Source: Caldibacillus thermoamylovorans (lineage in GTDB: Bacteria > Bacillota > Bacilli > Bacillales > Caldibacillaceae). Taken from it: a stretch of 64,000 bases of DNA. The notes beneath the pieces were generated by a model. The model made no database searches, was not told where the DNA came from, and saw nothing but the letters and a program-made list of their open reading frames with translations. A program made the translations under genes and the position numbers. Shown here piece after piece: positions 1 through 64,000 of this stretch (positions are counted from its first letter, which is position 1; each line of letters starts with the position of its first letter). The stretch spans positions 19,365-83,364 of the forward strand of contig NZ_CCRF01000083.1 of assembly GCF_000751775.1 (NCBI RefSeq), written 5' to 3'.

Positions 1-622
<622 letters not shown>

Positions 623-1645
623 TTACCCTTTTAATATCTCATTTGTTACGGCTTCATCGGTAATTAAAACCGTATTTTTCGGGGCGATTTTCATGTACGC
701 CTTGATTGCCTTTGCCTTGGAAGCTCCACCGGCAACAGCAAATATATGAGGGATGTTTTTTAAATCTTCCAGCTGCAAGCCGACTGTTTGCACTTTATGG
801 ACAATGCGCCCATTTTCATCAAAGTAATATCCAAATGCTTCGGCAACAGCTTTTTCCTGAACAAGCTTTTGCATATCTTCTTCCGATGTCATCCGTCTTC
901 TTGCCATTGTCATTGCATCACCAATCCCGTGAATAACAATATCTGCTGATTTGATCTTCATTAGTACTTCTCGAATGGATGACTCTTGGATGAAGGTTTC
1001 ATAAAACTCTTTCGTGACTTGATCAGGGGAATAGAGAACCATATAGTTTCCGCCGGCTTTATTTGCCATCTTTTGACAAATTGTATTTGCCTGATCTTTT
1101 ATATCTGCCCCGATTCCACCTCGAGCAGGGACAAACAGCAAGTTCTCTTTATTTAATTTTTCAGTAAATGCCTCAGCAACAGCATTCATTGTAGATCCGC
1201 CGGTCACACTAATAACTTGACCTTCATTAATGACTTCCTTAAGTCTGCTTACACATGCACGCCCCAATTCTGACTTAACCCAGTCCGATTCATCGGCGTT
1301 ACCGGAAACGACATTACATGATTGAAGATTTAGTGCAGCTGCCAACTGTTTTTCTAATTCCGGCGCACTTGAAAATTCCTTCATAATTGGTTCAAGTTGG
1401 TCCAAAATTATTTTTCCCTCTTCTGTTAATCTCATACCGGACGTTGAAATTGCAATTAAATCTTGATCTTTAAGAAAATCTGTTTCACTGCGTAATACCC
1501 GTTCAGTTATTTGTAAACTTTGGGATAAACTGCGTCTGCCAACCGGCTGCATAATTTCTATGTAACGAAGAATTCGATATCTTTTCTGCATGATTTCAAC
1601 TAAATCCGGTATTAGTCTTTTTTGTACATTAATAATCGACTTCAT
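623..1645 (-). CDS. cggR: Central glycolytic genes regulator CggR
   Basis: Transcriptional repressor of the gapA operon whose DNA binding is released by fructose-1,6-bisphosphate. The 340-residue length equals B. subtilis CggR. Residues about 1-90 form a winged-helix DNA-binding domain (SQSLQITERVLRSETDFL region). The rest is the SorC-type sugar-binding domain with the phosphate-loop-like segment SVTGGSTMNAV. The ATG at 1645 is preceded by GAGGAG. It is first in an operon with gapA, and an operator-like tandem repeat lies in its 5' untranslated region (1681-1716), so autoregulation is likely. Confidence 0.96.
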   Translation of the reverse strand: MKSIINVQKRLIPDLVEIMQKRYRILRYIEIMQPVGRRSLSQSLQITERVLRSETDFLKDQDLIAISTSGMRLTEEGKIILDQLEPIMKEFSSAPELEKQLAAALNLQSCNVVSGNADESDWVKSELGRACVSRLKEVINEGQVISVTGGSTMNAVAEAFTEKLNKENLLFVPARGGIGADIKDQANTICQKMANKAGGNYMVLYSPDQVTKEFYETFIQESSIREVLMKIKSADIVIHGIGDAMTMARRRMTSEEDMQKLVQEKAVAEAFGYYFDENGRIVHKVQTVGLQLEDLKNIPHIFAVAGGASKAKAIKAYMKIAPKNTVLITDEAVTNEILKG

Positions 1646-1680
1646 TCTATGTTCTCCTCACAAATAACAGGAATAGGTGG

Positions 1681-1716
1681 ACTTATTGAAACCCTGCTAT
1701 CGTTAATAATGTCCCA
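1681..1716 (-). promoter_or_regulatory. Putative CggR operator, degenerate
   Basis: Read on the minus strand, TGGGAC-N6-AACG-N4-CAGGGT-N6-AAGT reproduces the spacing of the CggR target known from B. subtilis (CGGGAC-N6-TGTC repeated after 4 bp), with several base changes. It lies between the putative promoter and the cggR ribosome site. Assignment rests on architecture and position; binding is not shown. Confidence 0.5.
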
Positions 1717-1830
1717 CTCAAAGCAAAAATAATACTGGGGAAATTCAATATTTTATTGGTCAGTAACCGACCCATAAGGTTATTTTTCGTCCCACAGATA
1801 TCAAAAAAAATCATCTCCGTTACACTTATT

Positions 1831-1859
1831 ATGTTAGCAGAGAATATATGGAAAATCAA
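1831..1859 (-). promoter_or_regulatory. Putative sigma-A promoter of cggR-gapA
   Basis: TTGATT (1859-1854), a 17-bp spacer, and an extended TGC-TAACAT -10 (1836-1831) on the minus strand. The -35 overlaps the 3' end of the upstream glutaredoxin-like gene. The start of transcription would lie upstream of the CggR operator-like repeat, as needed for roadblock repression. Confidence 0.55.
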
Positions 1860-2116
1860 CTATCTTTAACATTTTTATTTTTTTGTAAGCGCATTCTAAT
1901 TACATGTTCATCAATTTGCCCAAATTGAATGACCTCTCCGTCAATTTCTACAACAGGAATATATAAACCGTACTTTTCTTCCAAATCATCATTTTCTTCA
2001 ATATCAACCAATTTGAGGGTGAAATCATACTCATTCTGTAATCGTCTCAAAATTTCAAGCGCATTATCGCATAAATGGCATTCTTTCCTTTTATATAAAA
2101 TAACTTCTTGTCTCAA
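1856..2116 (-). CDS. Glutaredoxin-family thioredoxin-fold protein
   Basis: Small (86 aa) thioredoxin-fold protein of the glutaredoxin-like/DUF836 type, probably a cytosolic thiol-disulfide protein. It has a CxxC motif (KECHLC), a beta-alpha-beta start and a cis-Pro loop (IPVVEIDGE). I place the start at TTG 2116, because AAAGGAGA sits 6 nt upstream; a longer frame starts at ATG 2134, which would include that ribosome site. It lies between rpoN and cggR, a common neighbourhood in Bacillaceae. Physiological partner unknown. Confidence 0.8.
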   Translation of the reverse strand: MRQEVILYKRKECHLCDNALEILRRLQNEYDFTLKLVDIEENDDLEEKYGLYIPVVEIDGEVIQFGQIDEHVIRMRLQKNKNVKDS

Positions 2117-2204
2117 ATTAGTTCTCCTTTCCAATCAGGCCTGTCACAGATTTCTTTTTATCGTTTCGGTTTGGACCATTCAGAATCCGGTTACCGATCC
2201 ATCC

Positions 2205-3527
2205 TTAATTATATCTTTTTCTTTTGATTGAAGAAGGAATCTTCAATTGCTCGCGGTATTTGGTAACTGTTCTTCTCGAAACACGTATCCCCTTTTTTTC
2301 GAGCAGCTTGACAATTTCTTGATCCGAATAGGGTGATTTTTTATTTTCTTGGTCAATCATATCGCGAATTTCATTTTTCACCTGTTCGGTTGATATGGTA
2401 TCATTACCGGTTGCTGTTTTTGCTCCGGTTGTAAACAGTTTTCGCAGGGGAATCGTTCCAATTGGTGTACGGGCATATTTGTTTTTTGCAATTCGAGATA
2501 TGGTTGATTCATGAACGCCGATTTTTTCTGCAACATTATTCATGGTCATCGGTTTTAATTCTTTCTTACTCCCCAATAGGTAAGGTTCTTGCATCTCTAT
2601 AATTGCACGCATCATGTTGATCATTGTTGTTTTTCTTTGTTCGATACTTTGTTTCAACCATTGGATCTGTTGATATTTTTCTTTCACATAAGATTTTACC
2701 ATTGGTTCAGGTTGTTGCATCAATTCATGATAGTAACCTTCATTTATGTTTATATGAAAATAGGAATCTTCTGCTACATGAATATGCCAAATATCTTCCT
2801 TTTTTTCAATGATTATATCCGGTATCACATATTCGGTTCGCTCATTAGATATTAGTGCGCCCGGTCGAGGTTCCAATGTTTGAACGAGATCAAAAAGTCG
2901 TTGAATTTCATTTAATGAGATGTTTAATTCTTTTTTAATTTTTTTCCACTTTTTATAAGCAAAATCGTCGAAATAATGTTCCACGATTTCTATAAGCCGT
3001 GGGTCTGCGTTTTCATTCCGCCTTAGCTGCAATATAATACATTCTTGTAAATTCCTTGCCCCGATACCCGCCGGTTCAAGACTTTGGATTATATTAAGGG
3101 CTTTTTCACCTATTTCCCTCGGTAAATTTAAAATCCGGCTGGCTTCATCTATATCAATTTCTAAATAACCATTGTCATTTAAATTGTTGATTAAAAATGT
3201 GACATAGTTTTTTTCTGCTGAAGAAAGATTTTTTGTCAATAATTGATCTTGTAAATAATTTGACAGGTTGGGCAAATGGTCGGGGATAAAAGCTTCAAAA
3301 TTGCCTGCGCTTGCTGATTGTTTTTTTCTTTTTTTCAAGGATTTTTGACTAAAAGTGGAATAATAATTCATTTCGACTTCCAGCAGCGGATTTTCTGTCG
3401 CTATTTGTTCAACAAAACCGGCTAATTCCATGGAAGTATATTGGAGTAACGAAATCGCCTGGACAAGTTCCTGTGACATATTTAATTTTAATGCTTGTTG
3501 TTGGAACATTCCATATTCGATATTCAT
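2205..3527 (-). CDS. rpoN: RNA polymerase sigma-54 factor (SigL)
   Basis: Sigma-54, which directs RNA polymerase to -24/-12 promoters and needs an AAA+ activator to melt DNA. The N-terminal activator-interacting region I is rich in Gln/Leu (FQQQALKLNMSQELVQAISLLQ). A core-binding domain follows, then an HTH (NVAEKIGVHESTISRIAKNKY), and the signature RpoN box VSRRTVTKYRE is at the C-terminus. Length 440 aa, near the 436 of B. subtilis SigL. Two in-phase ATGs exist (3533 and 3527); 3527 has better spacing to GGGAG. No bacterial enhancer-binding protein is encoded in this window, so its regulon lies elsewhere. Confidence 0.95.
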   Translation of the reverse strand: MNIEYGMFQQQALKLNMSQELVQAISLLQYTSMELAGFVEQIATENPLLEVEMNYYSTFSQKSLKKRKKQSASAGNFEAFIPDHLPNLSNYLQDQLLTKNLSSAEKNYVTFLINNLNDNGYLEIDIDEASRILNLPREIGEKALNIIQSLEPAGIGARNLQECIILQLRRNENADPRLIEIVEHYFDDFAYKKWKKIKKELNISLNEIQRLFDLVQTLEPRPGALISNERTEYVIPDIIIEKKEDIWHIHVAEDSYFHININEGYYHELMQQPEPMVKSYVKEKYQQIQWLKQSIEQRKTTMINMMRAIIEMQEPYLLGSKKELKPMTMNNVAEKIGVHESTISRIAKNKYARTPIGTIPLRKLFTTGAKTATGNDTISTEQVKNEIRDMIDQENKKSPYSDQEIVKLLEKKGIRVSRRTVTKYREQLKIPSSIKRKRYN

Positions 3528-3548
3528 ATACATCTCTCCCTTATTCTC

Positions 3549-3577
3549 ATTGTAAGGGTTTTCTTCAAAATTGAAAA
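3549..3577 (-). promoter_or_regulatory. Putative promoter of rpoN
   Basis: On the minus strand, TTTTCA (3577-3572), 17 bp, TACAAT (3554-3549), about 20 bp before the rpoN start. The -35 is weak. The rest of 3580-3680 shows nothing recognisable. Confidence 0.35.
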
Positions 3578-3689
3578 CAAAAATCGACCAATTTAAGAAA
3601 ATTATTTATTTCCAACTTTACTAAGGTAGCCCAATTGCGGCGTGCATGCATACAGGCGAAAAACGAAACGGCCAGTAACATTTTCCCTC

Positions 3690-3718
3690 TTGATTAATTA
3701 TTGCATTTGAATTATAAT
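3690..3718 (+). promoter_or_regulatory. Promoter of tRNA-Arg
   Basis: TTGATT at 3690-3695, exactly 17 bp, and a perfect TATAAT at 3713-3718, placed 28 bp before the mature tRNA start. This is a strong sigma-A-type promoter for the tRNA alone. Confidence 0.75.
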
Positions 3719-3745
3719 AGATTTTGTTCGTCAGTAATACAGTTT

Positions 3746-3817
3746 GCCCTCGTGGTGTAACGGATAGCACGCAAGATTCCGGTTCTTGAAATGTGGGTTC
3801 GATTCCTGCCGAGGGCG
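3746..3817 (+). tRNA. tRNA-Arg (anticodon CCG)
   Basis: A full cloverleaf folds: 7-bp acceptor GCCCTCG/CGAGGGC, 4-bp D stem GTGT/GCAC, anticodon stem CAAGA/TCTTG with loop TTCCGGT (anticodon CCG, reading CGG), a short variable loop, and a T arm GTGGG/CCTGC closing loop TTCGATT. The discriminator base is G. CCA is not encoded. It is flanked by its own promoter and terminator, so it is a single-gene unit. Confidence 0.95.
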
Positions 3818-3829
3818 TTCAAACACTGA

Positions 3830-3866
3830 ATACCATTACGTTTATAAGACGTAGTGGTATTTTTTT
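3830..3866 (+). terminator. Rho-independent terminator after tRNA-Arg
   Basis: An 11-bp stem (3830-3840 with 3850-3860) closes a 9-nt loop and is followed by seven T. On the other strand it could also serve the converging hicB-like gene, though the T run favours the plus direction. Confidence 0.9.
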
Positions 3867-3901
3867 ATACTTAATATAAGTGAGAAAACTTTTTAAAAGT
3901 A

Positions 3902-4189
3902 CTACGAATTATAAGTAGCATTGCGGAATGGCGGCATCCATACCTCAACAAGAACAACAACTTGATTCGATTCTGTTTTTATATCTGTTGCTTTTGAAGG
4001 TGCGGGGATCGATACATTATTTTCCGCCATACCGTATAAATGAAGCGCCATTGCTTCTTTTGCCATAGCTAACGCTTCTTCATTCGTGCCACCAAAAGTT
4101 AAGCAACCAGGTAAGTCCGGAAACTCTACTGAAATTCCATCTTCCGCATAATCAAAAATTGCAGGATAAATATATCGGTTTTTTTCCAT
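3902..4189 (-). CDS. HicB-family antitoxin-like protein (orphan)
   Basis: A 95-aa protein with the HicB/UPF0150 partial RNase H fold: YPAIFDYAEDGISVEFPDLPGC near the start, then the helix EEALAMAKEAMALHL. In the family such proteins neutralise HicA mRNA interferases and often also bind DNA. Start chosen at ATG 4189, which follows GGGGGAAG; the frame is open to 4222. No HicA-like gene (about 60 aa with a GSH motif) is seen on either side, so it may be a solitary regulator or a remnant. It lies next to the tRNA gene, a usual landing site for mobile DNA. Confidence 0.8.
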   Translation of the reverse strand: MEKNRYIYPAIFDYAEDGISVEFPDLPGCLTFGGTNEEALAMAKEAMALHLYGMAENNVSIPAPSKATDIKTESNQVVVLVEVWMPPFRNATYNS

Positions 4190-4318
4190 ATTTCTTCCCC
4201 CAATTAAGAGAATTTTATTCAAGTTCTGCTTGTTTTAATATGTTCTTTTAGGTTTAAAATGACATATACTTGGTAATATTTGAAGGAGAAATCAATTCTA
4301 TTTCTTCGTAGCCTTATG

Positions 4319-4335
4319 TTTGACCTTTATTGACC
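4319..4335 (+). promoter_or_regulatory. CtsR operator at the clpP promoter
   Basis: TTTGACC-TTT-ATTGACC is the reverse complement of the CtsR heptad direct repeat (GGTCAAA-N3-GGTCAAA type). The second heptad doubles as the -35 TTGACC (4330-4335), followed after 18 bp by TATATT (4354-4359). CtsR binding would therefore block polymerase directly, the known mode of class III heat-shock control of clpP. Confidence 0.9.
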
Positions 4336-4416
4336 TTTGTTGTAGAATGTACATATATTAGATTGAAAACCTTTGGCAATTAGTAAAAGGGAATTTCAAT
4401 TAAAGGAGGATAAAAA

Positions 4417-5010
4417 ATGAATTTAATTCCTACAGTTATTGAACAAACAAGTCGTGGGGAACGTGCATATGATATTTATTCCCGACTTTTGAAAGACCGG
4501 ATTATTATTCTCGGCGGGCAAATTGATGATGTCTCGGCCAACTCGATTGTTGCCCAGTTATTATTCTTGGATGCCGAAAACCCAGAGAAAGATATTTCCC
4601 TTTATATTAACAGTCCCGGTGGAAGTGTAACAGCAGGTATGGCTATTTATGATACGATGAATTTTGTTAAAGCAGATGTCCAAACCATTTGTATCGGAAT
4701 GGCCGCATCTATGGGTGCATTCCTGCTTTCTTCAGGTGCAAAAGGGAAACGTTATGCTCTACCAAACGCAGAAGTCATGATTCACCAACCACTGGGCGGT
4801 GCTCAAGGTCAAGCAACAGAAATTGAAATTGCAGCAAGACATATTTTATATACTCGTGATAAATTAAATAAAATCTTGGCTGAAAATACCGGTCAACCCT
4901 TGGAAGTCATTGAAAGGGATACAGACCGCGATAACTTTATGTCTGCAGAAAGAGCAAAAGAATATGGATTGATTGACCACATCATCAGTCGAAATACAAT
5001 TGGAAAATAG
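4417..5010 (+). CDS. clpP: ATP-dependent Clp protease proteolytic subunit ClpP
   Basis: Serine peptidase that forms the 14-subunit chamber fed by ClpX, ClpC or ClpE. It is 197 aa, the usual length. The catalytic triad is present: Ser in GMAASMGAF, His in MIHQPLGG and Asp in RDTDRDNF. The ATG at 4417 has a strong AAAGGAGG site. Single-gene unit: CtsR box plus promoter upstream, terminator immediately downstream, converging with crh. Confidence 0.98.
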
Positions 5011-5013
5011 TCA

Positions 5014-5042
5014 AAAAACCGGGTAATGCGCCCGGTTTTTTT
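5014..5042 (+). terminator. Terminator after clpP
   Basis: ACCGGG (5018-5023), 7-nt loop, CCCGGT (5031-5036), flanked by A and T runs, so it can act in both directions. Confidence 0.9.
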
Positions 5043-5146
5043 CTGGATGACGAAAAAAGCTGTCATAACCGTAACCGCTTCATTCATTTTAAAAAGACAG
5101 GCGGGTATTTGACAGCCTTCTCTTTTTGCTTTATCAAAAAAACAAA

Positions 5147-5407
5147 TTAATTATTTTCATCTTCCACAAATTTCGTTAATACTTCCAACGCTTCTGCCTC
5201 ATCACTACCATCGGCAATTATTTTAATTGTTTTCCCGGAACCTATCGCTAAACTCATAATCCCCATAATACTTTTGGCATTGACTGTTCGACTTTCACTT
5301 TCAATTGAAATATCAGATGAAAACCGATTCGCCTCCTGGACAAATAATGCTGCCGGTCGAGCTTGCAGGCCGGATTTTAATTTTACTTTCACATTTTTTT
5401 CTAACAT
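5147..5407 (-). CDS. crh: Catabolite repression HPr-like protein Crh
   Basis: Small regulatory protein (86 aa) that, when phosphorylated on Ser46 by HPr kinase, acts as a corepressor of CcpA. It is told apart from the phosphotransferase HPr by Gln in place of the active His15 (GLQARPAA), so it cannot carry sugar phosphate, while the Ser46 site is kept (AKSIMGIMSL). The ATG at 5407 follows GGAGGAAAGG. It is last in the yvcI-rapZ-yvcK-whiA-crh group, as in B. subtilis; its kinase hprK is also in this window. Confidence 0.96.
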   Translation of the reverse strand: MLEKNVKVKLKSGLQARPAALFVQEANRFSSDISIESESRTVNAKSIMGIMSLAIGSGKTIKIIADGSDEAEALEVLTKFVEDENN

Positions 5408-5551
5408 AATCCTTTCCTCCTTGATAAATGTATATATCTATGAATCTTTTAATTTTCCGGATAAAGGGGAACTTCAATCTAAGGGGGAAACAATATCCCC
5501 CCACCGATTATTCGTATAAAGAAAAACTTGAGCGCCCGATCCTTTAAAAAA

Positions 5552-6499
5552 TTATTTAAAGTGAACGGTTTGACCCGCTCGTAGCTTTTCTGCAATTTCG
5601 TCAATTTTTCTTAACCGGTGATTAATCCCCGACTTACTAATTCCTCCTGATACCATTTCACCCAATTCTTTCAACGTCACATCTTGGTATTCAATTCTTA
5701 ATTTTGCGATTTCCCTCAGCTTTTCCGGTAGCGAATCCAGTCCAATCGTTTGATCAATAAATTTAATATTTTCCACTTGTCTGATAGCAGCTCCAATCGT
5801 TTTGTTCAAATTTGCGGTTTCACAGTTTACCAAGCGATTCACTGAGTTTCTCATATCCCGGACTATGCGGACATCCTCAAATCTTAACAACGCATTGTGT
5901 GCACCAATAATGCCCAGAAAATCGGAAATTTTTTCAGCTTCCTTCAAGTAAGTAATCCAACCCTTTTTCCGCTCCAAAGTTTTGCTGTTTAATGAAAAAG
6001 AGTTGAGAAGCTCACACAACGCCTCACTATGATCCTTATATAATGTAAAAATCTCTAAATGATATGAAGAGGTTTCGGGATTATTAATTGAACCACCTGC
6101 TAAAAAAGCACCTCTTAAATAAGCCCTTTTGCAACTTTTCTTTTGAATCAGTTCGGGGGCTATTTGATGATGAAATTCAAATCCTTCATCAATAATAGAA
6201 AGGTCTTTTAAAATTTCCTTGACCTGGTCAATTAACCGAACAATATAGACGTTGTTTTTTTTCAACCTCATTTTTTTCCTGACAAATAATTCCACATCCA
6301 CCTGGTAGTGTTTTTTTAAAAGCGAGTAGATCCGGCGCGCAATGGCTGCATTTTCTGTTTGGATATCGACAACAAGTCGTTGATTCGTAAAAGAAACGGC
6401 ACCGTTCATACGAATTAATGCAGATAGTTCCGATTTGCTGCAGGTGTCGTCGATCGGTAAATTGGTTAATTCTTTTTTTACATCTGAGGCAAAAGACAA
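5552..6499 (-). CDS. whiA: DNA-binding protein WhiA
   Basis: WhiA combines a LAGLIDADG-like N-terminal fold without nuclease activity and a C-terminal helix-turn-helix ([20 protein letters not shown]). In Bacillus it influences cell division and chromosome segregation rather than sporulation regulons. I place the start at TTG 6499, since GGAGG sits just upstream inside the longer frame that begins at ATG 6514; this gives 315 aa starting (M)[10 protein letters not shown], like the B. subtilis protein. It is 29 bp after yvcK and 144 bp before crh. Confidence 0.93.
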
Positions 6500-6528
6500 T
6501 CCCCTAACCTCCATTCATACATCTAATA

Positions 6529-7509
6529 CTACGATTGAAAGCGGTTTTTTGTTTCATTTTCTAAGATATTAAATATTAATTGCGATAAAGTTTTTGTATC
6601 ATGTCGCAAAAAGCCGTCGGTTAAGGTTGCAATCGAATCGGCAATAATTTCGATTCCAAGTTTCTCTAAATTATCATAATCAATCTTTACCGGATCTGCG
6701 TATTCACCTTTATATCGCAATTTTACCGAATCTGGAATGTAGCCGTTATTAACGATGATTTTTTGGATGGAGTATGGTTCAGTATGATCATAAATTGCTT
6801 TCACATGATCACTTGCAGAAAAACCGCCTGTTTCACCTTTTTGTGTCATTAAATTACATATATACACCTTTTTCGCCTTTGCCTTGGCGAGCTCATTCCC
6901 AATTTCAGGGACAATTAGGTTAGGCAAGATGCTTGTATAAAGCGAACCGGGTCCGATTACAATAAGATCCGCTTCTCGAATGGCATATAATGTTTCGGGT
7001 AACGGATGAATATGGTCAGGGGTTAAAAATACCCGCTTAATTCTTTTGCCGTATAGCGGTATTTTTGATTCTCCATGAATAATCACCCCATCCTCCATTT
7101 CGGCGTGAAGGACAACACTTTGGTTTGCTGATGGCAATACTCTGCCCTTCACATTGAGTACCCTGCTTAATTCATGAACAGCATGTGCAAAATTTCCGGT
7201 AATGTTCGTCATCGCTGCCAACATTAAGTTACCTAATGAATGACCGGACAAATCACTATTCGTCTCAAAACGATGTTGAAATAACTCCTCGATTAACGGC
7301 TCAACTTCTGAAAGTGCTGCGAGAACATTTCTAATATCTCCCGGAGGCGGTATTCGGAAATCTTCACGTAAACGTCCGGAGCTGCCGCCATCATCAGCAA
7401 CTGTAACAATAGCCGTAATGTCCACCGGAAATCTTTTCATACCACGCAATAATACCGGAAGACCGGTGCCTCCACCGATGATCACAATTCTTGGTTGACT
7501 AATATTCAT
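6529..7509 (-). CDS. yvcK: Gluconeogenesis/cell-wall factor YvcK (GlmR)
   Basis: UDP-GlcNAc-binding regulator of the CofD-like superfamily; in Bacillus it is needed for growth on gluconeogenic carbon sources by favouring cell-wall precursor synthesis. The nucleotide-binding start [16 protein letters not shown] and the following [13 protein letters not shown] are typical. Start set at ATG 7509 (326 aa), which overlaps the rapZ stop by 11 bp. A longer frame to 7638 lies wholly inside rapZ and is unlikely. Translational coupling with rapZ is expected. Confidence 0.94.
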
Positions 7510-8407
7510 GTTTCTGAATCCTTTCATTTGCAATTTCTCTATGGGACACTTGTACTTGATAATCTTTTGCCAATTTTTCACCCAAATACTTGGCAATGGC
7601 GACTGATCGATGCTGGCCACCGGTACAACCGATAGCAATTACCAGTTGACTTTTTCCTTCTCGTTTATACAACGGTAACATAAAAGATAATAAATCCGAT
7701 ATCTTTTCTAAAAATTTACTTGTATCCGTCCATTTCATTACATATTCATATACATCCTGATCGAGCCCTGTTTTCGGACGTAATTGTTCAATATAAAATG
7801 GATTTGGTAAAAATCGGACATCAAAAACTAAATCTGCGTCGATCGGAATCCCATGTTTAAAACCAAAAGAGATTACATTTACCGTAAATAAATTTTGCCT
7901 GCTGTTGGTAAATTTTTCTGTGATTTTTTCACGCAATTCTTTCGGCTTTAACTCGGATGTGTTTATAATTGTTTGTGCTCTTGCCTTTAACTCTTCCAGT
8001 AATTGTCGCTCATTACGAATCCCGTCTAGCGGCAATCCCGATTTGGCCAATGGGTGAAAACGGCGCGTTTCTTTATACCTTCTTACCAAAGTGGCGTCAT
8101 CGGCATCTAAAAATAATATATGTGGGGTTAGCCATGAGTAATGTTGCAATTCATCCAAAACGTGAATTAATTGTTCAAAAAATTCACGACCGCGTAAGTC
8201 CATAACCAAAGCAACCTTATTCATTTTATTCTTGGATTCTCTCATTAACTCTAAAAATTTCGGCAAAAGACTTGGTGGTAAATTATCGACACAAAAAAAA
8301 CCAAGATCCTCAAAACTTTGAATAGCAACCGTTTTGCCGGCACCACTCATTCCGGTTATAATAACTATTTGCAACTCATTGGAATTTTCCACTGTTCTTA
8401 CCACCAT
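7499..8407 (-). CDS. rapZ: RNase adapter/nucleotide-binding protein RapZ (YvcJ)
   Basis: P-loop protein of the RapZ/YvcJ family. The Walker A GMSGAGKT is near residue 20, and a conserved C-terminal domain with [10 protein letters not shown] follows. In E. coli RapZ controls glmS small RNAs; in B. subtilis YvcJ has GTPase activity and a link to competence. The ATG at 8407 directly abuts AAAAGGA, so a start a few codons later (GTG) is possible; family comparison cannot settle this here. It overlaps yvcK. Confidence 0.93.
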
Positions 8408-8493
8408 TCCTTTTAAAATTATTTACAACGTATCGATTGAACGATGAACGGGCACCAGAGTCCCTTTTATAAATTTGGTAAATATTAGATTTA

Positions 8494-8943
8494 TCAATCC
8501 AACTTTTGTGAAATTAGCTGGAAATCTTTTGTGTAATGGAATGTACCAAACTGAACATTTTCCCCAAATAAGGCTTGTTGAATAATCAATCGATCTCCTT
8601 CAGCCATTGGTAATTCATCTACTTTATCGACCGGATGCCATTGCAGCTTTCCTTCCCTTGTTACATTTTTTTGTATGCCGTCACCTTGATTCGTAAAAAA
8701 AGTAAACATCATCCATTCGGTAAACTTATCATCATCTTCTATTAAAAAAGTGTATATACCTTTTATGATGGGATCGCGAATTTGGATTCCCGTCTCCTCC
8801 CCATATTCACGGATGGCTGCTGCTTTTACGGTTTCTTTTGGCTCTACTTTTCCACCCGGTATGGCCCACCAGCCGCGACGAGGTTTTTGCAACAACAAGA
8901 TTTCCCCGTTTTTCATATATATACAATTTGCAACTCTTTGCAT
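8494..8943 (-). CDS. yvcI: Nudix hydrolase YvcI
   Basis: Nudix-fold hydrolase (149 aa) acting on nucleoside diphosphate derivatives. The Nudix box is complete: GGKVEPKETVKAAAIREYGEETG with the REx2EE core. The ATG 8943 is preferred over a GTG three codons earlier, since the protein then begins MQRVANCIY like the B. subtilis homologue; spacing to GGAG is long for the ATG and short for the GTG. First gene of the rapZ-yvcK-whiA-crh group. Confidence 0.9.
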   Translation of the reverse strand: MQRVANCIYMKNGEILLLQKPRRGWWAIPGGKVEPKETVKAAAIREYGEETGIQIRDPIIKGIYTFLIEDDDKFTEWMMFTFFTNQGDGIQKNVTREGKLQWHPVDKVDELPMAEGDRLIIQQALFGENVQFGTFHYTKDFQLISQKLD

Positions 8944-8952
8944 TTCTCTCAC

Positions 8953-9382
8953 TCACTCCAGACCATATAATCAAGTCAACATAATATAGTAATTGCTATT
9001 GGTCGACCGGCTTTTAACACCGTGAATTTGACCATCATGATTATAAAGGTAAAGGTAAATCATTATATTATTACTTAACTAATATTATTATACTATACCT
9101 TATCACATGCAAACAATGAAGTGAATGAATAATCATTACCTGTAGAAATAAGTGATAAAATCTAACATCAGCGGGGTGTCGACTTCCCCTGGTTATTGTA
9201 AACGTACAAAAAAAGTACAGGATATCTCCTGTACCAAAAAAATATATTTAAAAGGGGGTCAATTTCTTCATACCTTTATAATACTCTTTCTTTGTTTCAT
9301 ACGTGTTACAGCAGCGTTAAACGACGATTACTTTTTTTCTTTAAATTGTTAATGAAACAATGAACCCTCTTCAACTTTGATA
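8953..9382. other. Intergenic region between trxB and yvcI
   Basis: About 430 bp without a credible gene. It holds the trxB terminator (9207-9241), a short GC hairpin near 9168-9191 (GGGG/CCCC arms) and an AT-rich tract at 9050-9105 that probably contains the yvcI promoter, though no single good -35/-10 pair stands out. Confidence 0.6.
9207..9241 (-). terminator. Terminator after trxB
   Basis: Perfect 8-bp stem GTACAGGA/TCCTGTAC with a TATC loop (9215-9234), with seven A on one side and eight on the other. On the minus strand, after trxB, it gives a hairpin plus T run. Confidence 0.9.
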
Positions 9383-10357
<975 letters not shown>

Positions 10358-10576
10358 TCAGGTATTGTTATGGACGGTTTAATCGGTTTTCGAATTCGTT
10401 TTATCGATGAGAATCTTTTTTATGGACAGTTTGAACAGATTTTCTGTTCGTTATGCGTTATGTCCCTAAAGCTCAATAGATTGACACCAATTACTACAAA
10501 TTTGCAACAGATTCAAGTGACCCTGTAGTTCTTGATACTACATAAATTTCAAACATTTTACCACTATTATGCTCAA

Positions 10577-11608
10577 TCATTTCGTAAACATTGGTATTTC
10601 TTCATGTTTCCAAGGTTCCTGCCCGTCCTTTTCCGGATGTTCTAACAAGAGCTTCTTCCATGCTTTTTCTGCTAAGTTCATTTTCCCCATCTTATAGGCG
10701 GCATAGGCAAACCAATAAAAAAAGATACCCTCAACTTCATTGCCATCATGTAAAATTTTCTTGAGCCAATGATAGCCAAGTTCATATTGTTCTAAAATTA
10801 ACAAAGTAACACCTAATTTATAACGATGATCAACAGAAATGGGATAAACTTTTTTTAATATATCTAATAACGGCTTTACATTCTTTCCTTTATAAAAATC
10901 AAGTACCGACAGATTACATAGTGCATGTAAGTTTCCCGGGTTTTCTTCCAGCACTTGTTGGAGTATCTCAACAGACTCTTTGGATTTTCCTTGGTAAAAA
11001 TAGGCCAATGCCAGATTGTTATACGCAGGCCAAAAATTTGGGTACTCACGAATCATTTGTTCTAATAATGGAACTGCTCCATCAAAATCACCGTCTTCCA
11101 TTAATTTTCGCGAATGTTCCTGTTTTTCAATCAGTTCATCTTCATACTCCATATGATTTTCTGTCAAACAAGTCGTTTTTATTTCATCTGCTTCAAGAGA
11201 TATGATTTCCAATAATTCCTGTGCATCACTTGTATATTCCCCATTTGGAGCTGATTTCAAATATTGTTTGACATGTTTCTTTGCTTCCATATAATTACCA
11301 ATATAGGCATAATTATTTGCTAAAAAGTAGTGACATTCAACCATGTATGGATCGATTTCACTTAGGACTTTCAGTAAAATTTTATTAGAAGAATCATATT
11401 CACCCATTTCAGTTAAAACAATGGCAAGTTGACAAGCAATAATTGGCTCAGTTGGTTCAAATTTCCAAGCACGAGCCAAATACTTTTTTGCCTTTACCAA
11501 ATCATTCCTTTCAAATGCTGCAATTCCCTTTGAAAAGAAAAATTCCCCTGAAGGATTGAACATTAAAATATTACCATCAATATGATTATTGCTTACATTT
11601 TTACTCAC
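10577..11608 (-). CDS. yvcD: TPR-repeat protein YvcD-like
   Basis: Cytosolic tetratricopeptide-repeat protein (343 aa) with several 34-residue helical pairs, for example PAYNNLALAYFYQGKSKESV and the repeats around it. No enzymatic motif is visible; such proteins mediate protein contacts. The start is set at GTG 11608 because GGAGG lies 7 nt upstream; the longer frame to 11689 would include that site and a hydrophobic stretch that is probably not translated. It lies upstream of trxB as in B. subtilis. Function unknown. Confidence 0.85.
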   Translation of the reverse strand: MSKNVSNNHIDGNILMFNPSGEFFFSKGIAAFERNDLVKAKKYLARAWKFEPTEPIIACQLAIVLTEMGEYDSSNKILLKVLSEIDPYMVECHYFLANNYAYIGNYMEAKKHVKQYLKSAPNGEYTSDAQELLEIISLEADEIKTTCLTENHMEYEDELIEKQEHSRKLMEDGDFDGAVPLLEQMIREYPNFWPAYNNLALAYFYQGKSKESVEILQQVLEENPGNLHALCNLSVLDFYKGKNVKPLLDILKKVYPISVDHRYKLGVTLLILEQYELGYHWLKKILHDGNEVEGIFFYWFAYAAYKMGKMNLAEKAWKKLLLEHPEKDGQEPWKHEEIPMFTK

Positions 11609-11764
11609 AAAACATCCTCCAAAAATCATGATGTATTTATATAATGATGTAATAAAGCAGTAGAGAAGCACACAGCCGAAAAGTATCATTTTCTTCGTGC
11701 TCGGAAAAAGCCACTACCGGAAGATTCTTCGTCCCGCATTCAACATCACTTTAATTTTAAAAAC

Positions 11765-12301
11765 TTATTTATTTAGAGGATCGGTCAAGCGGTCATGGTT
11801 TCTTCTTTTTTCCATCTCTTCTTTTGTATAAATAACCTGCATCGGGTTTCCGCCGACAAACGAACCCGGAGGAACATTACGGTTCACAAGTGTCCCTGCA
11901 GAAACCGTTGCCCGGTCACCAATTTCTACCCCCGGCAGTATCGTTGAATTTGCACCGATCATGACCTCATCCCCAATTCGAACCTCTCCTACCCGATATT
12001 CATCAATCAAATATTCATGTGCCAAAATCGTCGTATGATATCCAATAATCGTATTTTTACCAACATTAATTTTTTCCGGAAACATTATATCCGGCATGAC
12101 CATAAACGCAAAAGCCGTATGATCGCCCACCTTCATTTTTAAAAACTTACGGTACATCCAAACTTTCCAGGACATGAACGGTGTATAACGAGCAATCAAA
12201 ATAACGATGACGTTTTTAAATACCTTCCAAAAAGACACGGTTTTATATATTTGCCATAATGAATTGGCTCCTTGAATCGGGTAACGGGTCGTTTTCCGCA
12301 T
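11765..12301 (-). CDS. yvoF: Hexapeptide-repeat acyltransferase YvoF
   Basis: Left-handed beta-helix acyltransferase of the maltose/galactoside O-acetyltransferase type (178 aa). Hexapeptide repeats are clear (IGDEVMIGANSTILPGVEIG, then GDRATVSAGTLV) and a C-terminal GGNPMQVI ends the domain. The substrate is unknown, possibly a cell-envelope sugar. The gene is 3 bp downstream of ppaX, so it belongs to the hprK-lgt-yvoD-ppaX-yvoF unit. Confidence 0.88.
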   Translation of the reverse strand: MRKTTRYPIQGANSLWQIYKTVSFWKVFKNVIVILIARYTPFMSWKVWMYRKFLKMKVGDHTAFAFMVMPDIMFPEKINVGKNTIIGYHTTILAHEYLIDEYRVGEVRIGDEVMIGANSTILPGVEIGDRATVSAGTLVNRNVPPGSFVGGNPMQVIYTKEEMEKRRNHDRLTDPLNK

Positions 12302-12304
12302 AAA

Positions 12305-12952
12305 TTATTTCACTCCAACAATAGCCAATAAGTCACGCATATCATGAATTAAAAAATCCGGATTATACTTTTTTAAGTAGTCTGTCCCTTGAATGGTCCA
12401 AGCAACTCCAACGGATCCTGTGCCGGAATTTTTCGCCCCCAATATATCATGGTAAGAATCGCCGACCATCAACGTGCTTTCCGGTTTTGCCCCTAACAAG
12501 TGCATCGCTTTATTTAACGGTTCCGGATCCGGTTTTGCTTTCTCTACTTCATCCAATGTGATCACTACAGGAAAATATGGAGTTAAGTTGGTTTTATCCA
12601 ACGCTTTAAAAACCATCTCTCGTACTTTCGTAGAAACAACACCGAGCTTATATCCTTGTTTGGAAAGCGTATCGATTGTCTCGAGAACCCCCGGAAACTC
12701 ACGAACAAGTTTATCATGATGTTTTTTATTAAACGTTCGATAGTAATGGATCATTTCTTCCGCTTTATCCGGTGCAACTGATGAAAAAGATTCATATAAA
12801 GTTGGTCCAATAAATTTGTAACAGTCTTCCCTCTTCAATTCATCGAATCCAAATTGATGAAAAGTATAAAGAAATGATTGCAAAATAAGTTCATATGTGT
12901 TAACTAAAGTCCCGTCTAAATCAAATAAAATCGTATCAATATTTTGTTTCAT
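12305..12952 (-). CDS. ppaX: Pyrophosphatase PpaX
   Basis: HAD-superfamily phosphatase that hydrolyses inorganic pyrophosphate produced when HPr kinase/phosphorylase dephosphorylates P-Ser-HPr. HAD motif I is DLDGTLVNT, with the nucleophile Asp near residue 11; motif III lysine is in EKAKPDPEPL and motif IV is GDSYHDILGAKNSG. 215 aa, as in B. subtilis. It overlaps yvoD by 17 bp and shares an operon with hprK, which supports the role. Confidence 0.94.
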   Translation of the reverse strand: MKQNIDTILFDLDGTLVNTYELILQSFLYTFHQFGFDELKREDCYKFIGPTLYESFSSVAPDKAEEMIHYYRTFNKKHHDKLVREFPGVLETIDTLSKQGYKLGVVSTKVREMVFKALDKTNLTPYFPVVITLDEVEKAKPDPEPLNKAMHLLGAKPESTLMVGDSYHDILGAKNSGTGSVGVAWTIQGTDYLKKYNPDFLIHDMRDLLAIVGVK

Positions 12953-13889
12953 AAGAGATTCCCTTTCTTTTTGCTGCTAGTTCCATCCGATTCCAGATCC
13001 TGCTGACAATAAGTGTTAAAGCAATTGCCGTACATAAACGAATTATAAATAAAGGAAAAACCGGGATACCTAATGGAACAAAAATCAATGTATCTTCAAC
13101 GACAGCATGGCACGCAACGAGAAAAATAAATGCCAATGTCGCATCTTTTTTGCTGACACCATCCTCTTTCACCGCTTGCAATAATACACCTGCCCCATAG
13201 GCTAAACCGAAAATTAAGCCGGCCGTCAAAACCAATGCCGTGTTTTCATTCATCCCTAATCCACGGGTAACGGGAGCCATCCATCCGGTAAATACATCCA
13301 ACCATTTTAAATCTTTAAGAATTTGAATGCCGATCATCAATGGAATTACAATCATCGCCAATTGAAGAGTACCTAATACGGCTTTTTGCAAGCCAGCAAG
13401 AAAAATAGCCGCCATACCAACCGGTGCTGTTTCATTTGCTGTTATTAAACCATATTGGGCCATTTCACTCCCGCCCGGCCAAACCAAATTGATAATAAAG
13501 GCTGCAACCAATGCTAAACCGATCCGAACAGATAAAACGACCCAGAGTTTAACACCGGATTTTAATGCTACACTTGTTTCAATTAGTAAATTATGGGAAA
13601 AACTAAGCATAACTGCGATAATAAATACTTCTTTAACAGTAAGGTCAAGTGTTAAAATCCCGCCAATTGCCGCATATAAGTTTAATAGATTACCCAGTAC
13701 AAGAGGGATGGCCGCCTCACCCGACAAACCGAAAACGGACATAAATGGTGCCAACTTGTCAAATAACCACGGAAGTGCAGGAGTGTATTGAAGCAAGGAA
13801 ACGACTAAGGTTACCGGGAAAATTACTTTTCCCAATGACCAAGTGGTGTGTAACCCATTCATAATCCCTTGCTTTACCGAATTTAACAA
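12936..13889 (-). CDS. yvoD: Membrane protein YvoD, nucleoside-recognition (GATE) domain
   Basis: Polytopic membrane protein (317 aa) with about eight hydrophobic segments and two GATE/nucleoside-recognition-like halves, related to the spore maturation proteins SpmA/SpmB. Transport substrate unknown. It sits between lgt and ppaX, as in B. subtilis; the overlap with ppaX suggests coupled translation. Confidence 0.85.
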   Translation of the reverse strand: MLNSVKQGIMNGLHTTWSLGKVIFPVTLVVSLLQYTPALPWLFDKLAPFMSVFGLSGEAAIPLVLGNLLNLYAAIGGILTLDLTVKEVFIIAVMLSFSHNLLIETSVALKSGVKLWVVLSVRIGLALVAAFIINLVWPGGSEMAQYGLITANETAPVGMAAIFLAGLQKAVLGTLQLAMIVIPLMIGIQILKDLKWLDVFTGWMAPVTRGLGMNENTALVLTAGLIFGLAYGAGVLLQAVKEDGVSKKDATLAFIFLVACHAVVEDTLIFVPLGIPVFPLFIIRLCTAIALTLIVSRIWNRMELAAKRKGISYETKY

Positions 13890-13930
13890 GATACTACTCC
13901 CCCTTTATCGGATTGACCATGAAAATGATT

Positions 13931-14740
13931 TTAATCTAAATAATGCGGAATATTATGTTTCGTCCTTCTAAAAATAATTAAGGCAAGTGAAATAATGATA
14001 ACGGCAGCAGAAACGAGCTGAGCTACTCGTATATCTGTATCGAAAAAATATAAACTGTCGGTTCGAAGCCCTTCAATGAAATAGCGACCGATTGAATACC
14101 AAATTCCGTAAGCTAAAAAGATTTCTCCCTGTTTCAAATTAACTCTTCTTAATAGAAGTAAAAGTATAAAACCAAGCAAACTCCAGAGCGATTCATATAA
14201 AAAGGTTGGATGATAATAGGAACCGTTTATATACATTTGATTAATGATAAAATCAGGTAAGTGCAAGCCTTCCAAAAATTCGCGAGTAACCGGTCCCCCA
14301 TGGGCTTCTTGGTTCATAAAATTCCCCCACCGGCCAATCGCTTGAGCAATGATAATACTTGGTGCGGCAATATCAGCTAATTTCCAAAAAGAGATATTTC
14401 GTTTCCGGCAAAAAACGACAGCGGTAACGATCGCCCCAATTAGGGCACCATGGATGGCAATTCCGCCTTCCCAAATGGCAATTATTTTCCCCGGATTAAC
14501 CGAATAATAGTCCCATTCGAAAAGAACATAATAAATTCTGGCACAAATAATGGAAATCGGAATGGCCCAAAGTAAAAGATCAGCGAAAATTTCATCCGGA
14601 AGACCTCGTCTCTTTCCTTCACGAGTTGCTAATATATAAGCAATTACAATACCTAAAGCAATAATTATCCCGTACCATCGAATTGATAAAGGGCCAAGTT
14701 CCAAGGCCACCGGATTTAAGGGCTGAACATGATAAAGCAT
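13931..14740 (-). CDS. lgt: Prolipoprotein diacylglyceryl transferase Lgt
   Basis: Membrane enzyme that transfers diacylglycerol from phosphatidylglycerol to the lipobox Cys of prolipoproteins. It carries the signature [14 protein letters not shown] and the essential HGALIG segment, in seven hydrophobic spans. Start at ATG 14740 (269 aa, as in B. subtilis) because AAGGAG lies 8 nt upstream; the frame is open to 14767. It follows hprK in the operon. Confidence 0.96.
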
Positions 14741-14890
14741 CTCAACAACTCCTTCTATACGTTTCAAAAAGAAACAGTTTGACGAGAGAGAACTTCCCTG
14801 TCATTTCACTAATTGTAACAAACAACAATCAGTTTTAAAATTATTTCTGATTAAAATAAAGAGCACTGCGTACAGAATTGAACAGGTATG

Positions 14891-15823
14891 TTAATCTTCA
14901 TGTTCATGATCTTTAATCGTTTCTTGGAGCCTTTGAGTGAATTGCTTTGCTGCATTGACACCCATTTTTTTCAAACGAAAGTTCATGGCCGCCACTTCGA
15001 TAATAACAGCCAAGTTTCTTCCGGGACGAACCGGGATGGTTAATTTCGGAATTTCGACATCAAAAATTTTCATTTTATCTTCATCGAGTCCCAACCGGTC
15101 ATAACGTTTATTTTGATCCCAGTTTTCTAAATGGATGCACATCGTTATTCTCTTATAGGATCGAACAGCTCCGGCACCAAATAAAGTCATGACATCAATG
15201 ATACCGAGTCCGCGAATTTCAAGAAGATGTTCTATGAGTGGGGGTGAATTTCCTACTAGCGATTCTTGATCTTCTTGGCGTATTTCCACACAATCGTCTG
15301 CAACAAGCCGATGCCCCCGTTTCACAAGTTCCAAAGCTGTTTCACTTTTACCAACTCCACTTTGACCGGTAATAAGAACACCAACGCCGTATACATCAAC
15401 CAACACACCATGAATAGCAATTGTCGGAGCAAGCGCAATTTCCAAATAATTTGTTAATCGGCTGACTAATTGTGTCGTTTTCAAATTTGAACGCATAACC
15501 GGTACTGCTTCTTGCTCGGAAGCCTCAATTAATTCTTCTGGGATTTCCAGCCCACGTGTAATAATAATCCCCGGGGTGACATCGGTACAAAGCCGCTGCA
15601 TCCGGACGATGCGATCTTCCTCATTTAGCATGGAAAAAAATGTCAATTCAGTTCTTCCTAATAACTGCAAACGATCTTCCGGATAATAATCAAAAAATCC
15701 GGCCATTTCAAGTCCAGGACGGGAAATATCACTTGTCGTTACTGGACGATTGATGCCCTCTTCCCCACTGATCAATTCTAATTTAAATTTATTTAAAATA
15801 TCCTTGATGGTCACTTTTGACAT
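14891..15823 (-). CDS. hprK: HPr kinase/phosphorylase HprK
   Basis: Bifunctional enzyme that phosphorylates HPr and Crh on Ser46 with ATP or PPi and removes the phosphate by phosphorolysis. Walker [10 protein letters not shown] is near residue 154, and the family signature [18 protein letters not shown] and C-terminal [14 protein letters not shown] are present. 310 aa, identical to the B. subtilis length. First gene of hprK-lgt-yvoD-ppaX-yvoF. Its target Crh is encoded at 5.1-5.4 kb. Confidence 0.97.
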
Positions 15824-15942
15824 GTATGAACTCCCTCACTTAGGCTTCAATTTGTCTATTACTTAACTCTTTGTATGTTCCATTTTACCATGTTTTTTCC
15901 TGAAACCAAAGAACCCGAAACAAAAACGTTATAAGTACAAAA

Positions 15943-15988
15943 TTAAAAAACTCCCTCTCAACTTTATTAAATAATAAAAAGTTGAGAG
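15943..15988 (-). terminator. Terminator after yvlB-like gene
   Basis: 11-bp perfect stem (15955-15965 with 15978-15988), 12-nt AT loop, then GGAG and six T on the minus strand. It separates the yvlB-like gene from hprK. Confidence 0.85.
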
Positions 15989-16011
15989 AAGAGTTGTTTT
16001 AGCCAATTCTT

Positions 16012-17139
16012 TTAATACGGTTGAACAGTAACCGAACCCGTTTTCGATTCTGCAAATAAATACATTTTATTTTGTAATTCTGCTGTTGTATCAAACTTGA
16101 TGACTTTTTGAATCATTTCCTTTTTCTCGTCAATTTTATATAGATTGGATAAATCAACCTGAACATTGCCAAAATTGGATTTAACCTCTCCGCTTACCGG
16201 TAAATCATTAGCGATTCTTACATGGATACTGCCTGCCCCACTTGATAACTTAACCGATTGCGGTGCCGGTTTACTAATCCGAACAGAAATTGAACCGCTT
16301 ATTGTTTCTGCATCGATTTTTTGATAGGAACCGTCAATCGTCACCTTACCGTTCATTGTTTCCGTTTCCGCATCATCTATTTTACATTGAGTCAAGTTTA
16401 TCGTTCCATTCACAGTTTCAAGATCTGCCTTTTCTGCTTCACAACTTTCTAATCGGATGCCTCCATTGGACGTTTGAAAATTAATTTTTTTCCCTTTAAC
16501 GCCTTCCCCGCTAATCGTGCCGTTAAACAGTTTAATCGCAACTTTGTTATAAACGCTTTGTGGTAAGAAAACTTTTGTGTCAACCTTCATGAATTTCTCT
16601 TTAGCTAAAAAAGCAAGGGCTTCTTGATCTACACGAAACTCAATATTTTCTAAAAATCGCTCTTTCCCGTGTACAGGATCTTCCTCGCGATACACTTTCC
16701 CTTCACATTCCACACGGACGTCGGAATGATCCCATACAATCAGCTGTACAGAACCATTTGGAATTTCAATAAACACATCTTTAAACTTGTTTTCATTTTG
16801 TTGAAATACGTGTGAAACATTGACCGAATGATGGAAATCCAAGTCCATTTCCTTTATTTTCTTCATTGCTCTTTCAAACAAATTGGTCAGTGTATCTTTT
16901 GCTTCCTTGGCAAATGTTGATGTTTTTGTAGAACTTGACTGATGAAAAGTCTCCTTCTCATTTTGTTCATGACTGGATTTGTATGCTTCAATTTTTGATA
17001 ATTCTTCAGCCATTTTCGCTTTTTTTTCTTCTTTTAGTGACTCCATGTTTTCGAGTTCTTCCAACAATTTTTCCGCTTCTTCAATACTCACTTGGCCTGT
17101 CTTCACCATTTCTAAAATTTTCTTCCGTTCTTCCTTCAT
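16012..17139 (-). CDS. yvlB: DUF4097 beta-helix protein, YvlB-like
   Basis: 375-aa protein. An N-terminal SHOCT-like helical segment (ERKKILEMVKTGQVSIEEAEKL) is followed by a charged linker and a long DUF4097 domain of repeated short beta strands (GTISGEGVKG, NGGIRLESCEAEK, NGTINLTQC, NGKVTIDGSY). B. subtilis YvlB has the same order and neighbours hprK. It is induced there by envelope stress; the molecular function is unknown. Start at ATG 17139 preceded by AAAGGA; a longer frame reaches 17169. Confidence 0.85.
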   Translation of the reverse strand: MKEERKKILEMVKTGQVSIEEAEKLLEELENMESLKEEKKAKMAEELSKIEAYKSSHEQNEKETFHQSSSTKTSTFAKEAKDTLTNLFERAMKKIKEMDLDFHHSVNVSHVFQQNENKFKDVFIEIPNGSVQLIVWDHSDVRVECEGKVYREEDPVHGKERFLENIEFRVDQEALAFLAKEKFMKVDTKVFLPQSVYNKVAIKLFNGTISGEGVKGKKINFQTSNGGIRLESCEAEKADLETVNGTINLTQCKIDDAETETMNGKVTIDGSYQKIDAETISGSISVRISKPAPQSVKLSSGAGSIHVRIANDLPVSGEVKSNFGNVQVDLSNLYKIDEKKEMIQKVIKFDTTAELQNKMYLFAESKTGSVTVQPY

Positions 17140-17358
17140 ATTTTTCACGTCCTTTACAAAATCTCTCATTTATTTATACTTTTTACGTAATTCAAACCGA
17201 AAAGTTTCATGGAAATAGCTTATGTTGTTTAAAATTCTTTTATCATGTAGTGTTTTTTAAAGCAAAGGGACAGTCTGTAAAATTCGCTAGAGAGAGGAAA
17301 ATTCTTTTGTTTAAATCAGTTCCATTAAAAAAACAATTTTTTTCGATTAAATTTCCTC

Positions 17359-17389
17359 TTGAACCTACAGTTACGTTAGGCTTTATAGT
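17359..17389 (+). promoter_or_regulatory. MerR-type promoter with 19-bp spacer
   Basis: TTGAAC (17359-17364), a 19-bp spacer holding the near-palindrome CCTACAGTTACGTTAGG, then TATAGT (17384-17389). An over-long 19-bp spacer centred on a palindrome is the hallmark of promoters activated by MerR-family regulators. It lies 42 bp before a truncated MerR-like reading frame and 220 bp before yknW. Confidence 0.7.
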
Positions 17390-17430
17390 AAGAATAGAGC
17401 TTTAATACGTATCTAAATGGAGGATTGGAA

Positions 17431-17536
17431 ATGGAAAAAATTTTTTTGAATTGAAGAAATTGCTGATAAAACAGCTGTATCAATCAGATCGCTGCACGAT
17501 TATGGCAATATCAAGTTATTAGTACCTTTAAAATAA
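17431..17536 (+). pseudogene. Remnant of a MerR-family regulator
   Basis: After GGAGG and ATG 17431, the frame is broken within 24 bp. The next frame reads EEIADKTAVSIRSLHDYGNI then KLLVPLK and a stop. This matches the N-terminal winged helix of MerR proteins (AxxxGVSxRTLHYYDxIGLL pattern) but ends after about 35 residues. The effector domain is missing. The promoter upstream is MerR-type, so this was probably an autoregulated gene, now dead. Confidence 0.65.
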
Positions 17537-17541
17537 ATCAT

Positions 17542-17573
17542 ACGGGTTTGAAACCTTTTTTCTTCAAATCCGT
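17542..17573. repeat. Hairpin upstream of yknW
   Basis: ACGGGTTTGAA (17542-17552) pairs with TTCAAATCCGT (17563-17573), one G-T wobble, 10-nt loop. No T run follows, so it is not a standard terminator; it may be an mRNA leader structure. Confidence 0.5.
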
Positions 17574-17611
17574 AAAAATTAGAGTAAACCATAAAGAAGG
17601 GATGGATTGTT

Positions 17612-18247
17612 GTGGAAGAAAGATTAGAAGCAAATGAAATTGAAAAGAAGAGTCCAAGTCTATGGGGGATTCTTTGGAGTCCAAGCGAACATTTTGCCAG
17701 AATAAAAGAAAAACCGAAAATCTGGGGACCATTGTTAATGATTATTCTTGTGTTTAGCATTGGAATGATCATTGTTACAACCAATACCGAGTCAGGAAAT
17801 GAAGGTTTACCGGAAGAGTTAGCCCCATTTTTAGTAATCGGTTCTATTATTGCCGGTGTGATTGTACCTATTGTAACTGCGTTTATTGGTACGCTTGTTT
17901 ATTTGTTGATTGCAAGGTTAGCACGTTCGAATGTATCGTTCCGCCAGCTGTTTTCAATGAATGTATATTTATTGATCCTAACTGCTTTAGGCATGATTGT
18001 AAACGGAATTGGCATGGTCATTACCGGGTCGTCAACTACTACGTTCACTAGTCTTACTACATTGATCCCCGCTGATGGTGCACTAAAGGCAGTATTTGAT
18101 AATATTGAAGTTTTTTCCATTTGGAGTGTCATATTATCGGCAATTGGATTACAGAAGGTGGCATCTTTTTCCAAAGAATTAGCATGGGGTGTTTCCATCG
18201 GTTTTTACATGTTATCGATCTTTTTCTCCATGATCGGATGGGCCTAA
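17612..18247 (+). CDS. yknW: Yip1-domain membrane protein YknW
   Basis: 211-aa membrane protein with an N-terminal cytosolic segment (SLWGILWSPSEHFARIKEKP) and about five hydrophobic spans, the Yip1-domain layout of YknW. In B. subtilis YknW assembles with YknXYZ to protect cells from the SDP cannibalism toxin. GTG 17612 start follows AAGGGATGG. First gene of yknWXYZ. Confidence 0.88.
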   Translation: MEERLEANEIEKKSPSLWGILWSPSEHFARIKEKPKIWGPLLMIILVFSIGMIIVTTNTESGNEGLPEELAPFLVIGSIIAGVIVPIVTAFIGTLVYLLIARLARSNVSFRQLFSMNVYLLILTALGMIVNGIGMVITGSSTTTFTSLTTLIPADGALKAVFDNIEVFSIWSVILSAIGLQKVASFSKELAWGVSIGFYMLSIFFSMIGWA

Positions 18248-18307
18248 GAAGTAATATCTGAATCGGTCATTGTTTCTATTCTATAAGTAAGTGAAAGGTG
18301 TATATTG

Positions 18308-19417
18308 ATGAAAAATAAAAAACTATGGATAACCATTGGAATTATCGCCATTATTGTAACCTTGTTTTCTTTTAATCTAATAAAAGCTTCCGGTAATAAT
18401 ATTGAAGTTGAAGTTGCTTCCGTTAAGGAGGAAAAATTATCCGAAAATGTTATCTCACAAGGAACATTAAAACTGGCAAACGAACAGTCGATTTACTATG
18501 ATGCAACGAAAGGAAAGATTGCAGATATCTCAGTAAAAGTTGGTGACGATGTTCAAGCAGGAACCCCGCTTTTCACCTATAAAAGTGACCAGCTTTTAAT
18601 GGAACAAAAACAAAATGAGTTGCAAATCCAGTCGGTCAATTTACAAATTGAAGATACACAAAAACAGCTAAAGGAAATAGATAAACTTTTAAAAGACAAT
18701 AAAGATGATGAAACATTAAAGAAAGAACGTGATCAAGTAAATCTTCAGTTGGAACAAGCAAAACTTGAATTAAAGCAAGCTCAATTACAAAAAGACAATA
18801 TTAACCAACAGTTAGCCGATTTGAAAGTTGTAAGTGATATTGCCGGTAAAATCATTGAGATAAATGAGGATGCCCAGTTTAAAACAAATTCGGAAATCCC
18901 CGAACCGATTATGAAAATTGGTTCAATTGGTCAGTTTATCGTTGTTGGCTCAGTTTCAGAATATGATGCGCTGAAAATTAATGAAGGACAAGCGGTTAAA
19001 CTAACTGCGGACACAGTTCCTGATAAGACATGGTCAGGGAAAGTGAAAAGTATTTCATATTTACCCGAAGAGTCGACCGGTTTACAAGATTCAGGTGCAC
19101 AAAGCGGCGTTCAATATACGATCGAAATTGAAGTAACCGATCAAAATATTGAGTTAAAGCCCGGGTTTCAAATGATTATTGAAATCACCGCCAATGAATA
19201 CACGGCTAAAACTCTCCCATTAACTGCTGTTAAACAAGACGGGGAAAAAAGTTATGTTTTCATTGTTAAAAATGGAAAAGCTGTAAGAAAAGAAGTAAAA
19301 GTTGGCAACGCCTCACTCGAATCCATTGAAATTAAAGATGGGGTTACCAAGAAAGATAAAGTCATTAAAGACCCGTCCGATGACATTCAAGATGGCATGG
19401 AAGTGATTGTAAAATGA
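18308..19417 (+). CDS. yknX: HlyD-like periplasmic-adaptor homologue YknX
   Basis: 369-aa membrane-fusion protein: one N-terminal membrane anchor (LWITIGIIAIIVTLFSFNLI), a biotinyl-lipoyl-like half (GKIADISVKVGDDVQAGTPL), a coiled-coil rich in Gln/Lys (about residues 100-175) and a beta-barrel. Works as adaptor of the YknYZ ABC complex on the outer face of the membrane. ATG 18308 is chosen over the adjacent TTG codon. It overlaps yknY by 4 bp. Confidence 0.92.
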   Translation: MKNKKLWITIGIIAIIVTLFSFNLIKASGNNIEVEVASVKEEKLSENVISQGTLKLANEQSIYYDATKGKIADISVKVGDDVQAGTPLFTYKSDQLLMEQKQNELQIQSVNLQIEDTQKQLKEIDKLLKDNKDDETLKKERDQVNLQLEQAKLELKQAQLQKDNINQQLADLKVVSDIAGKIIEINEDAQFKTNSEIPEPIMKIGSIGQFIVVGSVSEYDALKINEGQAVKLTADTVPDKTWSGKVKSISYLPEESTGLQDSGAQSGVQYTIEIEVTDQNIELKPGFQMIIEITANEYTAKTLPLTAVKQDGEKSYVFIVKNGKAVRKEVKVGNASLESIEIKDGVTKKDKVIKDPSDDIQDGMEVIVK

Positions 19418-20112
19418 TCCAATTGGCTTCTATTAAAAAAAGTTATTCACTAGGGAATGAAGATGTTCTTGTTCTAAACGGAATTGATTTAAAGATTAAT
19501 AGAGGAGAATTTATCTCAATTATGGGCCCGTCCGGTTCCGGAAAATCCACTTTAATGAATATTATTGGATTTCTCGATCGACCGACTGAGGGTACATATT
19601 TTTTAAACGGGAAAGAGGTTTTGCAGTATAAAGAGCATGAACTGGCAAAAATTCGCAACCGGGCGATTGGCTTTGTCTTTCAACAATTTAATTTGTTACC
19701 GCGATTAAATGCGTTGAAAAATGTTGAACTTCCGATGATTTATGCCGGAGTTAAAAAGAAAGAGCGGGAAGAACGAGCAAAAGAAGCTTTAGAGAAAGTT
19801 GGACTCGGGGATCGGATGTTACACTTACCCAATGAGCTGTCAGGTGGCCAAAAACAACGGGTGGCAATTGCCAGAGCCATTGTCAATAAACCCGATCTGA
19901 TCCTGGCTGATGAACCGACCGGTGCTCTCGATACAAAAACAAGCGAACAGATTATGGAGCTATTTACTATGTTAAATAAAGAAGACGGGACTACCGTAAT
20001 TGTTGTTACGCACGAAGAAGAAGTGGCCAGCTATGCCAATCGTTTAATCTTATTACGTGACGGGTACATCGTTCAAGATATTGATCAAGAAAATAGAGGA
20101 GAGATCCTATGA
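19414..20112 (+). CDS. yknY: ABC transporter ATPase YknY
   Basis: 232-aa MacB-type ATPase. Walker [10 protein letters not shown] loop [12 protein letters not shown], signature [14 protein letters not shown], Walker B ILADEPTG and switch His (VVTHEEE) are all present. It overlaps yknX and yknZ by 4 bp each, so translation is coupled. It powers conformational change of YknZ. Confidence 0.95.
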
Positions 20113-21302
20113 GTATTGTCGAAAATATTAAAATTGCTTTCTCCTCCATCTTTGTTCATAAAATGCGTTCAATTTTAACAATGATTGGCATAATTATTGG
20201 TGTATCGAGCGTCATTTTCATTGTCGCACTTGGTCAAGGGGGAACGGAAAAGCTCAAATCACTAATTGTTGGTTCCGGAAATACGGTTTCTTTATCTTAC
20301 TCCCCCTCTGAAGAAGAAATGAAGGAAAATCCGGATGCTCTTTGGTCACCGTTTACGGAAGACGATATCCGTTCCATTGAAACAATCCCGGAAATTTCAA
20401 AAATTGTGACATCCAGTGATGAATTTGGCAATGTTCGCTACCGGGAAAATACAATTGAGTCATCTATTTCCGGTATTAACCAAACGTACATTGAAGTAAA
20501 CGAGTTAAACGTATCGAGCGGAAGAAATTTACTGCCATCAGATTTTTTAGGGGGCGGACGTGCGGCTGTAATCAGTTCAGGTCTTAGCAAGGAGTTATTT
20601 GAAAAAGAGGAGCCGTTAGGAAAAATTATTTATGTTCAATCACAGCCTTTTGAAGTTGTCGGTGTTTTAGAAAAACCAACCGGGCTGTTAGCATCGTTCA
20701 GTTCCAATGAGGTATATGTTCCTTGGAAAACTTGGCGAACGATAACCGGTAACAACAAAATCAGTTCTATCACAATTCAAGCTGAAAATACTGAGAAATT
20801 GCAAGAAGCAGGAAAGAAAGCAGCACAATTATTAAATCAAATTCATGGAACAGAGGAAGCCTACCAAGTGACAAACATGGAAGAAATTGCTGAAGGGATT
20901 GGCCAAATTACATCCATTATGACCCTGATTATTGGATGTATTGCGGGAGTTTCTTTATTAGTCGGTGGAATTGGCGTTATGAATATTATGCTTGTTTCCA
21001 TTACCGAACGTACCCGTGAAATAGGTACCCGGATGGCTTTGGGTGCGACAAGAGGTCAAATTTTATTTCAGTTTTTAGTCGAAGCAATGACATTAACGTT
21101 AATCGGCGGGACGATTGGGATTTTATTTGGTGCTGGTGTTGCCTATTTGGTTTCGTCGATAATCGGTTTTCCGATAATTGTCTCATTGCCGATCGTTTTA
21201 ATCGGATTATTGTTCTCGATGTTTATCGGTATCATATTCGGCATCTTACCTGCTAATAAAGCATCGAATTTAGACCCAATCGAAGCTTTACGATATGAAT
21301 AA
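20109..21302 (+). CDS. yknZ: MacB-type ABC permease YknZ
   Basis: 397-aa permease with an N-terminal span (SILTMIGIIIGVSSVIFIVAL), a large extracytoplasmic domain (about residues 45-275) and three C-terminal spans (FtsX domain; GGIGVMNIMLVSITERTREIG is the typical motif). 397 aa is the B. subtilis length. Last gene of yknWXYZ, followed by a terminator. Confidence 0.94.
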   Translation: MSIVENIKIAFSSIFVHKMRSILTMIGIIIGVSSVIFIVALGQGGTEKLKSLIVGSGNTVSLSYSPSEEEMKENPDALWSPFTEDDIRSIETIPEISKIVTSSDEFGNVRYRENTIESSISGINQTYIEVNELNVSSGRNLLPSDFLGGGRAAVISSGLSKELFEKEEPLGKIIYVQSQPFEVVGVLEKPTGLLASFSSNEVYVPWKTWRTITGNNKISSITIQAENTEKLQEAGKKAAQLLNQIHGTEEAYQVTNMEEIAEGIGQITSIMTLIIGCIAGVSLLVGGIGVMNIMLVSITERTREIGTRMALGATRGQILFQFLVEAMTLTLIGGTIGILFGAGVAYLVSSIIGFPIIVSLPIVLIGLLFSMFIGIIFGILPANKASNLDPIEALRYE

Positions 21303-21370
21303 ACTTTTAGTATCGCACATTATGGCAAGTCAAGGTAGTCAGTATAAATTTTATTTAAAAAGCTCTCTTA

Positions 21371-21439
21371 TATAAAACTATTTGAACAAATCAATTCTGT
21401 AAAAGCAACATATACATTTTCAATATAAAACTATTTGAA
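21371..21439. repeat. 16-bp direct repeats
   Basis: TATAAAACTATTTGAA occurs at 21371-21386 and again at 21424-21439, 53 bp apart, in the gap between yknZ and uvrA. Confidence 0.6.
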
Positions 21440-21455
21440 ATTAATTCCTTTACAC

Positions 21456-21497
21456 AAAAAGGCATGGTTATCAAAACTTGAGTTACCATGCCTTTTC
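21456..21497. terminator. Bidirectional terminator between yknZ and uvrA
   Basis: AAAAAGGCATGGT (21456-21468) pairs with ACCATGCCTTTT (21485-21496), with A and T runs on either side. It suits both converging genes. Confidence 0.88.
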
Positions 21498-21568
21498 ATC
21501 TATTAGTGAAACAGTTTTTTCTGGTTAATACATATTTTATACATGAATGTTTAGCTTTAATTCGGAAA

Positions 21569-24445
21569 TTATGATTGTATTGGTAGTTCTTCTTTTTCCC
21601 GAATCATGTTTTTCATCCGTTCTCGGTCCCTCTCGATAACACGTTTCAAATAATAACCGGTGTAAGACACATCTGTTTTGGCCACTTGTTCAGGCGTTCC
21701 TTTCGCAATAACCGTACCGCCGCGATCCCCGCCTTCCGGACCCAGATCAATAATATAGTCCGCTGTTTTTATCACATCGAGATTATGTTCAATAACGACC
21801 ACCGTATCGCCGTTTTCAACAAGACGTTGTAAAACATCGAGGAGACGGGCAATATCATCAGCATGAAGACCGGTTGTCGGTTCGTCCAAAATATACAAAG
21901 TGCGGCCATTGGAACGCCGATGCAATTCGGAGGCAAGCTTAACCCGTTGTGCTTCCCCACCGGATAATGTCGTTGCCGGTTGACCAAGTTTCATATACCC
22001 GAGACCAACATCATAAATCGTTTGGATTTTCCGTTTAATTTTTGGGATATTGGCAAAAAACTCCAATGCATCTTCTACGGTCATATCAAGCACGTCCGCA
22101 ATATTTTTCCCTTTATATTTCACTTCCAATGTTTCACGATTGTACCGTTTTCCATGACAAACCTCGCATGGTACATAAACATCCGGAAGAAAGTGCATTT
22201 CAATTTTAATGATGCCGTCCCCTTTACATGCCTCACAGCGACCGCCTTTAACATTAAAACTAAAGCGTCCTTTTTTATAGCCGCGAATTTTGGCCTCGTT
22301 CGTCGCTGCAAATACATCACGGATATCATCGAAAACACCTGTATAAGTAGCCGGATTGGAACGTGGAGTACGTCCGATCGGTGACTGGTCAATATCGATA
22401 ACTTTTTCCAGATTTTCTATTCCTTTGATTTCTTTATGTTGCCCCGGTTTCACTTTGGCACGATTTAATTTTTGTGATAGGCTTTTATATAAAATTTCAT
22501 TAACTAATGTACTTTTACCTGATCCGGAAACACCGGTGACCGCAATAAATGTACCGAGAGGAAATTTAACACGGATATTTTTTAAATTGTTTTCTTTACC
22601 GCCAACAACTTCCAAATATTGTCCATTTCCTTTTCGCCGTTCTTGTGGCAACGGAATAAATTTTTTGCCGGCTAAATATTGACCTGTTAATGAATGCGGA
22701 TCACCCTTCACTTGTTCCGGTGTTCCGGCTGAAACAACCGTGCCTCCATGAACACCCGCTCCCGGTCCAACGTCGACAAGATAATCAGCCGCCAACATCG
22801 TATCTTCATCATGTTCAACAACGATTAACGTATTTCCAAGATCACGCATTCGTTTCATCGTTTCAATTAATTTATCATTATCGCGTTGATGCAAACCAAT
22901 TGATGGCTCATCCAAAATATACAGGACACCCGTTAATTGGGAACCGATCTGAGTTGCCAGACGAATCCGTTGTGCTTCTCCACCGGATAATGTACCGGCC
23001 GCCCTGCTCAAGGTTAAATAATCCAAACCGACATTAACAAGAAAACCGAGCCGTTCCTTAATTTCCCGCAAAATTAAGCGAGCAATGTTTTGTTCTTTTT
23101 CACTTAATTCCAATGTATCGAAAAAATGGAGAGCTTCTTGAATGGAAAAGTCGGTTACTTCCGCAATATGAAGTCCATTAATTTTCACTGCCAATGTTTC
23201 TTTTTTCAAGCGATATCCTTTACAAGTCGGACAAGGGTTTTGCGCCATATACTTTTCCATTTGTTCTCTTGTATAATCAGAAGTGGATTCCCGAAAACGG
23301 CGCTCAATATTGCGAAGAACGCCTTCAAATTCGATATCCGTATCCCGAATCACGCCAAAATCATTTTCATAATGGAAGTGAATTAATTCCCCATCTGAAC
23401 CGTATAAAATTTTATCCATTAAATGTTGCGGAATATCTTTCACCGGTACATCCATATCAATCCCGTAATGATTACAAACCGCTTCTAATAATTGCGGATA
23501 ATACTGGGAACTGACCGGTTCCCAAGGTGCAATCGCCCCTTGTCGTAATGTTAAGTTTTTATCAGGAATAACAAGGTCGAGATCCACTTCCAATTTCGAA
23601 CCAATCCCGTCACAATCCGGGCAAGCCCCAAACGGACTGTTAAACGAAAACATCCTTGGTTCCAATTCCCCGATGGAAAAACCACAATACGGACAAGCAT
23701 GTAACTCACTGAAAAGTAATTCTTCTTGACCAATGACATCGATTATGACGCGTCCTTGTCCTAGTTTCAATGCTGTTTCCAATGAGTCGGTCAGCCGCGC
23801 TGTGACTCCTTCTTTTATAATAATCCGGTCAATGACAACATCGATGGAATGCTTTTTATTTTTTTCCAGCTCAATATCATCGTTCAATTCAAGCATTTCT
23901 CCGTCAATACGGACGCGGACAAACCCTTCTTTCTTTATGTCTTCAAGAACTTTGGCGTGCGTCCCCTTTCTGCCGGAGACAACCGGAGCTAAGATTTGAA
24001 TCCGGGTCCGCTCCGGATATTCCAATATACGATCGACCATCTGTTCAACGGTTTGTGAGGTGATTTCAATGCCATGGTTCGGACAAATCGGGTGACCAAT
24101 ACGAGCATACAGTAATCGCAAATAATCATATATTTCCGTAACTGTTCCAACTGTTGAACGGGGATTCCGACTGGTCGTTTTTTGGTCAATAGAAATAGCC
24201 GGAGATAATCCTTCAATGGAATCAACATCCGGCTTGTCCATTTGTCCTAAAAACTGCCTGGCATAAGCAGAAAGCGACTCGACATACCGACGTTGACCTT
24301 CAGCATAAATGGTATCAAAAGCCAGCGAAGATTTTCCTGAACCGGATAACCCCGTAAAGACTACAAGTTGATTACGGGGAATATCGACATCAATATTTTT
24401 TAAATTATTTGTCCGTGCACCTCTTACTTTAATTTGATCCTTCAT
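21569..24445 (-). CDS. uvrA: Excinuclease ABC subunit A
   Basis: Damage-recognition ATPase of nucleotide excision repair. 958 aa with two ABC-type ATPase modules: Walker [10 protein letters not shown] near residue 31 and GVSGSGKST near 640; signatures LSGGEAQR occur twice. Zinc-binding cysteines are seen in [10 protein letters not shown]...CPDC and CEACKGDG...[13 protein letters not shown] 24445 lies 6 bp after uvrB, one operon. Confidence 0.98.
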
Positions 24446-24451
24446 TTATCG

Positions 24452-26440
24452 TCACCTTTCTGCTTTCAACTCTAATACCAAGTCTCTCAATTCAGCAGCG
24501 CGTTCAAAGTCAAGTGCTTTGGCTGCTTCTTTCATTTCCGCTTCTAATTTTTGAATTAATTTTTCCCGTTCTTTCTTAGATAACTTTCCATATTTATCAG
24601 TCGGACTGTATTCTTCCTGTTCTTCAGCGGCAATGGTTGCACGAATAACATCATGAATTTCTTTTTGAATCGTTTTCGGGGTAATGCCATGTTTCCGATT
24701 ATATTCTTCTTGGATTTGGCGCCGCCGTTTTGTTTCATTGATTGCGAAATCCATTGAACGAGTAATTTGGTCCGCATACATAATGACTTTTCCGTTTGCA
24801 TTTCTTGCTGCCCGGCCAATCGTTTGGATTAATGAACGTTCTGACCGTAAAAATCCTTCTTTATCTGCATCTAAAATGGCAACAAGGGACACTTCCGGAA
24901 TATCAAGTCCTTCCCGTAACAAGTTAATCCCGACAATGACATCATATTTGCCCAGTCGCAAATCACGAATAATCTCAATCCGCTCCAATGTTTTTACTTC
25001 AGAATGTAAATACTGAACTTTAATCCCGATTTCTTTCAAATAATCGGTTAAATCCTCGGACATTTTTTTCGTTAATGTCGTTACAAGAACCCGCTCATTT
25101 TTCCGAATTCGTTCTTGAATTTCTCCGATAAGGTCATCAATTTGTCCTTTGATCGGACGGACCTCTATAATCGGATCCAGTAAGCCGGTCGGACGAATAA
25201 TTTGTTCAACCACCGTCGGACAATGTTCCAATTCATATGGTCCCGGAGTTGCTGAAACGTAAATAATTTGGTTGATATGTTTTTCAAATTCTTCAAACAT
25301 AAGCGGTCGGTTATCCAGGGCAGATGGTAAGCGGAAGCCATGTTCAACAAGTACATTTTTTCTTGCTTGGTCTCCGTTATACATACCCCGGATTTGCGGA
25401 ATCGTTACATGGGATTCATCAACAACGATTAAAAAATCCTCTGGAAAATAATCGAGCAACGTATATGGGGTAGCGCCCGCTTCCCTTAAGGTTAAATGAC
25501 GGGAATAGTTTTCAATTCCTGAACAAAAACCCATTTCCCGCATCATTTCCAAATCATAATTTGTCCGCTGTTCCAATCTTTGTGCTTCTAAAAGCTTCCC
25601 TTGAGCCCGGAGTTCCTTTAACCGTTCTTGTAATTCTTGTTCAATATTTTTAATGGCGACTTGCATTTTTTCTTCCCGTGTAACATAGTGGGAAGCCGGA
25701 TAAATCGCCACATGTTCCCGTTCTCCGATAATCTCGCCCGTCAACGCATCGACTTCCCGAATTCGATCAATTTCATCACCAAAAAATTCAACACGGATAC
25801 AATGCTCATCTCGTGAAGATGGAAAAATTTCCACAACATCACCGCGAACCCGGAAGGTACCCCGATGGAAGTCAATATCATTTCGGGTATACTGGATATC
25901 AACCAATTTCCGAAGCAGTTCATTCCGCTCGATTTCCGTGCCGACCCTTAGTGATAATACAAGTTCTTTATATTCTTCCGGTGAACCTAACCCATAAATG
26001 CAGGATACACTGGCTATGATAATGACATCGCGACGTTCAAATAATGCCGATGTCGCTGAGTGTCGCAGCTTATCAATTTCATCATTAATACTTGCATCCT
26101 TCTCGATATACGTATCGGTCTGTGGTACATAGGCTTCGGGTTGGTAATAATCATAGTAACTGACAAAATATTCAACGGCATTGTTTGGGAAAAACTCTTT
26201 GAATTCGCTGTATAATTGCCCTGCCAATGTCTTGTTATGAGCAATAATTAACGTTGGTTTATTCACTTCTTTTATCACATTAGAAATGGTAAAAGTTTTC
26301 CCTGTACCGGTTGCCCCCAGCAATGTTTGATGTTTCTTGCCGTTTTTTAAGCCCGCAACCAGCTCTTTTATCGCTTGCGGTTGATCCCCTTGAGGTTGAT
26401 ATTTTGACACTAACTGAAATTGATCCTTTGTTTTTTCCAT
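24452..26440 (-). CDS. uvrB: Excinuclease ABC subunit B
   Basis: Helicase-like subunit that verifies damage and recruits UvrC. 662 aa. Walker A GATGTGKT near residue 45, the strand-separating beta-hairpin [12 protein letters not shown], helicase motif VDESHVT and C-terminal UVR motif ([24 protein letters not shown]). Forms uvrBA; a LexA-like box is about 90 bp upstream, fitting SOS control. Confidence 0.98.
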
Positions 26441-26529
26441 CTAAATCACCCCATTATTTTTTGGGTCCGTACATTCATCATTCACAGAATCTATTTTACC
26501 AAAAGCATAACAGAAAAGCCACTATTTTG

Positions 26530-26543
26530 CGAACGAATATTCG
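26530..26543 (-). promoter_or_regulatory. LexA/DinR-like SOS box upstream of uvrB
   Basis: CGAACGAATATTCG differs by one half-site base from the Bacillus box CGAAC-N4-GTTCG, and is embedded in the perfect palindrome AACGAATATTCGTT. A TAAAAT -10 candidate lies about 40 bp closer to uvrB. The rest of 26580-26783 shows two DnaA-like boxes and nothing else. Confidence 0.7.
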
Positions 26544-26676
26544 TTTAATTTTTATAGGTTAGGCGAATGTATAAATTTCCAACGAGGATGCCCATTCCGC
26601 GGATTTAAGGACGCCTCAAGAAAAACTTCAAATGATACAGTCCCAGCTGTAAATTTAATTAACCACAATATTAACG

Positions 26677-26707
26677 TTATACACAATTTTTACACTGTTT
26701 ATCCACA
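26677..26707 (+). promoter_or_regulatory. Two DnaA boxes
   Basis: TTATACACA (26677-26685) and TTATCCACA (26699-26707), both matching TTATNCACA, between uvrB and the csbA 3' end. They form the left outliers of the larger cluster at 27237-27426. Confidence 0.65.
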
Positions 26708-26783
26708 GGGTATGAAGAACTTATCCTCATTCCCCGATGAAAAGAAAAACCGCCTAACAAATTGTGATAAGCGATTTTATACC

Positions 26784-27023
26784 TCATTCATCCTTTTTTC
26801 TTTTAAAATTTTTTACCATGCGTTTTGAATACCAAAATCCTATCGTCAACGAAATACCGTCAATAATAATCAACGGCCATGAATGGGTATAACCTTTATA
26901 TGCGGACACAGAAATCAGAGCCAATGTTAACAGCAATCCGACGATATGATTATAAGTTACACGTGAAAATAAGATGACCAACAAACACGGAAAGATTAAT
27001 CCGGCAATTAATTTTCCAAGCAT
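26784..27023 (-). CDS. csbA: CsbA-like small membrane protein
   Basis: 79-aa protein with three hydrophobic segments and a basic tail (RMVKNFKRKKDE). The stretch VTYNHIVGLLLTLALISVSA and KGYTHSWPLIIIDGISL match the B. subtilis general-stress membrane protein CsbA. In B. subtilis csbA lies directly upstream of uvrBA on the same strand, as here. No clear sigma-B promoter was found before it. Function unknown. Confidence 0.88.
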   Translation of the reverse strand: MLGKLIAGLIFPCLLVILFSRVTYNHIVGLLLTLALISVSAYKGYTHSWPLIIIDGISLTIGFWYSKRMVKNFKRKKDE

Positions 27024-27236
27024 ACCCTCACTCCAAAATATATAATCGGTTTAGGAGTCAGTCCGACGAAGTTCATTCCACGTATCTTTATTCCAATTTT
27101 TCCAATCTTATGAGTACCAACTGCATAATGATCGGCTTTTATATTTTCGTCGGAACCACTCCCAGTCCCTGCTTTTGCTTTATAAAATACAATTTATATT
27201 TTATCATATTTTGCCGGATTCGTATGTTTAAACGCT
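27024..27236. other. Intergenic DNA upstream of csbA
   Basis: No gene seen. It holds a 9-bp inverted repeat, TCCGACGAA (27062-27070) and TTCGTCGGA (27146-27154), too far apart for a simple hairpin. Confidence 0.5.
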
Positions 27237-27426
27237 TGTGGATAACTTTTCCACATCTTCCGAGTAGTTTTTCTAAAGTTAACTTCTGACTTGTGTACAT
27301 TTTCCAACTACCGTGAACAATTTTGTTAGTTATGTGGATAAGTTGTGATTTTTCTGTGCTTAACTGCAGTTATTATGTGGATAATTTTTGATTAGTTGTG
27401 GATATAAAGGGTTCCTCTGTGGATAA
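27237..27426 (-). promoter_or_regulatory. Cluster of DnaA boxes
   Basis: Four perfect TGTGGATAA boxes (complement TTATCCACA) at 27237-27245, 27333-27341, 27376-27384 and 27418-27426, plus a one-mismatch copy at 27397-27405, all in one orientation within 190 bp. No dnaA, dnaN or AT-rich unwinding module accompanies them, so this looks like an origin-distal DnaA-binding cluster rather than oriC. It precedes a ywcJ-like gene. Confidence 0.8.
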
Positions 27427-27592
27427 CTTCCCGTTCTTGTTACTTGCATAAAATGGACATGATAATCTTTTTCCTTATTCTCCTGGAAAGAAGGTTTAAT
27501 TATTTACGATTAACAACAAAATTATGACCAATCTTAGAAACTTTTTATAAAAGGATTGTTTGACTATAGAAAAATCGGTATATTAATGTTGC

Positions 27593-27610
27593 TTGTGATT
27601 TTGATCACAA
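27593..27610 (+). promoter_or_regulatory. Rex/Fnr-type palindrome before nirC-like gene
   Basis: TTGTGATTTTGATCACAA is an 18-bp interrupted palindrome. It fits the Fnr core TGTGA-N6-TCACA exactly and the Rex pattern TTGTGAA-N4-TTCACAA with two changes. It ends only 27 bp before the ATG, downstream of the TTGACT at about 27560, so repression (Rex) fits better than activation at -41.5 (Fnr). B. subtilis ywcJ, of the same family, is Rex-controlled. Confidence 0.7.
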
Positions 27611-27637
27611 TACATTAAAAAAGTTAGGAGTTTTTCT

Positions 27638-28465
27638 ATGTCTACAAGTGCATTAAGTACAGCCATTGATACATCTGTAAAAAAAGCCGATATGCTGAAA
27701 AATGACCCAAAGAAATTTTGGACAAAGGCGATGCTTGCAGGAGTTTATATTTCGTTTGCGGTTGTTTTTGCCTTTCGAATTGGAGACGCATTCAGGGCAA
27801 CCGGATCACCGGCCACATCCTTAATCGGCGGGATGACCTTCTCACTAGCGTTAGTTTTAATTGTGATTGGTGGCGGTGAGCTGTTTACCGGGAATACGAT
27901 GTACATGACAATGGGCAGTCTGGATCAAAAGACTTCCTTGAAAGAAACCCTGTATGTTTGGGGTGTTACCTATCTTGGAAATTTAATCGGCGTCTTGTTT
28001 TTTACTTTTTTATTTGTTCAGACGGGTTTATTTAAAGATATTCCAGCTGACCACTATTTATTTAGTGCGGTGACAGGCAAGATTGGATTAACGACAGGGG
28101 AAATGTTTTTTCGCGGTATTCTATGTAACTGGCTTGTTTGTCTGGCCATTTGGCTCCCGTTGCAAACCGACAATTTTGCAGCAAAGGTTATGTTGATCAT
28201 GATGACGGTCACTTCTTTCTTTGTTTCCGGTTATGAGCATAGTATTGCCAACATGGCGTTATTTTCTATTTCTTTATCAGTCCCTCACCCGGATACTATT
28301 ACCTTGACAGGAGCGGCTTTTAATTTGCTCATTGTTTCACTTGGAAACATTGTTGGTGGTGGGTTATTTGTTGGAGCAACAAATTGGTATGTAAATAGGC
28401 AAGGAATTAAAAAAGAAGTGCCAATATATGCAGGAGATGAAAAGCAGAAAATTATTGCTAAATAA
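27638..28465 (+). CDS. Formate/nitrite transporter family protein (YwcJ-like)
   Basis: 275-aa FNT-family channel for small monovalent anions such as formate or nitrite. Six hydrophobic segments are visible, with family motifs GGGELFTGNTMYM (central constriction), GILCNWLVCLAIW and SGYEHSIANM with the gating His. ATG 27638 follows TTAGGAG. It is monocistronic (terminator at 28507) and preceded by a redox-type operator, which fits a role under oxygen limitation. Confidence 0.92.
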   Translation: MSTSALSTAIDTSVKKADMLKNDPKKFWTKAMLAGVYISFAVVFAFRIGDAFRATGSPATSLIGGMTFSLALVLIVIGGGELFTGNTMYMTMGSLDQKTSLKETLYVWGVTYLGNLIGVLFFTFLFVQTGLFKDIPADHYLFSAVTGKIGLTTGEMFFRGILCNWLVCLAIWLPLQTDNFAAKVMLIMMTVTSFFVSGYEHSIANMALFSISLSVPHPDTITLTGAAFNLLIVSLGNIVGGGLFVGATNWYVNRQGIKKEVPIYAGDEKQKIIAK

Positions 28466-28506
28466 AGATTCGTTTGGTGATCATTTTCCTTTTATTTTTT
28501 CCCTTT

Positions 28507-28546
28507 AAAAACCACCCTATTGCTTTTGTTCATTTGGGTGGTTTTT
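28507..28546 (+). terminator. Terminator after FNT-family gene
   Basis: AAAAACCACCC pairs with GGGTGGTTTTT around an 18-nt loop, ending in a T run. Confidence 0.88.
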
Positions 28547-29035
28547 ATGGATATAAAATTATTTTACCTTTATCGCATTGCCAATATGATACCAATGTAT
28601 ACAGTCGACATTTTTTTACGGTATTTGAGTTGGTGTGGCGTAATTTTGGACGGCCGTGTTCATTTCTTAAATTTCAGCATAATTGCAAAGAGTGTCTATT
28701 TTTTTGACATTCATTCAATTATTAGACATTTGTTTAGATTATCAACCGAATAGCAAATATGTATGCTAATGCTGAAAAACAGTTATTTTTAAGTCGATTA
28801 GTTTTGCGAATAGATCTACCATTTTCAATTAGATGACAATCAGAATGTGGTAATTCATCGTTTGAGGCGACTCATAAATAAAGAGCTAACATTTTTTTAT
28901 TGGATGAGCGTCTAAGGAAGAAAAAAGACAAAAACACCTAATGCGAATCCAGATGGAAAAGTTAATTATACCTTTCAATGTTTCAGCACAAATTCCCGCA
29001 AACCATACTAGTTTATCAGAAGTTCCATTGCTTAA
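28547..29035. other. Non-coding or decayed DNA
   Basis: About 490 bp of AT-rich sequence without a supported gene. Short open frames here lack ribosome sites and recognisable composition. Near 28945-29010 a plus-strand frame reads NANPDGKVNYTFQCF, possibly a protein fragment that I cannot identify. Confidence 0.5.
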
Positions 29036-29134
29036 CTTTCAATCCACGCACCCATGAAGAGTGCGACTTGATTATTATGAGCTTAAAAGATTGTTAGCTT
29101 TGATTTCAATCCATGCACCCATGAAGAGTGCGAC
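29036..29134 (-). CRISPR. Detached two-repeat CRISPR fragment
   Basis: Two 32-bp copies of the array-1 repeat (29036-29067 and 29103-29134) enclose one 35-bp spacer. Each copy has one change (C for A at the first base; CCATGC for CCACGC). Orientation is that of the main array 2.5 kb to the right. It has no leader. It looks like the old, leader-distal end of array 1, separated by later insertion or rearrangement. Confidence 0.9.
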
Positions 29135-29152
29135 ACTAAACAAGCACGCTGA

Positions 29153-29617
29153 TTATTCAACGTACTTGAATAGAAATCCACCTTCTTCGAATTTTCGACC
29201 AGCAACAGTTTCTTTACCAGTTTTGAGTGAATGCTTCACCCAGCCAACGTTACAAATTTTGTTCTCTGTTGTCCATTTGAAAGTCTCTAGTAATCCATCG
29301 ATTGTATTTACTAGTTGGCCATCTTTATATACTTCAATAACTCTTCTACGTCCTCGACGTAGTTGAGCTCGAGGTTTAGTTCCTTCTTCTTGTTGTTGAG
29401 CTTATCTATCTTGCTCTTCAGCAATCGCCCTTCTTCTTCGACGTTCTGGCTTGTCAACAATAACACGAACTTTTTCTCCAGGGAGTACTTGCGGAATCGT
29501 TAGCCTTAACTTTTTCTGATTTCCGTGCTCATTCTAACGCCAAACACTAGTTCGTCCCGCGCCTTTATCGTCCAAACTTTTTATCTCAACAATCATTTCT
29601 TCATTCGTAACGGTCAT
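29153..29617 (-). pseudogene. Pseudogene with two in-frame stops (TRAM-like start)
   Basis: After GGAGAGG and ATG 29617, one frame of 155 codons is open except for TAG at codon 28 (29536-29534) and TAA at codon 72 (29404-29402). The start MTVTNEEMIVEIKSLDDKG, with LTIPQVLPGEKVRVIVDKPE after the first stop, resembles the TRAM domain of RNA uridine methyltransferases. The tail EVYKDGQLVNTIDGLLETFK to GGFLFKYVE recalls NUMOD1-type motifs. Both family guesses are weak. Continuous frame across both stops argues for a recently inactivated gene. Confidence 0.6.
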
Positions 29618-29969
29618 AATTAATTCCTCTCCATTAAATCTTTTACTCCAATTAGTATAAAGGACTAATGGACTTTTGGGAATGATACATCCTTAGTAGA
29701 TATTACAAGCCTTGACATAAAACACCTAATCTTTCGTTTCCGCTAAGAAAAATTGTTTAAAGTTCGTTTTTATCTCGGGATTCTTGCCTCAGTATCTGTA
29801 TCCTATATCTTAAACAAAAAATTAACTTTGTTATACCGATTTGTTGATAAAAAAGATTTTCGGCACATTTCGTGTAAAAGTTTGGTTTTGCACAAAATAA
29901 CTGATTACTTATGAACAGTTCATTTCTCAGACTCCCACTCATTTTATTGAGTATTTTGCGAACGCAAAA

Positions 29970-30013
29970 CTGCACCTCCAAATGTTGGTGCTCCCTAACA
30001 TTTAAAGGTGCAG
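29970..30013 (-). terminator. Terminator-like hairpin after protease pseudogene
   Basis: CTGCACCT (29970-29977) pairs with AGGTGCAG (30006-30013), with a second inner stem AAATGTT/AACATTT. T-rich sequence follows on the minus strand. Confidence 0.75.
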
Positions 30014-30027
30014 TATTTTATCCATTA

Positions 30028-31035
30028 TTAATTCAACGCATTTGAAACGAACTCAAACATAAAGCTGCTCATCTTTGGACCGCCATTTCTCACCGGATTA
30101 CCATTTCGATCAGAAAAACCGCTGCTATGTACACCAATGACTTGATTGCTTGTATTTAACATAGCAGAGCCCAACTGTCCTGGTGCTGTATCAATTGTAT
30201 AATAAGCTACTTGACTATCCTCACTTGCAACATTTCCACTCATCCCATATTGATTTATGGCTCCATCTCTTCTGATCAAATCACCTGGATAACCATAGAT
30301 CCCGATGTTCTGATTAAGAATATTCGTTACCTGCCTAATTCCTGCATATCCCAGCACGTTCTCCTGCATGGCGGCCATTCGATGGACTTAGTACAAGAAC
30401 TGCATAATCTTGAGATATTGCTCCAGTATTGATCCAATGGGAAGTAACATAATAATCGATCGCATTATATGCTCCAAATAAAGCGGTACTACCACTTACA
30501 CCCGGATAAACTGTGGCACTCACTATCCCTCTTTGCGTAGTAGGATTCACAACACAATGCCCATTTGTTAAAACTCTATCGATACCAATTAATGTCCCTG
30601 TACAAGATCCGCGGCTACCATCTGCCCACTCCAAGGAAATATAAGTAATGGCACTATATGGGAATACTATTGTATTTTCTACTCTAGTTCTTCCATCTGG
30701 ACCGATGATAACAAATGGTGCGACTTCATTTGTGGTCACATCTTTTACTAAAGGTTGTGTAGTCTCTAAAAAGCCTTTATTTAGCAAATCACCAACAAAA
30801 ATAGGATTAAGCTCTCCTGAGCCTTGAAAACTTTTTGTTTCATTGATAAACGTTAAGTTCTTATTGCTGTAATCCTCATATTTTGTTACCTCTCCCTTTG
30901 AATTAACTCTATCCAAGGGATGTGAAGATTATTTTGCATTAAAATGAAAGTCTCCTAGTGTATTGTCCGCCAAAGCACTGATTGGAACGAATAAAAAGGT
31001 AAACAAAAAGATTGTTAGAAAAACACTTTTTTCAA
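30028..31035 (-). pseudogene. Broken secreted V8/glutamyl-endopeptidase-type serine protease
   Basis: Chymotrypsin-fold protease of the Bacillus glutamyl endopeptidase type. His (LTNGHCVV) and Asp (SQDYAVLVL) of the triad are in the first part (30335-30916); the second part (30028-30378, shifted frame) holds the Ser region, which reads PGQLGSAM where the family has GxSGS, so the nucleophile is lost. Upstream, a signal peptide (SVFLTIFLFTFLFVPISALA) is in frame with the mature part but is cut by TAA and is out of phase with its TTG 31035 start by one A. At least four lesions make this a clear pseudogene. Confidence 0.85.
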
Positions 31036-31118
31036 AATATTACCTCCTTTCAAAATACGATTATATTATAACGAATTTTCATAAAACAAACAATTACAAT
31101 TAGTAAAGAAGTGTAAAT

Positions 31119-31514
31119 TTATTTGTTTTTATCAATTTTCCTTATTTGCATTAATTTAATTTGTGCCGGGTACGATTCAAGGACTTCTTCATACCAAATA
31201 GCGACCTGATCACCACTTTTAATTCCTGTCCCTAAAAGTTTCATTCCATCATCTAGTAATATCGCTATTTCCTCAAACTTTTTTGAAAACATCGTAACAT
31301 CTTCATCAGAAAAATTTTCCAAGTCAGAAGCTGTAATATTTTCTCCTTTAACGAAATATTTCGTACCATTGTGAAAAACAATATAGCCTTCATCAGTTGG
31401 CTCTTGCCCCTTCATGGAAAAACGATTGCTCATTTCGCTGAATACCCATGTACCAATAAGCAAGAACAACAAGCCTCCAAACACAGCCTTCTTTGATGTC
31501 AAAATTTTTTTCAC
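31119..31514 (-). CDS. DUF3221-like membrane-anchored protein
   Basis: 131-aa protein: an N-terminal membrane anchor (AVFGGLLFLLIGTWVF), then a small extracytoplasmic domain with GYIVFHNGTKYFV and the C-terminal pattern GIKSGDQVAIWYEEVLESYP-AQ typical of DUF3221 (OB-like fold). Start at GTG 31514 behind GGTGGTGTGG; a frame to ATG 31538 lacks a ribosome site. No promoter or partner stands out. It lies between the protease pseudogene and CRISPR array 1. Function unknown. Confidence 0.7.
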   Translation of the reverse strand: MKKILTSKKAVFGGLLFLLIGTWVFSEMSNRFSMKGQEPTDEGYIVFHNGTKYFVKGENITASDLENFSDEDVTMFSKKFEEIAILLDDGMKLLGTGIKSGDQVAIWYEEVLESYPAQIKLMQIRKIDKNK

Positions 31515-31665
31515 AATCCACACCACCAGAAAAGTCATATTTTATTATATTACTATCTTCGCTACAATCATTGTCATCTCCTGTGTTATTTTATAGTTCC
31601 TTTGGTGTGAAATTTATGTAGGGTTCGACAGTCATTTCCATTTCGTCTTTAGGTAGACCGTCACG

Positions 31666-33739
31666 ATTTCAATCCACACACCCATGAAGAGTGCGACGAT
31701 AGATTTTCGAACTTTTTATTACGTCAAATTATTTCAATCCACGCACCCATGAAGAGTGCGACGTTAAATATGGTTCAAGGGTTATACCTTCATCTATTAT
31801 TTCAATCCACGCACCTATGAAGAGTGCGACTTGGGTCGAACATGGCAAAACAAAAGGTTTCGTATAATTTCAATCCACGCACCTATGAAGAGTGCGACGG
31901 ATCCCGGTGAAACGCAATTCTATATTAGTTTAATTTCAATCCAAGCACCCATGAAGAGTGCGACTAAAGTTAGACTACCTGTTCAGTTCAAAGATGGATT
32001 TCAATCCACGCACCCATGAAGAGTGCGACAAAATAGCAAACTTGGAAGTGCAACTTGCCAACATTTCAATCCACGCACCCATGAAGAGTGCGACTGGAAC
32101 ATATATAGAGTTTGCCTATGCACAACTAATTTCAATCCACGCACCCATGAAGAGTGCGACAACGTTTGCTCACCAGGTCAGGAGCTTTTACCATATTTCA
32201 ATCCACGCACCCATGAAGAGTGCGACAAAGCATATTGTTGACTTTTTAAGGAATCTCGAAATTTCAATCCACGCACCCATGAAGAGTGCGACTTTAACTA
32301 CGCAAAAGAAATCAAGGTTATTAAAATTTCAATCCACGCACCCATGAAGAGTGCGACTAGATTAAACACTATGCCACAAGATTTAGATATTATTTCAATC
32401 CACGCACCCATGAAGAGTGCGACGGCAAAGTTGGGTACAAAATGGGAGTGTAGCAGATTTCAATCCACGCACCCATGAAGAGTGCGACCTATGCAAATAT
32501 CCACTATTTTTAAAACATATGCATTTCAATCCACGCACCCATGAAGAGTGCGACTGCGCCTCTAACTCCGCAATCGTCCCATCGTTATATTTCAATCCAC
32601 GCACCCATGAAGAGTGCGACGCGACACCGCTTAAATAAGACGAATGAATTTTTATTTCAATCCACGCACCCATGAAGAGTGCGACGAAATGACAAATGAG
32701 CCGGTAGGAGACCCAATCATTTCAATCCACGCACCCATGAAGAGTGCGACTTAACTAATTCTCTTTTAAAAGCAGGATTCCCACCTATTTCAATCCACGC
32801 ACCCATGAAGAGTGCGACGATGATATTGCTACAACCCAAACGGATGTAGAAAATTTCAATCCACGCACCCATGAAGAGTGCGACGTTAGCTATGGTTTAT
32901 GCTTGGCCTAAAAAAATCATTTCAATCCACGCACCCATGAAGAGTGCGACTGTGCCTGCTAAACTGATTCATCCACATGCTTTAATTTCAATCCACGCAC
33001 CCATGAAGAGTGCGACTATTGATGTTTTTTGTTGGTGCTATATATGGTTGATTTCAATCCACGCACCCATGAAGAGTGCGACATGACCTGATACAATCAC
33101 ATGCTGAGTTAATTGTATTTCAATCCACGCACCCATGAAGAGTGCGACGGTAGCGATGATTTATATCCTCATTACCAAGACGATTTCAATCCACGCACCC
33201 ATGAAGAGTGCGACTGAGAGTATGGATCAATCATCGAATAAAAAGAAATTTCAATCCACGCACCCATGAAGAGTGCGACGTGATGCAATGTTTCAAAGGA
33301 TAATTACCGCACTATTTCAATCCACGCACCCATGAAGAGTGCGACTATGATTTGTGACTGGAAACAAAATTTAATTTTTATTTCAATCCACGCACCCATG
33401 AAGAGTGCGACAATAAGGAATTTAATTTTGAATACAGATGGCAAAATTTCAATCCACGCACCCATGAAGAGTGCGACTGAAATACATGTATGCACCAAAT
33501 AACCAAAAAAATTTCAATCCACGCACCCATGAAGAGTGCGACCGTGGTGTAATCTCCCCCCGTCTTGTTCAACGATATTTCAATCCACGCACCCATGAAG
33601 AGTGCGACAGACAGTTTTCTCGGTTATAGCGACTAATTAGCTATTTCAATCCACGCACCCATGAAGAGTGCGACAAAATGGTTAAAACAGAAGCCGCGCA
33701 AGTAAAAATTTCAATCCACGCACCCATGAAGAGTGCGAC
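31666..33739 (-). CRISPR. CRISPR array 1, type I-C, 32 repeats and 31 spacers
   Basis: 32-bp repeats, in crRNA sense beginning GTCGCACTCTTCATGGGTGC and ending GTGGATTGAAAT, the classic I-C repeat. Spacers are 33-36 bp. Transcribed leftward, away from cas2. Repeats at the left (leader-distal) end carry changes: 31666 (CACACACC), 31799 and 31867 (CACCTATG), 31933 (CCAAGC), while those near the leader are identical. Every repeat start was located by eye; no duplicated spacer was noticed. New spacers should be added at the right end near 33739. Confidence 0.97.
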
Positions 33740-33897
33740 AGCGATTTTGTGCCAAATTGACCCAAAATATACAGAAAAACCGCTATTTTCTTTAGTTAAC
33801 TAAAGAACATTTAAGTAAATGAGCAAATAAATGGAAAAAAATGGTAAAAAATTTGGTGCGAAACCCTTAGGAAAATTATGTGTACTTTACATTCGCA
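33740..33897 (-). promoter_or_regulatory. Leader of CRISPR array 1
   Basis: AT-rich region between array 1 and cas2. Elements shared with the leader of array 2: AGCGATTT touching the first repeat, palindrome CTTTAGTTAACTAAAG at 33790-33805 (50 bp from the repeat in both), and a 43-nt element with GTGCGAA/TTCGCAC arms at 33856-33898 that overlaps the cas2 stop. It should hold the pre-crRNA promoter and the spacer-integration signals. Confidence 0.8.
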
Positions 33898-34188
33898 CTA
33901 AACAATTAATGTTCCCTCCATATCAATTGAAGGTTTTATTCCGATATGCTCAACCTTATTTTTATAATTATTTCCCAATTTATAAAATCGAAGACTATCT
34001 TTTTCTTTATCTATAACACTCTCAAGTTCAAATTTTAATGTAGTATATTGAGTAGCGTCAACTACACATTCGAAAACTGAATTTTGTACACGTTGTCCAT
34101 AATTTTGACATATTTTTGAAACTCTCCGTAATCTCTTTTGTCCTGAAGTACTAACCGTATTAACATCATATGTTATTAATACGAGCAA
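33898..34188 (-). CDS. cas2: CRISPR endonuclease Cas2, type I-C
   Basis: 96-aa ferredoxin-like fold protein that bridges two Cas1 dimers during spacer acquisition. Starts LVLITYDVNTVSTSGQKRL with the conserved Asp in strand 1 (TYDV). TTG 34188 start behind GTAGGTGAGAG; no ATG is available. Eight bp after cas1. Its stop lies within the array-1 leader element. Confidence 0.95.
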   Translation of the reverse strand: MLVLITYDVNTVSTSGQKRLRRVSKICQNYGQRVQNSVFECVVDATQYTTLKFELESVIDKEKDSLRFYKLGNNYKNKVEHIGIKPSIDMEGTLIV

Positions 34189-34196
34189 TCTCTCAC

Positions 34197-35228
34197 CTAC
34201 TTCCAGAAAAATGGCGGATATTCATCTAAATCAGAACGTAAAAAACGTGCTAATAATAAAGCTTGAACATGAGGAACGAGCCCCCATGATATCTTTTCTC
34301 CTAAAAATGTATGTGTGATCTTTTCCTGCTTCCTGCTTTGCCATGATTTGAGAAACTTCTTCCTCGCCTCATCAGTCATCACAACCGCTCCATTTTCCTT
34401 TTTATAAAAATCATCACGATTTACAACCTTTGTATTAATTAATGACAGAACGAATCTATCCGCATACACACCCCGCAACTCTTCCATCACATCAAGCGCT
34501 AAAGAAACTCTTCCCGGTCGGTCCCTATGTAAAAAGCCTACGTATGCATCTAGCCCGACTCCTTCCAAAGCAGATGCGGTGTCATTCGCTAATAGTGTAT
34601 AAGCAAACGATAACATCGCATTAACATTATCCGTTGGCGGTCTGCGGTTTCTGGAATGGAAATAAAAATCCTCCTTTTGCTGTAGTATCAATTGATTGAA
34701 AAGCTTGTTATAACATGTAGCTGCTTGACCTTCCAACCCTCTTAATCTTTCTAAATCCTCACATTGTCTAACATCTTGGATAATCGTTGATAGATTACTG
34801 GAAGCTTCCTTAAATTTTGCAACATCAATTCGCAACGGATAATCTCTTGTTGCCCTTTCAAGAATCCATTTATTATTGAAAATCTTACCAACAATAAAAT
34901 TACGGGCTATTTTTGCAGAAGCTTGTTCATCATCAGACACCCGATACTGTTTTTTTCTTAAAACAACATTACCCCTGCTCTCTCCTGTAACTCTTGCTAA
35001 AAATCTGCCATTCATCGTTAAAAAAACAATAGAAATGTTTCTTTCCGCACAGTATCCCATTAAAGCAGGACTTGCCCCAGTATATCCAAAAGCTACTATG
35101 GATTCTAAATTATGCAGTGGGAATCTACCTAACTTTTCTTGTTCTTTTAACAAAATAATATTGTCTCCATCTAGGGCCAAATAAACATCTGGTTGTGTAA
35201 CAAACAGTGTATTTAACAACTTTTTCAT
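34197..35228 (-). CDS. cas1: CRISPR integrase Cas1, type I-C
   Basis: 343-aa metal-dependent integrase that joins new spacers at the leader end. Metal-binding residues: Glu in LRGLEGQAAT, His in GFLHRDRPGR, Asp in SLALDVMEELR. It overlaps cas4 by 4 bp. Works with Cas2 and, in I-C, with Cas4, which selects and trims PAM-containing prespacers. Confidence 0.97.
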   Translation of the reverse strand: MKKLLNTLFVTQPDVYLALDGDNIILLKEQEKLGRFPLHNLESIVAFGYTGASPALMGYCAERNISIVFLTMNGRFLARVTGESRGNVVLRKKQYRVSDDEQASAKIARNFIVGKIFNNKWILERATRDYPLRIDVAKFKEASSNLSTIIQDVRQCEDLERLRGLEGQAATCYNKLFNQLILQQKEDFYFHSRNRRPPTDNVNAMLSFAYTLLANDTASALEGVGLDAYVGFLHRDRPGRVSLALDVMEELRGVYADRFVLSLINTKVVNRDDFYKKENGAVVMTDEARKKFLKSWQSRKQEKITHTFLGEKISWGLVPHVQALLLARFLRSDLDEYPPFFWK

Positions 35229-35884
35229 TCATTTATCATCCCATCAATATAACTTTTGACCGAACGTTTCGTCATTAAATTAGGTAAACAAACATTTTGG
35301 AGAGAACAGCTTTTGCAAAACTTTCCCGTTTTCACTTTTGGTGTATGTTTTCTTTTATAATAATCCTGCATTTCGGTAACAATCAAGCGCACTTTATCTT
35401 TATATTCATTGGTTAGTGGAATTTCAACCCTATGTCTTATCTCATTGTAATATAAGAATCCCAACGTAATTTCGCAAGCAAACATTTCTTCTAAACAAAT
35501 TGTTTGTGCGGTTAACTGTAAGATATCGGATTCATCTTTTTTTGGTTTACCCCGTTTATACTCAACAGGGTAAACCATGAATTTGCCTTCTTCACCAAAA
35601 ATCGTTATTCCATTTTTGTCCTTGATAAATTCGACTACATCACAAACGCCAGTTATTCTAAGTTCATTCGATTTCACAGGCATTGCACGAACAATTAACT
35701 TTTCTCCTCGTTTTTCCCTAGTAAAAGGGTTGTCCGCATTCCGATGTAGATGCTGACCTTCAATTGTTTTTACGTTTTCCTCCCATTGTTGTTCAATATG
35801 AATTAATGCCCATTGTCTTTTACAAAATTGAAAATGTTGAATACCAGATAACATAAGATATTCATCTTCATCATTATAGGCCAT
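35225..35884 (-). CDS. cas4: CRISPR exonuclease Cas4, type I-C
   Basis: RecB-like nuclease with an iron-sulfur cluster, 219 aa. First cluster Cys in FCKRQWALI; three more in TGKFCKSCSLQNVCLPN. Nuclease residues in the YPVEYKRGKPK segment. Start at ATG 35884, which follows GAGG inside the end of cas7; a frame to 35896 exists. It defines PAM and orientation of new spacers. Confidence 0.95.
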   Translation of the reverse strand: MAYNDEDEYLMLSGIQHFQFCKRQWALIHIEQQWEENVKTIEGQHLHRNADNPFTREKRGEKLIVRAMPVKSNELRITGVCDVVEFIKDKNGITIFGEEGKFMVYPVEYKRGKPKKDESDILQLTAQTICLEEMFACEITLGFLYYNEIRHRVEIPLTNEYKDKVRLIVTEMQDYYKRKHTPKVKTGKFCKSCSLQNVCLPNLMTKRSVKSYIDGMINE

Positions 35885-36737
35885 CAATAACCTCAACCTT
35901 TAAGCCATCTAACTCATGTAATTTTATTTCATAATCATCAATTGATTTTGGTTCTTCTACTTTATGGTTAATTTCCAAAGAACGATGAACTTTTGCTGAT
36001 GAATACTGACCCAATTTCGAGTTATGTTCCCACCAATAGACTTTATGAACTTCCATACTTCCTTCTGGCCTTGCCGATGAAGCATCGTTTTCGAATAAAG
36101 TAACTAGTGCCTGCTTAATCTTTTCTGCATCCTCATTTGTAAAACCTGTTTTTTCAGCTAATTGCGTATTAATGCTTCCGTAAAATACATACACACCAAA
36201 ATCAACACGGTGCTTCATTCCCATCGTATCTGATCCTTTTTCTTTACCGGGTTCTGAATTTACACTTTTAGTAATTTGAGTACTGACAATATCGATCGGG
36301 TCAATACTTGTTGCAGTATGAATAGAAACAGGCCCTCTAACACCTACTGAAACGCCTGAACCACTGCCAGAACTTTTAAAGGCAAAAACTTGACCAAAAC
36401 TTCTAACATCGATCCACTCTTTGCAGGCAATTTGAGCAAATTCTTCACTTGAACTGTTTTTTGACTTTAATATTTTTTGTAAATCAGAGTTGGCCTCAGC
36501 CCGTTCTCTTAAACTTTTATATCCATCGGTGTTCTTATCATTGGATTGAACAAAAATTGGTTCACCCATATCTTGTAGCCGATTTCTTATTTTTCTCTTA
36601 ATGGCAACATCAGAAATTTCCCCACGTCCGTCATAATTTTGCCTAGGACGATTACCGTTAAGTGGGTCCCCGTTCGGATTCGCTTTTGTTACTGATAAAA
36701 TAACGGCAAAATCAATTTTATGGTCTAATGTACTCAT
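35874..36737 (-). CDS. cas7: Cascade backbone protein Cas7, type I-C (Csd2)
   Basis: 287-aa RAMP-fold protein that polymerises along the crRNA. Contains the Csd2 opening FAVILSVTKANPNGDPLNGN and DGRGEISDVAIKRKIRN, and glycine-rich GSGSGVSVGVRGPVSIH. Overlaps cas8c by 4 bp and cas4 by 11 bp. Confidence 0.96.
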   Translation of the reverse strand: MSTLDHKIDFAVILSVTKANPNGDPLNGNRPRQNYDGRGEISDVAIKRKIRNRLQDMGEPIFVQSNDKNTDGYKSLRERAEANSDLQKILKSKNSSSEEFAQIACKEWIDVRSFGQVFAFKSSGSGSGVSVGVRGPVSIHTATSIDPIDIVSTQITKSVNSEPGKEKGSDTMGMKHRVDFGVYVFYGSINTQLAEKTGFTNEDAEKIKQALVTLFENDASSARPEGSMEVHKVYWWEHNSKLGQYSSAKVHRSLEINHKVEEPKSIDDYEIKLHELDGLKVEVIDGL

Positions 36738-38632
36738 TCTTGATTCTCTCCTTCATTTGTATTTTTTTCGTGCTTTTGATACAATTCATGTCTTTGACTA
36801 TAAAAACCTAATAAATATTTACCCGAAAGCGGCTTATTATTGAAATCTTCTAAATTAATTCTTGAAGCAACTTCATCTATTAACATGGAAAAATATTGAC
36901 CTTTTTTACCAAGACGCATTTGATAAGGTTGCAAGCTTGCTTGAATTGTTTTCCAAGTTCTTTCTGGGTGTTTAGAAAAAGAATTCATAAATCGAATTGC
37001 ATTTGTAGAACGGTTTTCATCCGGACCAAGAGCTGATCTTTCAAGGACATCGGCAATAGCCAATAATCTACCGAATAAGTAATCACGGTCATTGTTTTCT
37101 TTATCTAAGGACACAGTATATCCCTCCTTTTTATTAATGAGTGCACAAGCAATACTGAGTGTTTTCTCCCACTCCCATCTTTCCATTCCAACCGGGTTCG
37201 ATGCTCGGTAAAAAGCACTTTTCGTAATATCCTCGGGAATCTCCCTTTGATCGATAATGCAAGGAAGAATCCGCTCCATTAGTCCTTTCACAACTTTATC
37301 ACTAGCAGTTGGGCCATAAGCAGCAAAAGCAATATCTTTCGTTGCAGGTGTACCTATAAAAGTAACCCTCTTTCCATCCCCATCTTTCCTATATGTATGG
37401 CGCCACACACAAGTAGAGTGCCAATTTATAAGACGATTTAAATACTCTTCTTTATTCAAATTCCGATAATAAAGTACAGCCAACCGACCTGTCGTAGCGG
37501 AGTCCAGTATCATAATGTTGACATTGGATTTTATCGATAAATTATTTTTGTATCCTTCAATGGCTTTTGCAAATTCAGTAGCAAATTCTTTGTTCGTATA
37601 AGAGATTCTTTCCGTTTTTTCGGGTGTCTCTCTTAAAAAGTCAAGCGAATATAGATCATAAGTATCATCTGTTGTGTTTGGAACATTTACATCATCATTT
37701 CCCCATACAAGAAAGACGCGATTATCAATGATTTTACCTTGACGATTAATTAACCACTTTAAAGCATTATGAGCTTTCTGTGAAACCTCATAACTAATCG
37801 TTGCTACTTGTTTACTATCCGTAAATCGCCCTCGAAAAGTAAAGCCGCTTTTATCATTTGCAGAAATGAGTTTTGCTTTATCCCCTGAATTCCGAATCTT
37901 ATTTGCATGTTTCTCGGTAAAAGGTTTATTTTTCCCGGTAACATAGCAGTAATCATTATCACTTAGTTTTCCATTATAGTAGTTAATAAAGGATTCATAC
38001 ATTTCTTTATCCTTCCATATACTTGTTAAAACCTTTGTAGCCGAATAAACGTTAAATCGAACAAATGCACTTGCTTGTTCACCTGCCACTACGGAAAAAA
38101 TCTTTGGTTTTTCACCATATAATGCCTCATACTTTTTATCCCATTTCTTTATGAGTTTTCCGTCTTCATCCAAGTAAAGAATTCCTTCATTAACTAAATC
38201 CCTAATTAATTGCCCTTTTTTTAGATATGTGTAGATACTTTTTACTTTTGGAACAGCAAAAGGCGACACAGCCCACTCTTCTAATTGTTTAATATAATTA
38301 TTAAATGGCTCTTTTTGTTTTCCTCCAAATGAGGTAAAATCTCCTGCAACATAACTTAATTTATCATGTAAAGGATATGGAGGTGCTTTTATCCCAGAAC
38401 GACTTGCAGAATCCTCGGTACAAGGTATCACGGTTATTGCGTCTGCACCATCAACAATTGAAGCAGAATGAAACTCACCGTCTTCTGTTATTTGTACTTC
38501 AATGTGTGCGGTTTGTGTCGTATGCGATATAGGCAGCAATGTAAATTCATTTCCATTATGCTTAAACTCAATTTTTCCTACTTGGTCAACATTTGACTCA
38601 TAGGTTTCATATAAATTCAATAACCAGCTCAA
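36734..38632 (-). CDS. cas8c: Cascade large subunit Cas8c (Csd1)
   Basis: 632-aa type I-C large subunit; recognises the PAM and recruits Cas3. Csd1-like features include the N-terminal MSWLLNLYETYE and the segment FRVNVYSATKVLTSIWKDKE-like region plus LMERILPCIIDQREIP. In I-C an internal start in this mRNA yields the small subunit Cas11c in studied systems; the C-terminal quarter here (about residues 500-632) could do the same, with no obvious separate ribosome site seen by eye. Confidence 0.95.
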   Translation of the reverse strand: MSWLLNLYETYESNVDQVGKIEFKHNGNEFTLLPISHTTQTAHIEVQITEDGEFHSASIVDGADAITVIPCTEDSASRSGIKAPPYPLHDKLSYVAGDFTSFGGKQKEPFNNYIKQLEEWAVSPFAVPKVKSIYTYLKKGQLIRDLVNEGILYLDEDGKLIKKWDKKYEALYGEKPKIFSVVAGEQASAFVRFNVYSATKVLTSIWKDKEMYESFINYYNGKLSDNDYCYVTGKNKPFTEKHANKIRNSGDKAKLISANDKSGFTFRGRFTDSKQVATISYEVSQKAHNALKWLINRQGKIIDNRVFLVWGNDDVNVPNTTDDTYDLYSLDFLRETPEKTERISYTNKEFATEFAKAIEGYKNNLSIKSNVNIMILDSATTGRLAVLYYRNLNKEEYLNRLINWHSTCVWRHTYRKDGDGKRVTFIGTPATKDIAFAAYGPTASDKVVKGLMERILPCIIDQREIPEDITKSAFYRASNPVGMERWEWEKTLSIACALINKKEGYTVSLDKENNDRDYLFGRLLAIADVLERSALGPDENRSTNAIRFMNSFSKHPERTWKTIQASLQPYQMRLGKKGQYFSMLIDEVASRINLEDFNNKPLSGKYLLGFYSQRHELYQKHEKNTNEGENQE

Positions 38633-39349
38633 TTATTCCCTCCCCCCTTCAAGTTCTTCATATAAGCGTTCAACTGACTCCATATTCTTCTCATCAAAAT
38701 GTTTCGCTTTCATATCTGCAATCGGGCGTACTTGTGTGCATTGATCAGGTCGAATAAACGAAATAACACCATTTTTCATTACCGGGTTCCAAAGCCGAAT
38801 TTCCATTTGGTCTTTCCCTGTTTCATCCGGATAATTTATCCCGTGCACCATTGTTCCAAAATGAATTTCTTCAATACCATCGTAGGCGCTTTCTCCCTCT
38901 CCAAAAACACATGGCTCAACATACCCTTGACATTCTCTTGTTCCTAAAAAAATATCTCTTCGTCCACCTGCTTTTAGTGAACGCTTCAGTATATTGTGAT
39001 GCTTATGTTCGTTTCGATCAAAGGCTAAATCCGGACGATGCGGGTTAAAAATAAAATGAGCTCTTACTTGATAACATACATCTTTAAGATATGTATAGTT
39101 AGCAAGTGTATTTCCACCGCCATATTCAATCGGACGAATCCCTTTCGATTCCATTCGAATCGGATTCATCACTCGAACTTCATCAATTACATATAAAATC
39201 GTTGGTTTCCAATACACGCTTTCTAATATTCCTTTTATCGCTTGGTATGTTGGTATTTGATAACTTAACTTTTCCCCTCCCATTTTCGTTAGTGGATCAG
39301 TAAACAAAGCATAATCTCCATAAACCTTAAATTCAACTGAGTTTCTCAA
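38633..39349 (-). CDS. cas5: Cas5c (Cas5d), crRNA-processing endoribonuclease, type I-C
   Basis: In I-C, Cas5 replaces Cas6: it cuts pre-crRNA repeats and stays bound to the 11-nt 5' handle. 238 aa starting (M)[15 protein letters not shown]. Catalytic Lys-His pair fits EHKHHNIL; the Tyr fits PTYQAIKG. Start at TTG 39349, 8 nt after AAAGGGG; a GTG at 39358 is too close to it. No cas6 is present in the locus, which agrees. First gene of cas5-8c-7-4-1-2. Confidence 0.94.
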
Positions 39350-39405
39350 AAAATTCACCCCTTTCAGTTTTTATATATATTTATAAGATTCCCACCCAAA
39401 AATGA

Positions 39406-39445
39406 TGTCACGCTAAACATTAGTTTGCAAATAGTTAACGTGGCA
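39406..39445. repeat. Inverted repeat in the cas5 leader
   Basis: TGTCACGCTAA (39406-39416) and TTAACGTGGCA (39435-39445) are inverted with one mismatch and one wobble, 18-nt loop. In the cas5 mRNA leader it can form a stem; as DNA it could bind a dimeric regulator. Confidence 0.55.
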
Positions 39446-39508
39446 CAAAACATTTGAATCTTGAGAAGGGAGTTTTTTACAAATTTAACCTTTTGGATAG
39501 GAATCATA

Positions 39509-39537
39509 ATTATAATATAACTCCAACTCTCTAAAAA
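39509..39537 (-). promoter_or_regulatory. Putative promoter of cas5-cas8c-cas7-cas4-cas1-cas2
   Basis: TATAAT at 39514-39509 on the minus strand with a weak TTTTTA -35 at 39537-39532 (17-bp spacer). A weak -35 is usual where expression is kept low. The leader of the transcript would be about 150 nt. The match site of the nearby crRNA-like RNA abuts and overlaps its -35 side. Confidence 0.45.
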
Positions 39538-39544
39538 AGTTATT

Positions 39545-39563
39545 AAATAATATAATATATGAA
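39545..39563 (-). promoter_or_regulatory. PAM plus 16-nt match site for the crRNA-like RNA
   Basis: On the minus strand, TTC (39563-39561) is followed by ATATATTATATTATTT (39560-39545), identical to the first 16 nt of the pseudo-spacer at 39643-39658. TTC is the usual I-C PAM. A bound Cascade would cover down to about 39527 and so mask the -35 of the cas5 promoter. After position 16 the match breaks, which should allow binding without Cas3 cleavage. Confidence 0.7.
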
Positions 39564-39566
39564 CAC

Positions 39567-39595
39567 TTACTTCTTTTATTTTTATATGTTATAAT
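39567..39595 (+). promoter_or_regulatory. Promoter of the crRNA-like small RNA
   Basis: TTACTT (39567-39572), 17-bp spacer, perfect TATAAT (39590-39595). The expected start of transcription, near 39601-39603, coincides with the GTCGC that opens the degenerate repeat. Confidence 0.65.
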
Positions 39596-39600
39596 AAATT

Positions 39601-39690
39601 GTCGCTTTTTCACCCTAGAAAAGAAAAGGCGTGGATTGAAAAATATATTATATTATTTGTGAACCTATCTGAAAACGATAGGTTCTTATA
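39601..39690 (+). ncRNA. Candidate crRNA-like regulatory RNA (CreR/CreA-like) between cas3 and cas5
   Basis: Opposite in strand to the cas genes. 39601-39642 is a degenerate I-C repeat: it begins GTCGC, keeps GCGTGGATTGAAA at the end, and its middle is rewritten as CGCTTTTTC / GAAAAGGCG, a 9-bp stem with one G-U pair. The last 11 nt (TGGATTGAAAA) differ from the authentic handle by the final base only. The pseudo-spacer 39643-39658 matches a TTC-flanked site at 39560-39545. A 9-bp hairpin (39661-39685) ends the unit. No protein is encoded. By analogy with Cas-regulating RNAs it may guide Cascade to repress the cas operon; this is inference. Confidence 0.7.
39661..39685. terminator. Hairpin between cas3 stop and the crRNA-like RNA
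   Basis: GAACCTATC and GATAGGTTC pair perfectly around TGAAAAC. It directly follows the cas3 stop on one strand and ends the crRNA-like RNA on the other. Neither side has a strong T run (TTAT on the plus side), so termination may be partial. Confidence 0.55.
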
Positions 39691-42103
39691 CAATAAGATC
39701 ATTAAGCGAACTATCATTATTCACATTGATGCCAAACTTATTACTATATGCACCTTCAGTAACTGCATAAATTTTCCCGCCAAAAAGTGATACAATTCCA
39801 TTATTTTTAGCTAATTGATCAAATTCTTGACTATAAAGGTTAACTGTATATTGCTGGGCTTGTTTTAATAATTTTGTTAAGTCATCAATTGATCCATTTC
39901 CAGTAAGTTCTGTAATAATATCCTCGCCTCGACCATATGGAACAATAACGGATGTCGTTCGATTTTCGATGACTTGAAAATATTCTGCAGCTGTTTTATA
40001 ACTATTTACTAAGTAAAGTGGAAGATCGTCCCCATATTTACTACGGAATCCTTGACAGTATGTGGAATTTGCCTTTTTAACATTCAGTAATTCCACTAAA
40101 TTTTTTCCTAATTTTGGTATATAATAATTTAGATTCGATTCTAACTCATTATAAAACTCTCTGAAATATTTCTTCATTGCTTCAGTGGTTAAGATACTTC
40201 CTCCATGTAATCGAGGATTATTTTTAATATCTTTTAAAATACGTGCTGAAACCTTCTTGCCAACCTTTATTTCTTTTAACTTATCAAGATTTTCTTCCAT
40301 ATGGTCAATCACATATACATAACCTAGATCTTTTTTACCGTGACGATTACATCTTCCAGCTGCCTGGGCAATAGAATCCAGTCCGGCTAATGAACGAATC
40401 ACACAATCAAAACTAATATCAACCCCTGCCTCAATAAGTTGGGTGCTTACACAAATCAATTTTTCCTCATTATCCAGCTTTTCTCTAATTTCATCCAATA
40501 TTTCTTTCCGATGAGCCGCACACATAGAAGTACTTAAGTGATAAACCGGTATGGACGTTTCTTCTTTTAAAAGTTCATATAGCTTTTTCACAACAGATTT
40601 TGTATTCAATACGACCATTATGTTTTGTACTTCATCCAATTTCGTTTGAATAAAGTTGCAAAGTTTATTCGTATCAAATTTTTCATCTGTAGCTCGATCA
40701 ATAATTTCTACTCTTTTAAAAGCATCAATTACCTCATCTAAATTCTTTATTATTTCAGCATCCTTATTTATGGACAACTTGTTTTCTACAAAATCAAGAG
40801 CCGGTTGGGTAGCTGTACACAGAATCATGCATGAATGGCAATAATTATTCAAAAAATTAACTGCCTTGTTAAATAATGAAATACAAGATACGGGAATCTT
40901 TTGTACTTCATCAAAGATAATAACTGCTTCACTTAAATTATGTAATCTCCGGATATTTCGACTTCCGTAAGCATAAAAGGTGTTTAAAAATTGGACCATT
41001 GTTGTAAAAATGATTGGAGAATCCCAATTATCTTTTGCCAATTTTAATTTCTGTTGGATACTCATGATTCCGTCTTGGCATTCATCATCCTCATTATCCT
41101 CGATCACGTTCGAATGATGTTCTAAAATATTTTCATTATCGTCTAATATTTCTCTGACTTCAGCTGCATTTTGCTCAATGATTGTCGTATAAGGAACAAC
41201 ATAAATAATTCTTTTTTTCTTGTATTTTATTGCATGTTTAAGTGCATATCTTAAACTTGCCAGTGTTTTTCCGCCGCCTGTCGGGATTGATAATGTATAT
41301 ACTCCTGAAGGTTGAAGTGCAAAGGCCTCGCATTGCTCTGACATCTCTTGCCTTAACCGGTTAATCGGTTTGGCTGCATTACCATCTTTTTTAAAGGAAT
41401 TAATCTTATCCATAAGTTTTTTATAGTAGTTTTCAAACAGATGAACTTGATCAATTTCGTTCTCGATGGATCGATCTTCCTCAAACATTCTCGTATTTGT
41501 CCGATCGGCATCAATTAATGCACTAAAGACAAATTTTGTTAAAAACATAACATTATTTTCAATGCCTTCTGAAGGATGCTTTTTTAGAAATTCTTGTAAT
41601 TCGATAGTGGCCTCATGAACATATTGATTAAAATCAATTTCAGATATGACCTTTTGAAAGAAGTTCTGTTTTGTTGTTTCATAGTTATTTAGTTCTTTAT
41701 CCCTGACTCTTTTTAAATAATTTGATTCTAAATCGGGACTTAAAAAATCCTGTAAATAAGAATGATGCGAGATAATGGCATTACCGACAACCTCTGCAAG
41801 AATACTTTCAATAGGATTTTTGGGATTATGGAATCGCTCGAATAACAATTTACCTCCTGCTGTTGAATGGTCAACACTCCCACGTTTCGGAGGGGAGAAA
41901 GGATTATTTACCGCTTCCAAAATATATTCTTGAAATTCATCTGAATATTTCCCTAAATCATGAAGCATTCCTGCTAAACCAGTAATATGTGTAATTCCAA
42001 TTTTTGCTCCATAAGCTTCGGCAAATTCTTTTGCTTCTAGAAGGTGTTGTTCAACTGTTTGAATCTTTTTATCACTTTCTCGTATATGTGCAATAGAGTC
42101 CAA
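39686..42103 (-). CDS. cas3: CRISPR helicase-nuclease Cas3, type I-C
   Basis: 805-aa effector that degrades DNA marked by Cascade. N-terminal HD nuclease: HITGLAGMLHDLGKYSDEF. Helicase motifs: SIPTGGGKTLASL (Walker A), IIFDEVQKIP (DExH type), CTATQP, and QAAGRCNRHG (motif VI). Start placed at TTG 42103, 8 nt after AGGGG, giving (M)DSIAHIRESDKKIQTVEQHL as in the family; a frame to ATG 42133 includes the ribosome site. Separated from cas5 by the 327-bp gap with the crRNA-like RNA, so probably transcribed on its own. Confidence 0.96.
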   Translation of the reverse strand: MDSIAHIRESDKKIQTVEQHLLEAKEFAEAYGAKIGITHITGLAGMLHDLGKYSDEFQEYILEAVNNPFSPPKRGSVDHSTAGGKLLFERFHNPKNPIESILAEVVGNAIISHHSYLQDFLSPDLESNYLKRVRDKELNNYETTKQNFFQKVISEIDFNQYVHEATIELQEFLKKHPSEGIENNVMFLTKFVFSALIDADRTNTRMFEEDRSIENEIDQVHLFENYYKKLMDKINSFKKDGNAAKPINRLRQEMSEQCEAFALQPSGVYTLSIPTGGGKTLASLRYALKHAIKYKKKRIIYVVPYTTIIEQNAAEVREILDDNENILEHHSNVIEDNEDDECQDGIMSIQQKLKLAKDNWDSPIIFTTMVQFLNTFYAYGSRNIRRLHNLSEAVIIFDEVQKIPVSCISLFNKAVNFLNNYCHSCMILCTATQPALDFVENKLSINKDAEIIKNLDEVIDAFKRVEIIDRATDEKFDTNKLCNFIQTKLDEVQNIMVVLNTKSVVKKLYELLKEETSIPVYHLSTSMCAAHRKEILDEIREKLDNEEKLICVSTQLIEAGVDISFDCVIRSLAGLDSIAQAAGRCNRHGKKDLGYVYVIDHMEENLDKLKEIKVGKKVSARILKDIKNNPRLHGGSILTTEAMKKYFREFYNELESNLNYYIPKLGKNLVELLNVKKANSTYCQGFRSKYGDDLPLYLVNSYKTAAEYFQVIENRTTSVIVPYGRGEDIITELTGNGSIDDLTKLLKQAQQYTVNLYSQEFDQLAKNNGIVSLFGGKIYAVTEGAYSNKFGINVNNDSSLNDLIV

Positions 42104-42137
42104 TTTATCAACCCCTAGTTTAAAAATAATCACTATT

Positions 42138-42166
42138 ATTATACTACTTTTTTCCTATTTATTTAA
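42138..42166 (-). promoter_or_regulatory. Putative promoter of cas3
   Basis: TATAAT (42143-42138 on the minus strand), 17 bp after a weak TTAAAT. No copy of the crRNA-like match site is seen here. 42170-42352 shows nothing else. Confidence 0.5.
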
Positions 42167-42352
42167 GCGTTTTCATTATTTTTTCAAAATATTTATATGG
42201 TTACTATCCAAAGAGTCCATTTTTCCAAAATATTAAGCTTTGTGCAGCATTAAATAGAGTTCATGCTATATTTAACATAAAGTTGTTCGAAAAACTTTTT
42301 TGAGTTTTGTACTAATCATATGATTCGAACTCTAGCAATTTTTACTTAATTT

Positions 42353-43055
42353 ATTTCAATCCACGCACCCCGTATAGAGTGCGACGCCAACCGTTCGTAA
42401 ATCGGTTCCCACAGTTTTACATTTCAATCCACGCACCCCGTGAAGAGTGCGACCCATCTAATAATACCGCATATGTCTTTCCGTTTATTTCAATCCACGC
42501 ACCCCGTGAAGAGTGCGACGTCAGGACCGGAGCCGTTACGTGAAATGTTCGAAGATTTCAATCCACGCACCCCGTGAAGAGTGCGACCGTGTAAACTGTC
42601 CGCCGAATACTTTATCCGCAACATTTCAATCCACGCACCCCGTGAAGAGTGCGACGTAAAATGCTTTCGTTATCAATTTATTAAAAAGGAATTTCAATCC
42701 ACGCACCCCGTGAAGAGTGCGACCCACATTACGAGACTTGTTTTTTTAAGTATTATAATTTCAATCCACGCACCCCGTGAAGAGTGCGACATAGCGGTTT
42801 TAAAAGTATTAAAGACTTTAGCAATTTCAATCCACGCACCCCGTGAAGAGTGCGACAAAAGGGTGAAATTGCCACTGGGAATATAATAGATTTCAATCCA
42901 CGCACCCCGTGAAGAGTGCGACATCAATATAACACCTTGTCAACATTTATTTATACATTTCAATCCACGCACCCCGTGAAGAGTGCGACTTAGCCTTGTT
43001 GTAAATCCTTATCTTGACATCTATTTCAATCCACGCACCCCGTGAAGAGTGCGAC
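42353..43055 (-). CRISPR. CRISPR array 2, 11 repeats and 10 spacers
   Basis: 33-bp repeats, differing from array 1 by CCCCGTGAAG in place of CCCATGAAG (one extra base in the loop side of the stem). Spacers are 33-35 bp. The left-most repeat (42353) is altered (GTATAGAG), marking the leader-distal end, so it is read leftward toward cas3 with its leader at 43056-43230. Confidence 0.97.
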
Positions 43056-43230
43056 AGCGATTTCTGTAATTTTTTTATTAAATAATTACAGAAATACACT
43101 ATTTCCTTTAGGTAACTAAAGAACAAAACAAAAAATATTAACATTAATGGGAAATACTGGATAATTTAATAGTAATTTTTTGTGCGAATCCCCTAATGAA
43201 ATCATGTTCACTTACTATTCGCACCTACAT
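43056..43230 (-). promoter_or_regulatory. Leader of CRISPR array 2
   Basis: Shares with the array-1 leader the contact octamer AGCGATTT, the palindrome CTTTAGGTAACTAAAG (43106-43121, one change, same 50-bp distance) and the 43-nt GTGCGAA/TTCGCAC element (43182-43224). Elsewhere the two leaders differ. 43231-43320 holds nothing recognisable. Confidence 0.8.
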
Positions 43231-43323
43231 TTTTTCTTTTCCCTCCAAGGACTATAACCAAATTAACTTATTTTCTCCTTAAATATATATTAACGAATCT
43301 GCATTGATTTTTCACCATTTATT

Positions 43324-43360
43324 AAAAAACCAGCTCAATTACCTTTCTGAGGTGGTTTTA
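43324..43360 (-). terminator. Terminator after MMPL gene
   Basis: On the minus strand AAAACCA-c-CTCA pairs with TGAG-c-TGGTTTT, followed by a T run. Confidence 0.75.
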
Positions 43361-43436
43361 ATTGGTTATATTTAAACTTAAGGAGATGACTATATATACT
43401 TTCCTTCTAGGTTGATCTAAAGCTCTTTTCCAAGTA

Positions 43437-46400
43437 CTAATCTTTCTTACCCACAAACGGCCACCAGTTGGCTTTGCCGAAGATTTTGACGACGACCGGA
43501 ATAAATAGCGGCAGCATGATCACTGAGTATAGGACGAGACCGGAAATGACGACTGTGGCGATTTGTAACAATGATAAGACACCACTTGGAAGCATCGCTG
43601 CAAATGTACCGCCCAAGATGATGACTGCCGAAATGATGACTGAGCCCATTGAGCCCATGGCAAGGATCATTGCTTTATCAACCGGTTCACCGCGATATTC
43701 ATTGAATCGGCCCATTAAGAAAATGCTGTAGTCGACGCCAAGAGCCATTAAAATAACAAATGAGAAGAATGGGACGGCCCAAGTTAATCCTTCATAACCG
43801 AGCAAATTAACAAAAATCGCTTCGGTTATACCCATCGTTGTAAAATAAGTAAGCAGTAAGGACGCTACAATATAGATCGGCATAATTAATGATCTGAATA
43901 GGATAACTAGTACGATGAAAATACCGACCAACATAAATACAACCGTTCTGGAAAAGTCTTGATCTGACATGGTTCCCAGATCATGATTCATGCTCGTTAC
44001 ACCGGCGACTTTTACTTTCGCATTTTCTAACTTTGTATCTTTCACAGCACGTTCGACTGCAGCTTCCAGTTCTCCTACTTGATTGATTGCTTCTGTTGAA
44101 TACGGGTTTTCACTGAAAATAACATCTATCTTGGCAATTTTTTTGTCAGGTGATAAATACGTATCCAGTACTTGGGCGAATTGTTTATCTTCTAAAATTT
44201 CGTCCGGAATAAATATACCTGTGTCTTCTTTACTTTTGGCTAACTCTGATAAAAATCCTTCCGCTTCTGTAAATCCGTCATGAATTTGCGTAAGTCCATT
44301 AACACTTTGACCGAGACCGTCAGTCAATTGACCGAACTGACCGCCAAGTTGGGAAAATCCATCCAACAATTGTTGTTGACCCGAATTTACTTCACCGAGG
44401 CCAGAACTTACAGCCGGTAACTTTTTGATAATAGTGCCTTGACCATCAGCGGCTGAATCAAGTCCTTTTTCTAAAGCGTCAATTCCGTCAATCACGCTTT
44501 GCAATCCATTGATTAGTTGCTCTTGCCCGTTATTAAGTTTAGCAAAATTCGTATTCGCTGTTTTCAAACCTTCTGTAATAGCACCGAGACCTTTATTCAA
44601 TTCGGTAATCCCGTTTGCCATCGCAGGGAGATTTTGTTGTAAAGCAGTATAATACACTTTTATCCCTTTAAAACTTTCGACTGCATTCTTTTTCAACTGA
44701 TCACTTTCCGGTCGGCTGTTCAAATAGTATTCAAGAAAATCAAACGCTTGTTGGAGGTTTGAAAGTTTGCTATTAAGCTCTACTAAACCATTTTCAATAT
44801 TTTTATAGTTTGTTTGTATCGTAGATAAATTGGTTTGGACTTCACTGTAACCTTGGGCAAGCTGTTTATATCCGGCCAACATTTGCTCAGCATTTTTCTT
44901 AATCTCTTCAAGTCCCGCTTTTGCCTCTCCGGCACCGGTTGAACCTTGGCGAATACCGGCTTCAATTTGCTGAAGACCTGTTTGCAATTGACCTATACCT
45001 GTCTGTAATTCTTTCGTACCGGAAACTAAGGCACTAATCCCGTCTTTTGCTTCGGTAATTTGTGGTGATGATGCGGCGAGTTTGGAATTTGCTTCATCCA
45101 ACCCGTCACGAATCTGTTTAATTCCATCATTCCCTTCATTAATCCCATCTTTTAATACCTCAGCTTGGCTGGCCACAGATAGATCATCCAATTTTTCGCC
45201 GGTCGGACGGGTAAGGGAACGCACGGTGTCGACACCATCTACCTTTTCCAACTCACCGCTAATATTTTCTATGATGGACATATATTCGGTTTGATCCATT
45301 TCTTCATCATTTTTAATAACAACTGTCGTCGGCATAGCCTGACCCGGGCCAAAACGATCTTTAATAATATCGAATCCCTTTACCGATGAATAACCTTCAC
45401 CGATTTCATCCATTGAGTTGTAGGATAAACCGCCATTGTACGTAACAATAAAAGGAATCGTAATAACGGCAACGATTAATAAAGATACAAGTGGTCTGGC
45501 AAAAGAAATCCGTCCGGCAAATGTCCAAAGCCGGCTTGGTTTATGTTCCAAGCTTCCTTTCAACGGCCAGAACAGTTTTTTCCCAAGAACAGCCATAAAA
45601 AATGGAACAATCGTGAATAAAGCAGCTAAAAGTACGACAATCCCAACGGCTACAGCTGCTGCGGATTGATAGAGCTTGAATTGCGAGAATCCGATAACCG
45701 CAAAACCGATTAAAACTGCAATTCCACTAAATAAAACCGTTTTTCCGGCATGGCGATAAGTTTCTACAATTGCATCCGTTAAATTTTCCCGGGCGGATAA
45801 CTCTTCTTTAAAACGACTCAACAGCAATATTGAATAGTCGGTTCCGATACCGAACAGGACCGCCACAAGAAAAATTTGGGTAAAATTTGATAACGGGAAG
45901 TTCAAAAATTCCACTAAAAAAGCAACAATTGATTGTGAAGCCAAATAGCTAATCCCTACCGTAAGTAACGGAATAAATGGTGTCACAATCGAACGGAAAA
46001 CCGCAATGAGGACGATTAAAATGAATACAACAGTAATCGTCTCTGTTTTTTTCAACCCGGCTTCTGAGGTGAGAATGACATCTTCATTAACAAATAGATT
46101 TCCGGTATAATAGTGTTCCAATTTAATATTCTCAATTGCGTTGTACAAATCATCACTTAATTCATGTGCCGTCCGATCCTTCAATTCGACGGACAAAGAA
46201 ACGAGAATCGCTTTACCATCTTTTGATACAAGTTGATCTTTTAATTCTTCCTGATTAAAATGAGTTAATATATTTGTAATCCCCAGTTGCTCTTTTTTGT
46301 CTTCAAGTTGTTTGACAGCTTTCTTCACTTGTTCTATATCTTTTTCCGTCAGACCATCTTTATTGTGAAAAACGAGAGCAACCGATGTTGTATTTTCTGC

Positions 46401-46586
46401 ACCCTTTTGTTTATTAATTTCATTTAAAATCTTCTGTGCCTCTTTTGATGAGTAGCCGTCCGGAACATCGAGCTGTCCTTTTTCACGAACAAGATCCGCC
46501 ATGTTTGGAGCGGTGAAAAACAATATGACGGCAGCAACAATCCAAGCTACAACAATCAGCCATTTTGCTTTAATAATTCCTTTCAT
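43437..46586 (-). CDS. MMPL-family exporter, YdgH-like
   Basis: 1049-aa inner-membrane exporter of the RND/MMPL type, probably a proton antiporter for lipids or drugs. Two halves each have an N-terminal span, an extracytoplasmic loop and five more spans; the relay motifs FGIGTDYSILLLSRF and MALGVDYSIFLMGRF are intact. The first loop is extended by about 400 residues of heptad-like repeats (GLGAITEGLKTANTNFAKL and many alike), as in YhgE/YdgH proteins. Paired with a MarR gene upstream, like ydgG-ydgH of B. subtilis. Substrate unknown. Confidence 0.88.
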   Translation of the reverse strand: MKGIIKAKWLIVVAWIVAAVILFFTAPNMADLVREKGQLDVPDGYSSKEAQKILNEINKQKGAENTTSVALVFHNKDGLTEKDIEQVKKAVKQLEDKKEQLGITNILTHFNQEELKDQLVSKDGKAILVSLSVELKDRTAHELSDDLYNAIENIKLEHYYTGNLFVNEDVILTSEAGLKKTETITVVFILIVLIAVFRSIVTPFIPLLTVGISYLASQSIVAFLVEFLNFPLSNFTQIFLVAVLFGIGTDYSILLLSRFKEELSARENLTDAIVETYRHAGKTVLFSGIAVLIGFAVIGFSQFKLYQSAAAVAVGIVVLLAALFTIVPFFMAVLGKKLFWPLKGSLEHKPSRLWTFAGRISFARPLVSLLIVAVITIPFIVTYNGGLSYNSMDEIGEGYSSVKGFDIIKDRFGPGQAMPTTVVIKNDEEMDQTEYMSIIENISGELEKVDGVDTVRSLTRPTGEKLDDLSVASQAEVLKDGINEGNDGIKQIRDGLDEANSKLAASSPQITEAKDGISALVSGTKELQTGIGQLQTGLQQIEAGIRQGSTGAGEAKAGLEEIKKNAEQMLAGYKQLAQGYSEVQTNLSTIQTNYKNIENGLVELNSKLSNLQQAFDFLEYYLNSRPESDQLKKNAVESFKGIKVYYTALQQNLPAMANGITELNKGLGAITEGLKTANTNFAKLNNGQEQLINGLQSVIDGIDALEKGLDSAADGQGTIIKKLPAVSSGLGEVNSGQQQLLDGFSQLGGQFGQLTDGLGQSVNGLTQIHDGFTEAEGFLSELAKSKEDTGIFIPDEILEDKQFAQVLDTYLSPDKKIAKIDVIFSENPYSTEAINQVGELEAAVERAVKDTKLENAKVKVAGVTSMNHDLGTMSDQDFSRTVVFMLVGIFIVLVILFRSLIMPIYIVASLLLTYFTTMGITEAIFVNLLGYEGLTWAVPFFSFVILMALGVDYSIFLMGRFNEYRGEPVDKAMILAMGSMGSVIISAVIILGGTFAAMLPSGVLSLLQIATVVISGLVLYSVIMLPLFIPVVVKIFGKANWWPFVGKKD

Positions 46587-46597
46587 TTATATATCCT

Positions 46598-46762
46598 CCA
46601 TCATTATAGGATTCGTTTCTTTCGTGTAAAATCTAGTGATGGTTCTTGCCTATTGTCAGGCTCGCCTCACTATTATAGGATTCATTTTTTTTTCGTATGA
46701 AATGTAGTGGTTGTCTGCGACACTTGTCGGGTCTGCCTCCACCATTAATGATTCGTTTTCCC
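46598..46762. repeat. Imperfect 69-72-bp tandem repeat, 2.3 copies
   Basis: The block starting ATTATAGGATTC at 46603 recurs at 46672 and partly at 46744, with shared GTAGTGGTT-like and GTCGGGTCTGCCTCC-like segments. It lies between the MarR gene and the MMPL gene. Confidence 0.65.
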
Positions 46763-46807
46763 AACCTATTTAGAAATTTTTCTTTGGCTATTAAAGTTTC
46801 ATAGAAT

Positions 46808-47257
46808 CTATTGCGTTTCCTTTAAAATTTCCGCAAGTTTTCCGTACATTTTTAAGAAGCTCTCAATTTCTTGCTGATTAAACTTTGTTATAATGGATTC
46901 AACTAGTTTAAATATTTTCGCTTCCGTTTGTTCATACAAAATTTCCCCCTGATCCGTAAGCGTTAAGTAAATGACCCTGCGATCATCCACATCTTGTGTA
47001 CGTTTGATTAGGTTTTTTTCGACAAGCCGGTTGATAATAGCAGTAATGGCACTTTTTTGTACAGAGAAGGCAGCGGCCAATTCTGTTGGTGTACACCTTT
47101 TTTGCCGATAAATATAGCGCAAGAGATAATGCTGATCATTGGTCAGAACTTCCCCAATCTCATCTCTTATTAAAGCTTCACCCCGTTTCCAGACTTCATG
47201 TGTAAGTTGTATATAACGTTCAACAATTTCATGAATGGATAAGTTTTCCATTAACAT
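46808..47257 (-). CDS. MarR-family transcriptional regulator
   Basis: 149-aa winged-helix repressor: recognition region CTPTELAAAFSVQKSAITAI, wing RTQDVDDRRVIYLTLT, helical dimer ends. Likely controls the adjacent MMPL exporter and itself. ATG 47257 follows AAAGGA; a TTG precedes it and another ATG lies at 47251. A 13-bp palindrome is found upstream at 47296. Confidence 0.88.
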   Translation of the reverse strand: MLMENLSIHEIVERYIQLTHEVWKRGEALIRDEIGEVLTNDQHYLLRYIYRQKRCTPTELAAAFSVQKSAITAIINRLVEKNLIKRTQDVDDRRVIYLTLTDQGEILYEQTEAKIFKLVESIITKFNQQEIESFLKMYGKLAEILKETQ

Positions 47258-47295
47258 CAAATCCTTTTTATTATATTAGTTAATATGGTAAACTA

Positions 47296-47308
47296 TTCAC
47301 TATGTGAA
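47296..47308 (-). promoter_or_regulatory. Palindrome in the marR promoter
   Basis: TTCAC-TAT-GTGAA is a perfect inverted repeat. On the minus strand its first half is the -35 TTCACA, followed at 17 bp by TATTAA. A repressor there would block polymerase; the MarR protein is the natural candidate. Confidence 0.55.
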
Positions 47309-47459
47309 CTATCTCTTCATATTTTATCAGTAAGTTTTCTGCTGTTCAAGCAAGCATTTATTGGAAAAAAGAAATTCATAGTTGCGCTTATACTTAATTT
47401 TTAAAATTCCACACTACATCGAATTTGCTTTTTTGCTGGAAATTTATACATTCTTAACG

Positions 47460-47494
47460 TAAAAAAAGACACCCCCACAGAAATGGATGGTGTC
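47460..47494 (-). terminator. Terminator after copA
   Basis: GACACC/GGTGTC stem (47468-47473 with 47489-47494), with seven T on the minus strand. Confidence 0.85.
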
Positions 47495-47544
47495 GATTTT
47501 AATACTACAGGAAATTATACGGAAGAAAATGATTCTCAGCAATT

Positions 47545-49959
47545 TTATAATTTCACCCGTTGCAATCGTAATGCATTCAACACAACCGATACCGAACTGA
47601 AGGCCATGGCTGCACCGGCCAACCATGGTGCTAGAAAGCCCATCGCGGCAATCGGAATACCAATTGTATTATAGGCAAATGCCCAGAAAAGATTTTGTTT
47701 GATGTTTGTAATTGTTTTTTTACTCATAAAAATAGCGTCGGCAATACTGTTTAAGTCGCCACGTATAAGGGTAATATCGGCGGCTTCCATGGCAACATCC
47801 GTTCCTTTCCCGATGGCCATACCGATATCGGCAGTGGCAAGAGCAGGAGCATCATTGATCCCATCACCAACCATGCCGACAATTTTGCCTTGTTGTTGCA
47901 GTTTTTTCACTTCCTCCGCTTTACCTTCAGGGAGTACTTCTGCAATGACACGATCGACATCGACTTGCTCACCGATCGTTTTGGCCGTCCGTTCATTGTC
48001 GCCGGTAATCATAATAACCTCGATGGCCATTTCTTTCAACCGTTTGATTGCTGCTTTTGAGGTGTCTTTTACTGTATCACTAACAGCAACGATACCGGCA
48101 AGTTTCCCATCGATTGCTGCAAGCATGGCTGTTTTTCCATTTTCCTCCAATTGCTGCATTGTTTTGGAGGCCACGGTAAAATCAATATGATATTGGTCAA
48201 GTAATTTCCTTGTACCAATAAGAATTTCCTTCCCATCAGCAACTGCTTTGATTCCAAATCCCGGAATTGCTTCAAATTGTTCGGTTTTGCCAAGCGCTAT
48301 TCCCTTTTCCTGGATGCCACTAACAATTGCTTCGGCCAAAGGGTGTTCAGAATTTTTTTCCGCTGTACCGACCAGCCGGAGAAACTCCCCATTTTGCCAA
48401 CCATTTTCCACAATCACATCGGTTAATACAGGTGTTCCGTTTGTAATTGTTCCGGTTTTATCCAAAATAACGGTAGTGATGTTGTGCGTCCGTTCCAAAT
48501 GTTCGCCACCTTTAAATAAAATCCCGTATTCAGCGGCGCGACCGGATCCGGCCATAATCGATGTCGGTGTCGCAAGTCCGAGGGCACATGGACAGGCGAT
48601 AACGAGTACGGCAATTAGTTTTTCTAATGCTACAGCAAATTCACCCGGGTCAACGATAAAATACCAAACGAGAAATGTAATCAGCGCAATCCCAACAACA
48701 ATCGGAACAAAAATACCGGATATTTTATCAGCTAACCGTTGAATAGGCGCTTTCGAACCTTGAGCTTGTTCAACCACTTTAATAATTTGCGCAAGAGCCG
48801 TATCTTTACCAACCTTGGTTGCTTCAATACGGAGGGAGCCATTTCGGTTAATGGTTGCGCCGATTACTGTATCACCAGCCTTTTTATCAACCGGAACACT
48901 TTCTCCGGTAAGCATCGACTCATCAATAGCTGACTCCCCGCTAATAATGATACCATCTACCGGTATTTTTTCTCCCGGTTTTACTTGAAGGTGATCACCA
49001 ACAACAACTTCTTCCAGTGGGATGATTGTCTCCACCCCATCCCGGATGACCGTAGCTGTTTTTGCTTGGAGACCCATTAATTTTTTGATTGCTTCGGATG
49101 ATCGCCCCTTTGCTTTTGCTTCAAAATATTTTCCCAGCAAAATTAAGGTAATTAGGACAGCACTTGTTTCAAAATATAAACCTTCTATATGGTGATGAGC
49201 ACCGAGAGACCGAAGAACCAAGTACAAACTGTAAAAATATGCGGCCGAGGTACCCATTGCCACGAGTACATCCATATTGGCACTGCCGTTACGTAACGCT
49301 TTATATGCGCCAACATAAAATTGTTTTCCAATAATAAATTGGACCGGAGTAGCAAGGGCAAGTTGGAACCATGGATTCATAAAAATATCCGGTACATACA
49401 TCCAAGACGTAAACGAGAAATGGGCAAACATCGTCCATAGGAGCGGCAATGAGAGGATCGCGGATATAATGAATTTCCGTTTTTGTCTCTGGATTGCTTG
49501 TTCCCGGTAATCGACGTTTGCTTTCTCTTCGTCACGTTTTTCAATAGCTCCGTAGCCAAGCTTTTCCACTTTTTCAATCATGTCTTTTGGTGACACGACG
49601 GACGGATTGTATTCGACGGTGGCAGTTTCTAGGGCAAGATTGACAGTAGCCGCTGCGACGCCATCCATTTTATTTAAGCCTTTTTCAATCCGGTTGGCAC
49701 ATGCCGCACAGGTCATCCCGGTAATCGTAAATTCAGCTTTTTCACTGACCACATCATAGCCGAGATCTCTAATTTTTTCCTCGAAGTTTTGGAGATTTGT
49801 TTTTGTAGGGTCAAACTTGATACTGACTGTTTCCAGTGCCAGGTTTACATTTGCCTGCTCAACCCCTTCGATTTTATTTAATCCCTTTTCAATCCGATTG
49901 GCACATGCTGCACAGGTCATGCCAAGGATTTGCAGGTTTGTTTCTTTTTTTGTAGTCAT
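47545..49959 (-). CDS. copA: Copper-exporting P1B-type ATPase CopA
   Basis: 804-aa Cu(I) exporter. Two N-terminal metal-binding domains with [17 protein letters not shown] each; transmembrane metal site CPC ([11 protein letters not shown]); phosphorylated Asp in [12 protein letters not shown]-binding SEHPLAEAI and hinge [13 protein letters not shown] 49959 follows GGAGG with 10-nt spacing; GTG 49968 is too close. It receives Cu from CopZ. A CsoR-like palindrome is just upstream. Confidence 0.96.
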
Positions 49960-49977
49960 ATGTTTCACACCTCCTCC

Positions 49978-49994
49978 ATACCTATATGGGGTAT
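49978..49994 (-). promoter_or_regulatory. CsoR-like operator before copA
   Basis: ATACC-TATATGG-GGTAT, a 17-bp interrupted palindrome of the CsoR type, beside the ribosome site of copA. It suggests copA has its own copper-regulated promoter, besides any read-through from csoR-copZ. Confidence 0.65.
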
Positions 49995-50124
49995 GTTTTT
50001 TTGAAAAGATTACCTATTAAAAGTTTGTTGGCATTTGTTTTAAATAAAGTAACTGGTGACTCGCCAATGATGTCTTATCGGAATTCAGACTTCAAACCCC
50101 GGTACGGCACAAGTTTGGCAAGCC

Positions 50125-50356
50125 GGGCTCGGATCAATAGCAACAAGATTTTTAAAAATAGCTCTGATAACTTTTCTCTTGTATAAACGGTTTATTTTCT
50201 CAGATCTATCGCAACAAAGTTTTTGAAAAATATTTTTAACAAATTTACTCCCGGATGAACATCAGGTTGATAGTAACAAAATTTTCTTTGACAAAATTAC
50301 TCTTGTATGAACGATTTATTTTCTCAAATCAATCGCAACAAAGTTTACGAAAATGG
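50125..50356. repeat. Degenerate 62-71-bp repeat, four copies, between copA and copZ
   Basis: Units contain (T)CAATCGCAACAAAGTTTTTG, with anchors near 50140, 50211, 50273 and 50335. Two copies of a 53-bp stretch beginning CTCTTGTATAAACGG are nearly identical (50176 and 50300). No gene is seen in 49996-50405. Confidence 0.65.
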
Positions 50357-50360
50357 TCTT

Positions 50361-50396
50361 CAAAAAGAGCCCGTGCCCCTCGAAAGAACACGGGTT
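50361..50396 (-). terminator. Terminator after copZ
   Basis: CCCGTG (50370-50375) pairs with CACGGG (50389-50394); T run CTCTTTTT on the minus strand. Confidence 0.85.
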
Positions 50397-50405
50397 GTGC
50401 AAATC

Positions 50406-50612
50406 TTAAACGACATCGTATCCTTGATCATCAATGGTTTCTTTAATCGTATCAAGGGTCACAACTTCAGGATTGTAGTCAACATCCACTTTCCCTTCTT
50501 CTAAATTTACAACAACGCGGTCAACACCATTTAATGCGCCGACACTGCCTTCTACCGCTTTTACACAATGCCCGCAAGACATGCCATGAACGGTTAATGT
50601 CACGTGTTCCAT
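50406..50612 (-). CDS. copZ: Copper chaperone CopZ
   Basis: 68-aa Atx1-like cytosolic chaperone with metal site GMSCGHCVKAV, delivering Cu(I) to the N-terminal domains of CopA. Ends with the fold-typical DTIKETIDDQGYDVV. 64 bp after csoR, in the order csoR-copZ-copA known from B. subtilis. Confidence 0.95.
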   Translation of the reverse strand: MEHVTLTVHGMSCGHCVKAVEGSVGALNGVDRVVVNLEEGKVDVDYNPEVVTLDTIKETIDDQGYDVV

Positions 50613-50676
50613 GAATATACATCTCCTTTTTTTCTGATAAAAGAATATAATTATTTGTTACCATTAAAGCTGCGAA

Positions 50677-51024
50677 CTACTTTTTCATCACCCGTTGAAT
50701 CGTCGTTAAAAATTCATCAAGTACATCCATATCACCCTCTTGGATACGTTCGACGACACAATTTTTCAAGTGACCTTCGAGAAGGATTTTGGATACACCG
50801 TTTAACGCTGACTGGATTGCTGCAATCTGAGTGAGGACATCATCACAATATGTGTCCTTTTCAATTAACCCTTTAACACCGCGAATTTGCCCTTCAATCC
50901 GATTTAGCCGGGTTACCAAGTTTTTCTTCGTCTGTTCGGAATGGTGACTTTTCCGTTCACTTGTCGAGGTGCAGCATTCAACTTCTGCACAGCTTTCCAG
51001 TTCAGGTTGTTTCACTTCTTCCAT
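50677..51024 (-). CDS. csoR: Copper-sensing repressor CsoR
   Basis: 115-aa all-helical repressor released from DNA by Cu(I). The Cys-His-Cys ligand set is kept: Cys in TYCDDVLTQ, His and Cys in LEGHLKNCVV. The core LVTRLNRIEGQIRGVKGLIE is typical. The N-terminus is longer than usual and rich in Cys and His (ESCAEVECCTSTSERKSHH). Regulates itself with copZ and copA. Confidence 0.93.
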   Translation of the reverse strand: MEEVKQPELESCAEVECCTSTSERKSHHSEQTKKNLVTRLNRIEGQIRGVKGLIEKDTYCDDVLTQIAAIQSALNGVSKILLEGHLKNCVVERIQEGDMDVLDEFLTTIQRVMKK

Positions 51025-51061
51025 TTGGAGTATACCCCCTTCCTGATATTTTTATCATACT

Positions 51062-51078
51062 ATACCCCCCTACTGTAT
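51062..51078 (-). promoter_or_regulatory. CsoR-like operator and csoR promoter
   Basis: ATACC-CCCCTAC-TGTAT lies inside the 18-bp spacer of a minus-strand promoter (TTTACA ... TATGAT, about 51057-51083). A repressor there would exclude polymerase. Confidence 0.6.
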
Positions 51079-51235
51079 GTAAAGTTTTTTGATTGGTGTG
51101 TTTGCTGAGCATATATATGATGGAGTGTCTTCTTTTTTCTCCAGATATACTTCACTAATAAATTGAACCTTGCTTGTGTCTTATCTTTTTTTTATCATAT
51201 TATACTTCACAAACCCTGAGTAGTATTTTATTATA

Positions 51236-51286
51236 AAAATTCAATTCATACCGCGCCTATAACAGCACGCAGTATAAATTGAATTT
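51236..51286 (-). terminator. Terminator after pepF
   Basis: AAATTCAATT-c-ATAC pairs with GTAT-a-AATTGAATTT around 20 nt; T-rich on the minus side. Long AT stem, moderate confidence. Confidence 0.65.
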
Positions 51287-51290
51287 CACA

Positions 51291-53096
51291 CTAAACCAAT
51301 TTTTCCGACAAGCGGATAAACTCTTCAGCGTCTTTCGCTGCCAGTTGAATACCGGCTTCCCAAAATTGAGGTTTCGTTAAATCAACACCGAGATGTTTCA
51401 TTGCTAATTCTTCCACTTTCATCGTGCCGGTGTCTCGCAACAAGGCAATATATTTTTCCTCGAACCCGGTCGGATTATTCAGGAATTCTGCATAAATACC
51501 TAAACTGAACAAGTAGCCGAAAGTGTACGGAAAGTTGTAAAACGGTACATCATCGATAAAGAAATGCAATTTGCTGCACCAAAAATGCGGATGATACCCG
51601 GCCAAACAATCACAATAAGCTTCTTTTTGCGCTTCCACCATCAACTCATTTAAGCGTTGTTCGGAGACAATTCCTTTCGTCCGTTCTTGATAAAAGTTAT
51701 TTTCAAAAATAAACCGGGCATGGATATTCATAAACATAGCGACGGCATTGCCAAGTTTATCATTTAGTAGCGAAATTTTTTCCGCATCTGTTTTTGCATT
51801 AGCGACTGTTGCATTCCCAATAATCGTTTCCGCAAACGTGCTGGCCGTTTCAGCAACGTTCATGGCATAATTCCGATTTAATCTCGGCAAATCCCGCATA
51901 ACATGACTATGAAATGCATGGCCTAATTCATGGGCAAGCGTACTGGCATCGCTCATTGAACCGGTAAATGTCATAAAAATCCGGGACTCTTCAAATTCCG
52001 GTAAATCTGTACAATACCCGCCCGGCCGTTTATTCGGGCGATCTTCTGCCTCCACCCAACGATTTTCCAGGGCATGTTTTGCAAAGTCTGCCAATTTTGG
52101 TCCGAAGCTGGCAAAGTGTTCAATGACAAAATCACAAGCTTCATCATATGTAAAACGAGTCGCTTTACTGTCACCCACCGTAACCGGAGCATCGACATCT
52201 TGCCATCCTAATTTCTCCATGTTAAGCAGTTTTGCCTTTTGCTTTAAAAAGTCGATGAATGGTTGTTTATTATTAGCAACTGCTGTCCACATCGCATCCA
52301 ATGTATCTTTTGTCATCCGATTATATTCCAGCGGTTCTTCTAAATAGTCTTTGCGGTTATGGAAATTTTGCAAAGTAATTCGGAACCCGTCTAAATGATT
52401 TATCGTGTCAGTAAAGATTGGTGCGAATTTTTCCCAAGCTGCTTCCCAATTCGTAAACAATTGTTTTCGAACTTCCGGATCCGGATCAGCATACATTCGA
52501 TTCATCGCTTGACCGACAGAAAGTTCCACCGTTTTTCCGTCTTTATCAGTAAACGGAATCGTCATCATGGAAACCACAGTATCATACAGTCTGCTCCATG
52601 CCGTCAGCCCGTCTTTGTTTAATTCCGTAATAATTTTTTCTTCCGCCTCAGATAAAAGCCGCTTTCCTTTATCACGAATTTCATTTAGGGCAAAGGCAAC
52701 CTTTTTTAACTCATCATCTTGTAAAAATGTGTTCCAATCTTGATCCGAAATGGCCACCAACTTTTTCGTAAAAGCTGTATTTATATTTTCCAACTTACTG
52801 ACTAAATCTAAAATCTGACCCATAACGACATTTGCATATTCATCATTCATGAATGCATCATGCCACATTTGCACAAATGTTGCCGATTGGGAAAGCCCTT
52901 TTTCAATGGTTTCCTGTTTTTCTAAAATCCTTTTAAATGGTTCAGCTGATTGGTTTTCTGAAAAATTCCATTGCTTAATCAGTTGCTCCCACTCGTTTAT
53001 TTGCTGATCAATTTTTTGCAATTTTTCTTGCAGTTCAGGTGATTTCGTTCCACCTGGGATAATCGCATCTAAATCCCATGTGTCTACATATTTCAT
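51291..53096 (-). CDS. pepF: Oligoendopeptidase F (M3B metallopeptidase)
   Basis: 601-aa cytosolic zinc peptidase cutting short peptides. Zinc motif HExxH in TLAHELGHAFH with the downstream Glu in NVAETASTFAE. Start at ATG 53096, with AAAGGAGTG upstream; the open frame to 53183 includes that site. It is alone, with a terminator-like stem downstream. Confidence 0.94.
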   Translation of the reverse strand: MKYVDTWDLDAIIPGGTKSPELQEKLQKIDQQINEWEQLIKQWNFSENQSAEPFKRILEKQETIEKGLSQSATFVQMWHDAFMNDEYANVVMGQILDLVSKLENINTAFTKKLVAISDQDWNTFLQDDELKKVAFALNEIRDKGKRLLSEAEEKIITELNKDGLTAWSRLYDTVVSMMTIPFTDKDGKTVELSVGQAMNRMYADPDPEVRKQLFTNWEAAWEKFAPIFTDTINHLDGFRITLQNFHNRKDYLEEPLEYNRMTKDTLDAMWTAVANNKQPFIDFLKQKAKLLNMEKLGWQDVDAPVTVGDSKATRFTYDEACDFVIEHFASFGPKLADFAKHALENRWVEAEDRPNKRPGGYCTDLPEFEESRIFMTFTGSMSDASTLAHELGHAFHSHVMRDLPRLNRNYAMNVAETASTFAETIIGNATVANAKTDAEKISLLNDKLGNAVAMFMNIHARFIFENNFYQERTKGIVSEQRLNELMVEAQKEAYCDCLAGYHPHFWCSKLHFFIDDVPFYNFPYTFGYLFSLGIYAEFLNNPTGFEEKYIALLRDTGTMKVEELAMKHLGVDLTKPQFWEAGIQLAAKDAEEFIRLSEKLV

Positions 53097-53203
53097 CTCT
53101 TTCACTCCTTTCGATATTTCCATTTTAATGCTTTTTCGTCGGAATGGAAACAATTGGATTTGTTTTGTGAAAAATTTGTTCAAATCATCCTCGAGTCTGA
53201 TTC

Positions 53204-53620
53204 TTAAACATTCCTCTGTACCATGCCGTTTTTGGCGATACTGATCATCAACTTGATCCGATTAATTTGGTTCACCTTACTAATGCTTGCATCAAAGTCG
53301 ATAGCAATCAGGTTCGCATACGGGTAGAATTGTTTGATAGCATTAAACATTCCGCGCGCAATAACATGGTTCGGCAGACAGCCAAACGGTTGGACGCAGA
53401 CAACATTGTCTACACCGGCATCCATCAATTCAGCTATTTCTCCGGTTAACAACCACCCTTCACCCATTTGATTGCCCAAATTGATGAACCGTGATGCTTT
53501 TTCTGCCACTTCATCGATTGTTAACGGTGCTTCAAACCGATTACTTTCCAACAAAGCTTGTCGAACAGGTTCACGGAATACTTCGATTAACCGGATGCCA
53601 ATATTGGCTAACCTAGATTT
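53204..53620 (-). pseudogene. C-terminal remnant of an acyl-CoA dehydratase activase
   Basis: About 139 codons without a proper start. The open frame runs from near 53635 and reads LIEVFREPVRQALLESNRFE, GNQMGEGWLLTGEIAELM, VVCVQPFGCLPNHVIARGM and KVNQINRIKLMISIA. These match the C-terminal DUF2229-type part of large 2-hydroxyacyl-CoA dehydratase activases, where GCLPNHV is characteristic. The ATPase half is absent; a strong hairpin stands where the rest should be. Truncated relic. Confidence 0.75.
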
Positions 53621-53645
53621 TATTTTTCCCGACTTTGACAGTAAA

Positions 53646-53687
53646 AACTCCTTGAAAACATTGTCAGATCAACATTTTCAAGGAGTT
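53646..53687. terminator. Strong hairpin, bidirectional
   Basis: 13-bp perfect stem AACTCCTTGAAAA/TTTTCAAGGAGTT, 16-nt loop, T runs on both sides. It may end transcripts in either direction. Confidence 0.75.
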
Positions 53688-53803
53688 AATTATTTTTTGA
53701 ATGTAGATATGCATAAGACTTTTACATAAGGCTTTTTTAAATTATTGTACAAATAGTTTTATAAAAAGATTAAAGCATATATACATAGTAAAAACGATAA
53801 TAC

Positions 53804-53850
53804 AGGTTGGAAACATTATTAAATCAATGTTTTCAGCCTTTTATTTTTTT
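53804..53850 (+). terminator. Orphan terminator-like hairpin
   Basis: AGGTTGGAAACATT pairs with AATGTTTTCAGCCT (two wobbles), followed on the plus strand by TTTATTTTTTT. No plus-strand gene precedes it. The stem shares GAAAACATTG with the hairpin at 53646. Confidence 0.6.
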
Positions 53851-53923
53851 GTAATTGGCAAAGTCGGGGAAAAATCAAGAAAAATGGGGCAAACACCACA
53901 TTAATGGTTGACCACTTATTTGA

Positions 53924-54871
53924 TTAATCATTTTTTATCGCTACCGGCACTTCAATTGGTAAAAGACCGGCTTCAATTTTTCCTCGTAAGTGCTTGAATT
54001 GAGGTGGTAATTTTAGTTCTTCTCCTAAGTGATCACAAGGTTCATCTATTAAAAACCCGGGAACATCGGTGGCAATTTCAAATAAAATTTCTCCCGGTTC
54101 CCGAAAATAAACCGAATGGAAATAATGTCTGTCCTTCACATCGGTTACTTGATAACCATCGCTTTCTATTAGCTTTTTCCATTGGGTTTGGTCCATTTGT
54201 TCATCCGCACGCCACGCAATATGATGTACCGTCCCAACACCTATTCGTCCTTGTGGTACCGGATCTTTCTTAATGTCAATGATATTTCCTAGATCATCCA
54301 GTGAACGGAAGCGGATATAATCATCATCTTCACCTACAAAATCAAGCCCGAGCACCTTATATATCATTTCTGAAGTTCGTTCCGGATCGGTGGACAATAA
54401 TAAGGCACCACCAAATCCTTTAATTGCTACTTCAGAAGTGATTCCGTCAACACTCCATTCATTTTGTTTTCCTTCGTTTCGCTCCACCAATTCCAAATGT
54501 AACCCATGCGGATCAACAAATTGCAAATACTGTTCACCAAAGCGAGCGGATTTTTTATACGGAATAAAGAATTCCTTTAAACGGTTTTCCCAGAAACGCA
54601 TTGCTCCAAAAGGAATAACATAAGATGTAACCCCAACTTGGCCTCCTCCGATTCTTCCTTTATATTTTGCATTTGGCCATGGGAAGAACGTGATAATGGT
54701 TCCCGGAGTTCCCTTTTCATCGCCAAAATAAAAATGATAAGTTCCCGGATCATCTAAGTTGACCGTTCTTTTTACCAGGCGTAACCCTAACACCCGTGTA
54801 TAAAAATCAATATTTTCTTGGGGATGGTCAACAATCGCTGATATATGGTGGATACCCTTTGTTTTTTTCAA
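53924..54871 (-). CDS. Glyoxalase-fold ring-cleaving dioxygenase (MhqO/YkcA-like)
   Basis: 315-aa vicinal-oxygen-chelate protein of two paired domains. N-terminal metal His in KGIHHISAIVDHPQ, second half GVGTVHHIAWRADEQM, and a C-terminal Glu in PGEILFEIATDVPG. Family members cleave hydroquinones or catechols and detoxify quinones. ATG 54871 has AGGAGAAAG upstream. No MhqR-like regulator nearby. Substrate not deducible. Confidence 0.85.
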   Translation of the reverse strand: MKKTKGIHHISAIVDHPQENIDFYTRVLGLRLVKRTVNLDDPGTYHFYFGDEKGTPGTIITFFPWPNAKYKGRIGGGQVGVTSYVIPFGAMRFWENRLKEFFIPYKKSARFGEQYLQFVDPHGLHLELVERNEGKQNEWSVDGITSEVAIKGFGGALLLSTDPERTSEMIYKVLGLDFVGEDDDYIRFRSLDDLGNIIDIKKDPVPQGRIGVGTVHHIAWRADEQMDQTQWKKLIESDGYQVTDVKDRHYFHSVYFREPGEILFEIATDVPGFLIDEPCDHLGEELKLPPQFKHLRGKIEAGLLPIEVPVAIKND

Positions 54872-55050
54872 ATTAATCTTTCTCCTTATAATTCAATGAA
54901 GTTAGGATAACTGCATGTAATAGTCAAAGGATGTAACAATAAAGACTATCTTTAAATCGTGACAATTATATTATCCTATTTCCCTTATGTCAAACATTGC
55001 AATCAAAGTCTTTCATTTTTATCAATTACGCGACCCATTTTCCATTGATT

Positions 55051-56345
55051 TTTGGCGACGAGGCCTGTTCTCGTCGGCATTTTTGCGGGCGAAACTTTAT
55101 TTTTGGGCGACGAGAACCTTTCTCGTCGCCATTTTCAGCCGGAAAACTTCTTTTTTGGGTGACGAAGCCCAATCTCGTCACCGTTTTGAGCCGAAAAACT
55201 CCATTTTTTGACGACGAGAACCTTTCTCGTCACCATTTTGAGCCGGAAAACCCCATTTTTTGACGACGAGACCTTTTCTCGTCGTCATTTTGAGCCGAGA
55301 AACTTCACTTTTTGGCGACGAGACCTTTTCTCGTCGCCATTTTGAGCCGGGAAACTTCACTTTTTGGCGACGAGATTCATTCTCGTCGTCATTTTGAGGT
55401 GGGAAACCCCATTTTTTGGTGACGAGACTCTTTCTCGTCACCATTTTAAGCCGGAAAACTCCCTTTTTTGGCGACGAAACCCTTTCTCGTCACCATTTTG
55501 AGCCGGAAAACCCCATTTTTTGACGACGAAACCCTTTCTCGTCACCATTTTGAGCCGGAAAACTCCTTTTTTGGGTGACGAAGCCCATTCTCGTCGCCAT
55601 TTTGAGGCGGGAAACTCCTTTTTTTGACGACGAGAACCTTTCTCGTCACCATTTTGAAGCGGGAAACCCCATTTTTTGACGACGAGATTCATTCTCGTCG
55701 CCATTTTGAGCCGAGAAACTCCATTTTTTGACGACGAGATTCATTCTCGTCGCCATTTTGAGCCGAGAAACTTCACTTTTTGGCGACAAGATTCATTCTC
55801 GTCGCCATTTTGAGGCGGGAAACTCTTTTTTTGACGACGAGAACCTTTCTCGTCACCATTTTCAGCCGAAAAACCCTATTTTTTGGCGACGAAGCCCATT
55901 CTCGTCGTCACTTTTGGGTGAAAAACTCTTTTGTTGGGCGACGAGAACCTTTCTCGTCACCATTTTCAGCCGAAAAACCCTATTTTTTGGCGACGAAGCC
56001 CATTCTCGTCACCATTTTCAGCCGAAAAACCCTATTTTTTGGCGACGAAGCCCATTCTCGTCACCATTTTCAGCCGGGAAACCCTATTTTTTGGCGACGA
56101 AGCCCATTCTCGTCGCCATTTTCAGCCGGAAAACCCCATTTTTTGACGACGAGATTCATTCTCGTCGCCATTTTCAGCCGAAAAACTCTCTTTTTTGGCG
56201 ACGAAGCCCATTCTCGTCGCCATTTTCAGCCGGAAAACCCCATTTTTTGACGACGAGAACCTTTCTCGTCACCATTTTCAGCCGAAAAACTCCTTTTTTG
56301 GGTGACAAAACACCACTCACCCCGTCTTTGGGATGCGAAACTCAA
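55051..56345. repeat. 52-bp minisatellite, about 25 tandem copies
   Basis: Strict 52-bp period (for example anchors at 55212, 55264, 55316, 55368). Each unit has a palindrome GGCGACGAGA-N5-TCTCGTCGCC or variant, then CCATTTTGAGCCGG, AAAACYCC and a T tract. Variants include GGTGACGA with matching CTCGTCACC. All three frames and both strands stay open for long stretches, because the unit has no stop codon in several phases; these are not genes. Nothing else lies in 54872-56353. Confidence 0.93.
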
Positions 56346-56353
56346 GTTTTTAA

Positions 56354-58525
56354 TTATTCTTTCACTCTCATCAGTCGTAAACCATTTAGTGCCACCAAAA
56401 GAGTTGCCCCCATATCTGATAGAATTGCAATCCACAGCGTTAACCAGCCGGGAATGACCAATAATAAGGCAATTAATTTAATACCTATTGCAAAGATTAT
56501 ATTTGCTTTAATAATATTTAACGATTTTCGGCTTAGTCTTACCGTAAATGGAAGCTTACTTAAATCGTCTCCCATAAGAGCAACATCTGCCGTTTCCAGT
56601 GCTGTATCCGTTCCAGCTCCCCCCATCGCAATTCCGACAGTTGCAGCCGCTAAAGCAGGAGCATCATTGATACCATCACCAACCATAGCAACGTTTCCAT
56701 ACGCAGATCTTAACTGCTTAATAACAGCTAATTTATCTTGCGGCATCAATTCTGCTTGAGTTTCCGAAACACCTACATACCGACCAATTGCGTTTGCAGT
56801 GCCTTTGTTATCACCTGTAAGCATAACCGTCTTTTTAATTCCAAGTTGATGCAGTTTTTGAATGGTATTTTTACTAGATTCACGTACTTCATCAGCTACC
56901 GCAATTAAGGCAAGTATTCCTTTTTCTGTACCAAAAATCATCACTGTTTTCCCTTCGTTTTGAAGATTGGTTATTCTATCTTCTAAGCTGTTATCAAAAT
57001 TCGCATTTGGTACTTCCTTAAAAAGCTTTAGGTTACCTACATAATAAGTTGTTCCTTCTACAGTACCCTTAATCCCTTTACCTGTAATTGTGGTGAAATC
57101 CTTCACGATTACATTAGAATAAGTAACATTCATTTCTTCTGCTTTTCGAATAATGGCAGAAGCAAGCGGATGCTGAGAACGATATTCTAACGCAGTAATG
57201 ATGGATAACAGCTTATTTTCATTGATTTGATCGTTCAGCACATAAAAATCAGTAACTACTGGAACACCCTTTGTTAATGTACCTGTTTTATCAAATGCAA
57301 TGGCCTTTACAGTACCCATTTGTTCTAAGTAAATACCACCTTTAATAAGAACACCTTTTTTCGCAGCATTTCCGATTGCTGAAACGATTGAAATTGGCGT
57401 AGATATAACCAATGCACAAGGGCAGCCAACAACTAAAACTGATAATCCTTGATAAACCCATGTTCCCCAATCTCCATCAAAAAACAAAGGAGGTATGATC
57501 GCAACTAATCCGGCAATGACCATTATAATGGGCGTGTAATATTTAGCGAATGTGTCAACAAAGGCTTGTGCCGGAGCGCGTTCACCTTGTGCTTCCTCAA
57601 CAAGATGAATAATTTTTGAAATCGTTGCATCCTCTACAAGTTTCGTAATTTTTACTTCAAGTAATCCTTCTCCATTAATCGTTCCTGCAAATACTTCATC
57701 ATCAACGGTTTTAGAAACCGGTACGGACTCTCCTGTAATTGCTGCTTGGTTTACTGAAGAAGTACCGCTAATGACAATTCCATCCATCGCGATTTTTTGA
57801 CCGGGCTTAACAATCATTATATCTCCAACCAAAATATGATCCACAGAGACCGTCATTTCTTGTCCATTTCGCCTAATAAGTGCTTCTTTTGGGGCAATAT
57901 CCATTAATGATCGAATGGATTGTCTGGCTTTATCCATTGAATATCGCTCCATGGCTTCACTTATGGCAAAAAGAATAACAACAATCGACGCTTCTGCCCA
58001 TTCTCCTATAAAAGCAGCACCAATAATAGCAACCGTCATCAATGTTCTCATATCAAAATCAAGTTTGAACAAATTTTGAAAACCTGTTTTAAAAAGTGAA
58101 TGCCCTCCGATGACAATCGATGCGATAAATAGCACTGAAGTAATTAGGTTTTCTTCCCCATTGATAAACTGAGAAAGATATCCAAAAACAATTAGCAATG
58201 AAGCATATAAAAGTGTACTGTGTTTTTGATAGAATGGAATTTTCGCCTCTTTCGTCACCTCTTTATCTATTTGATTCACTGTTGACGATGGCGCTTCTGA
58301 CTTGTCCGGAAATACTTTAAGATTTTCAAAGGCACCTGCCTTTTCCAATTCCTCCACTGTTGTTTCACCGTAAACAGTAATTTTCGAGGTGCCAAAATTC
58401 ACTTTTGCATCCTGTACTCCCGGTAGCTTCTTAACATTTTTCTCAAACTTTCCGGCACAATTTGCACAGGAAAATCCCTCAACCCGATAAACATTTTTAT
58501 TTTCAGAAATAGTTGCTTCACTCAA
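56354..58525 (-). CDS. cadA: Cadmium/zinc-type P1B ATPase CadA
   Basis: 723-aa metal exporter of the Zn/Cd/Pb type. One N-terminal domain with [16 protein letters not shown], membrane site CPC ([11 protein letters not shown]), [18 protein letters not shown] and [13 protein letters not shown]. Start at TTG 58525 behind AGAGG, overlapping the stop of cadC by 8 bp; ATG 58552 includes the ribosome site. Regulated with cadC. Confidence 0.93.
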
Positions 58526-58883
58526 TTTCCCTAACCTCTTTCTGATGAGCAAATGCTAAATGGATTAAATTCTTCACATGTTCATCATCTATAGAATAAA
58601 ATACTAACTTCCCCTCTTTACGATATTTCGCTATACCTAAATTCTTTAATAGCCTTAAATGATGAGAAGCTGTGGCAATTGTAGAACCAGTAATATTGGC
58701 TACATCACACACACATAATTCATCCTCAACTGACAAAGCATAAGCAATCTTAATTCTTGTATCGTCAGACAATGCCTTGAAAATTTTAGCAACATCTGTA
58801 GAATTTTGTTCAGCTAAGCTCGTTTTCACCCTGTTTACTTTTTCCTCATTTATACACGTTATTTCACAAATATCATTATTCAT
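58518..58883 (-). CDS. cadC: ArsR-family metal sensor CadC
   Basis: 121-aa winged-helix repressor released by Cd, Pb or Zn. It has the CadC ligand set: N-terminal CEITC and, in the recognition helix region, ELCVCDVA; helix [20 protein letters not shown] follows. The start ATG 58883 follows GGGGAG. It overlaps cadA; operator sites lie upstream at 58903 and 58958. Confidence 0.95.
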
Positions 58884-58902
58884 ATTTTTTCTCCCCTGTC
58901 AT

Positions 58903-58973
58903 TCAAATGATGATTTGACTATTATATTAATTATTATATGCTCTCATATTCAAACGGTCAAACAATCATTTGA
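58903..58973 (-). promoter_or_regulatory. cadC promoter with two operator palindromes
   Basis: Minus-strand promoter: TTGACC (58961-58956), exact 17 bp, TATAAT (58938-58933). Palindrome TCAAACAATCATTTGA (58958-58973) overlaps the -35; TCAAATGATGATTTGA (58903-58918) lies past the start point. Both fit ArsR/CadC operators (TCAAAT-N4-ATTTGA). Confidence 0.8.
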
Positions 58974-59078
58974 ATATATATTTCTATTGATTATTTTTTG
59001 ATACATATAAAACTTCTAACTGTAGTGGTATCGAACAAAATTTACGATTAATTCCTTTCCTACCACATATTTTTCACC

Positions 59079-59498
59079 TTAATCACCTTTTTCAGCAAAA
59101 CGCTTAATCCGCTCCCCAATTTCGTCCCGTACCCGCTGAAATACTGCCCATTTTTCTTCATCTGTCCCTTCCGCTTTTGCCGGGTCATCAAAGCCCCAAT
59201 GCTCTCTTTTTACATGTGGTGGCGTAACCGGACATTTATCCCGAGCATCCCCGCAAAGAGTCACAACTAAGTCTGCATGATTTAAAATCTCAGCATCAAT
59301 AATTTCCGATGCTTGATTAGAAATATCAATTCCGACTTCTTTCATTGCTTTCACTGCATTTGGATTTAATCCATGTGCTTCAATTCCTGCACTATAAACA
59401 TTCCACTCTTTACCTAGATATTTTTTTGCCCACCCCTCTGCCATTTGGCTGCGGCAGGAATTACCAGTACACAAAAAATAGATTGTTTTTTTAGACAA
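59079..59498 (-). CDS. arsC: Arsenate reductase ArsC, thioredoxin-linked
   Basis: 139-aa low-molecular-weight-phosphatase fold enzyme that reduces arsenate to arsenite. P-loop CTGNSCRSQ with nucleophile Cys10; the redox pair lies in [17 protein letters not shown] 59498 start behind AAGGAGAT. No arsR or arsB is next to it, so an arsenite exporter must be elsewhere. Electrons would come from thioredoxin and TrxB. Confidence 0.95.
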
Positions 59499-59639
59499 AC
59501 CAGTTCATCTCCTTTTTTATTAAATTTGTTAATTTTAAGCATTTTTATTCTCTACAGATAAGAAGGTTAGTAGTCAAAATTTAGCAGCCTAGTGTCAACG
59601 GTTCAGTTTCCTTACCTGAGCGGTACCCGGACCCAACTA

Positions 59640-59890
59640 GCAACAGTAGAATCCCTGAATTCACCAGTAACACCCCGTAATCAACAGTAAAAAAAGAATA
59701 TTCAACAGCACTCGGATATGAATTCAACAATAAAATTGGAATATTCACCAGTAACACCCCGTAATCAACAGTAAAAAAAGGGAAATTCAACAGTACTCGG
59801 ACATGAATTCAACAGTAAAATTGAAAAATTCAACAATAACCCCTGCGAATTCACCAGTAGACTACGAGAAATCAACAGTCCCCCCATTAA
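59640..59890. repeat. Degenerate 21-bp repeat with ATTCAACAGTAA core
   Basis: About ten variants of ATTCAACAGTAAAA or ATTCACCAGTAACA spaced by about 21 bp; CACCAGTAACACCCCGTAAT occurs at 59662 and 59746. The only open frame across it is repeat-derived. 59891-60025 holds a weak hairpin (59933-59962) and nothing else. Confidence 0.75.
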
Positions 59891-60025
59891 TTCCACTGCG
59901 CAACACCAGAAGAAGCTTCGATAGATTAAGAAAGGAATGACAATTTTTTAAATGCCATTCCTCCAGATAAATATTTTGTTCCTTTTACCTGTCATTCCGA
60001 GTCATTATGGTCAGATTCCGCCCAA

Positions 60026-61222
60026 TCAACCTACGTCTTGTTCCCACCTATTTTCATTGCCAAATGTAATAATGCCCAGTTCGTGGTGTTCTCCCTCGTA
60101 TAATGCCCTGGAGACAAAGCGGTTTTCCCCATTATCATCTATTACTTCCAGCCGGCAAAACGCCCGGTTCTTCTGTAACGCTTCATAATATTGTTGCTCA
60201 TTTTGAACAGGAATCCCGTTTACCGTCTTGATTACTTCACCGATCTTCAACTTCATTTTTTCAGCTGCCGTCCCCGGAATAATATCCAAAATCACAATTC
60301 CGGAATGGTTTTTCGAAAAATAGTAAGTCTGCCCGCTATCCTGATAATAATGAACCATTGAAATCAGCAGGCGACCGATTAAGGCAATGCCCATCGCCAC
60401 AATTACTGCCGGTTCAAACCAAAATCCTGCCGCTCCAATCAGGGTAACTAAAACTCCCAACCAAATCACTTGCTTTCCCTGCCCTTTAATTCCCAGACTC
60501 GGATGAACACTGCGAATTTGGCTACCAAACCCGATCCAGTACGGGATAAACAGGAAATTAAAAGTCGACTGACCAATAGGAACAACCGGCCAAAAGTCAA
60601 ACGGTACGGAAAGTGCATCAGCAGGGATTAAAAATAACAGCGGAACCATCCATAATCGTTTTGACTCATGGACACCCATGTTCATTCCCCTTTTGCTGCG
60701 TATCAATTTCGGCGATGTGTGTTGACTGGCATTTTTGAATACGAGCAACCCTTCCGCCAGTAATAACAACCCCGTTAAAAAGGCTGCCCCCGGAATGATT
60801 GCTGTATCCATTTGTGCAAAGAGGTTTTGAAAAATAGGAACTTCAATTTGATACATAGTAATAAGCATGATTAAGAAAAAGCCGGTCCCCATCGTATATG
60901 CCGGGGAAAGCAAACCCGGTTTTAAGATGATGGAAAATAAAATCGTAACAGCTGATACGGTCAAAACAAATGCCAGCGGGATGATATTCCCAATTAGTAA
61001 AGTAATGATGGAAAAAATAAGCCCGCAAATAAGTCCTTTCCCAAAATACATACGCGTCTCAAACCAACCATCTTGGATACGTATATGAAAATTCCTTCGT
61101 TCTCTTTTTACCCGTATATAGCCAAGATAAACAGCATAAAGGATTCCAAGATAAAGTAACGGGTCTAAGAAGAATTTTCCAATCCCTTTTCCAATTTCAA
61201 GCAACCACTCCAAGCCCGACAC
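60026..61222 (-). CDS. minJ: Polytopic PDZ protein MinJ
   Basis: 398-aa division-site protein that in B. subtilis bridges DivIVA and MinD. About eight N-terminal membrane spans, then a cytosolic PDZ domain (residues about 300-385: GIVILDIIPGTAAEKMKLKI, GEVIKTVNGIPVQN). GTG 61222 is used; a TTG at 61213 with GGGGGG upstream is equally possible. In B. subtilis it lies between csbA-uvrBA and ctpB, as here after the accessory block. swrA is absent between minJ and ctpB. Confidence 0.88.
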   Translation of the reverse strand: MSGLEWLLEIGKGIGKFFLDPLLYLGILYAVYLGYIRVKRERRNFHIRIQDGWFETRMYFGKGLICGLIFSIITLLIGNIIPLAFVLTVSAVTILFSIILKPGLLSPAYTMGTGFFLIMLITMYQIEVPIFQNLFAQMDTAIIPGAAFLTGLLLLAEGLLVFKNASQHTSPKLIRSKRGMNMGVHESKRLWMVPLLFLIPADALSVPFDFWPVVPIGQSTFNFLFIPYWIGFGSQIRSVHPSLGIKGQGKQVIWLGVLVTLIGAAGFWFEPAVIVAMGIALIGRLLISMVHYYQDSGQTYYFSKNHSGIVILDIIPGTAAEKMKLKIGEVIKTVNGIPVQNEQQYYEALQKNRAFCRLEVIDDNGENRFVSRALYEGEHHELGIITFGNENRWEQDVG

Positions 61223-61384
61223 CCCCCGAGATTTTTATTTTAAATCGATAGGATCATTTAATAGGTTATTATCTACTATTTTAGCAAATATGGATAAAAA
61301 AACCTATCTATTATTTAATTTTAGATTGAATATCAAAAAACGTTTCAAACAGCTTAACTATTAAATGGATTAAGAATAACAAGA

Positions 61385-61411
61385 AAGGACTACACAAAGA
61401 GTGCAGTCCTT
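61385..61411 (-). terminator. Terminator after ctpB
   Basis: AAGGACT/AGTCCTT stem with further inner pairs; TTTCTTGTT follows on the minus strand. Confidence 0.75.
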
Positions 61412-61416
61412 AAACA

Positions 61417-62856
61417 TTAATGTTGATACTGAAAATATCGCAGGGCCATTTGCAACTGGCGGTCATTTTCTTTTTTTCTTTTTGCTTCAGCTACTTTCTT
61501 TTCCATCTTCCTAACTGTTTTCTCATTAATGATACCCGTATCCGGCAAGTTATGTTCTCTTTGGAATCGTTTCACAGCTGTTTCCGTTGTTTCACTATAG
61601 TAGCCATCTACCCGCCCCGGTTCATAACCCAGGCTTTTCAATATCAACTGAGCATTCTTGACCTGCCCATTATTCATATCTTTACTTAGTGGCTGATCAA
61701 TTTGTAATGGGTGGACATGGTACAAATCCGGCTGAACAACATAAATATCCGGTTTAATTCCTCGTCCGTGAATCCAGTTCCCATCCGGTGTCAACCATTT
61801 ATACATCGTTAATTTTATATAGCTCTTATCCCCTAAATCGACTTGTTGTTGAACCGTCCCTTTTCCGAATGTCGTCTCGCCAATGGTCGGATAACCGCCT
61901 GCCTCCTTCAATGCGGCTGCTAAAATTTCTGAGGCCGATGCGCTTCCTTTATCGGTTAAAACCGCGATGGGATAAGGTTTCTTTTCTGCTAATTTCGAAA
62001 AATATTGTTCTTGCCCTTGATCTCTTCCCTCAATTTGAAACATCGGTTTTTCTTTTGGCACCAACTCTCCGGCAATTTTCTTTACACTTTGCAAAAGACC
62101 ACCCGGATTGCCGCGGACATCAATAATTAACCCATCTATTTTTTCTTTTTCCAAAGTATTTAACCGGCTTAAAAAATCTTCGCCTGTCTCTTCCGCAAAT
62201 GAAGTGATCGTAATATATCCAATTTTCTTTTCTTCCTGTTCAATAATTTCAGAAAAAACTGTTTCAATTGGGATTTTATCTCTTATTACTTCAATCGAAA
62301 TCGGTTCACTTAAACCTTCACGTAATATTTGCAATGATACCGTCGTTCCTTTTTTGCCGCGTACTTTAGATGTTACTTCATATAAATCTTGACCCTTAAC
62401 ATCTTGTCCGTCAACGGCAACAATCTCATCAAAAGGTTTCAGACCCGCTTTTTCTGCCGGAGAATTTTTAAATGGGGATACAATAATGACCTTGCCGTCA
62501 ACTTCACTCATTTCAGCACCAATTCCTTCAAAAGAAGAGTCTAAAGATCGGTTAAATTCTTTTGCTTTTTCCTCATTCATATAAACCGAATAAGGGTCAC
62601 CCAAAGTGGCCAGCATTCCTTCTACCGCCCCTTCAACAAGATGTTCTGGATCTACGTTTTCAATATACCCTTTCGTTATCAGCTCATAAGCCTGTTCTAT
62701 TTTTGAGAATTCATTTGGCAAATGACGATATTCTGTCTTTCTTATCTCTGTTTTGTCATCTGAAAATATTTGTATACTTGTGTAAGTTGCTAATGATGAA
62801 AAGATTATTGCAAAGGTCACCAAAATTGCCACGTGGGTTTTTCGCAAATCTGTCAC
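61417..62856 (-). CDS. ctpB: Carboxy-terminal processing protease CtpB (S41)
   Basis: 479-aa secreted serine protease, in Bacillus a signalling protease of sporulation. One N-terminal anchor (AILVTFAIIFSSLATYTSIQ), PDZ domain (about 95-180: IIVSPFKNSPAEKAGLKPFD), catalytic Ser in DKGSASASEI with the Lys in GETTFGKGTV, and a C-terminal peptidoglycan-binding domain (LKSLGYEPGRVDGYYSET). 479 aa, matching CtpB. ftsEX, its usual neighbours, are not on the right here. Confidence 0.94.
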   Translation of the reverse strand: MTDLRKTHVAILVTFAIIFSSLATYTSIQIFSDDKTEIRKTEYRHLPNEFSKIEQAYELITKGYIENVDPEHLVEGAVEGMLATLGDPYSVYMNEEKAKEFNRSLDSSFEGIGAEMSEVDGKVIIVSPFKNSPAEKAGLKPFDEIVAVDGQDVKGQDLYEVTSKVRGKKGTTVSLQILREGLSEPISIEVIRDKIPIETVFSEIIEQEEKKIGYITITSFAEETGEDFLSRLNTLEKEKIDGLIIDVRGNPGGLLQSVKKIAGELVPKEKPMFQIEGRDQGQEQYFSKLAEKKPYPIAVLTDKGSASASEILAAALKEAGGYPTIGETTFGKGTVQQQVDLGDKSYIKLTMYKWLTPDGNWIHGRGIKPDIYVVQPDLYHVHPLQIDQPLSKDMNNGQVKNAQLILKSLGYEPGRVDGYYSETTETAVKRFQREHNLPDTGIINEKTVRKMEKKVAEAKRKKENDRQLQMALRYFQYQH

Positions 62857-63075
62857 TCCTTGCCATTAAATGTCATTCATTCAAATATATGAGTTTAGCG
62901 GACAAGTTATGAACTAGATTTTTATCCCTTATAAGAAGTTGGTAGCGGTACTCCATGGCTTTTAATAAATGTTGTGTAGGTCTATTCATTTAGGTTTTGT
63001 ACATCGGTCCCTGTGTTTTTTCATCCTATATCCGGTGTCTTTTCATCTTTATTCATAAACGTTTAATAATAAAAA
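62857..63075. other. Divergent intergenic DNA
   Basis: Between the ctpB start and the yeeN promoter. No gene or clear regulatory motif recognised. Confidence 0.5.
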
Positions 63076-63105
63076 TTCACTACTTGCTTTATTTTGTTGT
63101 ATAAT
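63076..63105 (+). promoter_or_regulatory. Putative promoter of yeeN
   Basis: TTCACT (63076-63081), 18 bp, TATAAT (63100-63105), followed by a leader of about 110 nt. Confidence 0.55.
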
Positions 63106-63219
63106 ATTGAGGTGAAATTTTGTACAATCTGTAGAAAAGACGATTTTCCGCAGTACATACATTACCGTATATTTCTTACTAAAATATATCTATTCTATAT
63201 GGAGAAAGGCGTGTGTCCA

Positions 63220-63939
63220 ATGGGTCGTAAATGGAATAACATCAAAGAAAAGAAAGCACAAAAAGATAAAAATACAAGCCGGATTTATGCGAAATTCGGT
63301 ACGGAAATTTTTGTTGCCGCAAAAAAAGGGGAGCCGGATCCGGAATTAAACCAAGCGTTGAAATTTGTCATTGAACGGGCAAAAACGTATAATGTTCCGC
63401 GTCATATCATTGATCGGGCGATTGAAAAGGCAAAAGGGGGTTCGGATGAGCATTATGATGAACTCCGCTATGAAGGTTTCGGTCCAAACGGTTCGATGAT
63501 TATTGTGGATGCCTTAACCAATAATGTCAACCGGACTGCAGCAGATGTCCGTGCCGCATTTGGTAAAAACGGTGGAAATATGGGGGTTACCGGTTCTGTA
63601 ACGTATATGTTTGATGCGACTGCAGTGTTTATGTTTGAAGGAAAAACCTCCGATGAAGTGCTTGAAATTTTACTGGAAGCGGACATTGATGTTCGTGATA
63701 TTTTGGAAGAAGAAGACAGTGTGATTGTTTATGCTGAACCGGAACAGTTTCATGCAGTTCAACAAGCATTGAAAAACGCAGGAATTACCGAATTCTCCGT
63801 TGCGGAAATCACAATGCTCCCACAGACAGAAATCACATTAAGTGGTGAAGCAAAAGCCCAATTTGAAAAGTTAATTGATGCGTTAGAAGATTTGGATGAT
63901 GTTCAACAAGTTTATCATAATGTTAATTTGGATGATTAA
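63220..63939 (+). CDS. yeeN: YebC/PmpR-family protein YeeN
   Basis: 239-aa member of the YebC family, known both as putative transcriptional regulators and, more recently, as factors that help ribosomes at proline stretches. Start [18 protein letters not shown] and [20 protein letters not shown] are diagnostic. ATG 63220 matches the B. subtilis start; GGAGAAAGG lies upstream and includes a further in-phase ATG (63199). The long frame from 63094 is not supported. Confidence 0.93.
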
Positions 63940-63950
63940 TGAATGGAGAA

Positions 63951-63996
63951 AGGCCGATTTTGGTTTCAATCAAGTGACCGGAATCGGCTTTTTTTA
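63951..63996 (+). terminator. Terminator after yeeN
   Basis: GCCGATT (63953-63959) pairs with AATCGGC (63982-63988), then seven T. Confidence 0.88.
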
Positions 63997-64000
63997 AAAG

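Follow-up and report, generated by a model that had tools for sequence, protein, structure and literature searches.

CreR RNAs originate from a stand-alone repeat, and they are defined in part by a repeat-like sequence that stands alone within or next to a cas locus and has its own promoter; a PAM lies beside the site. A second repeat that closes the spacer is common in CreR mini-arrays. Shmakov et al. 2023 (NAR) reportedly predicted crRNA-like elements, stand-alone repeats with promoter complementarity, mostly in type I systems. According to PMC13131331, CreRs mediate autorepression in I-B, I-E and V-A systems; there and in PMC12737573 a CreR is presented as a crRNA-like RNA, partially complementary to a cas promoter, by means of which the effector autorepresses. 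CreA of CreTA (type I-B, haloarchaea) is described in PMC8730458 as a repeat-like and a spacer-like part with partial promoter complementarity, which serves Cascade as a repressor of the toxin promoter, and that description contains no closing second repeat. The same source attributes RNA-guided autorepression of the CRISPR operon to the long-form tracrRNA of Cas9 (PMC8730458; the RNA is unnamed in PMC13131331).

Judging from its sequence, an element in the type I-C cas locus of Caldibacillus thermoamylovorans very probably encodes an RNA of the CreR type, which would guide the I-C Cascade to the promoter of cas5-8-7-4-1-2 and repress it without cutting. It is a stand-alone repeat-like element inside the cas locus with its own predicted promoter, and its spacer-like part shows limited complementarity that is PAM-adjacent and in register, at a cas promoter that is itself predicted. 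The predicted RNA resembles CreRs in being crRNA-like with partial cas-promoter complementarity, and its repressing function is proposed by analogy with them. In contrast to the I-B, I-E and V-A cases, the element belongs to type I-C, in which Cas5c replaces Cas6. It also differs from CreR mini-arrays, since no second repeat closes the spacer; a single repeat is followed by a terminator-like hairpin. CreA is built alike, but the site of the element precedes a putative cas5 promoter and not, as far as ORFs of at least 80 aa are concerned, that of a toxin. The autorepression by long-form tracrRNA is similar to the one proposed here, although it uses Cas9 and tracrRNA and no Cascade. No I-C case of a CreR was recognised in our literature search, which stopped short of Shmakov et al. 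2023 and Liu et al. 2023, and we do not claim that it is absent from print.

The element in the cas3-cas5 gap

The minus strand of the window (the whole stretch of 64,000 nucleotides analysed here) carries a type I-C cas locus with the gene order cas3-cas5c-cas8c-cas7-cas4-cas1-cas2. The gap between cas3 and cas5 measures 327 nt and contains no ORF of at least 80 aa. On the plus strand of this gap, an extended -10 box, a degenerate repeat, a guide and a hairpin up to the cas3 stop codon follow one another (Table 1). The preliminary description had a TATAAT at 39590 lead into a degenerate repeat on the strand opposite to cas, and all of these parts were found as placed. The best -10-like box ends exactly 7 nt 5' of the assigned stem in 18 of the 39 elements compared below, including that of the window; in several of the other 21 rows the automatic assignment of box or stem is doubtful.

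Table 1. Coordinates of the element, its target and the neighbouring features in the window
Feature	Position	Strand	Remark
cas8c, cas7, cas4, cas1, cas2	33898..38632	-	
cas5c	38633..39358	-	TIGR01876; first gene of the predicted regulated operon cas5-8-7-4-1-2
Putative -10, cas5 operon promoter	39509..39514	-	TATAAT; spacer of 17 to the -35
Putative -35, cas5 operon promoter	39532..39537	-	weak, TTTTTA; placed relative to the site as -35-like hexamers in relatives
Target site	39545..39560	-	on the cas strand; identical to the guide over 16 nt
TTC PAM of the target site	39561..39563	-	directly 5' of the site
Extended -10 of the predicted CreR promoter	39587..39595	+	TGtTATAAT; TATAAT 39590-39595, TG 39587-39588; expected start ~39602
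Stand-alone degenerate I-C repeat	39601..39642	+	stem, then 11-nt handle
16-nt guide (pseudo-spacer)	39643..39658	+	matches the site at 16/16; guide and site co-vary in relatives
Terminator-like hairpin, predicted RNA 3' end	39661..39685	+	GAACCTATC(7)GATAGGTTC; touches the cas3 stop codon
cas3	39686..42133	-	upstream of the element; the target promoter does not precede it
Canonical I-C array	42353..43055	-	competing source of crRNA

The repeat contains a stem of nine pairs, CGCTTTTTC/GAAAAGGCG (39603-39611 with 39623-39631, one G-U pair), which was confirmed by folding of the whole 94 nt (z -3.0). A stem rebuilt with compensating bases had been proposed, and as anatomy this holds. Across relatives it was not borne out: an anchored test for stem covariation was not significant, with 78 of 125 cells paired against a shuffled mean of 74.4, and 264 of 2000 shuffles reached that count. 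The test covered 36 of the 39 elements with 25 distinct arm pairs, and its outcome is due in part to slippage of the anchor in elements with another -10 distance. The handle of the element is TGGATTGAAAA (39632-39642) and the array repeat ends in TGGATTGAAAT; the 11-nt handle differs only at its last base, as had been noted. This base (position -1) is T in the window arrays and A in 26 of 39 elements. An 11-nt handle is cut by Cas5d, according to PMC5965380. Among 44 matches of GCGYGGATTGAAA in the genome, the element is the only copy on the plus strand. We also confirmed that the 16 nt after the handle equal the minus strand in exact register, directly 3' of TTC. The hairpin has a weak T tail, and a consensus scanner calls no terminator.

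CCTATC is found within 60 nt 3' of the handle in 30 of the 39 elements (a set from the best 80 of 577 loci plus the window), and forms the 5' arm of the hairpin in the rows with an assigned hairpin; such conservation is unusual for an intrinsic terminator.

Besides the array listed in Table 1, a second stretch of repeats runs from ~31.7 kb and ends near 33.74 kb, and a remnant of two repeats and one spacer lies apart from the main arrays at 29035-29135. Since a comparison of the I-C array of the window with phages yielded no useful protospacers (three records, 60-80% identity), the PAM was taken from the literature, where TTC is given as the I-C consensus of P. aeruginosa (PMC7913775). An Rfam scan of 38000-43500 returned no family up to E = 1. 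By eye (39347-39365), cas5 may start at TTG 39349 and not at GTG 39358, because a Shine-Dalgarno-like AAAGGGG overlaps the GTG. Between the promoter and cas5 (~39400-39510), some 110-120 nt appear by eye to be absent from locus L002; a second copy of 39400-39510 was sought across the genome and none was found, making this stretch single-copy.

Guide and site in related loci

Related loci were represented by 80 cas5-related I-C loci, the best 80 of 577 confirmed and nearly all from Bacilli. Together with the window, 43 loci carry a handle-like motif in the cas3-cas5 gap on the strand opposite to cas. When these elements were compared with their own TTC site over 14 paired positions, 28 matched at 14, nine at 13 and three at 12; the lowest were two at 8/14 and one at 6/14. 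Relatives that keep the repeat and have lost the match, which the preliminary description had named as counter-evidence, therefore do exist, as the minority of three with at most 8 next to 37 of 43 with 13-14. Guides swapped between loci (n = 1750) never reached 14/14, and 7% reached 13; where the swapped guides differed at three or more positions, none of 1394 reached 13/14, as opposed to 37 of 43 own guides.

The register was scanned with all 2056 handle-like motifs of the 80 loci, array handles included, allowing a TTC site within 800 nt. In the true register, 41 of the 80 loci (best 80 of 577) have a match at 12 or more of the 13 paired positions; there are 44 such hits, and 39 are perfect. 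None of eleven alternative registers gave more than 6 loci or 21 hits, and when TTC was replaced by any of thirteen other triplets, no more than 5 loci were obtained. Together with the co-variation of guide and site described below, this count supports the earlier assignment to an I-C member of the CreA/CreR RNAs.

For the analysis of co-variation, 39 pairs (38 loci and the window) were retained. Four loci were dropped from the 43 (L019, L068, L070, L078), their best TTC site having fewer than 9 matches over the ten positions 1-5 and 7-11; L019, L068 and L078 have a handle-like motif and no site, L070 only a weak site, and the handle of L078 may be due to chance. For each element the site taken was the one that matched best over positions 1-5 and 7-11, without regard to positions 13-16. 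Of the 39 pairs, 38 or 39 have the same letter in site and guide at each of positions 1-5, 7-11 and 13-15, and 30 do at position 16; at position 6 this holds for 7 pairs and at position 12 for 12. A co-varying pseudo-spacer and promoter match, sought in the gaps of related I-C loci, was indeed present: of 108 guide letters that depart from the consensus at positions 1-5, 7-11 and 13-16, the site shares 105 (34 of 36 at positions 13-16), while for positions 6 and 12 the figure is 5 of 38. The 39 pairs contain 26 distinct 14-letter guides, and, as the loci are related by descent, the pair counts are not independent events. In Cascade pairing, bases 6, 12, 18 and so on are described as flipped out (PMC5965380), and every sixth base is reported to be flipped in Class 1 complexes (PMC11127173). 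The freedom of positions 6 and 12 suggests that pairing by Cascade is under selection in the chromosome. Because the site in the window matches at positions 6 and 12 as well, this signature emerges from the relatives; the window by itself does not show it.

In 37 of the 39 pairs the guide reads in the same sense as the cas genes and hence cannot pair with their mRNA; antisense pairing was rejected for these pairs because of the strand. In L055 and L060 the site is on the other strand. In these two loci and in L176, the second I-C system of the same genome, the guide would be antisense to the cas strand, and pairing with cas mRNA is possible.

Handle and matching TTC site co-occur in 38 relatives among the best 80 of 577, belonging to 18 named genera and one Bacillaceae. 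Among loci with a gap of at least 150 nt, 39 of 50 are positive (L025, in which no cas3 end was found, is counted here) and 11 lack the pair. With shorter gaps, two of 30 loci are positive (L048 and L072) and the other 28 show no pair in the DNA examined. In L048 and L072 the element and its site lie upstream of cas3, so that the pair seems to follow the promoter. The family of the window is represented by two Cas5c genomes, apparently L002 with the pair and L024 without it. A handle-free search of the gaps of 16 loci lacking a qualifying pair, with guide on one strand and site on the other, gave a single 12/13 hit (L074), which has no handle.

A wider sample covered 398 genomes of the phylum, of which 110 had a Cas5c-like match; 60 loci, mostly higher-scoring, were picked by hand. 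Five of these 60 match at 12 or 13 of 13 positions, two of them perfectly (L128, L131), with 0 or 1 locus in other registers. Three of the 60 belong to the order or class of the window (L115, L117, L122), L115 apparently being the same record as L004. Given these five matches, this kind of element is concentrated in Bacilli and probably not confined to them.

Target sites in the window and in a second I-C system

The preliminary description cautioned that the matching stretch consists of A and T only and might be due to chance. This concern falls, because a pattern of 16 fixed letters, TTC and then the guide with any base allowed at positions 6 and 12, occurs once in the genome of 3,707,071 bases, at the cas5 site. 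When 39359-39600 was subjected to 20,000 dinucleotide shuffles, a 13/13 match behind TTC arose in one of them and at least 11 matches in 94.

The site had been placed beside a putative -35 of the cas5 operon, rightly so, as this hexamer starts at position 24 of the would-be protospacer. The promoter itself is weak (shuffle P 0.11), and the consensus scanner makes no call. Promoters were searched in the 39 pairs with the -35 allowed to start at site positions 11-50 and with a score favouring a 17-nt spacer. The best -35-like hexamer starts at protospacer positions 14-26 in 35 of 39 pairs (median 23; the remaining four at 29, 32, 35 and 49), and the mean score of the promoter pair was 12.4 compared with 10.3 in shuffles. 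Promoters of single loci are often weak (L055, P 0.59; L021, P 0.39). The site is more than 300 nt from cas5 in seven of the 39 pairs (L055, L060, L065, L074, L077, L080, L081). A Cascade covering the PAM and ~33 nt would sit over the -35, and an UP-element position could explain why the site is AT-only.

The same genome contains a second, divergent I-C system with cas3, cas5c, cas8c and cas7 on contig C81 (L176, C81:14000-33000; 7610-13530). It is flanked by a chemotaxis-receptor-like gene beyond cas7 and a gene for a PTS-domain regulator beyond cas3. Unlike the system of the window, it has no cas4-1-2 next to cas7; a single repeat lies beside cas7. About 330 nt upstream of cas3 lie a -10-like box, a handle that is not preceded by a stem, and a guide of non-AT sequence. 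With no 5' stem in this CreR-like element, its transcript may begin near the handle. The guide agrees at 13/13 paired positions with a TTC site that lies just ahead of the cas3 start; within the first 15 it is mismatched only at positions 6 and 12, and the pattern of PAM and guide is unique in the genome. In this system the guide runs antisense to cas, so that it might also pair with the cas3 leader.

Proposed mechanism and alternative readings

Transcription from the extended -10 is predicted to start at ~39602 and to end at the hairpin 39661-39685. As in I-C systems generally, Cas5c would cut below the stem, leaving the 11-nt handle, a guide of 16-17 nt and the 3' hairpin, that is, a short look-alike of a crRNA. 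Its guide is identical to the 16 nt beside TTC, and the match stops just before the putative cas5 -35. Cascade loaded with this RNA would form a partial R-loop, too short to license Cas3, and RNA polymerase would be blocked. Canonical crRNAs, or anti-CRISPR proteins that bind Cascade, would lower the amount of the repressing complex and cas expression would rise. Both the repression and its release by crRNA or anti-CRISPR are modelled on CreR RNAs of other subtypes.

The loaded Cascade might have a main output other than cas5 repression, tuning the element's own promoter or blocking read-through from cas3. The site does lie between two divergent promoters and the hairpin directly follows the cas3 stop codon, yet we regard this as unlikely: the site keeps step with a -35-like hexamer on the same strand as itself, in 37 of 39 pairs the cas strand, and it is found upstream of cas3 in both positive loci in which cas3 and cas5 nearly touch. 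That the 16-nt pair is merely an inverted repeat to which a conventional dimeric repressor of the divergent promoters binds, with an incidental handle, is very improbable. Guide and site are inverted in 37 of 39 pairs and lie between divergent promoters where these can be discerned, as such a repressor would have it. However, matches follow TTC and hardly any of thirteen other triplets, they appear only in register 0 from the handle, and the free positions recur at 6 and 12; moreover, some pairs are in direct orientation: those of L048, L055 and L060 and, beyond the main set, those of L131, L172 and L091/L122 (a single genome).

With arrays on either side of the cas genes and a remnant of two repeats at ~29035-29135, the segment could be taken for a decaying array remnant devoid of function. 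This is hard to reconcile with 38 relatives that have handle and TTC site together and with letters of guide and site that change jointly, and we consider it extremely unlikely. According to PMC10651486, phages have solitary repeat units that inhibit I-F and I-C systems, which would provide a precedent for a decoy RNA that binds Cas proteins and has no DNA target. A decoy needs no PAM-adjacent, co-varying site, and the element, unlike the solitary anti-CRISPR repeats (Racr) of viruses and plasmids, sits in a host cas locus; this explanation is almost certainly wrong.

If Cascade is guided to the cas5 promoter as proposed, RNA-guided autorepression of cas genes would extend to type I-C, a compact system without Cas6, and a cell that reads free Cascade would raise cas expression under anti-CRISPR attack. 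There is about an even chance that the elements constitute a widespread and undescribed family of I-C CreRs in Bacilli, with one repeat and a hairpin end, in which guide and promoter site co-evolve at the bases paired by Cascade and drift at the flipped-out positions 6 and 12. Such a family would document in nature how Cascade pairs with DNA, and this one genome would hold two autoregulatory loops, each with an address of its own; some 40 natural guide/site pairs are at hand. In two relatives (L006, 3694-5762; L059, 5110-5926), extra DNA lies between the target of the element and cas5, with ORFs in L006, and is possibly cargo under the same control.
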